A stretch of 64,000 bases of DNA from Acidobacteriota bacterium (GTDB lineage Bacteria; Acidobacteriota; Terriglobia; Bryobacterales; UBA6623): the NCBI GenBank assembly GCA_016125275.1, contig WGMB01000016.1, positions 1 to 64,000 of the forward strand. Reading direction: 5' to 3'. A program made the position numbers and the translations under genes. Positions within the stretch are counted from its first letter, which is position 1, and the number at the start of each line of letters is the position of its first letter. A model generated the notes under the pieces. It was given only the letters and a program-made list of their open reading frames with translations. It made no database searches and was not told the origin of the DNA. Shown in pieces: positions 1-64,000 of the stretch.

Positions 1-1
1 A

Positions 2-307
2 GCCTCCCTCGTGAACGCCGTCGCGGCCCTACCGCCGCAGCTCAGCCTCCCGGCGCTGGGCGAGATGCTCCACGTCCACGACACCGGCCGCCACGAAGCC
101 TGCAGCGTCTTCGCCTTGATCCTGAAAATCAGCCGCTCCCGCCCGAACGAAGTCCGCGAATACCTGACCCAAGCCCTCGACGAGGAAAGCATCCCGGGCT
201 ACTATGCCCAGCAACTGCTCGCCAAGATCGACAAGGCGCAGGAACGACAAGGCCCCGTACGCTTGGCCGAGCCGCTACTGCCGCCCGAGCGCGGCCCGCC
301 CGCCTGA
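2..307 (+). CDS. C-terminal part of an unrecognised protein (5' end outside window)
   Basis: The reading frame is open to the left edge of the window and ends at a TGA, so at least 101 residues of a longer protein are visible. The GTG at position 11 could be a start but has no ribosome site in view. The visible part is mostly helical-looking, with an Arg/Glu-rich middle (SRPNEVREYLTQALDEE) and a Pro-rich tail. I do not recognise a family. It is followed by a 111-bp gap and then the Fic gene on the same strand. It could also be a spurious frame; coding-like composition is the only support. Confidence 0.4.
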   Translation, partial: ASLVNAVAALPPQLSLPALGEMLHVHDTGRHEACSVFALILKISRSRPNEVREYLTQALDEESIPGYYAQQLLAKIDKAQERQGPVRLAEPLLPPERGPPA

Positions 308-418
308 ATGAGAATTCATGAAAGACTCTCCAAAAGATCGTTTTTCATCGACTGTTACCCAATATCATGCTAGGCTTCCCGGAATAGAGCGATTCATCTC
401 AGTCGATCGGTTTTCAGC

Positions 419-1984
419 ATGCGTTCATCAGCACCCCCGTTTTCAGGGCCCGTAACGGTCTTTCGAGATCTGCCGCTCCCTGAACCGGCTACTCCGGCGG
501 GCTACGCCGCTCTGATCGACGCTTATCGCCTCCAGGTTCCGTTGCCGCGCACCCTGTTCGGGACAGGCGAGCATCACCGCATCCGCGAAACCGGTGGCTG
601 GCGGCTGCTGACGCCGCGTCATGCGCCGCGGGCCACCTTGGAGGGCCACCTGACTTTCGCTTTGCGCTACGAAGGGCTCGACTTGGCGGTCCTCAAGCGC
701 CTTTTCGTCGCCACGGGGCCCGCCGCCATCGAGGCGCTCGTGAGGGCCCAGCCCACGGGCGGCTATGCCCGGCGCGTGTGGTTCCTCTACGAATGGCTAC
801 TGGGGGAGCGCCTCGGCCTCGATGGCGCCGCGCAGGGCGCCTATGTGCCCGTGGTGGACCCTGCCCTACAGTGGACCGGCGAGACCGAGCTCTCAAGCCG
901 CCACCGCGTGCGCAACAATCTTCCCGGGACGCCTGCGTTCTGCCCGCTGGCTTTCCGAACGAAGAAGCTCGAGGATTTTGCGGCGCTCGATCTGGCCGCA
1001 CGCGCTCGTCAGGCAATCTCAGCCGTTCCCCGCGACCTGTTGGCCCGGACCGCCGCCTTTCTGCTGCTCGAGGACTCCAAATCGAGCTACGCCATTGAGG
1101 GGGAGCGGCCGCCGCAAGACCGCATCCAGCGCTGGGGAAGGGCGATTGGCGAGGCCGGCCGCCATCCCATTTCGCTCGACGAGCTGTTGCGCCTGCAAGC
1201 GATCGTAATCGGAGACGCCCGCTTCGTGCGCCTCGGGTTGCGGGAAGCAGGCGGGTTCGTCGGCGAGCACGACCGCGAGACGGGTCTGCCGCTGCCAGTC
1301 CACATCAGCGCCCGACCTGAAGACCTGGCTTCGCTGATCGAAGGGATGGTCGCTTTCGATCGCGGGCAGGCGCCGCACCTCGATCCAGTGGTCGCAGCGG
1401 CGGCCTTGGCTTTCGGCTTCGTGAACATCCACCCGTTCGAGGATGGCAACGGGCGAATACATCGCTACTTGATTCACCACGTCCTGGCGCAACGGGGCTT
1501 CCACCCGTCCGGAGTCGTGTTTCCGGTGTCGGCCGCCATCCTGGAGCGGTTGGACGGGTACCGCGCAGCGCTCGAAGGCTACTCCAAGCGATTGCTGGAG
1601 GTGATCGAATGGCGTCCCACGCCTGATGGCAACGTCCAGGTTCTCAACGATACTGCCGACTTCTACCGCTATTTTGACGCGACCGCCTACGCCGAGCTCC
1701 TCTACGAGTGCGTGGAGAAGACGATCGAGGAGGATCTGCCCCGCGAAACGGATTTTCTGCGGCGCTACGACGGCTTTCGTGTTCAGGTCGAAGCCATTGC
1801 GGACATGCCGGCGCGCACGGTCGATCTGCTATTCCGTTTTCTTCGTCAGAATGGCGGCCGTCTCTCCCGCCGGGCCCGAGAACGCGAGTTCGAGAGACTC
1901 ACTGAGGAGGAGACGAGAAGGATCGAAGCGGCCTACGCGGAATCGTTCGACCTGCAAGACGAAGGCACGCAGACGGAGATCTGA
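419..1984 (+). CDS. Fic family protein (probable AMP transferase)
   Basis: This 521-residue protein carries the Fic core motif HPFEDGNGRIHR at residues 338-349. Its His is the catalytic base, and the following acidic and GNGR residues bind metal and the nucleotide phosphates in characterised Fic enzymes, which move AMP onto hydroxyl side chains of target proteins. Upstream, S223-x3-E227-G228 fits the inhibitory motif (S/T)xxxE(G/N) placed N-terminal to the Fic core, so the enzyme is probably autoinhibited (class II). The C-terminal 150 residues may include a winged helix, as in many chromosomal Fic proteins. The ATG at 419 has no strong ribosome site. No small antitoxin gene is adjacent, consistent with an internal inhibitory helix. 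The target is unknown. Fic genes are frequent in accessory islands, which fits the two integrases to the right. Confidence 0.88.
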   Translation: MRSSAPPFSGPVTVFRDLPLPEPATPAGYAALIDAYRLQVPLPRTLFGTGEHHRIRETGGWRLLTPRHAPRATLEGHLTFALRYEGLDLAVLKRLFVATGPAAIEALVRAQPTGGYARRVWFLYEWLLGERLGLDGAAQGAYVPVVDPALQWTGETELSSRHRVRNNLPGTPAFCPLAFRTKKLEDFAALDLAARARQAISAVPRDLLARTAAFLLLEDSKSSYAIEGERPPQDRIQRWGRAIGEAGRHPISLDELLRLQAIVIGDARFVRLGLREAGGFVGEHDRETGLPLPVHISARPEDLASLIEGMVAFDRGQAPHLDPVVAAAALAFGFVNIHPFEDGNGRIHRYLIHHVLAQRGFHPSGVVFPVSAAILERLDGYRAALEGYSKRLLEVIEWRPTPDGNVQVLNDTADFYRYFDATAYAELLYECVEKTIEEDLPRETDFLRRYDGFRVQVEAIADMPARTVDLLFRFLRQNGGRLSRRAREREFERLTEEETRRIEAAYAESFDLQDEGTQTEI

Positions 1985-2212
1985 GCCGGCGCCTGCCGCC
2001 CAGCCGGCCGGAATGCTACGGACTTCCGTGCCAACTGAAAGCGCGCCTTGGCCTTCTCGCTCGGTGGCAGGGATACGGCCCAGCCACACGGCGGTATGCG
2101 CCTGCTGACCTCGCTTGCAAAGCGCAACAAACCCGGTACAACATCTGCGGTCACACCCAAAGAAAAGGGACCGCTGGATGTTGCAGACTTCGCTCAAACC
2201 TTCGATGCGCCC

Positions 2213-2575
2213 ATGAGCGCCGAGCGATCCGCCCGAATCGCTACCCACAACGACCGCTTTCGCGCGGCCTGCGGTCTGCCCGTCGCTCCGCCCGTTCCTG
2301 GCCGCTACCTGATGACGTCCGGAGTCGCGGCCCTGAGTGTGCGGTTTCAGCTGGCGGCGCTGGCCAAGGTGCGCAGCTTCGACGTGTTCGACGAAGACAA
2401 CGATCCCTATGGCGAGCACGATTTTGGAGTCGTTGAGCTCGATGGCGTCCGCGACAAGCTGTTCTGGAAGATCGACTACTTTGCCGATGCCACGATGACC
2501 TACGGGGCCGAAGACCCCTCGGACGCCCAGTCCAGCTACCGCGTGCTGACCGTGCTGTTGGCCAACGAATACTGA
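2213..2575 (+). CDS. DUF3768 family protein
   Basis: The 120-residue product matches the DUF3768 pattern: an N-terminal IATHNDRFR helix, a TSGVAAL turn, then DNDPYGEHDFGVVELDG, FWKIDYF and a C-terminal RVLTVLLANEY. These small proteins of unknown function are common on plasmids and islands of proteobacteria. I recognise the family from motifs only. The frame is open further upstream, and starts at 2096 (ATG) or 2048 (TTG) would add 39 or 55 residues. I chose the ATG at 2213 because family members usually begin just before the IATHNDRFR helix, but none of the candidates has a clear ribosome site. The gene is followed within 50 bp by the 3' end of tRNA-Leu on the other strand. Confidence 0.75.
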   Translation: MSAERSARIATHNDRFRAACGLPVAPPVPGRYLMTSGVAALSVRFQLAALAKVRSFDVFDEDNDPYGEHDFGVVELDGVRDKLFWKIDYFADATMTYGAEDPSDAQSSYRVLTVLLANEY

Positions 2576-2620
2576 TCTGCGTTCCCAGCAAGAGCGCCAG
2601 TGCGGTGAGGCGTTTGGCCG

Positions 2621-2705
2621 TGGTGCGGGCGGCCGGACTTGAACCGGCACTCCACAAGGGAACGGCATTTTAAGTGCCGAGCGTCTACCATTCCGCCACG
2701 CCCGC
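2621..2705 (-). tRNA. tRNA-Leu (anticodon UAA)
   Basis: A class II tRNA can be folded on the minus strand. The acceptor is GCGGGCG pairing with CGCCCGC, the discriminator is A, and CCA is encoded. The anticodon stem CGGCA/TGCCG closes the loop CTTAAAA (anticodon UAA). There is a long variable arm of about 14 nt, and a T arm GCCGG/CCGGC with loop TTCAAGT. It reads the UUA codon and, by wobble, UUG. Its 5' end faces the palindrome and integrase to the right, so it is not in the usual orientation for 3'-end integration by that enzyme. Confidence 0.95.
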
Positions 2706-2807
2706 GCGACGCGGAGGGCATCATAGACTCGCCGGGCCGCGCTGCCAAGCGCTAATGCCGCGAGAGATGACCTGCAGTCGCCGGCTGGGTTCTGTCCGTC
2801 GTTTGCC

Positions 2808-2949
2808 CCTTGTCCGTTCTTGGTGGAACGTCTTCGGCGCAGGCGCGGGTTGAGTCAAGGCCGCGAGCCTGCGCAGGCAGGTCGAAGCGAAGCGCAGAGC
2901 CTTGACCCGGTCCGGGCCTGCGCCGACCATCCCCGCGCAACGGACAAGG
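2808..2949. repeat. 142-bp nested inverted-repeat element
   Basis: Three pairs of arms are nested around a small central palindrome. The outer arms are CCTTGTCCGTT (2808-2818) and AACGGACAAGG (2939-2949). The middle arms are TCGGCGCAGGC (2834-2844) and GCCTGCGCCGA (2916-2926). The inner arms are GTCAAGGC (2854-2861) and GCCTTGAC (2899-2906). All are perfect, and CCTGCGCAGG (2868-2877) lies inside. The bulges are unequal (15 and 12 nt, then 9 nt each), as in a folded RNA or a decayed palindromic transposable unit rather than a terminator. It sits in the 318-bp gap between tRNA-Leu and the 3' end of the integrase, and no protein-coding gene is visible in that gap. I do not recognise the family. 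Confidence 0.7.
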
Positions 2950-3023
2950 CGTGCGGGGCGAACGCTTTCGTTCGCCTGAGCGATCCAGGGCGGCGGGGCG
3001 CTTCCACGACGCCCACGCAGCCC

Positions 3024-4379
3024 TCACGAAGACCGAACCGCTTGGGCCCGTCGAGTCCCCAACGTCTTCGTCTTCCGCGCTGGACGCGGCTCATCTTCGG
3101 AACGGTCCGTGCGTCGCGATGGCCAGCGTTTGGGCTCCTTGGCCTTCTTAGCCCCTTTCGCCTTCGCGGTCCGGGGCCTGCGGACGTTGATCGCCGCCGC
3201 ATCGAGCATGTTCTTGATGTGGGAGGCGTAGAACTTCTCGATCATCTCGACACTGGTGCGGCAGTTCTTGGCGATCTGGTAGATGTCGGCGCCCTCCATC
3301 AGCCGCATGCAGATATAGGTGTGGCGGAGGCTATACGGCGTCCGGCGATTGCCGTCGCGGTCGTACTTGAGCCCTTCCTCTTCGAGGATGTTGTTGAACA
3401 GCTCGCGGTGGTGCAAAGGAAACAGCCGGTCGGTCGGCTGCGGCTTGTTGCGTTCGAGGAGACGCCGGAATGGAGTGACGGCGCCCGGCATGCTTTTGCA
3501 GTAGCCGAAGCCGCGCTTTCCCCGCACCTCGATGTGCAGGATCGTCTCATCCGTGGATTCCTCCTCGACGACCTGCACGTCGCGGTACTCGAGCCGAGCG
3601 GATTCGTCCGGACGAAGCCCGGTGTTGGCCATGAACAGCACGTAGTCGTGCAGTTGCTCGCACGACCACTTGTACCGTTTCCGCTTCGGATTCTGCGCCC
3701 TGCGGCGCGTGGCCTTGTACAACTGCTTGTACTCCTCCGGAGAGAACCACGGACGGGGCTTGACCTTGTCGGATTGCTTGAACGGAGGCGAGAGGTCAGG
3801 GACGCTGCGGAGCCACTCGTGGCGCTCGGCCGTCTTGAGCACCTGCCGGAGCGTCACAATCTCATGATGCATCGTGCTGAACGAGGGAGGCGTAGCCTTC
3901 TCCGGGTCCTGCCCGGGCCGAGGAACCGGATTCTCGTGCCGGTGGATGCGGTACTCCTGGACCAGACCGGCGTTGATTTCCGCAAGCAGCCTCTCGCCGA
4001 AGAACGGCAGGAGGTGACGGTCGAGAATGGTCTCGAGACGTGTCACCCAGCGCGGGTGGCGCTGGCCTTGTGTGATGACTTCGTACTCGCGAAGGAACTG
4101 TTTGGCCGCCTCCTTGAACCTCTTGCCGTGCTTGAGATGCCCGGCGCGGTGCTTGCCGCGCAGGTCGAGGTACCAGTCTTCGGCAAACTCCTTGGCGCGC
4201 GTCAGGACTTCCTCTTTGGTGCTGGTGCGGTGGTTCCTGCGGTCGAGGTAGGTCGAGGCTTGCCAGTATTTGCTGTCATCCCGCTTGTAGATGTGAAGCC
4301 TGCCGTCGAAGAGCGCGTGCTTGAGCATTCGGTCGATCCAATGTAAATCCGTGTAAGAGTTGTGTAAGCCTAAACACAC
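3024..4379 (-). CDS. tyrosine-type site-specific integrase
   Basis: The 451-residue product has the layout of phage and island integrases: an N-terminal DNA-binding part, an alpha-helical core-binding domain (about 85-190) and a C-terminal catalytic domain (about 210-395). The catalytic pieces seen are R256 in NTGLRPDESARL, R352 in SLRHTY and the nucleophile Y384 in EKFYASH. The usual His before R352 is Tyr (position 349), and the LGH box is replaced by NCRTS, so the box II/III residues are non-canonical, although such variants are common in this subgroup. The last 55 residues are Lys/Arg-rich. The GTG at 4379 is preceded by AGGAAAA; an ATG at 4328 is an alternative start. The gene points towards tRNA-Leu but lies on its 5' side. 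Confidence 0.9.
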   Translation of the reverse strand: MCLGLHNSYTDLHWIDRMLKHALFDGRLHIYKRDDSKYWQASTYLDRRNHRTSTKEEVLTRAKEFAEDWYLDLRGKHRAGHLKHGKRFKEAAKQFLREYEVITQGQRHPRWVTRLETILDRHLLPFFGERLLAEINAGLVQEYRIHRHENPVPRPGQDPEKATPPSFSTMHHEIVTLRQVLKTAERHEWLRSVPDLSPPFKQSDKVKPRPWFSPEEYKQLYKATRRRAQNPKRKRYKWSCEQLHDYVLFMANTGLRPDESARLEYRDVQVVEEESTDETILHIEVRGKRGFGYCKSMPGAVTPFRRLLERNKPQPTDRLFPLHHRELFNNILEEEGLKYDRDGNRRTPYSLRHTYICMRLMEGADIYQIAKNCRTSVEMIEKFYASHIKNMLDAAAINVRRPRTAKAKGAKKAKEPKRWPSRRTDRSEDEPRPARKTKTLGTRRAQAVRSS

Positions 4380-4621
4380 ACTTTTCCTGAGTCAAGACCG
4401 CACTTATCCTATTGATATGCTTGGATACTTTGGCCCGTCGCCAGATGAAGTGAGAAGATTTTAAGTCTGCAGCGGGTCATCCTAACGTCCTGAAATACCG
4501 GAGTAAAAGGCCTCTGTCAAGAGCGGCTGTGTGAGAGACCGTGTAAGAACCGCGGCCGTTTCTCGGCTCATGATGCCTGGAAGAAAACGTATGCCTGCGT
4601 ATTCCGCCGCGCCAAATTAGG

Positions 4622-4810
4622 TCAGGGCCATAGATCGGGCAGCGCAGACAGCCGCACGGAGACCAGCGGAGGAATCGGCGCTTCCGCGCCCTGGCGGATC
4701 TCGAGGATACCGAGAACGAGAAAGCTGACGAACAGCGCTGCTGCCAGCTTGCCTCCATGCTCCCAGACGCCAATCACCAGGAACAGCACCGCAATAGCGA
4801 TCAGCAACAC
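4622..4810 (-). CDS. small two-helix membrane protein, unknown function
   Basis: A GTG preceded by GGGAGG at 6-nt spacing opens a 62-codon frame. The product has two hydrophobic stretches (about residues 2-17 and 21-38) joined by the short loop EHGGK, then a polar tail ending in LPDLWP. The good ribosome site and the two-helix pattern are the only evidence; no family is recognised. A longer version starting at 4948 exists but has no ribosome site and a weak N-terminus. It lies alone in gene-poor DNA upstream of the integrase, so it could be part of the mobile element or a decayed remnant. Confidence 0.4.
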   Translation of the reverse strand: MLLIAIAVLFLVIGVWEHGGKLAAALFVSFLVLGILEIRQGAEAPIPPLVSVRLSALPDLWP

Positions 4811-5827
4811 CGTGCACCTCCCGCTGAAGGCCGCCTCGCCGAGCGAAACAGCCAGACAAGGCTCCAGCAGCAACACGCCGCTGGACGGTGACGTAACACC
4901 GGCCTGCGGCAAAGCAACGCGACTGAGTTGTGTGCTGACGACGGTCACTGGACGACAAGGCCCGGGTTCGACTCTGGGCCAGACAGAGCACGCTCGGTTC
5001 TTAGGGATGAAGCTAGAAGGCGATGAGTCCCCCGATTGGTCCCGTCAAGACCAGCGGCGGAGACGCACGGCTCCCAGAGAGCGGTCGTCCCGGCGTCAGC
5101 CGGGGATTCTGTCCTGGTAGGGCCGTCGGAGGAGTCGGCGGTAAACAGCAATGGGCAGGAACGCGACAACACGATCTGCGGTTGACAATCCGGCACAAAT
5201 GGCAGTCTAATACGACGGTCGAACGGAAAGCCGCAAACCAAGGAAGTGATATCGGCAGGCTTTCGAACGCAGGCCACTTGAAAGCAGCATTTTCTCGGGA
5301 CAGAAAGCCCCAACCCGTGCCCACCAGGGAACTAGGAAGCGAGCCGGTATCCGATTATTTGATCCTTGTCGATCACCAGACAGACGTGCGATTTTCCACT
5401 GACGTTCAGCGACGAATCGCGCCCGACCTCGGGACGCCAAACCGGGTCTCTTGGTCAAGTCCGCTCGATGATCGCCGTGGATCACACTCCTTACGGTGGA
5501 GACCTATCTCACGTGGCGCAATAATGGAAATACTCAGCAACTCTACCCGTTCAGCCATCACTTTAACTCTAACTTCACACGGCACCAATCGGCCCCTAAT
5601 CGAGATCAGCACGACCTCGGTGGCCAGCTCCGGCGACAATTCTGAAGACGTTGCAGCCTTACACACAAAGTCGTTCAGGGCCTCGTCCAGAGCGGACCTA
5701 GACAGCGGAATCTACTCACATTGCAGCACAAATCCTGACGACTCGACGAGCCCGAGGAGTTTTCCTTGCATCTCCGGCGTGAATATCTACACCTCCGACC
5801 TACTCTTCCCGAGAACCCGATCTGGCT
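4811..5827. other. gene-poor stretch upstream of the cas genes
   Basis: No convincing complete gene is visible here. Composition is less GC-rich than the flanks. On the minus strand a frame from 5771 to 5406 has coding-like composition but is broken by an in-frame TAG about 20 codons after its first ATG, so it may be a pseudogene; only its distal 86 codons (5406-5666) stay open. The long + strand frame covering 5023-5958 lacks any domain or signal and runs into the repeat-like hairpins, so I do not call it. A promoter-like pair lies at 5182-5211. A tRNA-T-arm-like stretch near 4950-4972 does not fold well. Confidence 0.45.
5182..5211 (+). promoter_or_regulatory. sigma-70-like promoter without an obvious gene
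   Basis: A perfect -35 hexamer TTGACA (5182-5187) is followed after 18 bp by TCTAAT (5206-5211, four of six matches to TATAAT, with TAAT overlapping). It points towards the cas operon 850 bp away, with no clear gene in between. It could drive a long leader, a small RNA or a lost gene. The housekeeping consensus of this phylum is not certain. Confidence 0.35.
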
Positions 5828-5961
5828 GTCGCGGCTGTCAGCCGCGACGGCCCGTCAATGGGGCCGCGATCCGAGGATCGGGAAGGATCGGCAATGGAGC
5901 CGTAGACCAAGCGTGCTCGCCAGCACTTCAATGGGGCCAAGCGCCAACGCTCCGGTGATGC
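5828..5961 (-). repeat. degenerate CRISPR-repeat-like pair in opposite orientation upstream of csb1
   Basis: Two stretches resemble the array repeat read on the minus strand. In the first, TCAATGGGGCC (5855-5865) is followed by a different but intact hairpin CGATCC-GA-GGATCG (5867-5880) and then GGGAAG, so the repeat's conserved ends flank a stem whose two arms have changed together. In the second, CTTCAATGGGGCC (5926-5938) is followed by a short AGCG/CGCT hairpin (5940-5951). The hairpin centres are 72 bp apart, the same period as the main array. A weaker GCAATGGAGCC (5891-5901) lies halfway, and a 9-bp hairpin GTCGCGGCT/AGCCGCGAC (5828-5848) lies further left. Motif identity and period are seen directly; origin and function are inference. 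Confidence 0.5.
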
Positions 5962-6060
5962 CGCATCTCTCGCGAGCGGTTGCGGCGGTGGCGGCAAATG
6001 AGCGAACTCGGCACCAACGAACGAAAGTGCAACGATAGCCGTAACGGAGGAGGAACTGAA

Positions 6061-7293
6061 GTGTCCAGACCCATCTCGTTAGACGACTTGAGCTCCGCGG
6101 TCGGCGGCACAGCCGCCGCCTTCCGCTGCCGTCGGCGACTCCAACCTGGAGGCGGGGAGGGCGACAAAGTCTTTCCCCCGACCTTTGCCGGGGCCGTCTA
6201 TGCCGTCGAGCAGCGTCGCGTTCCAGGGCGCGGCGAGCCCGTGACTTGCGTGTTGCTGGATAGCGTCCAGAGTCAAGCCAATCGCATGGAGTTCGCCCTC
6301 CAGGACGCCGTCGATGGCGGCCGCATCCAGTTGCCGCTCGTCGAGGTGGATTTCAGCGACCACGACCCCACCGGGGATGTCGCCGCTGACATCGCGGCCG
6401 GGCGACTGATTGACGCAGTTGGTAAAGTCACCAGTTTGCAGGTACCACACCGCCTCGCCGATGCCATCCTGCGCGACAGCGAGCTTGGCGGGAGCCCATT
6501 CCGTCAATCCGACAAAGGCAAAGCGCTCAACACTGTCAGCCTGGGCCAAGCAACTCCGCTGCTAGAGCTCTGCCCCACCGCCTTAGTTTTCGGCATGTGG
6601 GATTCGACCGGCCCCAAAGGCGGCCTAGGCGCGAAGTTTGAGCGGGCGATGGTTTCGGAGGTGGTTGGCATCGGCGCGGCCGTCCACGACAGCCACCGCG
6701 CGCGAGGCGTCCGGCGCGATCCTCTTGAGGTCAGGAAGGGCGTCTCCATAACTAAGGCGGCTGATAAGTCCTGGGCGCTAGCGGACGCAAAGACAAAAGG
6801 GGCGGTTAGACCGTCGGAGATCAATCACGGCAGCGTCCCCTTCGATACTGAGAACGCGGGCGTGACCATTGAATACGCCGAGCAAACCACAACCCTTTCT
6901 TTAATCTGCTTGCGCCGGCTACACTTCCCACTCGGCGGCAAGACCACTCCGGAGGCCAACGAGGCCGCGCGCACCTTGTTGGCCGCACTGGGGCTCTGTG
7001 CGGCGACGCTCGCCTTTGAATCCGGCATGGGTTTGCGTTCGCGTTGCCTGCTATGGCCCGAAGCTCCGATGGAGTGGGAGCTACTGGAGCGGCCCGGGCA
7101 GGAGCCGACGCGGTTCAGATTGACTGGTGAGGAAGCGACCGCGCTGCTTCAGCAGGCGGCGGACTCGGCTCGCGCGGCGGGACTGCCCTGGCCGACCGAA
7201 CCACTCACGCTCCAGCCGTCGGCGAATCTGCTGGAGCTAGTACGCCGCAGCCAGCAGCTCGCGACCCAGGAAGAGTCCGGCGAAGGGAGCTAG
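6061..7293 (+). CDS. csb1: type I-G Cascade backbone protein Cas7 (Csb1, GSU0053 family)
   Basis: This is the predicted Cas7 subunit that polymerises along the crRNA in the type I-G interference complex. The 410-residue product starts with the family's typical N-terminus, ISLDDLSSAV, then RRRLQP, a Gly-rich turn and DKVFPPTFAGAVYA. The frame is open to a TTG at 5980, but the GTG at 6061 has a GGAGGAGG ribosome site just upstream and restores the family N-terminus, so I start there. A Gly-rich FGMWDSTGPKGG segment near residue 180 and SITKAADKSWA fit the RAMP-like fold of the family. It is the first gene of the cas operon, and its stop is 2 nt before the csb2 start, indicating translational coupling. 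No transcriptional regulator gene is adjacent. Confidence 0.92.
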   Translation: MSRPISLDDLSSAVGGTAAAFRCRRRLQPGGGEGDKVFPPTFAGAVYAVEQRRVPGRGEPVTCVLLDSVQSQANRMEFALQDAVDGGRIQLPLVEVDFSDHDPTGDVAADIAAGRLIDAVGKVTSLQVPHRLADAILRDSELGGSPFRQSDKGKALNTVSLGQATPLLELCPTALVFGMWDSTGPKGGLGAKFERAMVSEVVGIGAAVHDSHRARGVRRDPLEVRKGVSITKAADKSWALADAKTKGAVRPSEINHGSVPFDTENAGVTIEYAEQTTTLSLICLRRLHFPLGGKTTPEANEAARTLLAALGLCAATLAFESGMGLRSRCLLWPEAPMEWELLERPGQEPTRFRLTGEEATALLQQAADSARAAGLPWPTEPLTLQPSANLLELVRRSQQLATQEESGEGS

Positions 7294-7295
7294 CC

Positions 7296-8858
7296 GTGCT
7301 CGCTTTGGCGATTCGGTACCTGAACGGCTTCGTCGCCGCGGCGCGTCCCGATGATCGCGACCGGCCCGAATGGCCGCCGCATCCAGCGCGAGTGTTCATG
7401 GCCCTGGCGGCGGCGCATTTTGAGTCCGGGGGCAACCTGGAAGAGCGGGAAGCGCTGCTTTGGCTAGAGGGCTTGGAGGCAGGCGAGACGCCGTTCGCGC
7501 CCGCCATCGTAGCTTCGGGCTGCTCGGAGCGCGCCGTCATGACGCACTACGTACCAGTCAATGACAGCTCCGGCCCGTCGAAGGCTCTTCTCCAGACCGC
7601 CCCTGTGGCGCGCGACCGCCAACCCCGCACGTTCGCTCGGGCGTGGCTCGAAGAGGACACGGTCTACCTAGTCTGGCGCGCCGCCGAGCCCCCGGAACCC
7701 GTGCGGAGGGGGCTCAATGCGCTCTGCGCCAAAGTAACACGCATCGGCCATTCTTCCTCCCTGGTGCAGATGTGGCTGGCCGACGCAGCCGAAGTCGGGC
7801 CGCCCACCTGGGAACCGGTGGAAGACCGCGTGGAGATCAGCCTGCGCATCGCCCCGCCCGGAACGCTGGCGTACCTCGAACAACGATTCGGAGCAGCAGG
7901 CGTCGATCGCTATTCGGCGTTGACTGTGGCAGAAAGCGACGAGCCCAGCCCCAAGCAGCGACGAGCAGCCAGGGAGGCGCTGAAGGCAGAGTTTCCCTTG
8001 GGAGCCCCGACTCCGTTGCGGCCCGACCTCTCCGTCTACCAGGGCTATGCCCGCCCAGGCGACGCAGATGTCGCCGTCGCCCGCGGCTCGGTTTTCTCGC
8101 CGCACCTGGCCGTGCTGCGTCTGCATCCCCGACAAAGCCGCTATCGAGCTCTGGATCTATCGGCAACCCTCCAACTGACTCAGCGTTGGCGCGACTCTGC
8201 GCTCAGCTTCAGCAACGATCTGTCAGCCGAAGCGCGCAGCGTCCTGTCCGGGCACGACCAGTCGGGAGATCCGCTCCGCGCTCCGCATCTGGCCCTCGCT
8301 CCACTCGCGTTCGTCGGCCGGGAGCACGCCGATGGCCACCTGTTGGGTGTAGGCGTCGCCCTGCCCGAGGACCTGGACACGGCGACCCGCCGTCAGGTGA
8401 TGCAGGCCTTCGGCCGCGTAGCCGAGCTGAAGCTAGGGCCGTTGGGCGTATGGCAAGTCGAAGCGCTCCACGACTCGTTTCCACCGATCAATCTGCACGC
8501 GCCAACCTGGACAGCCTATCCCGCCGGAGCGACGCAATGGGCGACCGTCACGCCGATTGCGTTCGACAGACACCCCAAGGCGGCAAACCGGGCCGAGCTC
8601 CTCGTCGAAGTGAGCGCGATGGTTCGCCGCGCCTGTGAGCGCATTGAGCTACCGGAGCCTCGCGAAGTGATTCTTACTCCGGTATCTCCGCACCTGGGAG
8701 CGCCGGCTGCGCACGAGTTTCCCAGAATGCGTCGCAAGGACGGCAGCCTGAGGCGGCATACGCACGCCATTCTGGTTTTCGACGAACCGGTGCGAGGCCC
8801 GCTGTTGTTGGGCGCGGGCCGCTATCGTGGGTACGGGTTCTGCCGGCCCCTGGACTAA
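7296..8858 (+). CDS. csb2: type I-G Cas5-Cas6 fusion (Csb2, GSU0054 family)
   Basis: The 520-residue product matches the Csb2 family, thought to combine the Cas5 role (capping the 5' handle of the crRNA) with the Cas6 role (cutting the repeat transcript). The N-terminus LAIRYLNGFVAAARPDD with PPHPARVFMALAAAHFE is typical, and the C-terminus holds the Gly-rich RAMP loop LLGAGRYRGYGFCRP. The array repeat has a stable hairpin, a suitable substrate for such an endonuclease. The start is a GTG 2 nt after the csb1 stop; the stop is 22 nt before the cas3 ATG. I cannot assign the catalytic His with confidence from sequence alone. Confidence 0.9.
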   Translation: MLALAIRYLNGFVAAARPDDRDRPEWPPHPARVFMALAAAHFESGGNLEEREALLWLEGLEAGETPFAPAIVASGCSERAVMTHYVPVNDSSGPSKALLQTAPVARDRQPRTFARAWLEEDTVYLVWRAAEPPEPVRRGLNALCAKVTRIGHSSSLVQMWLADAAEVGPPTWEPVEDRVEISLRIAPPGTLAYLEQRFGAAGVDRYSALTVAESDEPSPKQRRAAREALKAEFPLGAPTPLRPDLSVYQGYARPGDADVAVARGSVFSPHLAVLRLHPRQSRYRALDLSATLQLTQRWRDSALSFSNDLSAEARSVLSGHDQSGDPLRAPHLALAPLAFVGREHADGHLLGVGVALPEDLDTATRRQVMQAFGRVAELKLGPLGVWQVEALHDSFPPINLHAPTWTAYPAGATQWATVTPIAFDRHPKAANRAELLVEVSAMVRRACERIELPEPREVILTPVSPHLGAPAAHEFPRMRRKDGSLRRHTHAILVFDEPVRGPLLLGAGRYRGYGFCRPLD

Positions 8859-8880
8859 GCAAGGCGATCAGGGGCGGACG

Positions 8881-13268
<4,388 letters not shown>

Positions 13269-13282
13269 AGGAGGATTCCGCC

Positions 13283-15055
13283 ATGGGCGCCCAGCCGTTG
13301 GAGATCGACGACAGTCCGCGCCGCGAGCTGCCCGACTACCTCTCGGCGCGCAAGATCAACGAGTTCGTCTATTGCCCCCGGCTGTTCTACTTCGAGCAGG
13401 TCGAGGGCGTCTTCGTGCACAACGAGCACACCGTCGAAGGCGCCGTGCAACACAAGCGCGTCGATCAGGAAGACGGCTCCGCGCCCAAGCCCGAAGCCAT
13501 CGACGAGGAGCCTATCGTCGTCCGCTCCATCATGCTCTCTTCCGAAGAGCATCGCGTGATCGCCAAGCTCGACCTGGCGGAGTTCGCGCAAGGTCACGCC
13601 ACGCCCGTCGACTACAAGCACGGCCGCCCACAGGCGACGGACGAAGGACCGACGGCTTGGCCCGCTGACCGCGCCCAGATGACCGTCCAGGCGCTGGTTT
13701 TGCGAGCAAACGGCTACCGCTGCGAAGAGGGCGTCGTTTTCTACCAGAAGACCCGCCAGCGGGTTCGAATCGTCTTTGACGCCGCCGCCATCGCGGAGGC
13801 CGAGCAAGCCATTGCCGACGCTTGGGCGACGGCGGCCGCCAGCCAGATCCCGCCGCCGCTCGTCGACTCCCCCAAGTGCCCAGGCTGCTCGCTGGTCGGG
13901 ATCTGCCTGCCGGACGAGACGCGACGGGCGCAAGCGGAGGAAGCGCCTGCCATGCAGCAGCTCGGTCTGTTCGAACGAGCGATTCCGCGCAAGCCGCCCG
14001 TCCGCGAGACCCGTCTGTTGGTTGCGCCGCGCGCCGATCTGCGCCCGCTCTATGTCAATACCCACGGGCTCTCGGTCGGCAAGTCCGGCGGTGTGCTGCG
14101 GATCAAGGATCGCGAAAAGAAGACCGTCCAGGACGTACGGATCAACGAGATCTGCCAGGTCAACCTGATGGGCAACGTCCAGATCAGCACGCAAGCCGTC
14201 CAGGAGCTGTGCCAGAGCGAGAAACCGATCTGCTACTTCTCGCAAGGCGGCTGGTTCTACGGCGTCGCCACGGGGCTCAACACCAAGAATGTCTTCCTGC
14301 GGCGGGCGCAGTTCCGGCTGGCCGAACAGCCTTGGTTCTGTCGCCGTCTGGCCGGGAAGCTCGTCGCCGGCAAGATCCGCAACCAACGCACGATGCTGTT
14401 GCGCAACCACATCGAGCCGCCACGGACCGAGCTGCGCGAGCTCAAACAGCTCATCGAGCGCGCCGAAACGGCGGCGTCACTCGAAGAGCTGCTGGGGATC
14501 GAGGGCCGAGCGGCGCGGGTGTACTTCGGCCTGTTCGCCGGCATGCTCAAGCGCGATGACGATTGGGACGGGGAGACGCCCTTGCGTTTCGATTTTCAGA
14601 AGCGCAACCGGAGGCCGCCGCGCGATCCCGTCAACGCGCTGCTTTCGCTGGCCTACAGCCTGTTGGCGAAGGATCTGACAGTGGCCTGCTATGCGGTGGG
14701 CTTCGACCCGATGATGGGCTTTTATCACCAGCCGCGGCACGGCAGGCCGGCGCTGGCGTTGGACCTCATGGAGCCGCTGCGGCCGTTGATCGCGGATTCG
14801 GCGGTGCTGAGCGCCGTGAACACCCGCATGGTGACGGAGAGGGACTTCGTCACGGCGGGAGAGGCGACGTCGTTGACCGCGGCGGGTCGGAAGGGCTTCT
14901 TTCGGGCTTACGAGCTGCGGATGGATACGCTGGTGACGCACCCGCTGTTCGACTATCGGGTCAGCTATCGACGGCTGCTCGAGATCCAGGCGCGGTTGCT
15001 GGCGAAGACTCTGGAAGGCGAGCTGGGGGAGTATCCGGTATTCGTGACGCGGTAG
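13283..15055 (+). CDS. cas4-cas1: Cas4-Cas1 fusion, CRISPR spacer acquisition integrase
   Basis: The 590-residue protein joins a Cas4 exonuclease-like domain (about 1-225) to a full Cas1 (about 245-590), a fusion characteristic of type I-G. The Cas4 part has the four iron-sulfur cysteines C31, C199, C202 and C208 and RecB-nuclease residues D97 and D110-x-K112. The Cas1 part has the metal-binding set E407 (GIEGRA), H482 (GFYHQP) and D494/E497 (DLMEP), all intact. Cas4 trims prespacers and helps select PAM-adjacent DNA; Cas1 inserts them at the leader end. AAGGAGG lies 10 nt before the ATG. The gene ends 183 bp before the first repeat, so acquisition genes and leader are adjacent. Everything needed for adaptation appears functional. 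Confidence 0.96.
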   Translation: MGAQPLEIDDSPRRELPDYLSARKINEFVYCPRLFYFEQVEGVFVHNEHTVEGAVQHKRVDQEDGSAPKPEAIDEEPIVVRSIMLSSEEHRVIAKLDLAEFAQGHATPVDYKHGRPQATDEGPTAWPADRAQMTVQALVLRANGYRCEEGVVFYQKTRQRVRIVFDAAAIAEAEQAIADAWATAAASQIPPPLVDSPKCPGCSLVGICLPDETRRAQAEEAPAMQQLGLFERAIPRKPPVRETRLLVAPRADLRPLYVNTHGLSVGKSGGVLRIKDREKKTVQDVRINEICQVNLMGNVQISTQAVQELCQSEKPICYFSQGGWFYGVATGLNTKNVFLRRAQFRLAEQPWFCRRLAGKLVAGKIRNQRTMLLRNHIEPPRTELRELKQLIERAETAASLEELLGIEGRAARVYFGLFAGMLKRDDDWDGETPLRFDFQKRNRRPPRDPVNALLSLAYSLLAKDLTVACYAVGFDPMMGFYHQPRHGRPALALDLMEPLRPLIADSAVLSAVNTRMVTERDFVTAGEATSLTAAGRKGFFRAYELRMDTLVTHPLFDYRVSYRRLLEIQARLLAKTLEGELGEYPVFVTR

Positions 15056-15238
15056 GGGTCGCGAGCGGCGAGGCGATGGCGAAATCCCGGGGACCGCTCG
15101 CAAGCGGTCAAATCGCTTAGAATCATGGAGTTCGCGAAGGGCTTGGCGGCGACGGAGCCTGCGAAAGAGCGGTACGAGCCGAGGCGCTCGCAAACCGGCC
15201 CGCAGATCCTTGAAAATAGAAGAGTTCGATTGACAGCT
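15056..15238 (+). promoter_or_regulatory. CRISPR leader
   Basis: This 183-bp non-coding stretch lies between cas4-cas1 and the first repeat. Its last 30 bp, including TTGAAAATAGAAGAG, are AT-richer than the surroundings, as usual for leaders. Two facts place the leader here. The degenerate repeat is at the opposite end of the array, and the ATTGAAGC end of the repeat, which becomes the crRNA 5' handle in type I systems, reads left to right. The exact promoter is not evident; TTGAAA and TTGACA hexamers occur close to the first repeat. Confidence 0.6.
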
Positions 15239-18200
15239 ACTTCCCCGGCTGAGAAGCCGGGGCCCCATTGAAGCACCGAGGCCTGCGCCGCTTCCGCCGT
15301 TCCAGGCTTCACTTCCCCGGCTGAGAAGCCGGGGCCCCATTGAAGCTTACGCTTCTCGGAGTTCCCACGGGGCCAGAGCCTAACTTCCCCGGCTGAGAAG
15401 CCGGGGCCCCATTGAAGCACGGCGATCCTGTCAAGAGTGATCGAATTGGATCGCACTTCCCCGGCTGAGAAGCCGGGGCCCCATTGAAGCTAGATTTCTT
15501 ATGGATTGTGAGCGTACTCGCTCTAAACTTCCCCGGCTGAGAAGCCGGGGCCCCATTGAAGCCCAGTTCTCTCCCAGCACTTCGTCCATAGTTGGCAACT
15601 TCCCCGGCTGAGAAGCCGGGGCCCCATTGAAGCTGCGTCAATTCGACCCCGCACAGCACGCAGTTCGTCTACTTCCCCGGCTGAGAAGCCGGGGCCCCAT
15701 TGAAGCCCAGGCGACCCTTGCGAATGACGCCGAGGCGGTCGACTTCCCCGGCTGAGAAGCCGGGGCCCCATTGAAGCCGTTGCTTGTATGCCACCTTTCC
15801 GTTTCTCCTTGTACTTCCCCGGCTGAGAAGCCGGGGCCCCATTGAAGCTTCTCTCCCGGCGGAGCGGGCTTCGGAACTGCTCAACTTCCCCGGCTGAGAA
15901 GCCGGGGCCCCATTGAAGCCACCAGCCAATCCTCAGTAATCACGTCGCCTTCCAACACTTCCCCGGCTGAGAAGCCGGGGCCCCATTGAAGCCTTAGAAC
16001 CCGGAGATTGAGCACGATTGGTTGGGCACTTCCCCGGCTGAGAAGCCGGGGCCCCATTGAAGCCATTTGTACCTCGTGAATGCGATTCGATTGCTGTCAC
16101 TTCCCCGGCTGAGAAGCCGGGGCCCCATTGAAGCCCTCACCCGCGGGCTCAAGGTCGCGCAGGTCCTGGAGACTTCCCCGGCTGAGAAGCCGGGGCCCCA
16201 TTGAAGCCTGCTGCTGGCGCAGATTTTCCGGGGCGGCGTCACCACTTCCCCGGCTGAGAAGCCGGGGCCCCATTGAAGCCACGCCAGGCCGTAGTCCTGA
16301 TACGGGCCGGTCGAAGACTTCCCCGGCTGAGAAGCCGGGGCCCCATTGAAGCCCGAGAGCCTGATACATCTCTCGGAAACTCTCCTCAACTTCCCCGGCT
16401 GAGAAGCCGGGGCCCCATTGAAGCGTTCTCCTCGGCGCTGTCGTCTTGCTGCGCCTTCACACTTCCCCGGCTGAGAAGCCGGGGCCCCATTGAAGCAAGC
16501 ACATCTGGCTGCTGATCCTGGAGTTTCGCTCGACTTCCCCGGCTGAGAAGCCGGGGCCCCATTGAAGCGCCCGCCCTATGGATGTTCCGAAGGTCCCTAC
16601 TTCACTTCCCCGGCTGAGAAGCCGGGGCCCCATTGAAGCGGTGAACAGGCGACAGGCCTGCTCATCATCGGCCTCACTTCCCCGGCTGAGAAGCCGGGGC
16701 CCCATTGAAGCAGCGTTTTCGGGATCTGCGCCTGATGCTCCAATATCACTTCCCCGGCTGAGAAGCCGGGGCCCCATTGAAGCACGCTCTCCGGCCGCGG
16801 CGGCTGCCAATACACCTGCACTTCCCCGGCTGAGAAGCCGGGGCCCCATTGAAGCGCGTGGCAGAACGCCGCGGTGATGCGCTACTTCCCACTTCCCCGG
16901 CTGAGAAGCCGGGGCCCCATTGAAGCTCGGCCCGCGCGAAGCTGGTGAGCCCGTCCATGACCACTTCCCCGGCTGAGAAGCCGGGGCCCCATTGAAGCAA
17001 TTGCAACCGGCCGCTCGCGACTGAGGTTATCAGCACTTCCCCGGCTGAGAAGCCGGGGCCCCATTGAAGCGCCTCCAGTGTCGCCGCGATCTTGCTCTGT
17101 CGATCCGCACTTCCCCGGCTGAGAAGCCGGGGCCCCATTGAAGCCGGGCTCTCCCGTTCCCTCTTGCGGGCTCTCCCGTTACTTCCCCGGCTGAGAAGCC
17201 GGGGCCCCATTGAAGCAGGGCGATCAAGTAGTCGAGCCGCATTTCCTTGGGCTACTTCCCCGGCTGAGAAGCCGGGGCCCCATTGAAGCGATAGCGCCGG
17301 TTTGCGACCAGCGTTGCGCGACTTGACTTCCCCGGCTGAGAAGCCGGGGCCCCATTGAAGCGACGACCTCGCCGGCATCGCCGAGATTGCCGGTCAGACT
17401 TCCCCGGCTGAGAAGCCGGGGCCCCATTGAAGCGAGTTCGGAGATCGCTGGTCGGCGACGAATGATGGACTTCCCCGGCTGAGAAGCCGGGGCCCCATTG
17501 AAGCGGGGTTTCGAGGGTAGCGATGCACTCGCCAAGGCCGACTTCCCCGGCTGAGAAGCCGGGGCCCCATTGAAGCACGCCGAGGTCGGTGAGCCCTTCG
17601 ATCGCGGCCTTACTTCCCCGGCTGAGAAGCCGGGGCCCCATTGAAGCGCCAGGGCCTGGCACCCGTCGCCCCAGCTCGCCGCACTTCCCCGGCTGAGAAG
17701 CCGGGGCCCCATTGAAGCGTGCCCTGCACCCCGTCCACCGTGTCGGCGTCGATACTTCCCCGGCTGAGAAGCCGGGGCCCCATTGAAGCAGCGCTCATAG
17801 GCGGCCAGGTACGGCCGCAGCGCCGGCACTTCCCCGGCTGAGAAGCCGGGGCCCCATTGAAGCAGGTTTCCGGCCGTTTTGTTGAACTCTTCAACCGAGA
17901 CTTCCCCGGCTGAGAAGCCGGGGCCCCATTGAAGCCGGCAAGCCGCCGTCCCGCGTTGCCGCCGAAAGGATCATCACTTCCCCGGCTGAGAAGCCGGGGC
18001 CCCATTGAAGCGCCCCGAATGGTGAAGTGGTCGAACTTCCGCCCTCGACACTTCCCCGGCTGAGAAGCCGGGGCCCCATTGAAGCGATTCGCACTATGAA
18101 ATCGAGGTTACCGTCCGAATCGGCTAACTTCCCCGGCTGAGAAGCCGGGGCCCCATTGAAGCTTGTCGAGCCCCTTGATGACCTCCTGGGTTCTCTTACT

Positions 18201-20526
18201 TCCCCGGCTGAGAAGCCGGGGCCCCATTGAAGCCAGTCCTTGCGAAGTCTCGACCGTATCAGGATCGCCACTTCCCCGGCTGAGAAGCCGGGGCCCCATT
18301 GAAGCCGAATCCCGAAGAACTCCGCGAACCGGTTCGCCCGCTCACTTCCCCGGCTGAGAAGCCGGGGCCCCATTGAAGCACCACACAGCGCGTGCTGCAC
18401 GCAAGGAACGTGTGCACTTCCCCGGCTGAGAAGCCGGGGCCCCATTGAAGCCCGACGAAGGCCCGCACGTGGTCCGCATCGGCGGGACTTCCCCGGCTGA
18501 GAAGCCGGGGCCCCATTGAAGCCGGCCTGCCCGATCGCCGAGTTCGGCTCCTGCATCACTTCCCCGGCTGAGAAGCCGGGGCCCCATTGAAGCCCCTCGG
18601 TTTCGGCGTCGATGTCAAATACGAGCTGACTTCCCCGGCTGAGAAGCCGGGGCCCCATTGAAGCCTGTCGATCAAGCCCATCCCCCCACGTGCTCTACTA
18701 CTTCCCCGGCTGAGAAGCCGGGGCCCCATTGAAGCCCGAGTGTTTTCGATGTTTTCGATGGAATGAATGTACTTCCCCGGCTGAGAAGCCGGGGCCCCAT
18801 CGAAGCGATCCGAATGAGCGGCTCTTCGTCGCAATCCCGCCACTTCCCCGGCTGAGAAGCCGGGGCCCCATTGAAGCCACACAGGCGCTGAACCTGTGGT
18901 TTTGAAGCCATGACTTCCCCGGCTGAGAAGCCGGGGCCCCATTGAAGCAAAGCCACAGTCATCCATGCCCCAAATACTCACGCGACTTCCCCGGCTGAGA
19001 AGCCGGGGCCCCATTGAAGCAACGGCTTCCTGCGTCTCGTCGGCGGCCTGCTCGACACTTCCCCGGCTGAGAAGCCGGGGCCCCATTGAAGCCGACCGCC
19101 GGTCCAAGATCAAGTCGGCGCTGGCGGACACTTCCCCGGCTGAGAAGCCGGGGCCCCATTGAAGCACGGCGGATGAGTCGTCCGCCAATGTCGGGGCGTC
19201 ACTTCCCCGGCTGAGAAGCCGGGGCCCCATTGAAGCCACCTAAATCTTGAAGGAATTGATCGTAAAGTGCGCACTTCCCCGGCTGAGAAGCCGGGGCCCC
19301 ATTGAAGCATGGTTTTCGCCGGCTATTCGTTTGCTCATGAGGCAACTTCCCCGGCTGAGAAGCCGGGGCCCCATTGAAGCTCCTGCGACATCATCGGCGT
19401 CGAGGTCGTGGCGGAACTTCCCCGGCTGAGAAGCCGGGGCCCCATTGAAGCATGAATTTTGGCGGCCGGTATTCGCGGAGCACCACAACTTCCCCGGCTG
19501 AGAAGCCGGGGCCCCATTGAAGCGCCTCGGCCCAGAGCAAGGCGTCGAAGCAGTCGACACTTCCCCGGCTGAGAAGCCGGGGCCCCATTGAAGCAGCGAA
19601 CGTGTGGAGCGCATCGAGGGAGCCACCTGACTTCCCCGGCTGAGAAGCCGGGGCCCCATTGAAGCCGGTATGTCCACAGTGCGCGGAGCGATCCGGACCG
19701 CACTTCCCCGGCTGAGAAGCCGGGGCCCCATTGAAGCTAGATGACCCGATCGAAGCTGAGATCAAGCGCCTCACTTCCCCGGCTGAGAAGCCGGGGCCCC
19801 ATTGAAGCGCTTAGATTCGTGCCGCCAAGCTCGGCAGACTTACCCACTTCCCCGGCTGAGAAGCCGGGGCCCCATTGAAGCTTGCCGATGGCCGCCGCCA
19901 GCGCCAGTCCGAACACACTTCCCCGGCTGAGAAGCCGGGGCCCCATTGAAGCGTCGCCGGCGAAGAGACTCGACGCGCTCAACTTGCACTTCCCCGGCTG
20001 AGAAGCCGGGGCCCCATTGAAGCGGGCTTGCCGAGGGTCATGCCGGCCACCGAAGCCGTACTTCCCCGGCTGAGAAGCCGGGGCCCCATTGAAGCTTCGA
20101 GCTCGCGGACCTCGTTGCGGGTCATGAGGCCACTTCCCCGGCTGAGAAGCCGGGGCCCCATTGAAGCGCGCTGGATTCTCTGCATGCAACCGTGGATGAA
20201 GCCACTTCCCCGGCTGAGAAGCCGGGGCCCCATTGAAGCGAGGTCCATGAGGTCAAAGGCTACTGGGAGGACGACACTTCCCCGGCTGAGAAGCCGGGGC
20301 CCCATTGAAGCGCTCCCGACGGGAAGATGCTGCCGTCCGGCAATTCACTTCCCCGGCTGAGAAGCCGGGGCCCCATTGAAGCGCGGTCGTCGAGTTCCCG
20401 GTGGACGTCACGCTGGTCACTTCCCCGGCTGAGAAGCCGGGGCCCCATTGAAGCCATAGCCCTCGCCGGTCACGGGGTCTTGCTGGCGCCACTTCCCCGG
20501 CTGAGAAGCCGGGGCCCCATTCGAGA
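15239..20526 (+). CRISPR. type I-G CRISPR array, 74 repeats and 73 spacers
   Basis: A 36-nt repeat recurs every 71-77 bp without interruption. It consists of ACTT, stem arm CCCCGGCT, tetraloop GAGA, stem arm AGCCGGGG and tail CCCCATTGAAGC, giving a perfect 8-bp hairpin followed by the 8-nt handle ATTGAAGC. Spacers are 35-41 nt, mostly 35-37; the longest ones cluster around 17.9-18.1 kb. All repeats appear identical except number 50 (18771-18806), where T31 is C, and the last (20491-20526), whose final six bases read TCGAGA. The decayed last repeat marks the trailer end, so the newest spacers are near 15.3 kb. Short frames with repeated SRGS- or AGEV-type peptides inside are array translations, not genes. 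Confidence 0.99.
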
Positions 20527-21234
20527 TCACTCGCTGAAGAACCCGGCGGCACCGCATTGCCGACGTCCCCAATTAGAGGGCCGGGCACTTGAGGATGTCG
20601 ACCAGGGTCCTTCGCGAGGCGGCCCATCTACCTTGGGTGCTGAGCTCGGCTCCAACGTTCAAGACCACTGCTCGCAGTCCCGGACGCTGTCCGTATGTTG
20701 TCCGCATTGAGGTTCTGCAAGGCTCCGTCTAGCTCCGCCCGAACTGCCTCAACCACCTTGTTTTCAACGTCGCTCCTTGGGGCTCTTGGTCTTGGGGCGA
20801 CTCATAATCCGTTGGTCACGACGGCCGTATGGGGCAAGGGAGGAGCAAGTTGGATTGGGAGCGACGGCCGGCTATGAGCGGTTTCGTTCTCAGTATCGAC
20901 GCCTCTCAGCGGCGGGAACAACGGGAGTAGTTTGCCCTCGAAGCACGCAACCCACGTCCTACGGACCCGCCCTCACAACCGTGGCCAAGGGAGTAGAAGT
21001 GGTCTACAGGGTACAGCCGCCGGCTTTTGGAGGCCGCAACGTGGCATCTCTTCTTTCTGCCGCATCGTTCAGCTAGCCACATCGACCCGCGCCCCTACAA
21101 TCCGACTCTAGGCTGCGGTGCGGAGGCTGCGGAACCGTCTGCAGCCTCCTTGGACTCGCGCGGTCACCCCAATGGCTGATAGACTCTCCGGCGTCCAACC
21201 AGACGAGCCGTCTCGAAACAGGAGATGGAGACGT
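20527..21234. other. non-coding stretch between array and integrase, with a possible gene remnant
   Basis: No complete gene is visible in these 700 bp. On the minus strand a 42-codon frame (20756-20628) starting at GTG reads like real coding sequence (VVEAVRAELDGALQNLNAD), but it has no ribosome site or recognisable family. In another frame ATGAGTCGCCCC precedes it, so it may be the 3' piece of a frameshifted gene. The rest has no hairpin, repeat or promoter that I can support. Confidence 0.35.
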
Positions 21235-22362
21235 ATGGCTCGTCGAAGGCGGGGTCAGTTCCCCGTACCGCAACAAGAGAATGGCCAGTGGAAGATTCGC
21301 TACTACACCGACCAAGCGCAGCCTGACGGATCAGTGCGCCGGGTGCGCAAGACGAAATGCCTCGGTTCGACCGAGGCGCTCACCTTCCGCGAAGCCCGGA
21401 AGGAAACGCAACGCTTCCTGGAAGCAATCAATGATGTCGCTCCAGGTATTGAACACGCCGAGAGGACAATGAATGACCTGATTCAGAAGTGGAGGACCGC
21501 GGTCAAGCCCAACCTCAGGCCGTCCACACAGAGTAACTACGAATGGGCATACGCGCGCTGCGCCAACGATTTCGGGACAGGTCCGCTTGCCGATATCGAG
21601 AAGGCCGACGTGCAGGTGTTCCTGACAAACGCTTCCCGGCGGCTCGCACCGGAGTCTGTCAGGGACTTACGCGCCCGATTGCGCGGACTGCTCGCTCTCG
21701 CTGAAGAGTGGGGCTGGTTGGCGCCGGGCTCCAATCCCGCCGCGGGCAGGTTTCGACTTCCTGCGCGCGAACCCGTCAGGGACCGGCGCGTGCCAACGCC
21801 GGACCAGTTCAGAACCTTGGTGAACGCTCTCGACAATCCCTACAAGGCGATCGTGGCGTTGGCAGGTCTGAGCGGACTTCGTCGGGGAGAGCTGGCGGCG
21901 CTGCGCTGGAACGATCTCGACAGGAACTCGGTCCGCGTAGACGAAGCGGTCTACCGCGGCAAGCTTGGCGCTCCGAAAACGCGCAAGTCCCGTCGGATCG
22001 TAAGCGTCCCGGCAAAGGCGATCGAGTTGCTCACCGAATGGAGAGCGCGGTGTCGATTCACTGCGCCGACTGACTTCATCTTCTCCATCCAAACCAACAG
22101 CCCCATCGATCTCAACTCGGCGCTGGAACGTATCGTGAAGCCAGCGGCTGGGCGGCTGGGTTTGCCGCGCTTCTCTTGGCACGACTTCCGCCACGGGTAC
22201 ACAACCTGGGGCCGGGGGGCCGGCGTGGAGGCGGAGGTGATGCGCGACCAGGTCGGACACACGTCCGTCCTGATGACACAGGACGTCTATAGCCACCTGA
22301 CTGACCGAGGCGAGGCCGCCGATAAGATCGGGCGCTTCGTCTGGCCGGAATCCGACCTATAG
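21235..22362 (+). CDS. tyrosine integrase next to tRNA-Ala
   Basis: The 375-residue product is a canonical tyrosine recombinase. It has an N-terminal Arm-binding region (KIRYYTDQAQPDGSVRRVRKTKCLG), a core-binding SAM-like domain (about 78-165) and a catalytic domain with R216 in GLSGLRRGEL, K248, H316-x2-R319 in HDFRHGYTT, H342 in GHTS and nucleophile Y352 in DVYSHL. All box residues are intact, so it is probably active. I start at the ATG preceded by AGGAGATGGAG; a GTG at 21118 would add 39 residues rich in Arg. The gene ends 68 bp from the 3' end of tRNA-Ala, the usual position for an integrase that inserts into a tRNA 3' end. It is therefore the likely mobiliser of the DNA to its left, which may include the CRISPR locus. 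Confidence 0.93.
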   Translation: MARRRRGQFPVPQQENGQWKIRYYTDQAQPDGSVRRVRKTKCLGSTEALTFREARKETQRFLEAINDVAPGIEHAERTMNDLIQKWRTAVKPNLRPSTQSNYEWAYARCANDFGTGPLADIEKADVQVFLTNASRRLAPESVRDLRARLRGLLALAEEWGWLAPGSNPAAGRFRLPAREPVRDRRVPTPDQFRTLVNALDNPYKAIVALAGLSGLRRGELAALRWNDLDRNSVRVDEAVYRGKLGAPKTRKSRRIVSVPAKAIELLTEWRARCRFTAPTDFIFSIQTNSPIDLNSALERIVKPAAGRLGLPRFSWHDFRHGYTTWGRGAGVEAEVMRDQVGHTSVLMTQDVYSHLTDRGEAADKIGRFVWPESDL

Positions 22363-22430
22363 GAACTACGAATGGAACCCTAAACGGAACCCCTGGGGGA
22401 GGACGGGATCCGCTAACTGATTGAAAGGAT

Positions 22431-22506
22431 TGGTGGACCTGGTGGGATTCGAACCCACGACCTCTTCCATGCCATGGAAGCGCGCTCCCAACTGCGCCAC
22501 AGGCCC
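22431..22506 (-). tRNA. tRNA-Ala (anticodon GGC)
   Basis: The minus strand folds as a standard tRNA. Acceptor GGGCCTG pairs with CAGGTCC (one G-U pair), with discriminator A and an encoded CCA. The D arm is GCGCAGTTGGGAGCGC, the anticodon arm CTTCC/GGAAG closes the loop ATGGCAT, and the T arm GTGGG/CCCAC has loop TTCGAAT. The 3' end faces the integrase, making it the probable attachment site of an integrated element. Confidence 0.96.
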
Positions 22507-22550
22507 CCGCGTGTCGAACGACTCTTCGTAGAATACCACGGATTTTCCCG

Positions 22551-23864
22551 TTATGGCAGGGGGAGAGCCGCACTCTCTTCTTCTCGCGCCGGGACCAGTC
22601 TGGGGACTGGCTGGCCGGAGTGGCGCTGTTCGAGCCACAGCAGCCCGTCGTATTCGCCGCTGTCGGCACGCACGCCGACGAAGTCCAGGTCGCCGTCGCC
22701 GTCCAAGTCCTGTGCCAGCCACGCCGCGTAGCGTCCGTCGGCTCGGCGCAAAATGTCGTGGCGAGTCCAGGCGCTGTTCGCGTCGCCGGGGTTCTGGAAC
22801 CAGGCCACGCGGCCGGAGGGCCGGGCCGGATCCGCTTCGGCTCCCTCCGCTGCCGCCGCCCCGGAGCCGGTCGAGCCGGCCAGCACGTCGAGGTCGCCGT
22901 CCTGGTCGATGTCGGCCAATAGCAGGCCCCCCACGCCGTCCGGCGTGAGGTCCCCGATGGCGTGCGTCGTCCAAGGCTGAGCCGGGTCGGCGGGCTGTTC
23001 GATCCACGCGATCCGGTCGCCTTCCAGTGCGATCACCGCGTCCACGCGCCCGTCGCCGTTGAGGTCAGTCAGCGCAGCCTGCTCGCCTTGCAGCCGGCCA
23101 TCCGACAGCGTCACGGGATGCGCGAGAAACTCCCCCGCCCCGGCATTCTCCAGCCAGACCGAGCCCGCGAACACGTCCAGGTCGCCATCGCCGTCCAGAT
23201 CAGCGGGCCGCGCCGCAAACTCCTCCCCGCCCTTGCCCAGCGCGATCGCCTGCCAGCTCTGGGCGCTCAACGGGTCGCCGTCGACGGCAAAGGCGACCAC
23301 AGCCCCATCCCGTGCTGTGGCCAGAACCTCCGGCCGGCCGTCGCCCTCCAAGTCCGCCACGGCGACGCTCCGCCAGGGGCCGCCGTCGGCGCCGATCGTC
23401 ACCCGCTCCCAGCGGAAGCCCCGGTGCTCCGACGCCGGATTCTGCAAGTACAGCAGCCCGTTCGCCCCCGCCACCACCAGGTCCGCGCGGCCGTCGCCGT
23501 TCACGTCGCCCGGCGCAACGTCGAGGAGCCCTTTCACTTCCCCGCCCTCGGCCAGTCCCAGTCGAAACCAATCGTCGGGCTTGGCGGCGCCGTACGCGAT
23601 GCGGAGCGCCGAGCTGTCCGCAAAGGCCGTCACAAAATCCGGGTGACCGTCGCCGTCAAAGTCTCCTCCCGCCAGAGCGACCGCGCCCCGCAGCTCGATC
23701 TTGCCGGCCCGCCCCTGGTCCTCGATGCGATGCTCCTTCCAGGAGATGTACTTTTCCGAGGCGTTGCGGGCCTCGGTGGGCTGCTGCTGCACGGATGAGG
23801 GCTCTGACTCGGAGCCGCAAGCGACGAACACGGCCGACAACGCCGCAATGGACAAGTAACGCAT
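22551..23864 (-). CDS. FG-GAP/VCBS-repeat lipoprotein
   Basis: The 437-residue product starts with a short signal sequence ending in VFVAC (lipid-modified C17), then a Ser/Glu/Gln-rich linker and about seven FG-GAP-like repeats. Each repeat has a calcium-loop motif such as DFDGDGHPDF, DVNGDGRADL, DLDGDGDLDV, DLNGDGRVDA or DIDQDGDLDV. Such proteins form a beta-propeller on the outer membrane or cell surface and usually bind other proteins or glycans; the ligand is unknown. I start at the ATG giving the lipoprotein signal; a much longer frame upstream has a low-complexity Arg/Pro-rich extension and no signal. It is divergent from the metallophosphoesterase gene, 163 bp away. Confidence 0.85.
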   Translation of the reverse strand: MRYLSIAALSAVFVACGSESEPSSVQQQPTEARNASEKYISWKEHRIEDQGRAGKIELRGAVALAGGDFDGDGHPDFVTAFADSSALRIAYGAAKPDDWFRLGLAEGGEVKGLLDVAPGDVNGDGRADLVVAGANGLLYLQNPASEHRGFRWERVTIGADGGPWRSVAVADLEGDGRPEVLATARDGAVVAFAVDGDPLSAQSWQAIALGKGGEEFAARPADLDGDGDLDVFAGSVWLENAGAGEFLAHPVTLSDGRLQGEQAALTDLNGDGRVDAVIALEGDRIAWIEQPADPAQPWTTHAIGDLTPDGVGGLLLADIDQDGDLDVLAGSTGSGAAAAEGAEADPARPSGRVAWFQNPGDANSAWTRHDILRRADGRYAAWLAQDLDGDGDLDFVGVRADSGEYDGLLWLEQRHSGQPVPRLVPAREEESAALPLP

Positions 23865-24027
23865 CCGCTTCCACCTTAGCCGAGCCCGACGGGCCGGTCG
23901 CGCTCGGGAAAAGACCTCACTCGTCCGCTGCGGGACGCCGGAAGGCGGCCTCCGCGGCCCCCGTTCGACTATCGGCGGAGGGCGGCGCGGGGCTGAGGCT
24001 CGGCCGGACCCGCCATACTGAAGGGGC

Positions 24028-25089
24028 ATGGGGCGGCTCATCGTTGCGTACTGCCTGACGATGGGCGTGACGACCGCGCTCTGCGCCCTGTGGCTACGCC
24101 GCAACCCTGCTTGGCGGCGGCTGCTTCTGACGACCGCCTTGGTCGCGATCGCGCTGGCGGGCGGCGCCTCCGCCCTGGGCAAGTCGCTCTTTCCCACCGC
24201 GCGGCTGCTGGGCTACGGCGTCTTCGTCTTTCTGCCGGCCCATCTCGCTCTCGCGGCCTGGCTGTGCCGTAAGGGCGGCGGCTGGCAGCTCCGGGCGCCC
24301 GCCCTGCTGGCTGCGACGCTGGCGCTGGCCGGTCTCGACGCCTACTGGATCGAGCCCCACTGGCTGCAGGTCACCCACCATCGCATCGAGTCGGCCAAGG
24401 TCCGCCAGCCCTTTCGCATCGCCGTGCTCTCGGACCTGCAAGCCGACGTCTTTGGGGACTTCGAGCGCAACGCCCTGCGGCGCGCGCTGGCCGAGAAGCC
24501 CGACGTCATCGTGCTGACGGGCGACTACATCCAGGCCGAGACCGGCGCGCAGTGGGAAGCTCTCGCAGCGCAGATCCACGCCTACCTGCGGGAAATCGAT
24601 TTCGCGGCGCCGCTGGGCGTCTACGCCGTCGGCGGCAACACCGACTTCACCGCGTGGCCCCTGCTGTTTGAAGGGCTGCCGGTGACGACCTTTGAGGAAA
24701 CCGCGTCGATCGACGCCGGGCGATTCACGCTGACGGGCCTGTCGAGCCTGGACAGCATGCGGCCGCGCTTGCGGGTTCCGGGCCGCCAAGACTTCCACAT
24801 CGTCATCGGGCACTCGCCCAACTTCGCGCTGGGCTCGGTCGACGCCGATCTGCTGGTGGCCGGCCACACCCACGGCGGGCAGATCCGCCTGCCCTGGATC
24901 GGACCGCTCGAAACGCTGTCGCGCGTGCCTCGCGCCTGGGCGGCCGGCGTCACCAAGCTGCCCGACGGCGGCGTCCTGGCGGTGAGCCGCGGCGTCGGCA
25001 TGGTGCGTCTGGAGGCGCCGCGCGTACGCTTCCTGTGCCGCCCGGAGGTGATGATCTTGGACGTGGTCGCGCCCGCCGAAACCCCGTAA
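24028..25089 (+). CDS. membrane-anchored metallophosphoesterase (YkuE-like)
   Basis: The 353-residue protein has about four hydrophobic segments in its first 110 residues, followed by a calcineurin-like phosphoesterase domain. The metal-site motifs are SDLQ (135-138, where the usual SDxH has Gln), GD (165-166), GNTD (203-206, usually GNHD), GHSP and GHTHGGQ (279-285). The last motif and the membrane-bound layout resemble YkuE-type enzymes that act on phospholipid or UDP-sugar-lipid substrates at the cytoplasmic membrane. Two canonical His positions are replaced (Gln138 and Thr205), so metal binding or activity may differ from the family. The sulfatase gene begins 43 bp downstream on the same strand, without an obvious functional link. 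Confidence 0.85.
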   Translation: MGRLIVAYCLTMGVTTALCALWLRRNPAWRRLLLTTALVAIALAGGASALGKSLFPTARLLGYGVFVFLPAHLALAAWLCRKGGGWQLRAPALLAATLALAGLDAYWIEPHWLQVTHHRIESAKVRQPFRIAVLSDLQADVFGDFERNALRRALAEKPDVIVLTGDYIQAETGAQWEALAAQIHAYLREIDFAAPLGVYAVGGNTDFTAWPLLFEGLPVTTFEETASIDAGRFTLTGLSSLDSMRPRLRVPGRQDFHIVIGHSPNFALGSVDADLLVAGHTHGGQIRLPWIGPLETLSRVPRAWAAGVTKLPDGGVLAVSRGVGMVRLEAPRVRFLCRPEVMILDVVAPAETP

Positions 25090-25132
25090 GCCCGAAGCCC
25101 CCGCGGGCGACGCGATCCGCTAGCATTGGGCC

Positions 25133-26551
25133 ATGTCTTCGGCCCTGCGGATCGTCCCCCTCCTGCTCCTGTTGGCAACATTCTGCCCGGCGCAGGAGCC
25201 CGCGCCGCGGCCGAACATCGTCGTCCTGCTGTCCGACGACATGGGCTACGCCCAGTTGGGCTTTACCGGCGGGACGGAAGTCCCCACGCCCAACATCGAC
25301 CGCATCGCGCGCGAAGGCCTGCAACTGACGCAGTTTTACGTGCAGCCCGTCTGCTCCCCCTCGCGGGCGGCCTTGATGACGGGCCGCTATCCCTGGAAGA
25401 ACGGCATGGAGGAGCGCCCCACGGCCGTCTCCAAGCACGGCATGCTGCGCGATGAACGCACCATCGCCGAGGCCCTGCGCGAAGCCGGCTACGCCACTTG
25501 GATGGTCGGCAAGTGGCACCTGGGGGAGTGGCAATCGCCGCACCTGCCCAACGCCCGCGGCTTTGACCATCATTACGGACACTACTCCGCGCTCATCGAT
25601 TCCTTCACGCACACGCGCAACGGCGTGCTCGACTGGCACCGCAACGGCGTTCCGGTCATCGAGGAGGGCTACTCCACCTTTTTGCTGGCGCGTGAGGCCG
25701 AACGGCTCATCGAAAACCGCCCCGCCGACAGGCCCTTCTTCCTCTACCTGCCGTTCAACGCCGTGCACGGGCCGCACCAGGCCCCCGACGACATCGTGGC
25801 TCGCTATCGCCGGCTGGGCAAGAACGCCGCGCAGCGGGCCCAGCTCGAAGCCATGGACACCGCCGTCGGGACCGTTCTGGCCGCTCTGGACCGCGAGGGC
25901 TTGGCCGACGACACGCTGTTGATCTTTACCAACGACAACGGCGGCACGCCCAACACCAGCAACGGCCCCTACCGCGGCTTCAAGTCGGCCTACCACGAAG
26001 GCGGCGTGCGCGTGCCGGCCGCGCTGCGCTGGCCCGGGCGAATCCCGGCGGACAAGAAGAGCGACGCGCTGATCCATGTGACGGACTTTTTCCCCACCTT
26101 CTGCCGGCTGGCCGACGCCGACGCGGAGGCCGGGCTGCCGCTCGACGGCTACGACGTCTGGGACACCCTGGCCGACGGCAAGCCCTCCCCGCGCACCGAA
26201 GTCCTTTATTCGTTGATGACCATCCGCTCCGGCGACTGGAAGCTGATCGAAGAAGGCGCCCAGTACTACAACTGGGGCAAGCAGCCGCTCCAGCTCTACG
26301 ACATCGTGCACGACCCGTCCGAAGAGACCAACCGCGCCGCCGAGCATCCGGAGATCGTCGCCAAGCTGCGCCGCCGGCTGGAGGAGATCCGCAAGACCGC
26401 TCGCGAGCCGGAGAAGAGCGAGAAGATTCCCGGGTACCCGCCGGCCGTCTACGGCGAGCGCGAAGACCGCGTGTTCGGCGAGCAGATTCGGCGGTCCATC
26501 GAGGCGCTGGGCGCCGCCAAGGACGACGCCACCCGCAACGGCGGCCAGTAG
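25133..26551 (+). CDS. secreted arylsulfatase-type sulfatase
   Basis: The 472-residue product has a signal peptide (about 1-22, ending CPAQ) and a full alkaline-phosphatase-fold sulfatase domain. The N-terminal metal site is NIVVLLSDDMGYAQLG. The catalytic signature CSPSR starts at C74, the residue converted to formylglycine by a sulfatase-maturating enzyme, and GKWHLG follows at about 125. Substrates are sulfate esters, probably on polysaccharides; the exact one cannot be read from sequence. A second sulfatase lies at 47.3 kb and a polysaccharide-active enzyme at 30 kb, suggesting growth on sulfated glycans. The gene is convergent with the TolC-like gene, with 15 bp between stops. Confidence 0.93.
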   Translation: MSSALRIVPLLLLLATFCPAQEPAPRPNIVVLLSDDMGYAQLGFTGGTEVPTPNIDRIAREGLQLTQFYVQPVCSPSRAALMTGRYPWKNGMEERPTAVSKHGMLRDERTIAEALREAGYATWMVGKWHLGEWQSPHLPNARGFDHHYGHYSALIDSFTHTRNGVLDWHRNGVPVIEEGYSTFLLAREAERLIENRPADRPFFLYLPFNAVHGPHQAPDDIVARYRRLGKNAAQRAQLEAMDTAVGTVLAALDREGLADDTLLIFTNDNGGTPNTSNGPYRGFKSAYHEGGVRVPAALRWPGRIPADKKSDALIHVTDFFPTFCRLADADAEAGLPLDGYDVWDTLADGKPSPRTEVLYSLMTIRSGDWKLIEEGAQYYNWGKQPLQLYDIVHDPSEETNRAAEHPEIVAKLRRRLEEIRKTAREPEKSEKIPGYPPAVYGEREDRVFGEQIRRSIEALGAAKDDATRNGGQ

Positions 26552-26566
26552 CGACTCGCGCCCGCC

Positions 26567-27847
26567 CTACCGGAACATCGCCGCCAAGTCGCCGGTGCGC
26601 CGCAACAGGTTCAACCGCGTGCGCTCGACCTCATAGCGCGAGTCGTAGAGCTTCTGCCACGCCAGTGACTCTTCCACGCGGGCGCGCTCCACCTCGTCGA
26701 GCGCGGCGCGACCCTCTTCCATCTTCGCCAGGGCCACGTCCACCTTTTCCCGCGAAAAGTCGAGCTCGAGGCGCGCGATCTGCTGGGCTGTCTCGGCCTG
26801 CTCGACGGCCTCGAAAGCCTGCGCGGACTCAGCGGCGACGCTCGAGCGGCGCGCTTCGAGCGTCAGCTCGGCCTTGCGGCTCTCCACCTCGGCTTGCCCG
26901 ATGCGGGCGGAAACGTCTCGGCTACGGAACAGCGGCACGCGCAGCGCGATGCCCGCCTGACCGTTGTGCCGCTGGAAACGGTTGAAGAACTCCTCGTAGT
27001 TGTTGAAGCGGCTCAGCAGCGAGTACTGCGCCACGAAGTCCAGCCGAGGCTTGCTCGCGGCCTTCTCGGCGCGCACGGCAAAGCGTTTGGCCGCCGCCTG
27101 CGCCTCCAGCCCGTCGAGCTCCGGGCTCTGCTCCACCGCGCGCGCCGCGCTGGCGGCGGCGTCGGCCGGTCCGTCGGCGGGGGCGGGCGCCTCGCCGACG
27201 GGGTCGATGCCCTCGGCCGGGTCGAGCCCCAGGTACGAAGCCAGCGTGGCCGCGAGGCTGCGGCGACGGCTCCGCTCCATCTCGGTCATTCGCTCGGTGC
27301 GCAGACGGTCGAGCCGTGCAGCGGACTCCTCCAGCGGCAGCGCGCGGCCTTCGCGCACACGCTGGCCAATCGCCTCCTCGATCGACCGCAGCCGCGGCAG
27401 GCGTTCTTCGAGCACGCTGATCTGCCGGTCGGAGGCGTCGAGGTTGAGCCAGGCCACGGCCACTTGGAAGGCCGCCTCGTCCTCGCGGGCGGCGGCGCTG
27501 TGCCCGGCCGCCTCGGCCAAGGCGCGGGCTTCTTTCACACGAGCCAGAGCGGCGCCGTCATACACCGTTCGGCGGGCGCTGGCCTGCACGATGGCGGGCG
27601 TGGCGCCTTCAATGCTCTGCGGAATACCGTCGGTCCAGCCGAGCCCCGAACCGGCATAGGCCTGGGTTGCAAAAGCGCCGCGCGCCGCGGCGACGCCTTG
27701 CGCTGCCTTCTCGGCGTCAACGCGAGCGAGCAGCAGGTCCGGATTCTGACGCAGAGCAAGCTGCACGGCTTGCTGCAGAGTGAGCGGCCGAGGCTCGGCC
27801 AGAAGCGCCAGCGGGGCCAGCAAGAGGAGGAGAACGAGACGAGACAT
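26567..27847 (-). CDS. TolC-family outer membrane efflux protein
   Basis: The 426-residue product has a signal peptide (LVLLLLLAPLALLAEPRP) and two helical repeats with the TolC pattern, starting LTLQQAVQLALRQNPDLLLARVDAEKA and repeated at about VEQSPELDGLEAQAAAKRF. TolC proteins form trimeric channels across the outer membrane and periplasm and work with an inner membrane pump. No pump is adjacent; the RND operon at 32-38 kb has its own outer membrane component, so the partner of this one is elsewhere. The product is slightly shorter than typical TolC. It is transcribed divergently from the TIGR03437-type gene. Confidence 0.88.
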   Translation of the reverse strand: MSRLVLLLLLAPLALLAEPRPLTLQQAVQLALRQNPDLLLARVDAEKAAQGVAAARGAFATQAYAGSGLGWTDGIPQSIEGATPAIVQASARRTVYDGAALARVKEARALAEAAGHSAAAREDEAAFQVAVAWLNLDASDRQISVLEERLPRLRSIEEAIGQRVREGRALPLEESAARLDRLRTERMTEMERSRRRSLAATLASYLGLDPAEGIDPVGEAPAPADGPADAAASAARAVEQSPELDGLEAQAAAKRFAVRAEKAASKPRLDFVAQYSLLSRFNNYEEFFNRFQRHNGQAGIALRVPLFRSRDVSARIGQAEVESRKAELTLEARRSSVAAESAQAFEAVEQAETAQQIARLELDFSREKVDVALAKMEEGRAALDEVERARVEESLAWQKLYDSRYEVERTRLNLLRRTGDLAAMFR

Positions 27848-28050
27848 AGCGGTCGGCGGGGGCTAGGGAGGGAACCCGGCCCTTCCAGTTCAGTCTAAGG
27901 GTCTCGACACCCGGCGCCGCAATCGCCTGTCTCAGCGCCACCCGGAGCATCGGAGGAAGGCCGAGGCCTCCCGATGCAACTCGTTGACATCGCCCCGTGA
28001 CGGTATTATCTACTGCGTTCGCAGATAAAAACTCTAAGATAGTGCCGGGA

Positions 28051-29847
28051 GTGAATATTTTGACCCAATCCACTTTATCTATCTTGACCATTACCGTTCT
28101 TTCCTTCCCCGCGATATCCAGCGCCCAGGCTCCGCAGGGGGCCAATCTCATTCACGGTGACGCCTGGCCCCAAACCGCAGCAAGGGTTGCGAGCGGAGCC
28201 GATGCTCTTCGTCAGGGAGGGAATAGGACAAAGAAGGCATCTATTTCAAGCGTCGTGCAGGGCGCTTCATTCGGGGACGCGATCTCGAGCGGTTCCTGGG
28301 TCACGATCTTTGGAACGGACTTGGCGCAGCAGACGCGCCTTTGGCGCGACGATGAAATCGTAGAAGGCCAACTACCTTCGGCTCTCGATGGAATTCGTGT
28401 GGTCGTCAACGGCGTCCCCGCCTCGATCTACTTCATCAGTCCGTCGCAGATCAATATCCAGGCTCCTGATCTTTCGGCGCTCGGACCGGTCACCGTCGAG
28501 ATCCTTCAGAATGACATCAGCCAAGCGCAGTCTACGGCGCAGGTGGCGGCCGCCGCCCCGGGCTTCTTCATGTTTGATCCCGAGGGCCGCCGCTACGTCG
28601 CCGCTGTTCACGCCGACGGGACCCTGCTGGGGCCGGAAGGGCTGTTCGGCCAGTCGCTGCTCACCCGTCCCGCAGAGCCAGGCGAAGTCGTTCTGTTGTT
28701 TGGCACGGGGTTCGGACCGACAGATCCGAGCGTACCGGCCGGTCACGTCTTTTCTGGAGCGGCGACGCTCAGCAATCCGGTCCGCGTGTTGATAGGGGAC
28801 CTTGTGGCCGATGTTTTGTTCGCCGGTTTGACAGGGGCCGGGCTTCACCAGCTCAATGTTGTCGTCCCTCCCGCGGCTCGCTCGGGCGACCTGAGTCTTG
28901 TTGCGGAGACGATGGGGATGAGCACCCAGGAAGGAGCCTTTCTCACGGTTCAGGATGGAACCGCTGGCCTACCGGCCCCCGCCATCGCCTATTTTTCCGC
29001 AGCCCCGACCTCTATTACGGCGGGACAAACCACTTTACTGAGTTGGTCAACCGAACACGCCGACAACGTCCAAATCGACAACGGGATCGGGCCTGTCGGC
29101 GCCCAAGGCACGAAGAGCGTCTCCCCTTCGGCGACAACTACATACAACATCACCGCGACAGGACCAGGCGGTTCCAAGACCGCCTCAGCGACGATAATGG
29201 TTACCCAGCCGGCCCCAACGGTCCAGTTTTCGGCTGCCCCCAACTCCATCAAATCCGGGGAGTCGTCAACCCTGACCTGGTCGACCCAACACGCGGACAA
29301 CGTCCAGATCGACAACGGGATTGGGCCTGTCAACCTCCAAGGCACGAAGAGCGTCTCCCCTTCGGGGACAACCACGTACAACATCACCGCGACAGGACCA
29401 GGCGGCTCCAAGATGGCAACGGCGACGGTGACCGTAGCGCCTAAACCCGCCCCGACGGTCCAATTCTCGGCGTCTCCCAGCTCAATTACCGCCGGACAAA
29501 GCTCTACGCTTACTTGGTCAACCCAGAACGTCGATAGTGTCCAAATCGACCATGGGATCGGGGGGGTATCGCCGAATGGATCTCGAACCGTCTCACCTGC
29601 GACCTCTACGACGTACCAGATCACGGCTACCGGCCCAGGGGGGTCCAAGACCGCGCTGGCCACGGTCACGGTTTCGCCAGGCAGCTCGGGCGGAACCGGC
29701 CAATTCGGCCCCTGTGGATCCAAAACAACCTGCGGGGAGATGACCAGCTGCGAGGAAGCGAAGTACTTCCTCAACGTCTGCAAAGTGACCCGCCTCGATG
29801 CAGACCACGACGGGGTCCCCTGCGAGTCAATCTGTCCAGGTGGTTGA
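28051..29847 (+). CDS. secreted TIGR03437-type protein with three Ig-like repeats and a C-terminal excalibur-like domain
   Basis: The product of about 598 residues has a signal peptide (MNILTQSTLSILTITV to SSAQA). The domain that follows (about 60-300) carries the features of the Solibacter-type uncharacterised domain: SWVTIFGTDLA, GIRVVVNGVPASIYFISPSQIN, a PGEVVLLFGTGFGPT turn and LHQLNVVVP. Three near-identical Ig-like repeats of about 82 residues come next, each with TLxWSTxxxDxVQIDxGIG and TTYxITATGPGGSK. The last 37 residues hold six cysteines and the calcium-loop DADHDGVPCE, an excalibur-like ending. I prefer the GTG at 28051 because it starts directly at the signal peptide; a GTG at 27997 would add 18 residues. 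The role is unknown, probably surface adhesion or display. Confidence 0.85.
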   Translation: MNILTQSTLSILTITVLSFPAISSAQAPQGANLIHGDAWPQTAARVASGADALRQGGNRTKKASISSVVQGASFGDAISSGSWVTIFGTDLAQQTRLWRDDEIVEGQLPSALDGIRVVVNGVPASIYFISPSQINIQAPDLSALGPVTVEILQNDISQAQSTAQVAAAAPGFFMFDPEGRRYVAAVHADGTLLGPEGLFGQSLLTRPAEPGEVVLLFGTGFGPTDPSVPAGHVFSGAATLSNPVRVLIGDLVADVLFAGLTGAGLHQLNVVVPPAARSGDLSLVAETMGMSTQEGAFLTVQDGTAGLPAPAIAYFSAAPTSITAGQTTLLSWSTEHADNVQIDNGIGPVGAQGTKSVSPSATTTYNITATGPGGSKTASATIMVTQPAPTVQFSAAPNSIKSGESSTLTWSTQHADNVQIDNGIGPVNLQGTKSVSPSGTTTYNITATGPGGSKMATATVTVAPKPAPTVQFSASPSSITAGQSSTLTWSTQNVDSVQIDHGIGGVSPNGSRTVSPATSTTYQITATGPGGSKTALATVTVSPGSSGGTGQFGPCGSKTTCGEMTSCEEAKYFLNVCKVTRLDADHDGVPCESICPGG

Positions 29848-29865
29848 TCGTCGAGGCTCAGGTCT

Positions 29866-31494
29866 CTATTGGCGCGCCCCCAGCTCCGTGGCGAACAGCA
29901 TCGCCATCGCGCCGCCACGGTCGTCTTTGCCGAGGATCGCCGTGCGGTCGTAGTAGCTGCGCAGGTCCGGCTGCTTGCCGGTGCCCGTGCACACGTCCAC
30001 CAGCTCGCCATTAGCCGCCACGCGGGTCTTGACGGCGTACCAGGCGCGCTCCACCGCTTTCTCATACTGCGGGCCGTCGAGCCAGCCGCGCTCCAGGCCC
30101 CTCGCCAGGGCGAAGCCGATCATCGACGTGCTGGTGAGCTCGCGGTAGCTGCCTTCCTTGTCGATCACCTGATGCCAGGCGCCGGTGCGGTCCTGGTAGG
30201 GCAGCAGCGCCGCCATGTGCCGTTGGAACGCCGCCAGCATCGGTGCGAACGTGCGGTCGTTCTCCGGAATGAAGCTGAGGCTCCAGGCCAGCCCCAGCGC
30301 CGGAAAGCCATTGCCTCGTCCCCAAGCCGCCTCGTCCAGCGGCGAGTGGCGGTACAGGCCGTCGTCGCGCAGGTCGAGCCCTTCCATGTAGCGCATGTGC
30401 CGCAGAGCGATGTCGAAGTAGCGGCGCTCGCCCGACAGCGCTCCGACCTCGGCCAGGATGGCGCAGCCCATGAAGAACGAGTCGCTCATGTCGCTGTGGA
30501 ACGGCATGGCCTTGCGCATCACGCCCCAGTCGTCGTAGCCCAGGTTGGCGGCGTCGCGCGCCAAGCGCAGGTAGCGAGGATTCTGCGTCACGCGGTAGAG
30601 CTCCGCGAAGATCAGGTGCCCGGGTAGATGGCTGGAGGTCGGTTTGGGAGGCAGAGTCGGCTTGCCGGCCACGTACGGCGCCACGATGCGCTCGACGTCC
30701 TCGGTCTGGCCCAAACGGATGCGGCTGATCAGCGCCACGGTGGGGATGTAGACCACCTCGTCCAGCGCGTGGCCGTAGACCTTGGCGAGCTGCTCGGCGA
30801 CCTCCGTCGGCGTGCGGTCGAGACGGCTCTGGATCTCGCGCCGGGCCGGTGACGGGTTTTGCGGCGCCTGCTCTTTCAGGACCTTTTCCAAAAAACCCGG
30901 CGAGCCGCGTTCGCTCGTCACGGGGATCGTTCCCGTGTCGGACGGCGGAGCCTTCTCCAGCGCCGCCGCCAGCCCGCCGGAGGCCGGCGCGGCCTTCTCC
31001 AGCACCACCACGAGATCCGGCGCGTGCATGCCGATCCAGCGCCATAGGTACTGCGCTTCCGGGTTGGTCTCGGAGTTGTACGCAGTCCCCTCCGGCGGGT
31101 ATCCCGTCGTCGGATCGCCGCCGCTGCCGTTCGAGGACCCCGCATGATGCGCCCAGCCGTAAGGGTTGCCCACCGGCACGACCGACAACGCGAAGTCGTC
31201 CCGCCACGTCTTCGCCTCCGGCGAATGGAACCAGCGCCAGGCTGCCATCGCAGCCTCTGCGCTCTCGGACGAGCCGTCGAGGCCCGCCACCAGCAGGATG
31301 CGCCTTTTTGGCGTCGCGTAGTCCAAGTCCTCCTCGCTGAGCAACGCCGGGACGGCCGTCCCGTGGCGGTCAACCCCGACCGCCGTACGGAACGTTCCCG
31401 GCGGGGTCGCCTTGTTCAGCAGAGAGGCGAAAGGATCCTGCCCGAAGGCCGTGAGAGTGACGCAGAACAGCAGGCAGAGTAAGCGTGCGGGCAT
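29866..31494 (-). CDS. secreted fusion of M14-peptidase-like domain and GH88/GH105-type glycosyl hydrolase
   Basis: The 542-residue product has a signal peptide (LLCLLFCVTLTAFGQ). The region 50-190 resembles the zinc carboxypeptidase fold (RRILLVAGLDGSSESA, VPVGNPYGW, PDLVVVLEKA), but the usual GxHGxE zinc motif reads GLDGSSES, so the His is missing and peptidase activity is doubtful. From about residue 210 the sequence looks like the (alpha/alpha)6 barrel of unsaturated glucuronyl or rhamnogalacturonyl hydrolases: AYVA-GKPT, FAELYRVTQNPRYLRLA, DDGLYRHSPLDEAAWGRGNGF, TGAWHQVID and YRELTSTSMIGFALARG. Such enzymes remove the unsaturated uronic acid left by polysaccharide lyases. The fusion is unusual. 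It is convergent with the Ig-repeat gene, 18 bp apart. Confidence 0.8.
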   Translation of the reverse strand: MPARLLCLLFCVTLTAFGQDPFASLLNKATPPGTFRTAVGVDRHGTAVPALLSEEDLDYATPKRRILLVAGLDGSSESAEAAMAAWRWFHSPEAKTWRDDFALSVVPVGNPYGWAHHAGSSNGSGGDPTTGYPPEGTAYNSETNPEAQYLWRWIGMHAPDLVVVLEKAAPASGGLAAALEKAPPSDTGTIPVTSERGSPGFLEKVLKEQAPQNPSPARREIQSRLDRTPTEVAEQLAKVYGHALDEVVYIPTVALISRIRLGQTEDVERIVAPYVAGKPTLPPKPTSSHLPGHLIFAELYRVTQNPRYLRLARDAANLGYDDWGVMRKAMPFHSDMSDSFFMGCAILAEVGALSGERRYFDIALRHMRYMEGLDLRDDGLYRHSPLDEAAWGRGNGFPALGLAWSLSFIPENDRTFAPMLAAFQRHMAALLPYQDRTGAWHQVIDKEGSYRELTSTSMIGFALARGLERGWLDGPQYEKAVERAWYAVKTRVAANGELVDVCTGTGKQPDLRSYYDRTAILGKDDRGGAMAMLFATELGARQ

Positions 31495-31627
31495 CGGCGC
31501 CAGTCTACCAAGCCCAGTCAGCGCCCGGGAACGTCAAAAAAAGTACGCGCCGGATGTCGTGTTGGCGGAGGTTTCTGCGTCGTCCGGAATAGGGGTCCCT
31601 TGATCAATGGTTGACGATACGGATCAT

Positions 31628-31656
31628 TCAAACGTACGATTGAAACATACGTTTGA
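31628..31656. promoter_or_regulatory. probable TetR operator
   Basis: A 9-bp inverted repeat TCAAACGTA / TACGTTTGA with an 11-bp spacer lies 32 bp before the TetR-family start codon. The symmetry, AT-rich core and position match autoregulated TetR operators. The RND efflux genes follow the regulator without a gap, so this site probably controls the whole operon. Confidence 0.65.
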
Positions 31657-31687
31657 TAGAGCGCCCAGGGCGAAGCTGTACCCACCC

Positions 31688-32359
31688 ATGACCGTACCCA
31701 CCAAAGAGCAGATCCTGGACGCCGCCGAGAAGCTGATCACCGAACGCGGCATCGACGCCGTCTCCTTACGCGCGATCACCGCCGCGGCGGACGTGAACCT
31801 GGCGGCCGTGCACTACCACTTCGGCTCCAAGGACGCTCTGGTGCACAAGGTTTTCGAGCGCCGCATCCGGCCGATGAATGAAGAGCGGTTGCGTCAGCTC
31901 GAGGCCGCCGAGAAAGCGGCCGGCCCGGGCCCTCTAGCCGTCGAGACCGTCTTGCGCGCCCTGATCGAGCCGGCCATGCGGGTGGCCGCGCAACACGAGC
32001 GCGGACCGCAACTGATGATGATGTGCGGTCGGATCTACGCCGAGCGTTCGATGGCCGCGCAGGACGCTTTTGACGATCTGTTTCGCGAGGTCGTCGTGCG
32101 CTTCCGCGAGGCGTTCGCGCGGGCTCTGCCCGAGCTGCCGCCCGAAGAGCTCGGCTGGCGGGTGCACTTTGCGGCCGGCGTGATGGTGCACACGATGATG
32201 GCCAGCGACAAGCTGCAAAGGTTCTCCGGCGGGCTGTGTGATCCGCGGGATACGGCGGCGGCGGTCGAACGCATGATCGGGTTCTGCGCGGCCGGGATGC
32301 GCGCGGGCCTCCCGACCGCGGCAGGGGTGGAGGGGAGCAAGATCGAGGTCGTGCAATGA
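31688..32359 (+). CDS. TetR/AcrR family repressor of the efflux operon
   Basis: The 223-residue product has a typical N-terminal TetR helix-turn-helix: QILDAAEKLITERGIDAVSLRAITAAA... then NLAAVHYHFGSKDALV (HTH about 24-47). The C-terminal ligand domain includes a DUF-like stretch common in CerR/YbiH-type regulators (GRIYAER, FREAFARALPELP, WRVHFAAGVMVHTM). I chose the ATG at 31688, which directly precedes the conserved helix; an upstream start at 31607 would read through the operator. The stop codon overlaps the ATG of the outer membrane component by 4 bp, so the regulator is the first gene of the efflux operon and very likely represses it until an inducer binds. Confidence 0.9.
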   Translation: MTVPTKEQILDAAEKLITERGIDAVSLRAITAAADVNLAAVHYHFGSKDALVHKVFERRIRPMNEERLRQLEAAEKAAGPGPLAVETVLRALIEPAMRVAAQHERGPQLMMMCGRIYAERSMAAQDAFDDLFREVVVRFREAFARALPELPPEELGWRVHFAAGVMVHTMMASDKLQRFSGGLCDPRDTAAAVERMIGFCAAGMRAGLPTAAGVEGSKIEVVQ

Positions 32360-33810
32360 GTCGATATCTGGCAGTGCTATTGGGGATCGCGGGCTTGATC
32401 GGCTGCGCCAGGCCGATCGACCGGCCGCAGCGGAGCTTCGACGTGCAGGCGCCGCAGGCTTGGAAGGGCGGTCCGACGAGCGAAGCCGAGCCGCAGGGCG
32501 ACTGGTGGGCGTATTTCACCGACCAGGGTCTGGACACGGCAGTGGCCCAGGCGCTGGAGCGCAACAAGAACCTGGAGGCGGCCGCGGCTCGCATTGACGC
32601 CGCCGAGCAGCAGGCGCGGATCGCCGGCGCGGCGGAGCTGCCGTCCGCTTCGATCGGCCTGCAACGCACCCGCCAGCGGATGAACTTCATCGGCCTACCC
32701 ATTCCCGGCGCGCCTCCCGGGTCGGTGCTCAAGAGCATCAACACGCAGATCGGCCTGTCGATGAACGTCTCCTGGGAACCGGATGTGTGGGGCCAGATCA
32801 AGGCCGGCAAGCTGGCAGCGACGGCGGAGTTGCAGGCGGTGCAGACGGAGCTCGACGGAGCGCGCCTGTCCCTTTCCGGGCAGACGGCGAAAGCCTGGTT
32901 CGCGGCCCTGGAGGCGCAGCGGCAATTGCAGTTGGCGCGCGCCAGCCTGGAGAGCTACGAGGTCTCTTCCAATCGCGTCCGAGCGCGCTTCGAGAGCGGC
33001 GTGCGGCCGTCGCTCGATCTCCGCCTCGCGCTGACCGAGGTGCGCAACGCCGAAGCGCGCGTGCAGCAGCGCAAGCAGCAGTTGGACGCTTCCCGCCGGC
33101 AGTTGGAGATCCTGATGGGGCAGTACCCGGCCGGCGAATACGAGCTGGCCGAAGATCTGCCGCGGTGCCCTTCCGGCATTCCCGCCGGGCTCCCCTCGGA
33201 GCTGGTTCATCGCCGGCCGGACCTGATCGCCGCCGAACGCCGCCTGCTGGCCGCCGACGCCCGGATTGCCCAGTCGAAGGCCGACCTGCGGCCCAGCTTC
33301 AACCTCACCACGGCGCTGGGGACGCAAACGACGCGCCTGCAAGACGTGCTCAGCGGCGACGTCCTGGTGTGGAACCTGATCTCCGGCGTGACGCAGCCGG
33401 TCTTCAACAACGGCCGCCTCAAGGCGACCGTCTCGCAGAACGAGGCCCAGGCTCGTGAGGCCGCCGCGATGTACGAGAACGCCATCTTGCAGGCCTACCG
33501 CGAGGTGGAGACCACCATCGCGGCCGATCACATTCTGGCCGAGCAGGAAAAGGCCCTCGAGGACGCCGTCAAGCAGGCCATGGCCGCCCAGGACCTGGCC
33601 GAGCAGCGCTATCGCTCGGGGCTCAGCGACATCATCACGGTGCTGCAGTCGCAGCGCACGGCGCTCGAGTCCGAGAGCGCTCTGCTGACGCTGCGCCGGG
33701 CCCGGCTCGACAACCGCGTGGATTTGCACTTGGCGCTGGGCGGAAGTTTTCAGATGACGGTTCCCTCGCAGGCCGCGGGAACGGATACGGGGACGAGGGA
33801 AAAGCTATGA
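32356..33810 (+). CDS. RND efflux outer membrane lipoprotein (NodT/OprM type)
   Basis: The 484-residue product has a lipoprotein signal ending in LIGC (C17), then the two repeats of the OprM/NodT subgroup of TolC proteins: GDWWAYFTDQGLDTAVAQALERNKNLEAAAARIDAAEQQARIA and a second copy starting LVHRRPDLIAAERRLLAADARIAQSKADLRPSFN. It forms the outer membrane channel of the tripartite pump encoded by the next two genes. The start overlaps the TetR stop (ATGA) and the stop overlaps the adaptor start by 4 bp, indicating a tightly coupled operon. Confidence 0.95.
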   Translation: MSRYLAVLLGIAGLIGCARPIDRPQRSFDVQAPQAWKGGPTSEAEPQGDWWAYFTDQGLDTAVAQALERNKNLEAAAARIDAAEQQARIAGAAELPSASIGLQRTRQRMNFIGLPIPGAPPGSVLKSINTQIGLSMNVSWEPDVWGQIKAGKLAATAELQAVQTELDGARLSLSGQTAKAWFAALEAQRQLQLARASLESYEVSSNRVRARFESGVRPSLDLRLALTEVRNAEARVQQRKQQLDASRRQLEILMGQYPAGEYELAEDLPRCPSGIPAGLPSELVHRRPDLIAAERRLLAADARIAQSKADLRPSFNLTTALGTQTTRLQDVLSGDVLVWNLISGVTQPVFNNGRLKATVSQNEAQAREAAAMYENAILQAYREVETTIAADHILAEQEKALEDAVKQAMAAQDLAEQRYRSGLSDIITVLQSQRTALESESALLTLRRARLDNRVDLHLALGGSFQMTVPSQAAGTDTGTREKL

Positions 33811-35006
33811 AAGCACTGCGGATCATCCTGATGATTACCCTGCCGCTGCTGGTGGTGGGCGGAGGCGGATTTGCCGCCTTCAAGATGATCGAGGCGCGTC
33901 CGGAGCCGGAGAAGAAGACGCCGGAGATCGTGCGTCCGCTGGTGCGCGTGATCGAGGCGCAGCCCAGCGCTGTCCGGCTGACGGTGAAGGCCGAGGGCGT
34001 GGTGACGCCCCGGACGGAGTCGCAACTGGTGCCGGAGGTTTCCGGCCGCGTGCTCGAGGTCTCGCCGTCCCTCATCGCTGGAGGCTTTTTCGAGGCTGGC
34101 GAAGTGGTGCTGCGAATCGACGCCCGGGAGTATGAGCTGGCGGTGATCCAGGCGCAAGCAGCGGTAGCGCAGTCCAAGCTGCGGGTGGCGACCGAAGAGC
34201 AGGAGGCCGAGGTGGCGCGCAAGGAGTGGGCGGAGCTCGGCGAAGGCGAGCCGACCCCGTTGGTGATGCGCGAGCCGCAGTTGGCGGAAGCCAAGGCCGG
34301 CTTGGCGTCGGCCGAAGCCGCTCTCGACCAGGCCGAGTTCAACCTCGAACGGACCATCGTCAAGGCGCCCTACACCAGCCGCGTGCGGCAGAAGAGCGTG
34401 GACGTGGGCCAGTACGTGCAGCGCGGGCAGGCCGTGGCGACGATCTATGCAGTGGACGTGGCCGAGGTGCGGCTGCCGATCCCCGACGAGCAACTGGCCT
34501 ACGTGGACCTTCCGCTGGCCTACCGCGACGTCAACGACGGCAAGTCACAGCCCGGGCCGCCGGTGACCCTGCGCACCGAGTTCGCCGGCAAGGAGTACTC
34601 CTGGCAGGGCCGCATCGTGCGGACCGAGGGCGAGATCGACGCCCGCACGCGCATGGTGCACGCCATCGCGCAGGTGCAGGACCCCTACGCCCAGGCCGGC
34701 AAGTCGGGTCGCCCGCCGCTGGCCGTGGGCATGTTCGTGGAGGCCGAGATCGCCGGACGCACCGTCCGCGCGGTGGAGCTGCCGCGCACGGCGATGCGCG
34801 ATGAAGACACCGTGATGGTGGTCTCGGCGGACAACCGGATCGAGTTTCGCGACGTGCAGGTGTTGCGCGCCGAGCGCGACCGCGTGCTCATCAACGGCGG
34901 CCTGAGCGCGGGCGAGCGGATCTGCGTCTCCACGCTCGAAGCCGCCGTGGCGGGGATGGAAGTGCGCGTCCTCGAGGACTCGGAAGCGGCCTCGGCCGCC
35001 GACTAA
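33807..35006 (+). CDS. RND efflux periplasmic adaptor (membrane fusion protein)
   Basis: The 399-residue product starts with a single hydrophobic anchor (IILMITLPLLVVGGGGFAAF). It has the HlyD/AcrA order of parts: a first beta strand region (VRVIEAQPSAVRLTVKAEGVVTPRTESQLVPEVSGRVLEVSP), a biotinyl-lipoyl-like half, a helical hairpin (AVIQAQAAVAQSKLRVATEEQEAEVARKEW to AALDQAEFNLERTIVKAPYTSRV) and a beta-barrel with the C-terminal membrane-proximal domain. It links the inner membrane pump to the outer membrane channel. It lies between these two partners, 22 bp before the pump start. Confidence 0.95.
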   Translation: MKALRIILMITLPLLVVGGGGFAAFKMIEARPEPEKKTPEIVRPLVRVIEAQPSAVRLTVKAEGVVTPRTESQLVPEVSGRVLEVSPSLIAGGFFEAGEVVLRIDAREYELAVIQAQAAVAQSKLRVATEEQEAEVARKEWAELGEGEPTPLVMREPQLAEAKAGLASAEAALDQAEFNLERTIVKAPYTSRVRQKSVDVGQYVQRGQAVATIYAVDVAEVRLPIPDEQLAYVDLPLAYRDVNDGKSQPGPPVTLRTEFAGKEYSWQGRIVRTEGEIDARTRMVHAIAQVQDPYAQAGKSGRPPLAVGMFVEAEIAGRTVRAVELPRTAMRDEDTVMVVSADNRIEFRDVQVLRAERDRVLINGGLSAGERICVSTLEAAVAGMEVRVLEDSEAASAAD

Positions 35007-35028
35007 CCAGGAGAACAGCGAGCGCATC

Positions 35029-38000
35029 ATGCACGGACTCATCGATTGGTTTGCCCGCAACGGCGTAGTCGCCAACCTGCTCATGGTGGTGTTGATCGGC
35101 GGCGGCCTGTTCGCGGCGGCCGGCATCCCCGGCCTATCCGAGCGCGCCATCCTCACCGAGGTCTTCCCCGAGATCTCGGTGGACATGATCACGGTGACGG
35201 TCGACTACCGCGGCGCCGCTCCGCAAGAGGTCGAGGAAGGCGTCTGCATCAAGATCGAGGAGGCCGTCCAAGACCTCGAAGGCATCAAGAAGGTCACCTC
35301 CACGGCCAACGAGGGCTCCGGCTCCGTAGCCATTGAAGTGGAGACGGGCTACTCCACCACGGACCTGCTCAACGACGTCAAGACCCGCGTCGACGCGATC
35401 GACACCTTCCCGGAGGAAGCCGAAAAGCCGGTCATCCGCGAGGTCACCAACCGCACCCAGGTCATCAACATCTCCATCTCGGGCCAGACCGACGAGATGA
35501 CGCTCAAGAAGATCGGCGAGCGCGTGCGCGATGAGCTGTTGGCGAACCCGGAGATCACGCAGGTCGATCTGAAGAACGCGCGGCCGTATGAGATCTCCAT
35601 CGAGGTCTCCGAAGACGCCCTGCGGCGCTACAACCTCAGCTTCGACTTCGTGGCCAACGCCGTGCGCAAGGCTTCGCTCGACCTGCCCGGCGGCACCCTC
35701 AAGACCGAAGCGGGCGAGATCCTGCTGCGCACCAAGGGCCAAGCCTACACCGGCCGAGACTTCGAGCAGCTCACCCTGCTGACGCGGCCTGATGGTTCGC
35801 GGCTGCAGCTCGAGGATGTCGCCACGGTGGTCGACGCCTTCGAGGACGCTGACAAGTACGCCTTCATGGACGGCGAGCCGGCCGTGCTGGTGCAGGTGTT
35901 CCGCGTGGGCGACCAGAGCGCCATCACGATCGTCGACGAGGTCTACTCCTACATCGAGCAGACACAACCGGGCCTACCGGCGGGCATCAAGCTGACGGCT
36001 TGGCAGGACCAGGCGCGCATCCTCAAGGGCCGCATGGAGCTGCTGGTGGAGAACGCCAAGACCGGTCTGCTGCTGGTCTTCATCGTGCTGACGCTCTTTC
36101 TCCGGCTCCGCCTGGCGTTCTGGGTCACCCTCGGCATCCCGATCTCGTTCCTGGGAACGCTGGCGATCATGCCGTCGATGGGCGTTTCCATCAACATGAT
36201 CTCGCTGTTCTCGTTCATCCTCGTGCTCGGCATCGTGGTGGACGACGCGATCGTGGTGGGCGAGAGCATCCACGAGGAGCAGGAGGCTTCCAAGGAGGGC
36301 CTGGAAGCGGCGATCCGCGGCGCGAAGCTCGTGGGCGTGCCGGTCATCTTCGGCGTGCTGACTTCGGTGGCGGCCTTCGCGCCGATGCTGTTCGTGCCCG
36401 GCTATATGGGCAAGATCTGGAAGGTGATTCCGGCCGTCATCATCCCGACGCTGCTGTTCTCGCTGATGGAGTCGCAGCTCATTCTGCCGTCGCACTTGGC
36501 GCACTATCACCCGGCGCCGGATCGCAAGAAGAAGCGGGCGCTGCCCATCCGCCTGTGGAACGGCTTCTTCAACCTGTTCAGCGACGGGCTGGATCTGTTC
36601 GTCTCGCGCCTCTACCGGCCGGCGCTCAACTGGGCTCTGCGCTGGCGCTACCTGACGGTGGCGATCGCGGTGGCGACGATGTTCATGACGCTCGGCCTAA
36701 TCGGCGGCGGAGCGCTCAAGTTCATCTACTTCCCCGAGGTCGAGTCCGACAACGTGCTCTCCGACGTGACAATGCCGCAGGAAACGCCGGTGGAGGTCAC
36801 CTCGGCGGTCGTGCGCCAGATCGAGGCGGCGGCGATGAAGACGCTCGACGACATCGAGCGCGAGACCGGGCAGAAGATCTACACCCACGTGCTGACGTCA
36901 GTGGGCGAGCAGCCCTTCAAGGTCCAGACGCAGCGCAACGCCGGCGGCCGCGTGGCGGGCTTCTCGTCGGGCAACCAGGGCGAGGTGAACATCGAGCTGA
37001 TCCCGTCGGAGAACCGCACCATCACCGCTAGCGAGATCACCCGCCGCTGGCGCGAGAACACGCCGGCGATCCCGGACATCGTCGAGCTCACCTTCACCTC
37101 CGACCTCATCGGCGGCGGCAAGGCGATCGACATCCAGTTCGCCGGACGCAGCCTGGAGGAGTTGCAAGAGGTCTCCGAGGCGACCAAGGCGAAGCTGGCC
37201 GAATACCCCGGCGTGCTCGACATCTCGGACTCCTTCCGCGGCGGCAAGCCGGAGATCAAGCTCGACATCACCAGCCAGGCCGAAGCCCTTGGCCTGACGC
37301 TGCAGGACCTGGGCCGCCAGGTGCGCCAAGCCTTCTTCGGCGAGGAGGCCCAGCGCATCCAGCGCGGCCGCGACGACGTGCGCGTGATGGTGCGCTATCC
37401 GGAAGACGAGCGGCGCTCGCTCGGCGACCTGGAGAACATGCGCATCCGCACGCCGGACGGCGCCGAGGTCCCCTTCTCCGAGGTGGCCCACGCCAGCCTG
37501 GGCCGCGGCTTCTCGACGATCACCCGCGCCGACCGCCGCCGCACCATCAACGTGACCGCCGAAGTCGACGAGGCCACAGCCAACGCCAACGAGGTGCTGG
37601 CCGACCTGGAGGCGAACTTCCTGCCGGGGACGCTGGAGCAGTACCGCAACCGCGTGTCGTACTCCATGGAGGGCGAGCAGCGCAGCCAGATGGAGTCGAT
37701 GCAGGCGCTGGCAAAGGGCTATGTGGCGGCTCTGTTCGTGATCTACGTGCTCATGGCGATCCCGTTCAAGTCGTACGTGCAGCCGCTGATCGTGATGTCG
37801 GCGGTGCCGTTCGGCGTGGTGGGCGCGGTCTGGGGGCACGTCTTCATGGGGATGTCGATGAGCATCCTGTCGATGTGCGGCATCGTGGCGCTGACGGGCG
37901 TGGTCGTCAACGATTCACTGGTGCTGGTGAGCTTTATCAACCAGCACCGCTATGACGGCTACGGGCTGCACAAGGCCGTGCTGGAGGCGGGACTGGTGCG

Positions 38001-38316
38001 CTTCCGGCCGATCCTGCTGACCTCGCTGACCACGGCCGCCGGCGTCACGCCGCTGATGCTGGAGCGCAGCGTACAGGCGCAGTTTCTGATCCCGATGGCG
38101 GTCGCGCTGGCCTTCGGCGTGCTCTTCGCCACGGCGATCACGCTGGCGCTGGTGCCTTCGATCTACCTGATCATGGAGGACTTCAAGCGGATCGGAAACT
38201 GGTTCCTGGGCGCTCCGATCGACCAGGAGCCGGAGCCTCCGGCGCGCTACGAGCAGCCGGCTGAAGAGCTGCAGGCGGCGCGGCAAGCCTTGCCGGAGGG
38301 CGCCGCAGGCGACTAA
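35029..38316 (+). CDS. RND family inner membrane efflux pump (HAE-1/AcrB-like)
   Basis: The 1095-residue protein has the duplicated RND layout: TM1 (VVANLLMVVLIGGGLFAA), a large periplasmic loop, TM2-6 (LLLVFIVLTLFLRLRLAFWVTLGIPISFLG onward), TM7, a second large loop and TM8-12. The proton-relay pair D405-D406 sits in GIVVDDAIVVGESIHEE of TM4. It exports substrates with proton counterflow; the presence of DD and the sequence around it fit drug, detergent or lipid pumps of the HAE-1 group rather than heavy-metal pumps. It is the last gene of the TetR-controlled operon. AGGAGAACAG upstream of the ATG is a good ribosome site. The specific substrate cannot be told. Confidence 0.96.
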   Translation: MHGLIDWFARNGVVANLLMVVLIGGGLFAAAGIPGLSERAILTEVFPEISVDMITVTVDYRGAAPQEVEEGVCIKIEEAVQDLEGIKKVTSTANEGSGSVAIEVETGYSTTDLLNDVKTRVDAIDTFPEEAEKPVIREVTNRTQVINISISGQTDEMTLKKIGERVRDELLANPEITQVDLKNARPYEISIEVSEDALRRYNLSFDFVANAVRKASLDLPGGTLKTEAGEILLRTKGQAYTGRDFEQLTLLTRPDGSRLQLEDVATVVDAFEDADKYAFMDGEPAVLVQVFRVGDQSAITIVDEVYSYIEQTQPGLPAGIKLTAWQDQARILKGRMELLVENAKTGLLLVFIVLTLFLRLRLAFWVTLGIPISFLGTLAIMPSMGVSINMISLFSFILVLGIVVDDAIVVGESIHEEQEASKEGLEAAIRGAKLVGVPVIFGVLTSVAAFAPMLFVPGYMGKIWKVIPAVIIPTLLFSLMESQLILPSHLAHYHPAPDRKKKRALPIRLWNGFFNLFSDGLDLFVSRLYRPALNWALRWRYLTVAIAVATMFMTLGLIGGGALKFIYFPEVESDNVLSDVTMPQETPVEVTSAVVRQIEAAAMKTLDDIERETGQKIYTHVLTSVGEQPFKVQTQRNAGGRVAGFSSGNQGEVNIELIPSENRTITASEITRRWRENTPAIPDIVELTFTSDLIGGGKAIDIQFAGRSLEELQEVSEATKAKLAEYPGVLDISDSFRGGKPEIKLDITSQAEALGLTLQDLGRQVRQAFFGEEAQRIQRGRDDVRVMVRYPEDERRSLGDLENMRIRTPDGAEVPFSEVAHASLGRGFSTITRADRRRTINVTAEVDEATANANEVLADLEANFLPGTLEQYRNRVSYSMEGEQRSQMESMQALAKGYVAALFVIYVLMAIPFKSYVQPLIVMSAVPFGVVGAVWGHVFMGMSMSILSMCGIVALTGVVVNDSLVLVSFINQHRYDGYGLHKAVLEAGLVRFRPILLTSLTTAAGVTPLMLERSVQAQFLIPMAVALAFGVLFATAITLALVPSIYLIMEDFKRIGNWFLGAPIDQEPEPPARYEQPAEELQAARQALPEGAAGD

Positions 38317-38331
38317 GGCGCTGATTCCACG

Positions 38332-38359
38332 TTGGAAAACCCGGCCGGTCGCCTATAAT
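38332..38359 (+). promoter_or_regulatory. sigma-70-like promoter
   Basis: TTGGAA (38332-38337), 16 bp, then a perfect TATAAT (38354-38359) lies 10 bp before the ATG of the ankyrin/haem-motif gene, so the transcript would have almost no leader. It separates this gene from the RND operon, which ends 15 bp upstream of the -35. Confidence 0.55.
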
Positions 38360-38369
38360 CGGGCGGTGT

Positions 38370-39671
38370 ATGGCGCCCGGCCGGCATCGTAGTGCGGCGT
38401 CGATCTGCTTTCTGAGTCTCGGCCTGACGACGCTGTTCGGGCAGGCCGACCGAGCTACCTTTCTGCTCGTGCAGGCCTCGGCCCAGGCCGACGGACAGGG
38501 GGTGGAGTCCGCCCTGGGCTCCGGCGCCTCCGTCAACGCCTACGTGGGTCTCGACACGCCCCTGACGGCGGCCGTGCGGGGCTCGGGTCGCGGCCGCTTC
38601 GAGACCCCTGCGGAAGAGTATGCGGCGCGCGCCCGCATCGTCGCGATGTTGCTGGAGCGCGGCGCCGACCCCAAGGCGCGCTTCGGACTCCCGGCGGCGC
38701 TCGAGCCGGAGCTGCACCGCGGAATGGCGGAAGGGCTCGCCCTCTGGACCAGCCATTCCTGCGCCAAGTGCCATGACCTAGACTCGGAGGCGCGCAACGA
38801 CCCCGAAAAGCCGGGCCCCGGCCTGCGAGGCATCGCCGCGCGCGGGACCCTGCCGAGCGAAACCCTGACCAGCTACGAGGCCATCCACGCGGCCCTGTCG
38901 AGACCGGATCACCGCGGCCTGGGGTTCGGCGCGGAAGGCGACTTGCAGACCGAGCGCCGCTTGGCGATCTGGCTCCTCCGGCGGGATTCCTTCCTGGTGG
39001 GGCGTTCGAGCGTGGAAATCGCGCAGCACCGCTGCATGCCGGAGGTCCTGAAGGCCTTCAACCAACCCTTCGCGCCCCCCGAGCCGCTCCCCGAAGCGCC
39101 CGAGAAATACCTGGCCACGCAGGACATCTTATTCGGCCTGCGCCAAGGGCTTTGCCAAGCCCAGTCGCAAGGCCTCGAGGCCGCCGGAGAAGGCTTTCGG
39201 GCAGTCAGCGAACTGACTCGCCAGTGGGATGTCCATCGCGGGCGCTCCGTGCCGCGCGAGTACGCCTTGGACCTCGACTACGGCCGCCGGACGCTTCCGC
39301 GCCTGTCTTCCCTCAGCTACGGTCCCGCGCAACTTTCTGACATCCTGGCGGACCTGCGGGAGAAAGCCGCGGACTGCTCGGTCACCCCGAGCGGCATGGG
39401 ACGCGAGGTTCCCATCGAGGTCTCTGTTTTCGAGGACGGCCGCGCGCTCGACGGCTGGCAGGTCTTCTTCATCTCCAAGATGCGTTCCTACGACCCCAAC
39501 GCCGAGCCGGAGCCGTTTGGTAGCCTCAGCAGCCCCGCGCGCTCGCAACTGCCCGTGGGCCGCTATTTGATCCACGCGGTCGACGAGGCGACGCGACGCC
39601 GCACCGGAGCGTCGGTGGTGACGGTGGGACGCGGCCAAGATCGCGTGGTCTGGGAGCTGCCCGCTCGTTAG
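38370..39671 (+). CDS. exported protein with ankyrin-like repeats and a single c-type haem motif
   Basis: The 433-residue product has a signal-like N-terminus (SICFLSLGLTTLFGQ). Two ankyrin-like units follow (about 28-70 and 85-107: GVESALGSGASVNAYVGLDTPLTAAVRG, then IVAMLLERGADPKARFGLPAAL). A CAKCH motif is at 131-135, in TSHSCAKCHDLDSE, with GPGLRGIAARGTLPSETL after it, as in monohaem cytochrome c domains, although the fold is short. The remaining 250 residues are not recognised; the end (about 350-430) could be a beta sandwich. Ankyrin plus cytochrome c in one short protein suggests a periplasmic redox or binding role. It is 26 bp before the TIR gene on the same strand. Confidence 0.65.
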   Translation: MAPGRHRSAASICFLSLGLTTLFGQADRATFLLVQASAQADGQGVESALGSGASVNAYVGLDTPLTAAVRGSGRGRFETPAEEYAARARIVAMLLERGADPKARFGLPAALEPELHRGMAEGLALWTSHSCAKCHDLDSEARNDPEKPGPGLRGIAARGTLPSETLTSYEAIHAALSRPDHRGLGFGAEGDLQTERRLAIWLLRRDSFLVGRSSVEIAQHRCMPEVLKAFNQPFAPPEPLPEAPEKYLATQDILFGLRQGLCQAQSQGLEAAGEGFRAVSELTRQWDVHRGRSVPREYALDLDYGRRTLPRLSSLSYGPAQLSDILADLREKAADCSVTPSGMGREVPIEVSVFEDGRALDGWQVFFISKMRSYDPNAEPEPFGSLSSPARSQLPVGRYLIHAVDEATRRRTGASVVTVGRGQDRVVWELPAR

Positions 39672-39697
39672 CGGAAGGGAAGCGTCGCGGCAAGCCC

Positions 39698-40768
39698 ATG
39701 ACGAAACGAACGGACGCAGCAACGCTCCTCGCCATCTGGGCCGCCGTCAGCCTCTTCGCGTTGTTCGGCCCGCAGCCGGTCGGGTTGGAAGGCTCAGCGG
39801 TCGCCGGCTGGACGACCCTGTCGGCGGCCGGACTGACCCTGGCGCTGTTGGCTCTCGCCGCCGGCCGCTCCTGGACGACCCGCCCCGCGCCACTGTGGGT
39901 CGCTTCCGCCGCGTGGGTCGTCAGCATCGGCGCCCTACTCTACCTGCAGAGCTCCTTCGTCGGCTCCTACGCGGGCGAGTCGGTGGTGGTGGGCTGGCAG
40001 CTCACGCCCACCGGACAGCGTCACCACGAGGCCAACCCCGGCACAACGGTCGACGAACAGCTCCTGGACGCCGGCGGCGAGGCGGAGATCGTTTGGACGC
40101 GCACCTCGATACTGACGGTCCTACTCGCCACCATGGCGGCCTACGCCTGCAGCCTGGCCACGCTGGGCTTGCTGGCCTACTTGACGACGCCCCGGCTCAC
40201 AGGCCGCGTCTCGATCTCCAAGCCCGCCCCGCCGGCGGCGACCATCCCGCCGGCCATCTCCCCCGCCCCCGTGGTCTCGCCTGGCGCCGGCGGGGCGGCG
40301 GCCCAGCCGCGCAAGAAGCTGTTCTACTCCTACGCCCACGACGACGAAGACCTGCGGGACAAGCTCGACAACCACCTGTCGTCGCTCCGGCACATGGGGA
40401 TTCTGGAGCCCTGGCACGACCGCAAGATCGCGCCGGGGAGCGACTGGAGCAAGGAGATCGATGTCCACCTGCTGCAGGCCGACATCATCGTGCTGCTGAT
40501 CAGCCACCACTTCGTGGCCTCCAACTACTGCTACGCCGTGGAGATGAACGCCGCGCTGAAGAGACACGACGACCCGGCCGACCCGGCCGTCGTCATTCCG
40601 GTCGTGCTCAGGGAATGCGTGTGGCAGGGCCTGCCCTTCTCCAAGCTCCAGGCTCTGCCGCGCGGCGGCAAGGCCGTCATGACCTGGACCAGCATGGACG
40701 CGGCCTTGACCGATGTCACCGAAGGCATCCGACGGGTCGCCCTCGGGCTGCCCGTCGGCGGAGACTAA
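39698..40768 (+). CDS. membrane-anchored TIR domain protein
   Basis: The 356-residue product has four hydrophobic segments (about 7-23, 38-56, 66-84 and 138-164), a Pro/Ala-rich linker (175-203) and a C-terminal TIR domain (about 207-350) starting [18 protein letters not shown]. The BB-loop region ([17 protein letters not shown]) and [22 protein letters not shown] are typical. E282 corresponds in position to the catalytic Glu of NAD-cleaving TIR enzymes. Bacterial TIR proteins either consume NAD in phage defence or act as scaffolds; a membrane-bound version could sense envelope stress. No other defence gene is adjacent. Its stop codon overlaps that of the convergent FKBP gene by 4 bp. NADase activity is inference. 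Confidence 0.82.
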
Positions 40769-41208
40769 CCGATGCCCAGCAGCTCGACCTCGAAGATCAG
40801 CGTGGAGTTCGGCGGAATCGCGCCGGCGCCGTTGGCGCCGTAGCCCAGCTCCGAAGGGATCACGAACTTGTAGTGCGACCCCACCGACATCAACTGCACG
40901 CCTTCCTTCCAGCCCTTGATCACCCGGCCCAGAGGAAACGTCAGCGGCTCGCCGCGTTCGTAAGAGGAGTCGAAGACGGTGCCGTCGACCAATTCGCCCT
41001 TGTAGTGGACGGTGACGCTGTCGCTCAGCGTCGGCTTGGGGCCTTCGGCCTCGCGCAGCACTTCGTACTGCAGCCCGGATTCGGTGACTTGCACTCCCTC
41101 TCTCCTCTTGTTCTCTTCCAGCAGCGCGAGGTTCGGGTCTTTCTCGGAGCAGCCCGAGAGCCAGAGTCCCGCCGCGGCCGCGGTGAGCAGCCCGTCTCTG
41201 CGTGTCAT
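40765..41208 (-). CDS. FKBP-type peptidyl-prolyl isomerase lipoprotein
   Basis: The 147-residue product has a lipobox LSGC (C20) and a complete FKBP domain (about 45-147): [44 protein letters not shown], then [37 protein letters not shown]. The active-site residues Y, F, D, V-I, W and Y of FKBP12-like enzymes can all be found. It speeds cis-trans isomerisation of Xaa-Pro bonds in proteins of the periplasm or envelope, anchored to a membrane. A short coiled stretch ([13 protein letters not shown]) lies between the lipid anchor and the domain. Confidence 0.95.
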
Positions 41209-41228
41209 ACTCTCTCGATAGTAGCGGC

Positions 41229-41699
41229 TTATTGCTGGTCTTCGTAACCGCCGCGCCAGCCGCCCCGGCCGCGAGGCGTGTCCGCGTAGACGCTGAAGAA
41301 GCCGGCTTGGGTGGCAAGCGGGTCGAGGCTCGCGCCGTCGGCGGTGCGGAAGACCTGCGAAAGGTAGGTTTGCGTGGACCCGGCCGGAACACGCGGGGTG
41401 CGGAAGCGGAAGCCGCCTGAAGGGGCGTTCTCGTTCACCACGATCTCTACGTTCTCGAGCGCCTCGGTGGAGTGATTCTCCACCAGCACGCCGGTCCCCA
41501 CCACTCCCGCCACCACGCCATGCAGTTGCACGGTGATCGGCGCATCGTAGCCGAGAGAGCCGCCGGCCCCTTCGGGTCCGGAGCCCCCCACGCCCAATTC
41601 GGCACAGCCGAGGGCGCCGAGCGCCAGGACCGCGAGAGCCGCCGTCCTGGCGACGTCCGCAAGTCCGCCCGGGCGGCCCAGATCTCGATGAGTCTTCAC
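41229..41699 (-). CDS. uncharacterised lipoprotein
   Basis: The product has a hydrophobic segment ending in LGALGC (lipidated Cys at about 32), then a Gly-rich linker and a small beta domain. The domain holds [37 protein letters not shown] and [14 protein letters not shown], resembling an FxLYD or conserved-envelope beta sandwich; I do not recognise the family. The frame is open to a TTG at 41735; the GTG at 41699 gives a more usual distance to the lipobox and lies close behind a GAGG, but the true start is uncertain. It is in the same direction as the FKBP gene, 20 bp upstream of it, and the two may share a transcript. Confidence 0.6.
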
Positions 41700-41752
41700 C
41701 ACCTCAGGGTCCGGCGATGACGACGGTGTCGTCAATCGTAGGAAAACCTTAA

Positions 41753-41974
41753 CTATTCGTACGAAGCCGCCCCTAGCATGATCACGTTCTGCGCCAGCAG
41801 CCCGCGATCGCCTTGCATCAGGTCATATTCGACTTCCGCACCTTCTTCCAGGGTCCGATAGCCGGTCATCTGGATCTCCGAGAAATGAACGAAGACGTCT
41901 TCGCCCGTCTCCCGCTGAATGAATCCATAGCCCTTGGCTGCGTTAAACCACTTCACTTGGCCACGTTCTCTCAA
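41753..41974 (-). CDS. cold-shock domain protein
   Basis: The 73-residue product is a single cold-shock OB fold with both RNA-binding motifs, KGYGFI (RNP1) and VFVHFS (RNP2), and the usual [11 protein letters not shown] start. Such proteins melt secondary structure in mRNA. I start at the TTG preceded by GGGAG at 7-nt spacing, which gives the usual Csp length; an upstream TTG at 42007, also with a GAGGG site, would add 11 residues. The C-terminal [10 protein letters not shown] replaces the common AANVT ending. The roughly 250-bp gap to feoB on the upstream side could hold a structured 5' leader, as in many cold-shock mRNAs, but I see no clear element. Confidence 0.92.
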
Positions 41975-42254
41975 TGCCTGACTCCCGATGGACCTTGCGA
42001 CTGACAAGATAGAACCCTCGTTTTCTCGAAACCGTTACGCTTTTGTAATTTTTGTCGCGAATCGGTAAACCCGTTCGGATCGGACATCCGGCGAAAATCG
42101 ACCGATGGCTGAGGGTTATTGTGCCACAACAGGGCGGCACGAACGAGGCCAAACAAGGGATGGAGCCCTAACGTGGGGGCTTTCTGAACGTACCAGGTTC
42201 CGAGCGTTTTGTGCATGGCACAGAAAACTCAGCAGGATAACCGCCGCCCGGCGG

Positions 42255-44129
42255 TCACGAAAAGATCAAGTTCGCTGCCAATCCTGCGACGTAAGCCAAC
42301 GCCGTCATGTAACTGAATTGAATGACCGGCCACTTCCAGCCGCCGGTCTCGCGACGAACCACCGCGACGGTGGACATGCACTGCATCGCGAAGGCGAAGA
42401 ACACCAGCAAGGCGACCGCGCCGCCCAGGTCCAGGTCCTGCCGCAGGGCCTCCTGCAAGGCCACAGAGCCCTCGTCGGCTTCCATGCCGTAGATGGTGCC
42501 CAGCGTACCTACGATCACCTCTCGCGCGGCCAGCGACGTGATCAGGCCGATGCCGATCTTCCAGTCGAAGCCCAGCGGGGCCACCAGCGGCTCGATCGTA
42601 CGGCCGATCGTGCCGGCCAGACTCTCCTCGATCGGCGGCGGCTCGCCGTTCACCAGCGGAATGCTCGCCAGGGCCCACAGCGCGATCGTCGTCGCCATGA
42701 TGACCGTACCGGCTCGCCGTAGAAACACCTTCGAGCGATCCAGCAGCCGCAATCCCAGCGAACGCAGCGTGGGCATCCGGTACGGCGGCAACTCGAGCAT
42801 GAACGGCGTGCGCACGCTCTCGAGGATCGAGGACTTCAGCAATCGGGCCGTCGCAACGGCCGCCAGAAAGCCCAGTGCGTACAGCGCCAACATCATGGCC
42901 GCCCGGGACCCCAGGAACGGCCCCAACACGGGCTGTTCCGGGATGAAGGCGGCGATGATGAGGGTGTAGACCGGCAGACGCGCCGAGCACGTCATGAACG
43001 GCGCAATCAGGATCGTCGCCATGCGGTCGCGCTTGTTCTCGATCGTCCGCGTGGCCAGGATCGCCGGCACCGCGCAGGCATAGGCCGAAAGCAGCGGAAT
43101 GAAGCTCTTGCCCTGCAGCCCCACCTTGGCCATCGTGCGATCGGCGATCAGCGCCGCCCGAGCCAGGTAGCCGGAGTCCTCCAAGATGCCGATGAAGACG
43201 AACAGCAGCAGGATCTGCGGCAAGAAGACGATCACCGAACCGACGCCGCCCCAAACGCCTTCGATCAGCAACGCCCGAAACCAGGTGTCCGGCAGGGCCG
43301 CCTTGAGCCACTCGCCGGACGTGCTGATGAGCGCCTCGACGCCGTCCATCAAGGGAACCGCGGCCGTAAAGATCGTCTGGAAGACCGCCACCACCACCAG
43401 CAGAAAGATCAACGGTCCCCACACCGGGTGCAGGAAGATCCCGTCCAGGCGGCGCGTCCAGTGCGGCGGAGCGGGCGGCCGGTAGCCGGCCCGGGTGCGC
43501 GCGTCGGTGGCCCAAGCGTGGCACGCCGGCACGTCTTGCAGCACCGGCAACTGCACCGGCGGCGGCGCGCCGAGCTTGCCGTCCAGAAACTCCTCGACCG
43601 GCTGCAATCCCTCACCGGTCTTGGCGCTGATCAGCGCCGTCGGGGCTCCGATGCGCTGCGACAGGGCGTTGACGTCGATCGAGCCGCCGCGGCGCGCCAG
43701 ATCGTCGGCCATGTTCAGGGCCACCAGCGTGGGCAATCCCAGGCTGATGATCGGCGCGGCCATCGTCAAATGACGGCTGAGATTGGTGGCGTCCAGAATC
43801 AACAAAACGGCGTCCGGCTTCGGAACGCCTTCGACCTTGCCTTTCAGGACGTCATGCGTGATCTGCTCGTCCTCGGACCGCGGGGAGAGGCTGTAAACGC
43901 CCGGCAGGTCAATGACTTCGATCTCGCGGCCGGCGCGCAGACGGGCCACGCCGTGGCGCTTCTCCACCGTCACGCCGGGGTAGTTCGCCACCTTCTGACG
44001 CATGCCCGTCAGGCGGTTGAAAAGAGTGGATTTCCCCGAGTTGGGGGGGCCGACGAGCGCCACGACTCGGCGGTGCTGCAACTCACTGGCAGAGGGCGGA
44101 GAGAGGGGCCTCGAAGCCGTCGCGCTCAT
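42255..44129 (-). CDS. feoB: ferrous iron transporter FeoB
   Basis: The 624-residue product begins with a G domain: GPPNSGKST (27-35), the G2 Thr in YPGVTVEKR, DLPG (74-77) and NMAD (139-142). The helical GDI segment (about 165-230) and a membrane part with two Gate motifs of nucleoside-transporter type and about nine helices (LIFLLVVVAVFQTIF onward) follow. It imports Fe(II) across the inner membrane with GTP hydrolysis. At 624 residues it is shorter than E. coli FeoB (773), mainly at the C-terminus, as in many non-enterobacterial versions. Its start overlaps the feoA stop by 4 bp. Confidence 0.97.
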   Translation of the reverse strand: MSATASRPLSPPSASELQHRRVVALVGPPNSGKSTLFNRLTGMRQKVANYPGVTVEKRHGVARLRAGREIEVIDLPGVYSLSPRSEDEQITHDVLKGKVEGVPKPDAVLLILDATNLSRHLTMAAPIISLGLPTLVALNMADDLARRGGSIDVNALSQRIGAPTALISAKTGEGLQPVEEFLDGKLGAPPPVQLPVLQDVPACHAWATDARTRAGYRPPAPPHWTRRLDGIFLHPVWGPLIFLLVVVAVFQTIFTAAVPLMDGVEALISTSGEWLKAALPDTWFRALLIEGVWGGVGSVIVFLPQILLLFVFIGILEDSGYLARAALIADRTMAKVGLQGKSFIPLLSAYACAVPAILATRTIENKRDRMATILIAPFMTCSARLPVYTLIIAAFIPEQPVLGPFLGSRAAMMLALYALGFLAAVATARLLKSSILESVRTPFMLELPPYRMPTLRSLGLRLLDRSKVFLRRAGTVIMATTIALWALASIPLVNGEPPPIEESLAGTIGRTIEPLVAPLGFDWKIGIGLITSLAAREVIVGTLGTIYGMEADEGSVALQEALRQDLDLGGAVALLVFFAFAMQCMSTVAVVRRETGGWKWPVIQFSYMTALAYVAGLAANLIFS

Positions 44130-44371
44130 GATTCCGAACGCAGCAGGATGTGGACGGCTGTTTCCCGGCGCAGTGCGATCTCGGCGTCGTCGATCCGAAA
44201 GACCGAGGGATCGCCGAAGGGCGATCGCCGAGAGAGCTGAACGTGACTTCCTGGCAGGAAGCCCAGTTCCATCAGACGGCGGGCGTCGGGCTCAGGCAGA
44301 TCCAGGCGCTCGATGAGGCCCTGGACGCCGGGTTTGAGGTCGGCTAGCGAGGACTGCGAGACAGCGGGCAC
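44126..44371 (-). CDS. feoA: ferrous iron transport protein FeoA
   Basis: The 81-residue SH3-like protein has the FeoA pattern: LADLKPGVQGLIERLD, RRLMELGFLPGSHVQLSRRSPFGDPSVFRI and EIALRRETAVHILL. It supports FeoB, probably by contacting its G domain or membrane part. It is the first gene of the feoAB pair, with a 4-bp overlap, and candidate operator palindromes lie just upstream. No feoC is seen. Confidence 0.95.
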   Translation of the reverse strand: MPAVSQSSLADLKPGVQGLIERLDLPEPDARRLMELGFLPGSHVQLSRRSPFGDPSVFRIDDAEIALRRETAVHILLRSES

Positions 44372-44386
44372 GGCCTCTTCAGTATC

Positions 44387-44431
44387 TTCCTAGTTGCAAC
44401 TCGCTGTCAATCAGCCGAAGTTCGCTAGGAA
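44387..44431. promoter_or_regulatory. candidate feoAB operator palindromes
   Basis: Upstream of feoA a perfect 10-bp palindrome AGTTGCAACT (44392-44401) lies inside a wider inverted repeat TTCCTAG (44387-44393) / CTAGGAA (44425-44431). Position and symmetry suggest a regulator binding site, but the bases do not match the Fur or DtxR consensus well enough to name it. Confidence 0.3.
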
Positions 44432-44533
44432 ACGCCCGTTGCCCCCAGGGGTCCGAACGGACATCTCGACAGTGGCGCGCGCCTATCCTATGCTCACGGA
44501 ATCAGCCTGTTCGGCAAAGCGGTCGCTTGTCTC

Positions 44534-45967
44534 TTGCTGATCGCCTGGCCGGCGTCGTCGCAGATCCTCGGCCCGCCGGACCGCGACTTCGTGGGTCCGC
44601 CCTCGCCCGAGGCGCTGGACTTCGTCGGGCCACCCAGCCCCCTCCCGGAACCTCCGCCGCAAATCGCGCCGCAGTTCCCGGTCCCCAACGTGCCGCTGCT
44701 CGACCAAGAGCTGGAGGACCTGCTCGGCCGGGCGAACAAGGAGTACCTGATCCCGTCGCCCGAAACGGTGATCAAGTCGATCTTCGGCTTCGTGGCGCTG
44801 CTGGCGCTGGCGGCCGTGGCCGGCCATCCGCGCGTGGGGGAGGTCGAGCGCAAGCTGCGCATCGGACATTTAGCGACCACCGGACTGCCGTTCGTCCTGC
44901 TGGGACTGATCGCCAGTCAGCCCAAGGTGGGCGTCCTCGCGCCGGGCGTGCTCCTGGAAGTCGCGCCGTTGCTGACCCTCGGCCTGGGATGGGTCGGCTT
45001 CAGCATCGGCTACCGCTTCAACGCCCAACTGATGGAGAACCTGCCACAGGGCGCCGGCTCCGTGGTGGGCCTGATGACGGGCGTTCCGTTCGTGGCCGTC
45101 GGCGTCGCGGCCAGCCTGCTGATGCTGTTCTGGGAGGACGGCGCCGTCAGCGGCGAGCTGCTGCGTGACGCCGCCATGCTGGGCGTGGCCGGAGCCATGA
45201 CGGCCCGCAGCTCGCCGTTCCTGTGGCGCGACGGCGGGCTGGACGCCGAAGACTTAGAGCGCATGGGCAAGATCGTGCAGCTCGAGCGGATCGTAGGCAT
45301 CCTCGGGTTGATGCTGGTCGCGGCCTACTTCCGCCCCGCCGGCGCGACCGTCGCTTGGCAGTTGCCGCCCACCGCCTGGTTGTTCCTCACGCTCGGCATC
45401 GGAGTGGCCGTCGGCGGCGTCGTCTATGCCGTCCTTTCCACCAGCCGCAGTGACGCGGAGTCGCTGGTGCTGCTGCTCGGCTCGGTCAGCTTCGCGGCGG
45501 GCATGGCCCACTACCTGCGGCTTTCGGCGATCTCCGTGTGCTTCCTGGTCGGAATCGTGCTCGCCAACGGCCCCGGCCGCTGGAAGGTCGCCGCTGAAAA
45601 CGTCGCGACGCGGCTGGAGCGGCCCCTCTACTTCCTGTTCCTGCTCATCGCCGGGGCCGTCTGGCGGCCGGACGACGGGCGCGGCTGGGCCTTGATGGCG
45701 CTATTCGTACTGGTGCGGCTGGCCGGCAAACGCTTTGCCGCCGGGCTGATCGCGCGGCAGGGCGACTACGAGCACGTTTCCAAGGAGAGGCAGTGGCTCA
45801 CCTACGCGCCGGCGGGAGCGATCTCCATCGCCGTCGTCATCAGCGCCCAGAACCTCTATGGCGGGCCGCGCATCTCGTGGATCGTCACCGCCGTGATCGT
45901 CGGCTCGATCTTGAACGAGATCCTGTTGCAGGCCCTCATGCGTAGGCGGCGGGCGGAGGCCGCCTAG
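44534..45967 (+). CDS. sodium/proton antiporter-like membrane protein (CPA type), start uncertain
   Basis: The product has a Pro-rich periplasmic-looking N-terminal part (PSPEALDFVGPPSPLPEPPP), a helix before the membrane, and about 11-12 membrane segments from residue 80 onward. They include GAMTARSSPF and LGSVSFAAGMAHYLRLSAISVCFLVGIVLANGP, which resemble parts of cation:proton antiporters. The annotated TTG has no ribosome site. In the same frame the sequence upstream reads LFGKAVACLLLIAWPASSQ, a good signal peptide, but has no ATG, GTG or TTG before a stop at 44426. The start may therefore be a CTG (44507) or a frameshift may exist. The gene ends 6 bp before a second antiporter gene, so the two probably work together. 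Confidence 0.65.
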   Translation: MLIAWPASSQILGPPDRDFVGPPSPEALDFVGPPSPLPEPPPQIAPQFPVPNVPLLDQELEDLLGRANKEYLIPSPETVIKSIFGFVALLALAAVAGHPRVGEVERKLRIGHLATTGLPFVLLGLIASQPKVGVLAPGVLLEVAPLLTLGLGWVGFSIGYRFNAQLMENLPQGAGSVVGLMTGVPFVAVGVAASLLMLFWEDGAVSGELLRDAAMLGVAGAMTARSSPFLWRDGGLDAEDLERMGKIVQLERIVGILGLMLVAAYFRPAGATVAWQLPPTAWLFLTLGIGVAVGGVVYAVLSTSRSDAESLVLLLGSVSFAAGMAHYLRLSAISVCFLVGIVLANGPGRWKVAAENVATRLERPLYFLFLLIAGAVWRPDDGRGWALMALFVLVRLAGKRFAAGLIARQGDYEHVSKERQWLTYAPAGAISIAVVISAQNLYGGPRISWIVTAVIVGSILNEILLQALMRRRRAEAA

Positions 45968-45973
45968 CGAACC

Positions 45974-47284
45974 ATGCGCCTGCTGCTCTTCACCGCCTTG
46001 TGCGGACTGATGGATGCGGCCCGCTCGTTCGCCCCCGAGCGCGGGCTGGGCGGCCAAACCAGCGGCGTCACACTGGCGGGCGGCTTTCTGCTGCTGACGG
46101 CGTTTCTGGGCGGCAGCATCTTTCGCGACCTGGGGCTGCCCCGCCTCACGGGCTACTTGGCGACCGGCATCCTGGTCGGCCCCTATGCGCTCGAGCTGGT
46201 CTCCGCCGAGATGACGCTGCGCCTGCGGCTGTTCAACGGCATCGCGATCTCCCTGATCGCGCTGACGGCCGGGGCGGAGATCGACCTGCGCGCTATGCGC
46301 CCGTTGTTCCGCACGATCGGCTGGATCACCCTGGTCGCGGTAGTCGGCGCGATGGCTGCGCTCGGCGGCGCGGCCTTCCTGCTGCGGGAGCGCCTGGGCT
46401 TCTTGACGGGCCTTCCGCCGGAACAAGCCGCCCTGGTGGCGCTCACGCTGGGCGTGGCGATGGCCGCACAGTCGCCGGCGGTGGTGGTGGCTCTGCGGGA
46501 CGAGTTGCTGGCCGAGGGGCCGGTGACACGCACGGTCCTGGGCGTCGTCGTGATCTCCGACCTGGCGGTGATTCTGCTGTTCACACTGGCCTCGTCGGTC
46601 ACCAAGAGCGCCATGGGCCTGCACGAGCCGGAGGCCTCCGGGCTGATCCGCCAACTGCTGTGGGAGATCTTCGGCTCGTTGCTGATCGGCGTCGTGGCGG
46701 GCGCGCTGATCTCCGTCTACCTGCGGCTGGTGGACGCCGGCACTTCCCTCACCGTCGTCCTGGTCGGGTTTCTGGTGGCGGAGGTCGGCGACAGGGTCCT
46801 GCTCGACCCTCTGCTGGTCGCCCTCGGCGCCGGCGTCTTTGTACGCAACGTCACCTCCTACGGTGAGCGGCTGCTGGGGGAAATCCAGGCGGCGTCGATG
46901 CCGATCTACGTCATCTTCTTCGCGCTGGCCGGAGCGGCCGTGCACTTGGACGTCCTGCTGCCGCTGGCCCTGCCCATCAGCCTCCTGCTGGCGGTGCGCG
47001 GAGCGGCGCTGGTGGGCGGCACGCACATCGCGGGACGGCTGGCCGGAGCCCCGGCGGCGGTGCGGCGTTACGCCGGCTTCGGGCTGCTGCCCCAAGCCGG
47101 TCTGGCGCTGGCCCTGGCGATGCTGTTCGTGCGCACCTTTCCATCGCTGGGCCCCGAAGCCGCGGCGCTGGTGTTCGGCGTGGTCGCCGTCAACGAGATG
47201 GTCGCTCCGGTGCTGTATCGCTACGCCCTGCTCCGCAGCGGAGAACAGAATCGCGGCGCCGCACCCGCCCCGTCGTCGCATTGA
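45974..47284 (+). CDS. CPA2-type cation:proton antiporter
   Basis: The 436-residue product has a signal-like first helix and then the KefB/GerN-like membrane domain: LGGSIFRDLGLPRLTGYLATGILVGPYALELV, FNGIAISLIALTAGAEIDLRAM, ALTLGVAMAAQSPAVVVAL, VVVISDLAVILLFTLASS and a late GFGLLPQAGLALALAMLFVRTFP helix. ISD in the middle corresponds to the ion-binding region. It exchanges H+ for Na+ or K+. No TrkA-N domain is attached. It follows the preceding antiporter-like gene by 6 bp on the same strand, which suggests a two-component transporter or a tandem duplication that has diverged strongly. Confidence 0.85.
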   Translation: MRLLLFTALCGLMDAARSFAPERGLGGQTSGVTLAGGFLLLTAFLGGSIFRDLGLPRLTGYLATGILVGPYALELVSAEMTLRLRLFNGIAISLIALTAGAEIDLRAMRPLFRTIGWITLVAVVGAMAALGGAAFLLRERLGFLTGLPPEQAALVALTLGVAMAAQSPAVVVALRDELLAEGPVTRTVLGVVVISDLAVILLFTLASSVTKSAMGLHEPEASGLIRQLLWEIFGSLLIGVVAGALISVYLRLVDAGTSLTVVLVGFLVAEVGDRVLLDPLLVALGAGVFVRNVTSYGERLLGEIQAASMPIYVIFFALAGAAVHLDVLLPLALPISLLLAVRGAALVGGTHIAGRLAGAPAAVRRYAGFGLLPQAGLALALAMLFVRTFPSLGPEAAALVFGVVAVNEMVAPVLYRYALLRSGEQNRGAAPAPSSH

Positions 47285-47347
47285 GCCAGGCGTTCCGCAG
47301 GCGCCGCGCGGGCGTCCGAGACCGTTCTGGTCCGGTATACTTCGCTG

Positions 47348-48754
47348 GTGCGTTTTCTGCTCTCCCTCCTGCTGCTCGCCCTGCCCGCGTTGGCGGCGGA
47401 CCGTCCCAACATCGTCTTCCTGTTCACTGACGACCAGGCGCCGTGGGCGATCGGCCTGTCCGGCAACCCGTACGCCCAAACGCCCAACATGGATGCGCTG
47501 TTCCAGCGCGGCGCCTATCTGACCAACGCCTTTACGGTCACGCCGGTGTGCAGCCCTTCGCGTGCGAGCTTGATGACCAGCCGCTACGGCTCCGAGCTCG
47601 GCATCACCGACTGGATTCACCCCACCCGCGACGCCTCCATCGGGCTCGATCCGGCCACCACCACCTGGCCCGAGGCCTTGCAGAAGGCGGGCTACCGCAC
47701 CGGGCTGGTCGGCAAGTGGCATCTGGGCGTGCCGGACCAGTTCCACCCGACCAAGACCGGTTTTGACTACTTCATGGGCTTTCGGGAGGGCGGCACCACT
47801 CCCTCCGACCCTCTGCTCGAGAAGGACGGCAAGGAGCAGCGCTTCCAGGGCCTGACGGTCGATATCTTCACCGACCACGCCCTGCAGTTCCTCGAAAACA
47901 ATCGCGAGGGGCCCTTCCTGCTGTGCCTGTTCTTCCGCTCGCCGCACGCCCCCTGGCTGCCGGTGGCGGACGACGACTGGGCCCTGTTCGAAAATCTGAT
48001 GCCCAAGCCGCCGCACCCCAACTATCCCAACCTCGACACCCAGCGCGTGCAGCGGATGACCCGGGAGTACCTGGCGAGCGTGCACGGCGTGGACCGCAAC
48101 GTCGGGCGCGTGGTCGAAAAGCTGGAGCAACTGGGGCTGACCGACAACACCGTCGTCGTCTACTCCGCCGACCACGGCTACAACATGGGCCACAACGGCA
48201 TCTGGCACAAGGGCAACGGCATCTGGCTCTTGACCAAGAACCCGCCGGCCACCGCGAACATCCCCGACGGGCAGCGGCCGAACATGTACGACAACTCCAT
48301 CCGCGTCCCGACGGCCGTCGTCTGGCCGGGCGTGGTGAAGCCGGGGACGAGGATCGAACGCACCGTCAGCAATCTGGACTGGTACCCGACCTTCGTGGAG
48401 ATCGCCGGCGCTTCCCTGCCCCAGGGCGAGGCTATTCGAGGCCGCAGCATCGTGCCGCTGCTGAAGGGCCAGAAACCTCAGTGGGAGGACGAGTTCTTTG
48501 CCGAGTATTCGACGAAACACCAATCCCACACGGCCATGCGCATGTGGCGCACCAAGCGCTGGAAGCTTATCCGCGACTTCATCGACCCGTCCCGCGACGA
48601 GCTCTACGACCTGGAGCACGACCCCGAAGAGACGCGCAACCGCATCGAGTCTCCCGCTCCGGAGGTTCTGGCCGCGATCGAAGAGCTCGACGCCAAGATC
48701 CGCGCGCACCTGAAGAAGACCGGCGACCCGCTGTTGCAGGCCATCGAGCGGTAG
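47348..48754 (+). CDS. secreted sulfatase
   Basis: The 468-residue product has a signal peptide (LLSLLLLALPALAADRP), the metal-binding start NIVFLFTDDQAPWAIG and the sulfatase signature CSPSR with formylglycine Cys C68. GLVGKWHLG and VVVYSADHGYNMGHNGIWHKGNGI are further active-site strands. It is in the same broad family as the sulfatase at 25.1 kb but clearly divergent (FxDD versus LxDD, and a longer substrate loop with HAPWLPV). It hydrolyses sulfate esters after maturation by a formylglycine-generating enzyme not seen in this window. The start is a GTG directly before the hydrophobic segment. Confidence 0.93.
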   Translation: MRFLLSLLLLALPALAADRPNIVFLFTDDQAPWAIGLSGNPYAQTPNMDALFQRGAYLTNAFTVTPVCSPSRASLMTSRYGSELGITDWIHPTRDASIGLDPATTTWPEALQKAGYRTGLVGKWHLGVPDQFHPTKTGFDYFMGFREGGTTPSDPLLEKDGKEQRFQGLTVDIFTDHALQFLENNREGPFLLCLFFRSPHAPWLPVADDDWALFENLMPKPPHPNYPNLDTQRVQRMTREYLASVHGVDRNVGRVVEKLEQLGLTDNTVVVYSADHGYNMGHNGIWHKGNGIWLLTKNPPATANIPDGQRPNMYDNSIRVPTAVVWPGVVKPGTRIERTVSNLDWYPTFVEIAGASLPQGEAIRGRSIVPLLKGQKPQWEDEFFAEYSTKHQSHTAMRMWRTKRWKLIRDFIDPSRDELYDLEHDPEETRNRIESPAPEVLAAIEELDAKIRAHLKKTGDPLLQAIER

Positions 48755-48794
48755 GTTTGGTGGGGACGGACATTCTTGTCCGTCGCAGGCCCTG

Positions 48795-49940
48795 CTAAGC
48801 CTTGGCCTCGGCCCCCGCCAACGCGGCGGCAAAGGTCAGAATGTCGCCCTTGGACTCCGCCAGCTCGGCCAGCCGATCGTGGCGGCCGGCGAGCTGGCAA
48901 ATCTCCGCCGGGCTCGGGACGCTCAGCCGGGCCGGGTCGAGATCGCCGAGCCGCTCGATCGCCACGTCAATGGCTTCGTCGTAGCGCTCCAGCTCCAGCA
49001 GCAGCCGCACCAAGGCTTGGCCGGCGGGGTCGCCCCAGGGGTCCGGCTCCGGCGGCAGCTTCGCACGGAAGTGCGCCACGGCCGCGTCGGGCTCTTCGCC
49101 CAGCAGGGCGCGCTGCCAAATCCCGATGTCCTCGTAGACGTTCTCGAACGGCGGATCGCCCTTGAACTGGTACATCTCGTTCAAGCGCCTGCCGTACTCG
49201 GTCAACTCCAGCACCTTGCGCAGCATGGCGGGCTCGTGCCAGTCCAGGCTCATCTGCACGACCGAGGAGACGTGCGAGGAGTCCAGATAGTAGTTGCCGC
49301 CCTCGAACAGCCAGTCGCGGCCCTCGATGAGCTCGCCGATGGTCGTCTGCTCGCAAGGCTTGCCCTCCACCTGCTCCACCGCCCGGCGCAGGTTGGTGAA
49401 CAGCTCGCCGTAGAGGTGATCGAGCAGCAGCGCGGCGCTCTGGTCGCGGCCGTCTTCGCCGGGGTAGTGCCCGAAGCTGGTGATGGCTCGGCAGGTTCCG
49501 TGCCGCTCGAGAATCCACTGGAAGCCGCGTCGCGGGTGCACGCCCTGGTGGAAGGCGATGTCGATGAGCGGGTCGGCGGCGTCTTCGGCCGGGTCGGCCT
49601 CTTCGAGCGCCTGCCGCACGGCGTCCGCCTCGCCCAGGGCGCGAAAGTACGGCCAGGCGCGGTCGATCTTGCCGTCGCGCAGGAACAGCTCGCCGACCTC
49701 TCGCGCGGCGGCCACCTGGGCCTGCTCGTACTCGCGGCGCTGCTCGTCGGTGAAGTCCTGCGGGGGACCGTTGAGGATCAGGGGCAGGCCCAGCTCGGCG
49801 CGCTTGCGCATCAGCCGGGCTTCGAACAGGCCGGGGTAGTTGCGGTCGGCCAGCAGGTCGGCGCACAGCCGCTCGAAGCCGGCCGAGGGCCCGCCTTGGC
49901 GCCACGCTTCCCGCAGCGATTCAAAGGTTTCTACGCTCAT
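48795..49940 (-). CDS. uncharacterised helical protein
   Basis: The 381-residue product is soluble, acidic and mostly helical, with TPR-like pairs at both ends (GELFLRDGKIDRAWPYFRALGEADAVRQALEEA near residues 85-120, and LVRLLLELERYDEAIDVAIERL near 320-345). In the middle are HGTCRAITSFGHYP and EGGNYYLDSSHVSSVVQMSLD, which look like conserved functional segments with His and Cys. I do not recognise the family, although it resembles proteins of unknown function from planctomycetes and acidobacteria. The ATG at 49940 is preferred to the one 12 nt upstream. It is flanked by a sulfatase (convergent) and a coiled-coil membrane protein (divergent). Confidence 0.7.
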   Translation of the reverse strand: MSVETFESLREAWRQGGPSAGFERLCADLLADRNYPGLFEARLMRKRAELGLPLILNGPPQDFTDEQRREYEQAQVAAAREVGELFLRDGKIDRAWPYFRALGEADAVRQALEEADPAEDAADPLIDIAFHQGVHPRRGFQWILERHGTCRAITSFGHYPGEDGRDQSAALLLDHLYGELFTNLRRAVEQVEGKPCEQTTIGELIEGRDWLFEGGNYYLDSSHVSSVVQMSLDWHEPAMLRKVLELTEYGRRLNEMYQFKGDPPFENVYEDIGIWQRALLGEEPDAAVAHFRAKLPPEPDPWGDPAGQALVRLLLELERYDEAIDVAIERLGDLDPARLSVPSPAEICQLAGRHDRLAELAESKGDILTFAAALAGAEAKA

Positions 49941-50129
49941 TTCAGGACCCACGGCGAAGGTCGTATTGTATCGGAAGCCGCCGTCGGCTACCGTGGGGAG
50001 CGCGGCCGTGCTTAAGGGGAAGGGCGCAGCGGCCGATAGTATTTGAACCTAATCCACTGAGGCCGGGCGTGCCAGTACTGGCCAGCCGACAAAGCGCGCC
50101 TATAATGTGTCTAGCCTGAGCGAAAGCCT

Positions 50130-50654
50130 ATGACTGCAATACTTTGGGTCGTTCTCCCGATTTTCGTCTCGGTCGGCTCCGCGCTGATCGCCGTCTACAT
50201 CATGCAGTACCGGATGGAGGCTCAGTTGGCTCGGGAGCGCCAGAGCTTGGCCGAGGCGCGGGCGGCGCTGGAGGCTCAGAAGGACACCCTCGAGGAGCTG
50301 GATCGGCTGCGCGAAGAAGCCACGCGGCGCAAATCGCTGGACGAGTTCCTCAGCGACATCCGCACCGAGACCCGACGGTTCACCCGCGAGCAGAAGATGC
50401 TGTTCGCCAACCGCAAGTGCCTGGTCGTGCAGGAGCGGCTCTACTTCCGCAACCTGCCGCTGTGCAACTGGGTGGAGCACGAGGTGCCGGTGGAGGAAGG
50501 CACGGACATCGACAGCCTCGCCAAGACGCTGTCCGTCTTCGCGCCCGACCTGCTCGGGCTGCCGGCGGGCAACAAGCAGAACGGAGCCTCCAACGGCCAC
50601 ATCGCTCCGAGCAACGCGATGGAAGAGCAATTGGCGAAGCTGCTGGCGAACTAG
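50130..50654 (+). CDS. single-pass membrane coiled-coil protein, unknown function
   Basis: The 174-residue product has one N-terminal membrane helix (ILWVVLPIFVSVGSALIAVYIM), then a coiled coil (about 28-70: MEAQLARERQSLAEARAALEAQKDTLEELDRLREEATRRKSLDEFL). A conserved-looking basic/aromatic stretch (ETRRFTREQKMLFANRKCLVVQERLYFRNLPLCNW) and a polar tail follow. I do not recognise the family. TATAAT occurs at 50101-50106, 24 bp before the ATG, with only a weak -35 region. It is convergent with the TonB receptor gene and shares a terminator with it. Confidence 0.75.
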   Translation: MTAILWVVLPIFVSVGSALIAVYIMQYRMEAQLARERQSLAEARAALEAQKDTLEELDRLREEATRRKSLDEFLSDIRTETRRFTREQKMLFANRKCLVVQERLYFRNLPLCNWVEHEVPVEEGTDIDSLAKTLSVFAPDLLGLPAGNKQNGASNGHIAPSNAMEEQLAKLLAN

Positions 50655-50678
50655 CCGGACATCCAAGAACGAGAGAAA

Positions 50679-50708
50679 GGGGCGGCGGCCGGGTTCGGTC
50701 GCCGCCCC
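50679..50708. terminator. bidirectional hairpin terminator
   Basis: GGGGCGGCG (50679-50687) pairs with CGCCGCCCC (50700-50708) around a 12-nt loop. It lies between two converging genes (the coiled-coil protein and the TonB receptor). No long T run follows on either side, so it may work as an intrinsic hairpin with low U content. Confidence 0.6.
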
Positions 50709-50724
50709 TCGACGTTTCAGCCGG

Positions 50725-53700
50725 CTACCACTCCATCCGCAGACCGAAGCGGAGCTGCCGCTGGTCCTGGATGGCCGTGGTCACCTGCATGAAGTTGGCG
50801 CTGCTGACGTTGGCGCCCGGCGCATCGAAGTGCGGGGTGTTGCTGAGGTTGTAGGACTCGGCGCGGAACTCGAGCACGAACCGCTCCTTGATGGGGAAGC
50901 GGCGGAACAAGCTCAGGTCGAGGTTGGCGACGCCGGGAGCGCGCATCGTGTTGCGGCCGACCGTTCCGAAGCGCACGGCGGTCACCGGAGCGAAGGCAGT
51001 CGGGTCATAGTAGTACGCGCCCGCGCCGATAGCGCCGATGTGCTCCACCGTATCCTTCACCTGGTCGGCGGTCTGCAGGTTGCCCGGCGCATTCACCGAC
51101 GAGCCCGAAGACGTGACCGTGAAGCGGCGTCCCTGGAACAGCGCCAGCACGCCGTTGGCCTGCCAGTTGCTCAGCAGCAGCTTCGCAAAGCCTTGCTGCC
51201 CGAACTTCTTGCCCTGGCCGAACGGCAGGTCATAGACGAAGCCCACCTGGAACACATGGTTCTGGTCGAAGCCCGCGCGGGCCCGGTTGCGGGCGAACTG
51301 CGAGGGGCTGTTCCAGCTCAGGCTGGTCCAACCGTCGTCGTCAGTCATGTTGATGGCCGTGGCGTAGGTGTAGGCGCCCTTCAGCGTCAAACCATCGGCC
51401 GCACGGCGGTTGATGGTCGTCTGTAGCGAGTGGTAGTTGGCGCTGAGAAAGCCGTTCCAGGCGTTGGTATCGGCCACGCGCCCGTACTGCGCGTAGAGAG
51501 CCCGGCCGGTGGTGCCGCCGCCGGCGTCAGCCGCGTTGATGTTGAGATCGGCGAAGCTGCGGACGGTTTGGGTGCCCACATAGCCGACCGAGCCGATGAA
51601 CTTGGCCGGCAGCTCGCGCTCCACGATCAGGTTCCAGGACTGCACGTAGCCGCGGTTGAGCTCCGTGCCGGAGATCGAGCGGTTGATGGCGTTGGTCGGC
51701 AGCTCGACCTCGCCCACGCCGGGGTCGGGACCGCTGAACGCCGGGATGCCGTCCTCGATCGGCGCGAACGGCTGATAGGAGTTGACGCCGGGAAACTCCT
51801 GCGCCACCACCAGCGGGAAGAAGCCGCGCAACGGCCGCGCCAACGGCATCGGGTTGTAGGTGATGCCGTAGCCGGACCGCACCACCGTCTTGGCGTCCAC
51901 GCGGTACGCCAGGCCCACCCGAGGCGCAAACATCTTGTTGCTGGTGCCGATGCCTAGGTCCTTCGGGTTGCCGCCGGCCCCGCCCAGGTGCACGATGTTC
52001 GTGTCGGGGTCCCACCACTCGATGCCGCCCCGGCCGCCGCGCGTCTGCATGGGGTACTTCTCCCAGCGCAATCCCAGGTTGACGGTCAGCCGCGGAGTCA
52101 CCTGCCAGCGGTCTCGGATATAGAGGCCGTACTGCATATTGAAGGCGCTCATCTTCTCCCACTGCAGGCTCTTGCTCACCGTCCCCGGCAGTCCCAGCAG
52201 GTAGGCCGCGTAGGCGTTGTACTGCGTCTGCGAGGCGCCGGTGGTGGAGGTGATGCCCCGGTCGAACTGGAAGAAGCCACGGGGGCCGCCGCCGATCTCC
52301 GGCTGCCAGTGGTTGAGGTGGTGCCGCAAGCCCTGGAAGCCGAAGCGCAGGTTGTGGCTCTTGGCGACGTAGCTGAAGTTCTGGTCGACCGTGAACGTCG
52401 TGTCGCCGTAGTAGTTCGGCTGCCAGGAGTTCGGGTTGCCGAGGGTGGTGTAGCCGGAGATGTCGAACCGCGGCATGCCGCTCTGGCGCGGGTCGGGTCC
52501 GTTGGTTCCGGGAATGCCCAGCACGTCGAGGCCGAAGTTCGTGCCGGCGCCCGCGAAGGCGCCGCTGTCGTTGCCGTGCCGCGTCCAGCCGACGGTGGCA
52601 TCCCACAAGAAGGTCGGCGAAAAGGTCTTGGTGTAGCCGATGGTGGAGGTCTGGTCCAGCGTCGGAGTCTGGCCGGCGGCGCCGTTGCACAGGCCCGGGC
52701 CTTGCGCAGCGCCCAACGACGAATCGCAGGAGAACAGCGCGTTCATGGCGCTGTACTTGCCCCAGATCGACAGTGATTCGCTCTTGTTCCAGTTGATCTT
52801 CACGTCGAAGTTGTCGCGATCGAGCGACTGCGTGCCGGCGTTGGCGTAGTTCGCCGTGATGCCGGACTTGTTGGGCAGCGGCACCAGGTCCTGGAGCTCC
52901 CGCGTGATCCCGCTCTGCCGGCTCAGCGGGATCCTGTTGTCCGCGAACGCCGTCCGCCCGGAGCCGTCCAAGGCGCCCGTCAGCGGGTCATAGATCGTCG
53001 TGTTGAAGGCGCTGAAGTCGCCCGCCCGCTGGTCGGCCGTAGCCACCGTCAGGCTCGTCTGCTCGTAGCCCAGCCGCTCTCGGTAGCCTTCCCAACCGCC
53101 GAAGAAGAACAGCTTGTTCTTGGCGATCGGGCCCCCGGCGGTGAAGCCGTCAATGTTCTTGGTCGAGCGCGGTTTGTCGCCGCTGCTGAAGAAGTTCCGC
53201 GCGCGCAGGCGCTGATTGTCGTGATAGGCGAACAGCGAACCGTGGAACTCGTTCGTACCGGACTTGGTCGCCACCGTGATGGCCGCACCGCCGGCCATGC
53301 CCTGTTCGGCGTCGAAGTTGTTGGTCGAGACATTGACGGTCTCCACAGTCTCCGACGGCGAGATGTACTGCGCGTGATGGGGCAGCCAGATGAAGATCGA
53401 AGCCGCTCCGTCCACCTTGGTCACGTTGTTGTTGCGGTTCACGCCGTTGACATTGGCTGACAGCGCCCGCTCCGGCGAGCTGCCGACGGAGTTCTGGAAC
53501 TGCGCCGGCGTCGCGCCGGGGACCAGATTGATCAGGCTCTGGTAGTTGCGGTAGTTCGGCAACGGCATGTTGTTGACCGTCCGGGATTCGAGCTCCGCGC
53601 TGACGTCGGTCTTCTCGGTCTGTAGGGCCAGCGCCGCCGCCGCCACCGTGATGCTCTCGGAGACCGCGCCGATCTCCAGCGAGACGTCGTTTCGGCGCAC

Positions 53701-54024
53701 GGTGTTGATGGTGATGTCGACGTTCTCCGCGGTGTAGCCGCGGAAGCCGTCGGCTTGCACCGTGAGGTCGTAGGCGCCGGCCAAAACGTTCGTAAACGTG
53801 TAGGAGCCGGTTTCGGTCGTGGTGGCGGACAAGGATTGATTCGTTCCGCGATTGGTGAGCTGGACGTTGGCGCCGGGAACGGCCGCGCCGGAGCTGTCGG
53901 TCACGGTCCCGACCAGGGAGCCATAGAGCACCTGAGCGTCCAACCGGACGGCGGAGGCGACGCAAAGGGCCATCAGAATCCAAGGCACGGCAATGGAAAC
54001 CTTGTACATGCTTGTTCGAAGCAT
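50725..54024 (-). CDS. Oar-like TonB-dependent receptor with carboxypeptidase-regulatory N-terminal domain
   Basis: The 1099-residue product has a signal peptide (SIAVPWILMALCVASAVRLDA), then a CarboxypepD-reg/CNA-B-like beta domain (about 35-115: GSLVGTVTDSSGAAVPGANVQLTN and GSYTFTNVLAGAYDLTVQADGF). A plug domain (about 120-240) and a very large barrel follow, ending in a terminal strand LRFGLRMEW with an aromatic last residue typical of outer membrane barrels. Such acidobacterial receptors take up large ligands such as oligosaccharides or peptides, driven by TonB. A good ribosome site (AGGAG) precedes the ATG. No substrate-specific enzyme is adjacent, so the ligand is unknown. The sulfatases and GH88/105 enzyme in the window make glycans plausible. 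Confidence 0.95.
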   Translation of the reverse strand: MLRTSMYKVSIAVPWILMALCVASAVRLDAQVLYGSLVGTVTDSSGAAVPGANVQLTNRGTNQSLSATTTETGSYTFTNVLAGAYDLTVQADGFRGYTAENVDITINTVRRNDVSLEIGAVSESITVAAAALALQTEKTDVSAELESRTVNNMPLPNYRNYQSLINLVPGATPAQFQNSVGSSPERALSANVNGVNRNNNVTKVDGAASIFIWLPHHAQYISPSETVETVNVSTNNFDAEQGMAGGAAITVATKSGTNEFHGSLFAYHDNQRLRARNFFSSGDKPRSTKNIDGFTAGGPIAKNKLFFFGGWEGYRERLGYEQTSLTVATADQRAGDFSAFNTTIYDPLTGALDGSGRTAFADNRIPLSRQSGITRELQDLVPLPNKSGITANYANAGTQSLDRDNFDVKINWNKSESLSIWGKYSAMNALFSCDSSLGAAQGPGLCNGAAGQTPTLDQTSTIGYTKTFSPTFLWDATVGWTRHGNDSGAFAGAGTNFGLDVLGIPGTNGPDPRQSGMPRFDISGYTTLGNPNSWQPNYYGDTTFTVDQNFSYVAKSHNLRFGFQGLRHHLNHWQPEIGGGPRGFFQFDRGITSTTGASQTQYNAYAAYLLGLPGTVSKSLQWEKMSAFNMQYGLYIRDRWQVTPRLTVNLGLRWEKYPMQTRGGRGGIEWWDPDTNIVHLGGAGGNPKDLGIGTSNKMFAPRVGLAYRVDAKTVVRSGYGITYNPMPLARPLRGFFPLVVAQEFPGVNSYQPFAPIEDGIPAFSGPDPGVGEVELPTNAINRSISGTELNRGYVQSWNLIVERELPAKFIGSVGYVGTQTVRSFADLNINAADAGGGTTGRALYAQYGRVADTNAWNGFLSANYHSLQTTINRRAADGLTLKGAYTYATAINMTDDDGWTSLSWNSPSQFARNRARAGFDQNHVFQVGFVYDLPFGQGKKFGQQGFAKLLLSNWQANGVLALFQGRRFTVTSSGSSVNAPGNLQTADQVKDTVEHIGAIGAGAYYYDPTAFAPVTAVRFGTVGRNTMRAPGVANLDLSLFRRFPIKERFVLEFRAESYNLSNTPHFDAPGANVSSANFMQVTTAIQDQRQLRFGLRMEW

Positions 54025-54365
54025 ATTTTCTCCTAACCTCGATGAAATGGATCCGGCCTAAGCCTATCGCCGACGACTATGCGGCGAAAGAATAGGGAGA
54101 GCGAGCTACCGCAAGGCCCAGACCCGTGGGCGTTGCAACTACATATACCACACAGTTTTTGTACGATTACAGGAAATTATTTCACTGATCTTCCGGTATC
54201 GCAGCGTGATAGATCATAGTTTTCTCACAATGAAACGACTTGGTCACAGAAACTCGCAGCGGCTTCGGCGCGTCGCCGCAGGCCGCCGCTCCGCCAGCGT
54301 CGCCGTTCGCTTTGTCCCGCCCTTGCCTGGAGCCTGCGTGGCCCTCCTGCTACGCTGTTTTGTCC
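54025..54365. other. divergent intergenic region between TonB receptor and pccB
   Basis: This 341-bp gap must contain the promoters of both flanking genes. The centre (about 54135-54235) is AT-rich with ATATACC, TTTTTGTACGATT and AAATTATTT stretches, the most AT-rich piece in the right half of the window. Nearer the receptor, CCTAT...GCCG and CGGC...ATAGG (54061-54095) can pair as an imperfect hairpin in its leader. I see no riboswitch consensus such as the cobalamin box. Confidence 0.4.
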
Positions 54366-55916
54366 ATGACGCCGGAGGAGAAGTTCGCTGAGCTCGAGCG
54401 CCGCGAGGCGCTCGCCGAAGCCGGAGGCGGCGAGGAACGCCTCGCGAAGCAGCGCGCCGCCGGCAAGATGACGGCCCGGGAACGCGTGGAGCTCCTGCTC
54501 GACGAAGGCAGCTTCGTCGAAATGGACAAGCTCGTCACCCACACCTGCCACGACTTCGGCCTCGATCAGATGATCGTGCCCGGCGACGGCTTCGTCACCG
54601 GCCACGGCTTGATCGACGGCCGGCGGGTCTTCGTCTTTTCCCACGACTTCACGGTCTTCGGCGGCTCCCTGTCATGGGCCAACGCGCAGAAGGTCTGCAA
54701 GGTCATGGACCTGGCGATGAAGACCGGCGCGCCGATTATCGGGCTCAACGACTCCGGCGGCGCCCGCATCCAGGAAGGCGTGGCCTCGCTGGCCGGCTAC
54801 GCCGACATCTTTCTCCGCAACACTCTAGCCTCCGGCGTGACGCCGCAGATCTCGGCAATCCTCGGCCCCTGCGCCGGCGGCGCGGTGTACTCGCCGGCCA
54901 TCACGGACTTCGTGTTCATGGTCGACCAGACCAGCTACATGTTCGTGACCGGGCCCGACGTCATCAAGACCGTCACGCATGAAGAGGTCACCAAGGACGA
55001 GCTCGGCGGCGCCGCCACGCACAACGGCCGCAGCGGCGTGGCGCACTTCCAGGCGCCGGACGACGCCACGTGCCTGAAGATGATCCGGGAGTTGCTGTCC
55101 TTTCTGCCCTCGAACAACGTCGACGACCCACCGGTCAAGCCAACCAGCGACCCGCCGGACCGCGCCGACGCCGCGCTCGACGCGTTGGTCCCGCCGCTGT
55201 CGAGCCAGCCCTACGACATCAAGCAAGCCATCCGCGGCGTGGTCGACGACGGCTACTTCTTTGAGGTGCAGGAGCGCTTCGCCCAGAACCTGGTGATCGG
55301 CTATGGCCGCCTGGAAGGCAAGCCGGTCGGAATCGTCGCGAACCAGCCGGCCGTGCTGGCGGGCTGCCTCGACATCAACGCCTCCGTCAAGGGCGCCCGC
55401 TTCGTGCGCTTCTGCGACGCCTTCAACATCCCGGTCCTGACCTTCGAAGATGTCCCGGGCTTTCTGCCGGGGACCGAACAGGAGTTCGGCGGCATCATCC
55501 GCCACGGAGCCAAGCTGCTCTACGCCTACGCCGAGGCGACGGTCCCCAAGGTCACCGTCATCACGCGCAAGGCCTACGGCGGCGCCTACTGCGTAATGGG
55601 CTCCAAGCACGTGAGGACGGACGTGAACCTTGCTTGGCCCTCAGCGGAGATCGCCGTGATGGGGCCGGAGCAGGCGGTCAACATCGTCTATCGGCGCGAG
55701 CTCGCCCTGGCCGCTGACCCCGATGCGACCCGCCAGCAGAAGATCAACGACTTCAAGGAGCGCTTCGCCAACCCCTACACGGCGGCCGAGCGCGGCTGGG
55801 TGGATGAGGTGATCCGCCCGCGGGATACTCGGCGCAAGGTCATCGAGGCGTTTTGCATGCTGGAGAACAAGGCGGAGACCAACCCGCCCAAGAAGCACGG
55901 CAACATCCCGCTGTAG
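54366..55916 (+). CDS. pccB: propionyl-CoA carboxylase beta subunit (carboxyltransferase)
   Basis: The 516-residue product is a complete biotin-dependent carboxyltransferase with both crotonase-like halves. The first half has [61 protein letters not shown] and [29 protein letters not shown]. The second has [102 protein letters not shown] and [14 protein letters not shown]. It transfers carboxyl groups from biotin to propionyl-CoA (giving methylmalonyl-CoA), or is the alpha subunit of a related decarboxylase. No biotin carboxylase gene is adjacent. The ATG at 54366 gives the normal family start and length; the frame is open 126 nt further. Confidence 0.95.
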
Positions 55917-55940
55917 AGACTTCCCGCGGCGGCCCTACGC

Positions 55941-56390
55941 CTAGGGAACCTGGAGGTCCACCAAGCGGCCCCGGGCTTCCCCGCCCTCGATCTCCAGCAG
56001 CCCCAGGCAGATCGGCAGCTTGAACCGGCGCGGTCCGGCCGATCCCGGGTTGAACCACAGAACTCCGTCGACGCCCTCGATCAGCGGCTGGTGCGAGTGC
56101 CCGAAGACCACCACGTCGGCGTCGCCGGGCCGGGCGTCCTCGCGGATGTGCGCCAGGTGGAACCGGACCCCGCCAAGCGTCACGTCCTTACGCAAAGGCA
56201 AGGCGTCAGCCCAAGGGCCGTAGTCGACGTTGCCGCGCACGGCGTCGACCGGCGCGATGCGCTCGAGCGCCACGAGCACGTCGGACGAGCCCACGTCGCC
56301 GGCATGCAGAATCCGCTCGACGCCGGCCAGCGCGGCGACGGCTTCAGGCCGCAGGAGCCCATGAGTGTCGGCGATGATCCCGATACGCAT
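55941..56390 (-). CDS. YfcE/MJ0936-type metallophosphodiesterase
   Basis: The 149-residue product has all motifs of small bacterial phosphodiesterases of the calcineurin-like fold: D8-x-H10 in IIADTHG, G31-D32 in LHAGDVG, G53-N54-x-D56 in VRGNVDYG, GHSHQP and a C-terminal NPGSAGPRR. These enzymes use Mn or Ni to cleave phosphodiesters such as bis-pNPP or 2',3'-cyclic nucleotides. The ATG at 56390 gives the usual N-terminus; the frame continues 75 nt upstream with an Arg-rich stretch. It is convergent with pccB. Confidence 0.92.
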   Translation of the reverse strand: MRIGIIADTHGLLRPEAVAALAGVERILHAGDVGSSDVLVALERIAPVDAVRGNVDYGPWADALPLRKDVTLGGVRFHLAHIREDARPGDADVVVFGHSHQPLIEGVDGVLWFNPGSAGPRRFKLPICLGLLEIEGGEARGRLVDLQVP

Positions 56391-56505
56391 CGCTTCTGAG
56401 CGTACGCTAGTACGACGCGCCGCAGATCGCAAATCGGCGGTCCGCCGGCCCGATCGCCCGGGCAAACGTCAAAACCGCCTCCATTCCGGTTACAATGGAT
56501 GAAGT

Positions 56506-56582
56506 CGGGCCGTAGCGCAGCCTGGTAGCGCGCTTCCTTGGGGTGGAAGAGGTCCCGAGTTCAAATCTCGGCGGCCCGACCA
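56506..56582 (+). tRNA. tRNA-Pro (anticodon GGG)
   Basis: Acceptor CGGGCCG pairs with CGGCCCG, with discriminator A and an encoded CCA. The anticodon stem CTTCC/GGAAG closes the loop TTGGGGT (GGG), and the T arm CCGAG/CTCGG has loop TTCAAAT. The D arm AGCGCAGCCTGGTAGCGC is typical of tRNA-Pro. TACAAT at about 56491-56496 is a possible -10. TTTTCC just after the 3' end gives a short T stretch but no hairpin. Confidence 0.96.
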
Positions 56583-56742
56583 GTTTTCCTCTCCCCATCT
56601 CCTTCCTCATGGTGCAGCCTCGCCAGCTCCCCCCCAGCGAGGGCCGCAAGTCGCGACTGCGAGCGTCGGAAGGCGCACTGTCTCTTCGGCTGCCCGCCGG
56701 TGCGGGAATTGCGCACGAAGCGGCTTATAATACCTTTTCGTC

Positions 56743-58503
56743 ATGAACGCACCCCCTCCCGAGATTGAGCGCGTGATCAGTCCGCCCCTGCCGCCTTTGG
56801 AGTTGCGGCGCTTGGTATGCCATGATGACCGGCTCTTCGAGCTGCCCCCCGACGGGTACGCCGTCGACGGCCTCGAACCGTCGGACTTTCGGGCGGTCTT
56901 CGATTTCGGCTGTGGATGTGGTCGCATCGCCCGCCAACTCCTGGCGCAGCCGACGCCCCCGGAACGCTACATGGGCGTCGATATCAACCGGGAAATGGTG
57001 ACCTGGTGCAGCGAAAACCTCTCCCCGCTACACCCCGATTTCCGGTTCGAGCATCACGACGTTTACAACAAGAACCTCGGCAAGGGAAACAGCGCAGCCC
57101 GTACGGCCCATTTTCCGGTCGGCGACCGCGAGTTCTCGCTGTTGATCGCCCACTCTGTTTTTACGCATATCTCGCTCGACCAGACGATCTTCTATCTCCA
57201 CGAGATGCGCCGAATCCTCCAGCCGGGGGGATTGGCCAAGACGACCTGGTTCCTGTTCTCGCGCAAGACCTTCCCGATGCTGGCGCCGTCGCAGGTTTGC
57301 CTGTTCGTCAACGAGGACGACCCGACCAACGCCGTCATCTACGACTGGGAGTACCTGCGTCAGGCGTTCATTGATTCCGGCTTTCGGATTCGGCGGGTAC
57401 GGCCGCCCGGAATTCCGGGACACCAGTGGGAATTCCTGCTGGAGGTCCGTCGGGACGATCAACCCGATGCGCTGCCGTCGACCGAGGATCTGCGGCGGAA
57501 CTTGTGCGCCGCGCCGGCCGACGACCACACTCTCAACCGATTGCCGCACCGAGAGGGCTCGGAAGAGCCGGCGAGCGCACCATCGCAGGCGGAGTCCACC
57601 ATGCCTATTCCCGCAGAGAATCCGATTGTCAGCCACAGGATCGAAAGCCTCGAGCCGCAACCGCCGGCGCCGCCCGAGCACGTCCGCCTGCGCTACACGG
57701 GCGAGCTGGACCGAGAGGGTTTCGAAGCCAAAGCCGCTGAGCTCGACTGGTGGTATCACAGCTATTACTTCGAGAACGGATTCGAAGTCCGCGGCGACTA
57801 CGACATCGGAGCGGACATCCACGGCTATGGTTTTCCCGCGTCCATGAAGGGCTGGAAGGTCTTGGACGTCGGCTCCGGCGCCGGCTGGTTCAGCCACTAC
57901 TTCGAGCAGCTCGGCGCCGACGTGACGGCCGTGGACGCCCGCGGCTACGAGGACTTCGACGTCTACGGTCGCGACGACTACCTGCAGGTGGATCGCGAGC
58001 CGGATCGCTTCGACGAGAACGGACGCCCCGTTTACCACAGCCCGGTCAACCGCGGCCTGTGGATCATGAAGGACATTCTTCAGTCGAAGATCAACTTCGT
58101 GAACGCCAAGGTTTACGATCTACGCCCGGAGCTATTCGGCGGCGAGAAGTTCGACTTGGTATTCCTCGGCGCCCTGCTTTGCCACTTGCGAGACCCAATC
58201 GGGGCCCTGATGGCGGCGCACCGCGTTTGCAAGAACATGGTGATTGCGTCGACGCCGGTCGTGATCGGAGAGCCGGAGGCGACCTCCCCGCCGCGCCAGT
58301 ACCTGCCCTATACCCAGGACGACAAGATCTCCTGGTGGCTCCCCAACGAGGCCTGCTTTCGGCACTGGTTTCTAGCGGCCGGTTTCCGGAACGCGGATCC
58401 CGGGCCGTCGGTGATCCTGCGCTGCGACCAGCAGCGCGTCTCTCCCGAAGGAAGAGTCTTGAACGGGGACCAGCAGATTCGTGTCGGACGCGCGTTCGTC
58501 TAA
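56743..58503 (+). CDS. tandem methyltransferase fusion protein
   Basis: The 586-residue product joins two class I SAM-methyltransferase domains. The first has motif I DFGCGCG at 54-60 and post-motif HSVFTHI and LHEMRRILQPGGL. A disordered linker (about 240-300) leads to the second, with DVGSGAGWFSHYFEQLG at 375 onward and FDLVFLGALLCHLRDPIGALMAAHRVCKN. The second resembles the CmoB/TIGR04290-like group. In the linker an ATG at 57601 lies 7 nt after GGAG, so the second domain could also be made alone. TATAAT at 56726-56731 lies 12 bp before the start. The neighbour is a double glycosyltransferase 30 bp downstream, so glycan modification is likely. The substrate is unknown. Confidence 0.8.
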   Translation: MNAPPPEIERVISPPLPPLELRRLVCHDDRLFELPPDGYAVDGLEPSDFRAVFDFGCGCGRIARQLLAQPTPPERYMGVDINREMVTWCSENLSPLHPDFRFEHHDVYNKNLGKGNSAARTAHFPVGDREFSLLIAHSVFTHISLDQTIFYLHEMRRILQPGGLAKTTWFLFSRKTFPMLAPSQVCLFVNEDDPTNAVIYDWEYLRQAFIDSGFRIRRVRPPGIPGHQWEFLLEVRRDDQPDALPSTEDLRRNLCAAPADDHTLNRLPHREGSEEPASAPSQAESTMPIPAENPIVSHRIESLEPQPPAPPEHVRLRYTGELDREGFEAKAAELDWWYHSYYFENGFEVRGDYDIGADIHGYGFPASMKGWKVLDVGSGAGWFSHYFEQLGADVTAVDARGYEDFDVYGRDDYLQVDREPDRFDENGRPVYHSPVNRGLWIMKDILQSKINFVNAKVYDLRPELFGGEKFDLVFLGALLCHLRDPIGALMAAHRVCKNMVIASTPVVIGEPEATSPPRQYLPYTQDDKISWWLPNEACFRHWFLAAGFRNADPGPSVILRCDQQRVSPEGRVLNGDQQIRVGRAFV

Positions 58504-58533
58504 CCCCTCCGCCGTCGCGGCGGGGCCAACTCT

Positions 58534-61488
58534 ATGGATTTCATGAAGAGCGCGGTATTCACCATCGTCGCGAAGAACTACCTCGCGCACGCGCGGTCTC
58601 TGATGGCATCGATCCAGCGCTTCGCCCCCGCGGTGGAGCGCTTCGTTGTCTTGGTGGATGAACCCGAAGGACTCTTCGATCCGGCAGCGGAACCGTTCGA
58701 GGTCATCCGCTACGAAGATCTGCCCATCCCCAAGAGCCGCTGGTTTTGCTTCAAGTACACCGTGCTCGAGCTCAGCACCGCCGTCAAACCCTACGCGGCG
58801 GAGCTCCTGTTGGAGGAAATGGGGATCGAGAAGCTGATCTACTTCGATCCCGACATCCTGCTCTACCGCTCCCTCGATTCCCTGCTGGCGGAGCTCGACA
58901 CAGCCAACGCGCTGTTGACGCCTCATCTCACCCAGGAGCTCAGCGACGGGTGCCGCCCCGACGAGCTCGATATTCTGCGCGCCGGCACCTACAACCTGGG
59001 TTTCATCGCCATGCGCCGCGGTCCCGAGACCTTGCGCATGCTCCGCTGGTGGCAATCGCGGCTGTATGACCGCTGCGTGGTCAGCCCCAACGAAGGTTTG
59101 TTCGTGGACCAGCGCTGGATGGACTTGGTTCCTGGCCTGTTCGAGGGTATTCGGATCATTCGCGACGAGGGCTGGAACGTCGCTTATTGGAACGTCCACG
59201 GGCGGCCGGTCGAGATCACCGACGACGGAATCGTCGCCGCGGGCCGTCCTCTCCTGTTCTTTCACTTCAGCGGCTACGATCCGCGGCGGCCTGACGTGTT
59301 CTCCAAACACCAGGACCGGTTCCTGCTACGCGATCTCGGCGATGTCGCCCAGGTCGTCGCCGACTACGGCGAAGGGCTGCTCTCCCAGGGGTTGACCACG
59401 ACCGCCGAGTGGCCCTACACCTGGGCCCGCTTCGCCGACGGCATGATGATTCCGGATCTGGGCCGACCGATCCTGAACGAAGCTCCGGCGTTGCTCGATC
59501 GCATCGAAGATCCGTTCTCCGAGGAAGGCAAGGAAGCCTTCTTGGCCTTCTGGAACCAGTGGGTCCACGACCCCGCCGCCGGCGTGCTGCCGTTGACCAA
59601 GCTGGCGTTGCGCATCTATTCGGTGCGGTCGGACGTGCAAGCGGCCATGCCCGATGTACGCGGCGCGGACTGCCACCGCTTCGGCGAATGGTTCGTGAGC
59701 AATGGAGTTCTCGAGCATCGCTTGGCTGACGAGCTGGCGCTTCCGATGCGGGAGCAGGCCAAGAATCGTCCCGCAGCCGTGGTGAGCGACTCGTCGATCT
59801 GGAGGGCGGAGCCGGATTGGCTCTTAGGCCTGCTGGAGAGCCTGCCCGGCCTGCGCCGTCGTTTGTCGTCCCAACTCGGCACGGCCCAGTTCCTGGCCGA
59901 AGACCGCTTGAGCGACGTGATCTTCTACCTGTCGGAAGAGGATCAGATCGACGAGACCAACGACCTTCGGCTGCCGCGGATCGCGGGTCTGATTCTGGAG
60001 CGTCGCAAGGACGTGGCCGCCTACTGCAGCCTCGAAGGCGACGTCGATCCGGCCCGTTTCTTGACTTGGTTGCTCAGCTACGGACGTCGCGAGTATCAGT
60101 TGCCGCGCCAGTTGGTCTCGCCGATCCGGCGGCGCTGGAAGGGTATCCTCGCGGAGCGCGGATTCGGTGAGGCGATCAGTCTTCGCGGGAAGGCCGTTGC
60201 GCTCTCGGCCGCAGCCTGGTGGGCCCTCCCTGCGAAAGGAGCTTCCAACGGCGCCGGTTCGCTCGAACGGCATGCCCCCGTCCGAGACGCAGGCCGGCCC
60301 CCCTCTTCGGCCGCCAGAATCGACCGCGAAGAACGGGAATGCGGCGTGAACCTGGTAGGGTACACCCGGGCGGAGATGGGCGTGGGGGAATCCGTACGCT
60401 TGGCACATCAAGCGCTGGCCGCTTCCGGCGTTCCGGTCGCCGTGCGCGGCATCTCGACCAACGGGGTGTATTCGGAGACCGACGCCCGCCTGGGCGATGA
60501 CGATTCCCTGCCCTACTTGTTCGACCTGCTCCACGTCAACGCGGACCAGTTCCCCCTGGCCGTACGGGACGCTCTCGGCGACTCGCACGACCCTCGGCTC
60601 ACGATCGGCTATTGGGCCTGGGAGCTCGAAGAGTTCCCCGAAAGCTTCGACGGAGCGTTCGCGCTGTGCGGCGAAATCTGGACTCCGAGTGAGTTCTGCC
60701 GGAGGGCCATCGCGGAGCGGTCGCCGCACCCGGTGCTGACGGTTCCGCACCCCTTGGATCCGTCCCGGTTCGCATCCCCCGATCGCACGAATCTGGGCCT
60801 GCCGTCGAACCGGTTCGTCTTCCTCACGATGGTCGACATGCTCAGCGTCTGCGAGCGAAAAAACCCGTTGGCGGCGATCCGGGCCTTTCGAAGAGCGTCC
60901 GCAAACATGCCCGACGCGGAACTGGTCGTGAAGGTCAACAACGGGCGCCACGACCCGGCGGCTCTGGCCGCCTTGCGCGAGGCCGCCGCCGGCGGAGCCG
61001 TCCGCATTCTCGACGAAACGTTGCCGCGAAAGGCCGTCGATGCCCTGATCGCCTCCGCCGACTGCTTCGTCTCCCTGCACCGCGCCGAAGGATTCGGCCT
61101 CGGAATGGCTGAAGCGATGGCGCACGGCAAGCCCGTGATCGCCACCGGCTACTCCGGCAATATGGACTTCATGGACCCCGACACGGCCTTCCTCGTGCGG
61201 CATGAGCTCACCGAGGTTCCCGCGGGCTGCGGTCCGTACCGGAAAGGCGCCCTGTGGGCCTCCGCCGATCTGAGCGATGCCGCCCGTTGGATGCGCGTGG
61301 TCTACGGCGAGGCCGAAACGCGGGAGCGCGTCGCCCGCGCAGGCCGGGACCGAGTGCTGGAGCAGTTGGCGCCCGAACGCGTCGGCGAGATCATGCGGAC
61401 CCGCCTCGAGATCCTGAACCGGCGTCGGCGAGCGGCAAGCCCCGTCCCGGTGGTCCCCAGCCTGAAGCCCGAACCCGTCGGAAGATAA
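58534..61488 (+). CDS. bifunctional glycosyltransferase: GT8-like N-terminal and GT4 C-terminal domains
   Basis: The 984-residue product starts with a GT-A-type transferase (about 1-280): AVFTIVAKNYLAHARSLMASI, metal-binding D105-P-D107 in YFDPDILLYRSLDSLL, GTYNLGFIAMRRG and WNVAYWNVHGR. Residues 280-590 form a helical linker with no recognised domain. From about 605 a GT-B GT4 enzyme follows (VNLVGYTRAEMGVGESVRLAHQALAA), with WELEEFP, TVPHPLD, RKNPLAAIRAFRRA and the E852-x7-E860 donor-site motif in HRAEGFGLGMAEAMAHGKPV. It probably adds two successive sugars to a surface glycan in the cytoplasm. The ATG at 58534 and one at 58543 are both possible. It follows the methyltransferase gene by 30 bp and likely shares its transcript. 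Confidence 0.85.
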   Translation: MDFMKSAVFTIVAKNYLAHARSLMASIQRFAPAVERFVVLVDEPEGLFDPAAEPFEVIRYEDLPIPKSRWFCFKYTVLELSTAVKPYAAELLLEEMGIEKLIYFDPDILLYRSLDSLLAELDTANALLTPHLTQELSDGCRPDELDILRAGTYNLGFIAMRRGPETLRMLRWWQSRLYDRCVVSPNEGLFVDQRWMDLVPGLFEGIRIIRDEGWNVAYWNVHGRPVEITDDGIVAAGRPLLFFHFSGYDPRRPDVFSKHQDRFLLRDLGDVAQVVADYGEGLLSQGLTTTAEWPYTWARFADGMMIPDLGRPILNEAPALLDRIEDPFSEEGKEAFLAFWNQWVHDPAAGVLPLTKLALRIYSVRSDVQAAMPDVRGADCHRFGEWFVSNGVLEHRLADELALPMREQAKNRPAAVVSDSSIWRAEPDWLLGLLESLPGLRRRLSSQLGTAQFLAEDRLSDVIFYLSEEDQIDETNDLRLPRIAGLILERRKDVAAYCSLEGDVDPARFLTWLLSYGRREYQLPRQLVSPIRRRWKGILAERGFGEAISLRGKAVALSAAAWWALPAKGASNGAGSLERHAPVRDAGRPPSSAARIDREERECGVNLVGYTRAEMGVGESVRLAHQALAASGVPVAVRGISTNGVYSETDARLGDDDSLPYLFDLLHVNADQFPLAVRDALGDSHDPRLTIGYWAWELEEFPESFDGAFALCGEIWTPSEFCRRAIAERSPHPVLTVPHPLDPSRFASPDRTNLGLPSNRFVFLTMVDMLSVCERKNPLAAIRAFRRASANMPDAELVVKVNNGRHDPAALAALREAAAGGAVRILDETLPRKAVDALIASADCFVSLHRAEGFGLGMAEAMAHGKPVIATGYSGNMDFMDPDTAFLVRHELTEVPAGCGPYRKGALWASADLSDAARWMRVVYGEAETRERVARAGRDRVLEQLAPERVGEIMRTRLEILNRRRRAASPVPVVPSLKPEPVGR

Positions 61489-61692
61489 GGACCGGGGGCC
61501 CGGTCCTGGTTTGCTGGTGGGGCGACGGAACAGGCAACGACCCGCGCCGCCCACGCGACTTCCCTGCTATACAGGGCAGCCACAGCCTTGCTAGCCTTTT
61601 GAGGCCGCCTGTGCTTTCGTTGAATTTGCGTTCACGCGAGAGTGTAGCTCGTTGAAATATTGTCGTGGTTAGCGCCTGCGTAGTCCGGGGGG

Positions 61693-64000
61693 ATGCGCGT
61701 GTTATTTCGAAATATCACTTGGAGGCCTATTGCCTCCTCTGTTTTGATCGTTCTCTCCGCCGTCGCGGCAGGGCCAACCGCGGGCCCGAGACCGAAGACC
61801 GCGGCATCAGGACCATCGAGCATCGGCGTCTACGATGGCGGCCGGTGGCGCCTCGATTTCAATGGCGACGGCTGGTTCCAGCCATCGACAGACCGTGATT
61901 TTGGGCTCGGGTGGCCCGGCGCGCAACACTTCGTGGGCGACTGGAACGGAGACGGCGCCGATGAGGTCGGAGTCTACGCCGCCGGCTTCTGGTTTCTCGA
62001 CCTCGACGGAAACGGCGTCTGGGACGGCGGTCTCCAGGATCGGCTCTTCGCCTTCGGGTGGGCCGGGGCGACTCCTGTCATCGGCGACTGGAACGGCGAT
62101 GGAACGACCGATGTCGGAGTCTTCGCCAATGGCTACTGGTTCCTCGACGCCGACGGCAATCGAGTGTGGGACGGTGGCGTCAACGACCTCTCCTTCCCCT
62201 TCGGCTGGCTCGGCGTCAAGCCGCTGGTCGGCGACTGGGACGGAGACGGCCGCGATCAAGTCGGCGTCTTCAACCAGGGCATCTGGCTGCTCGACTACGA
62301 CGGCAACGCCCTCTGGGACGGCGGAAACGTCGACCGGATCTTTGGCTGGGGTTGGGACGGGGTCCAGGTCGTCATCGGAGATTGGAACGGCGATGGCCGC
62401 GACAAGGCCGGCGTCTACAACAACGGCTCCTGGTTTCTCGACACCAACGGCGACGCCTTCTGGGACGGCGGCGTCCAGGATCAGGTCATCTCCTTGGGAT
62501 GGCCTCAAGCGGTTCCCGTGGTTGGAGACTGGAACGGAGACGGCCGCGACAAGATCGGCGTTTACTCCGGCGGAAACTGGTTTCTCGACCAGAACGGCAA
62601 CGGCCTCTGGGAGACCGGTCAGGACGCGGTCCGTCCGTTTGGGGCCACCGGAGAACCCGTCGTGGGCCGCTGGACGGCTCCAACCACGGATCTCTCGATC
62701 TATCCGTCCGACGGCGCTCGGGACGTACCGACCGCAGCCCGAGTCATTCTCACGCTGACGGCGCCGGTGGACGCCGCAAGCGTCACCGCCGCCAGCGTGC
62801 AAGTCCGGCGGGCGGGAGCGCCGGTCGCCGCCGCCCTCGTTGTTTCTCCTGACGGTCGCTTCATCTCGGTCCGCCCCGGGGCGCTGCAACAAGACTCCGC
62901 CTACGACATCGTGGTCAATGGGCTGCGCAGTCGTGGAGGACAGGCCGTTCCTTCGGCCCACGCTACCTTTCAAACGGGCGCGACCGCCGACGTCCGGTTT
63001 GAGCTCGTTCGCAGTGCGACGAAGGACTTGCCGACAACCGGAAGCTTGTACGTCGGGCTGTCGGACCGCGCGGACCCCGCCACGATGAGCGCAGCCTCGT
63101 TCTACTTGGAGGACGGTCTAACCCGACAAACCTATCCCATCTCCTGCTCGCTCGAGCCGGACTGGCTTTCCATCAAGTGCGTCCATCCACAGGCGTTCCC
63201 GGTGAAGTCAGCCTTGACCCTCCGCGCGGTCGGCTTCGAATCCATCCACGGGCGAACAGCTAACTTCTACTGGCGTTTTGAGACAGGTTTTGAGCCCGAC
63301 AACGACCAAGCGCCGCGAATTCTCGACATCTTCCCGCCGGACGGATCGACCAACGTCCCGAGCGTCACGAGCTTACCGAACGGGATCGAGTGGGGCGTAC
63401 GATTCGACGAACCTGTCGCCGTCGATTGGCCTCCACCGGACATCTCTGTTACGCGGGACGGCGCCCCCGTCGATTTCCTCGTCTTCCAGTTTTCCGACGC
63501 TCTTGACGAGTTGCTGATTCGGCCTGTTCAGGGAAGTTCCTGGGCCCCGTCCGCCAACTATACGATCACCGTTCGCAAGGCCTTCGACCTCTCCGGACAA
63601 CCGACCGCGAGCGGCGCAACGGCCACATTCACCACTGCGCCGGCAGATACGTCGAACCTTCCGGTCCCGGTGTTCCGCTCTTCCGGCGCCGGTTCGCGCA
63701 TCCCGCTCAACTCCCGGTTCTTTTTCAATGTCGACGGGCCGAGTTGGAATCAGGCCTCGGTCGGGACCGATCGAGTACAACTGCAGGGGCCGCACGGCTC
63801 CGTGCCGCTCGAGCTGCTATGGGAAACGCCCGGGCGCTTCTGGATGACTCCCACCAGCCTGCTGGAGCCCAACGCCGCCTATTCCCTCTCCTTTGGCCCC
63901 TTCTTCGCGCAGAACGGCAAGCGCTACGAGAGCGGTTTCAGCTTCACCACCGGCGCGACGACGGATATGCTTCCGCCGCGGGTGACGGGAGTCCTACCGC
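61693..64000 (+). CDS. secreted repeat protein with DWNGDG repeats and Ig-like domains (3' end outside window)
   Basis: An ATG directly after a run of six G opens a frame that stays open to the window edge (769 codons visible). The product has a signal peptide (IASSVLIVLSAVAAG) and, from residue 44, about six copies of a 44-residue unit with GDWNGDGxDxxGVxxxGxWFLDxxGNxxWDGG, an integrin/FG-GAP-like or hedgehog-type beta repeat with a calcium loop. Several SbsA/Big_5-type Ig-like domains follow (IYPSDGARDVPTAARVILTLTAPVDAASV, ILDIFPPDGSTNVPS, TTDMLPPRVTGVLP). It is surface-exposed or secreted; a function in adhesion is inference. Frames on the opposite strand and in frame 2 across the repeats are shadows caused by the repeated GC-rich codons. 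Confidence 0.88.
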   Translation, partial: MRVLFRNITWRPIASSVLIVLSAVAAGPTAGPRPKTAASGPSSIGVYDGGRWRLDFNGDGWFQPSTDRDFGLGWPGAQHFVGDWNGDGADEVGVYAAGFWFLDLDGNGVWDGGLQDRLFAFGWAGATPVIGDWNGDGTTDVGVFANGYWFLDADGNRVWDGGVNDLSFPFGWLGVKPLVGDWDGDGRDQVGVFNQGIWLLDYDGNALWDGGNVDRIFGWGWDGVQVVIGDWNGDGRDKAGVYNNGSWFLDTNGDAFWDGGVQDQVISLGWPQAVPVVGDWNGDGRDKIGVYSGGNWFLDQNGNGLWETGQDAVRPFGATGEPVVGRWTAPTTDLSIYPSDGARDVPTAARVILTLTAPVDAASVTAASVQVRRAGAPVAAALVVSPDGRFISVRPGALQQDSAYDIVVNGLRSRGGQAVPSAHATFQTGATADVRFELVRSATKDLPTTGSLYVGLSDRADPATMSAASFYLEDGLTRQTYPISCSLEPDWLSIKCVHPQAFPVKSALTLRAVGFESIHGRTANFYWRFETGFEPDNDQAPRILDIFPPDGSTNVPSVTSLPNGIEWGVRFDEPVAVDWPPPDISVTRDGAPVDFLVFQFSDALDELLIRPVQGSSWAPSANYTITVRKAFDLSGQPTASGATATFTTAPADTSNLPVPVFRSSGAGSRIPLNSRFFFNVDGPSWNQASVGTDRVQLQGPHGSVPLELLWETPGRFWMTPTSLLEPNAAYSLSFGPFFAQNGKRYESGFSFTTGATTDMLPPRVTGVLP

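Follow-up and report, generated by a model that had tools for sequence, protein, structure and literature searches.

Two copies of a short CRISPR repeat motif stand just upstream of a cas operon, outside the CRISPR array, in a stretch of 64,000 nucleotides from an Acidobacteriota bacterium (contig WGMB01000016.1, positions 1 to 64,000; this whole stretch is referred to as the window). They raise the question of whether this locus encodes a small guide RNA that regulates its own cas genes, or whether one is looking at the debris of an array or a mere resemblance. An RNA of the first sort, CreR, is reportedly a cas-regulating crRNA-like RNA (it is said to have been described by Liu et al. in Cell Host Microbe in 2023). 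As argued below, we think it quite likely that positions 5852-5960 of the minus strand make up a CreA/CreR-kind gene for a crRNA-like guide (psiR1 - psiS - psiR2), which is part of the adjacent type I-G system and at present lacks a recognisable target.

The host locus

The host system is a type I-G CRISPR-Cas system, with csb1, csb2, cas3g and a cas4-cas1 fusion all giving NCBIfam matches above the cut-off. The operon and its array are laid out as follows:

6061 to 7293, plus strand: csb1 (cas7g), the first cas gene (TIGR02570)
7296 to 8858, plus strand: csb2 (cas5-cas6 fusion), the presumed processing enzyme (TIGR02165)
8881 to 12975, plus strand: cas3g, with a Cas3-extension domain fused at the C-terminus of the ORF (TIGR02621, NF049934)
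12978 to 13268, plus strand: cas2
13283 to 15055, plus strand: cas4-cas1 fusion (NF049935)
15239 to 20526, plus strand: CRISPR array with 74 repeat cores, repeat ACTTCCCCGGCTGAGAAGCCGGGGCCCCATTGAAGC

The commonest period of the array is 72 bp, and its spacers are mostly 35-37 nt long. A model of Csx17/Cas8g found no match in any of the five window cas proteins scanned. According to passages of PMC9638904, type I-G is the least well understood type I subtype, its PAM is TTN, and its Csb2 cuts 4 nt 3′ of the hairpin, yielding an 8-nt handle. On the other side of csb1, about 1.7 kb of sparse sequence separates it from a tyrosine-recombinase-like ORF (3024-4379; weak phage integrase match, below cut-off) that is oriented away from it; a Fic-domain protein (419-1984) and a DUF3768 protein (2048-2575) are also encoded in the window, and a 147-bp tandem repeat of 2.8 copies is present at 61907-62324.

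Anatomy of the unit

Situated on the strand opposite to csb1, about 100-210 bp before that gene, the unit runs in minus-strand order from psiR1 (5960-5925) through psiS (5924-5888) to psiR2 (5887-5852), followed by a 9-bp hairpin (5848-5828):

5925 to 5960, minus strand: psiR1, a degenerate repeat in which GGCCCCATTGAAG and the 8-nt handle, ATTGAAGT, are retained; its hairpin is weak
5888 to 5924, minus strand: psiS, a 37-nt spacer-like stretch without a recognised target
5892 to 5901, minus strand: a further partial repeat end, the third, within the spacer: GGCTCCATTG
5852 to 5887, minus strand: psiR2, a degenerate repeat with a one-bulge hairpin followed by GGCCCCATTGACGG; handle lost
5828 to 5848, no strand assigned: perfect hairpin of 9 bp that immediately follows psiR2 in minus-strand direction, without a T run; a possible end structure

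Much of this had been foreseen in the original prediction, which was made from the sequence alone. It placed the motif at 5855 and 5928, and TCAATGGGGCC does start at both positions; it set the hairpin centres one array period apart, and the loop centres, counted from the sequence, fall at 5873.5 and 5945.5, i.e., 72 bp apart. The handle that it gave for the second copy was also correct (ATTGAAGT, identical to ATTGAAGC at 7 of 8 positions), as was the proposal of a minus-strand crRNA-like unit with a spacer of about 37 nt, since 37 nt at 5888-5924, a crRNA length, are flanked by a degenerate repeat on each side. Three of its statements were right in part. The copies were described as an oppositely oriented pair, which is true only of their orientation relative to the array at 15239-20526; with respect to each other they are direct repeats. 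Each copy was credited with its own hairpin, and the fold of 5852-5887 is indeed almost in register with that of the array repeat (7 pairs, one bulge and a tetraloop), whereas the hairpin of 5925-5960 is weak (-6.8 kcal/mol). Lastly, the arms of the first copy do differ from those of the array repeat and still pair, but this need not reflect compensatory changes in place as had been suggested, because the arms equal the second-repeat stem of a relative, locus L047 (TTCCGCGATC..GATCGCGG), less one base. The one-bulge hairpin of psiR2 is followed by ATTGACGG, and its energy is not beyond that of shuffles.

The degenerate repeats thus sit outside the array and beside the cas genes, the first keeping the 8-nt 5′ handle and the second a processing element (here a hairpin) without the handle, with a crRNA-length spacer between them, as in a CreA/CreR guide gene. 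Two divergent repeats are common in creA (passages of PMC8501985), and in haloarchaea the degeneration of the first creA repeat spares the handle nucleotides, whereas the second repeat largely loses the handle (passages of PMC9458426). The window unit shows this same sorting, psiR1 keeping the handle and psiR2 the hairpin.

The unit and chance

In the 64 kb searched, GGCCCCATTGA (the complement of TCAATGGGGCC) occurs outside the array only at 5865 and 5938, both on the minus strand. About 0.03 occurrences would be expected outside the array, and the two exact 11-mers are 73 bp apart, one array period. For the third, partial copy, GGCTCCATTG at 5892-5901 on the minus strand, the expectation is 0.0025, a figure reckoned after the fact. 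A further GGCCCCATTGAAG elsewhere in the genome (C14:1207641) is inside an ORF, has no partner and was put down to chance.

In favour of a chance resemblance, the repeats as a whole look like background by two measures. In ungapped comparison over 36 nt, the better copy is identical to the array repeat at 20 of 36 positions, within the window background (best outside the array, 23/36), and the folds of the two repeat copies are no better than shuffles (176 and 40 of 200 as good, against 0 of 200 for the array repeat). The fold of the whole unit is likewise not beyond shuffles (z -1.17; 26/200 as good). Because whole-repeat identity and folding are at background, the case rests on the 3′ end of the repeat (11-13 nt) and on the spacing.

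A covariance model was built from 20 related elements, with the window left out. Its only match in window positions 1-15200 is 5849-5939 on the minus strand (45.5 bits, E 2.2e-10), and a search of the genome, in which 150 of 5479 first-look candidates were scored, gave 74 matches, comprising 73 array units and the window unit. This confirms, at the level of sequence, the significance of the 3′ end and spacing with a model blind to the window; it already contradicts chance, which we regard as highly improbable. Ordinary array units in other loci are matched by the model as well, so that it certifies a repeat-spacer-repeat unit and not a regulator. Rfam gave no match up to E 1 in 4400-6300, and a scan for promoters of the sigma-70 type found none on the minus strand of that region.

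Guide units in related type I-G loci

The original prediction called for a comparison with related type I-G loci, and the architecture recurs among them. We sampled 65 csb1-bearing loci and the window, 66 in all, and searched from -2000 to +50 of csb1 for a C[AG]TTGAAG handle, a kept handle therefore being a condition of the search; in several loci less than 2 kb is available upstream of csb1, so that absence of the unit there means little. A target was defined as a TTN-flanked match no more than 700 bp away with at least 9/10 matches at seed positions 1-5 and 7-11. There are 34 handles in 29 of the 66 loci, and 17 of them, in 17 loci, have such a target nearby, against a mean of 0.22 and a maximum of 2 with shuffled spacers (200 runs). 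Positions 13-17, which played no part in the selection, match at 4.44 of 5 in the 17 guide-target pairs, against 1.37. The other 17 handles, the window's included, are without a target, and several of these are far from csb1 and may be chance. Hosts of the 17 members belong to the Acidobacteriota, Planctomycetota, Verrucomicrobiota, Chloroflexota and Pseudomonadota (L033 aside).

Mismatches were profiled over 22 pairs, five of them from loci outside the 66; as the pairs had been selected by seed match, positions 6 and 12-24 alone give independent evidence. Over positions 1-18, mismatches concentrate at 6, 12 and 18 (15, 16 and 15 of 22 pairs), while positions 13 to 17 are mismatched in 2 or 3 pairs each and positions 19-24 in 11 to 19. 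A mismatch at every sixth base, as seen in these pairs, is a known pattern of Cascade.

Of 18 elements from relatives, 15 have a second-repeat hairpin that begins 36-42 nt past the start of the spacer (at 57 nt in L049; there is none in L036 and L037), and in L044 and L059 the tail of this hairpin is a T run, terminator-like. In seven psiR2 picked for equal 8-4-8 geometry out of 14 relatives, all 8 stem pairs hold in every row, 4 of them changed on both sides. The psiR1 stem is weaker than -8 kcal/mol in 9 of the 18 elements and stronger in the rest, so its loss is not a rule. In L036 and L037, which are sister loci, a change at position 15 of the guide recurs in the target (the seed of L036 matches at 8/10). 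Orientation is opposite to csb1 in 16 of 20 elements tabulated by hand (the 17 members plus L003, L008 and L036).

In six relatives (L030, L033, L037, L044, L078 and L036), the site matched by the guide is on the minus strand, 9-157 bp before the csb1 match start, which on sequence grounds would be a CreR-like arrangement. In L073 (Plasticicumulans lactativorans DSM 25287) the unit stands at -265 relative to csb1 and its predicted site at -729.

Seven additional loci (L003, L008, L004, L009, L019, L119 and L127) stand outside the count of 17/66; the scan of additional loci covered 41, with matches in 6. Poor handles were the reason for setting aside L042, L062, L067, L086 and L113, as well as L040 and others from a scan that tolerated 2 handle mismatches; L007 and L012 were left out as repeats of L030 and L077, and L072 since CTT precedes its match (14/15 positions). 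A second related guide unit (GGCCCAATTGAAGT, spacer ATGGATGTTCC...) was seen in two Dehalococcoidia loci, at +6929 relative to csb1 in L070, where it has an exact seed target with TTC, and at -167 in L072, where its site matches at 14/15 after CTT.

In a csb1 tree the window groups with eight loci (support 96/87). These eight nearest loci are without the unit: the covariance model gives array units or nothing in them, and motif scans of the upstream regions agree (832 bp upstream in L025).

Search for a target of the window guide

A check put forward with the original prediction was whether the pseudo-spacer is complementary to the csb1 promoter. The surroundings of csb1 were searched, with and without a PAM, for matches to the psiR1 spacer (three registers), to the sequence continuing from psiR2 and to the one that follows the middle motif. 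From -700 to +100 of csb1 there is no TTN site with at least 7/10 seed matches to the psiR1 spacer; its best TTN sites within 2.5 kb of csb1 reach 8/10, at +1062 and -733, and the psiR2 continuation reaches 7/10 at -66. In 5000-6400 no match to the window spacer exceeds 60 shuffles. One site is left:

6000 to 6016, minus strand: possible remains of a target in the csb1 promoter, a weak candidate that matches at 12/15 counted positions, register shifted by one, without a TTN PAM

On one reading, that of the original prediction, the guide could be a working regulator in cis, which would repress csb1 now through imperfect promoter pairing. The unit's position before csb1 would suit this, as would the six relatives whose targets all lie on the minus strand close before csb1, and 6000-6016 shares their place and strand; 35 of 3000 shuffled spacers do as well. 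However, besides its shifted register and missing PAM, this site is mismatched at positions 3 and 11 (numbered in the shifted register), and in H. hubeiense any change among the ten seed positions abolished repression (passages of PMC8501985); since one seed change suffices there, the 6000-6016 site should not work. The complementarity is below the standard that the relatives meet, and with no TTN-flanked site nearby, present repression of csb1 by this copy seems unlikely to us. As its sequence stands, the window copy should not be a csb1 repressor, guide and target having perhaps drifted apart or the guide having been redirected to a site not recognised here.

Alternatively, the guide could work in trans, its target being at another genomic location or on a mobile element, as a CreA-like guide or a one-unit defence array. 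The kept handle and hairpin would agree with this, and the genome holds three exact TTN-seed sites for the window spacer. All three, however, are inside ORFs and match at just 15 to 19 of 36 positions, two further sites (at most 2 mismatches in a longer pattern) each break the seed twice, and the spacer has no match in phages and plasmids. We give a guide in trans no better prospects than one acting on csb1.

Lacking a target would also be natural for a fossil, i.e., all that is left of an ordinary type I-G array, reversed or older, that was never a regulator. Period and repeat length equal those of the array, and a third partial repeat end lies within the spacer. Against this, the full copies number only two, their decay is sorted (handle in one, hairpin in the other) as in the target-bearing relatives, and the psiR2 stem is like the psiR2 of L047 and unlike the present array. 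A fossil array accounts less well for the sorting of the decay and for the resemblance to relatives that have a target, and we judge it improbable, if anything a little more so than the two working guides.

The preferred reading thus remains a CreA/CreR-kind guide gene beside the type I-G operon, as the original prediction had it with regard to anatomy, with the model match and the relatives' shared architecture in its favour. For the window guide, no site with a PAM and seed pairing was found at a cas or toxin promoter, and as this defining target was sought and not found, we name the unit CreR-like and not CreR. Given that no target was found and that the eight csb1-nearest loci are without the unit, the guide gene has probably decayed or been redirected.

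A proposal for how the window copy would act, or once acted, can be put as follows. The minus strand of 5852-5960 would be transcribed, Csb2 would cut psiR1 to leave the 8-nt handle, with the psiR2 hairpin held as the 3′ end, and the guide RNA would load the type I-G Cascade. Ancestrally, about 15 base pairs formed by spacer positions 1-5, 7-11 and 13-17 at a TTN-flanked cas-promoter site would have blocked transcription, the DNA not being destroyed.

Comparison with known systems

In the literature searched (titles, abstracts and passages), we found no report of CreR or CreTA in type I-G and nothing on guide-based regulation of type I-G, although the original CreR tables may hold more subtypes. 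Passages of a review (PMC13131331) place CreR in types I-B, I-E and V-A, and those of PMC12737573 in Type I and V-A. The type I-G guide family would be a further variant of the CreA/CreR kind. As with CreR, the window element is a stand-alone crRNA-like unit beside a cas operon and the relatives' guides pair partially with a cas promoter; it differs in being of type I-G, outside the three types named in those passages of PMC13131331, and in having no recognised target. With the CreA of CreTA, as portrayed in passages of PMC8501985 and PMC9458426, it shares two divergent degenerate repeats of which the first keeps the handle, and its relatives share the seed at 1-5 and 7-11 plus the PAM; in contrast, pairing in the relatives extends to about position 17, and the psiR2 hairpin is strong where haloarchaeal repeats have none. 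The ordinary array at 15239-20526 has the same 36-nt repeat geometry, 72-bp period and ATTGAAG handle. In contrast to the array, the window unit stands outside it in opposite orientation, its repeats are unlike each other and unlike the array's, and its spacer matches no phage or plasmid.

Sites upstream of sigma-like ORFs and a joint reading

In three further relatives (L031, L043 and L055), the guide's site precedes, by about 80-105 bp, an ORF located upstream of csb1 with matches to sigma-70 region 4, above the Pfam cut-off in L043 and L055 and just below it in L031; start codons of these ORFs were chosen by ribosome-site pattern.

We lean, somewhat cautiously, towards a joint reading in which CreR-type guides accompany type I-G systems of at least five bacterial phyla and pair over about 15 bases, skipping every sixth position, with a TTN-flanked site at the cas operon promoter. 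The sigma-70-like ORF that comes first past the target in some loci would make this a two-step circuit, Cascade and guide repressing the sigma factor that serves the cas genes, and the window would be a member with an eroded target match, a natural loss-of-regulation state that shows the remains of such a regulator after target loss. The comparison of loci yields a testable rule, namely a C[AG]TTGAAG handle, a spacer and a TTN-flanked match at 1-5, 7-11 and 13-17, which finds guide and target in 17/66 loci. If confirmed, RNA-guided self-control of cas genes would reach a Cascade in which no Cas5 subunit holds the handle (passages of PMC9638904), possibly with a sigma-factor step.

The ORF past the target in L079 was rejected as a sigma factor, since Pfam gave no match for it and it could not be aligned with the ORF of L055. 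Between guide target and csb1 in L008 (1194-1424) there is a 77-aa ORF (MRDLIIAYDLV...), likewise without a Pfam match, which by eye recalls small Cas2-like proteins.
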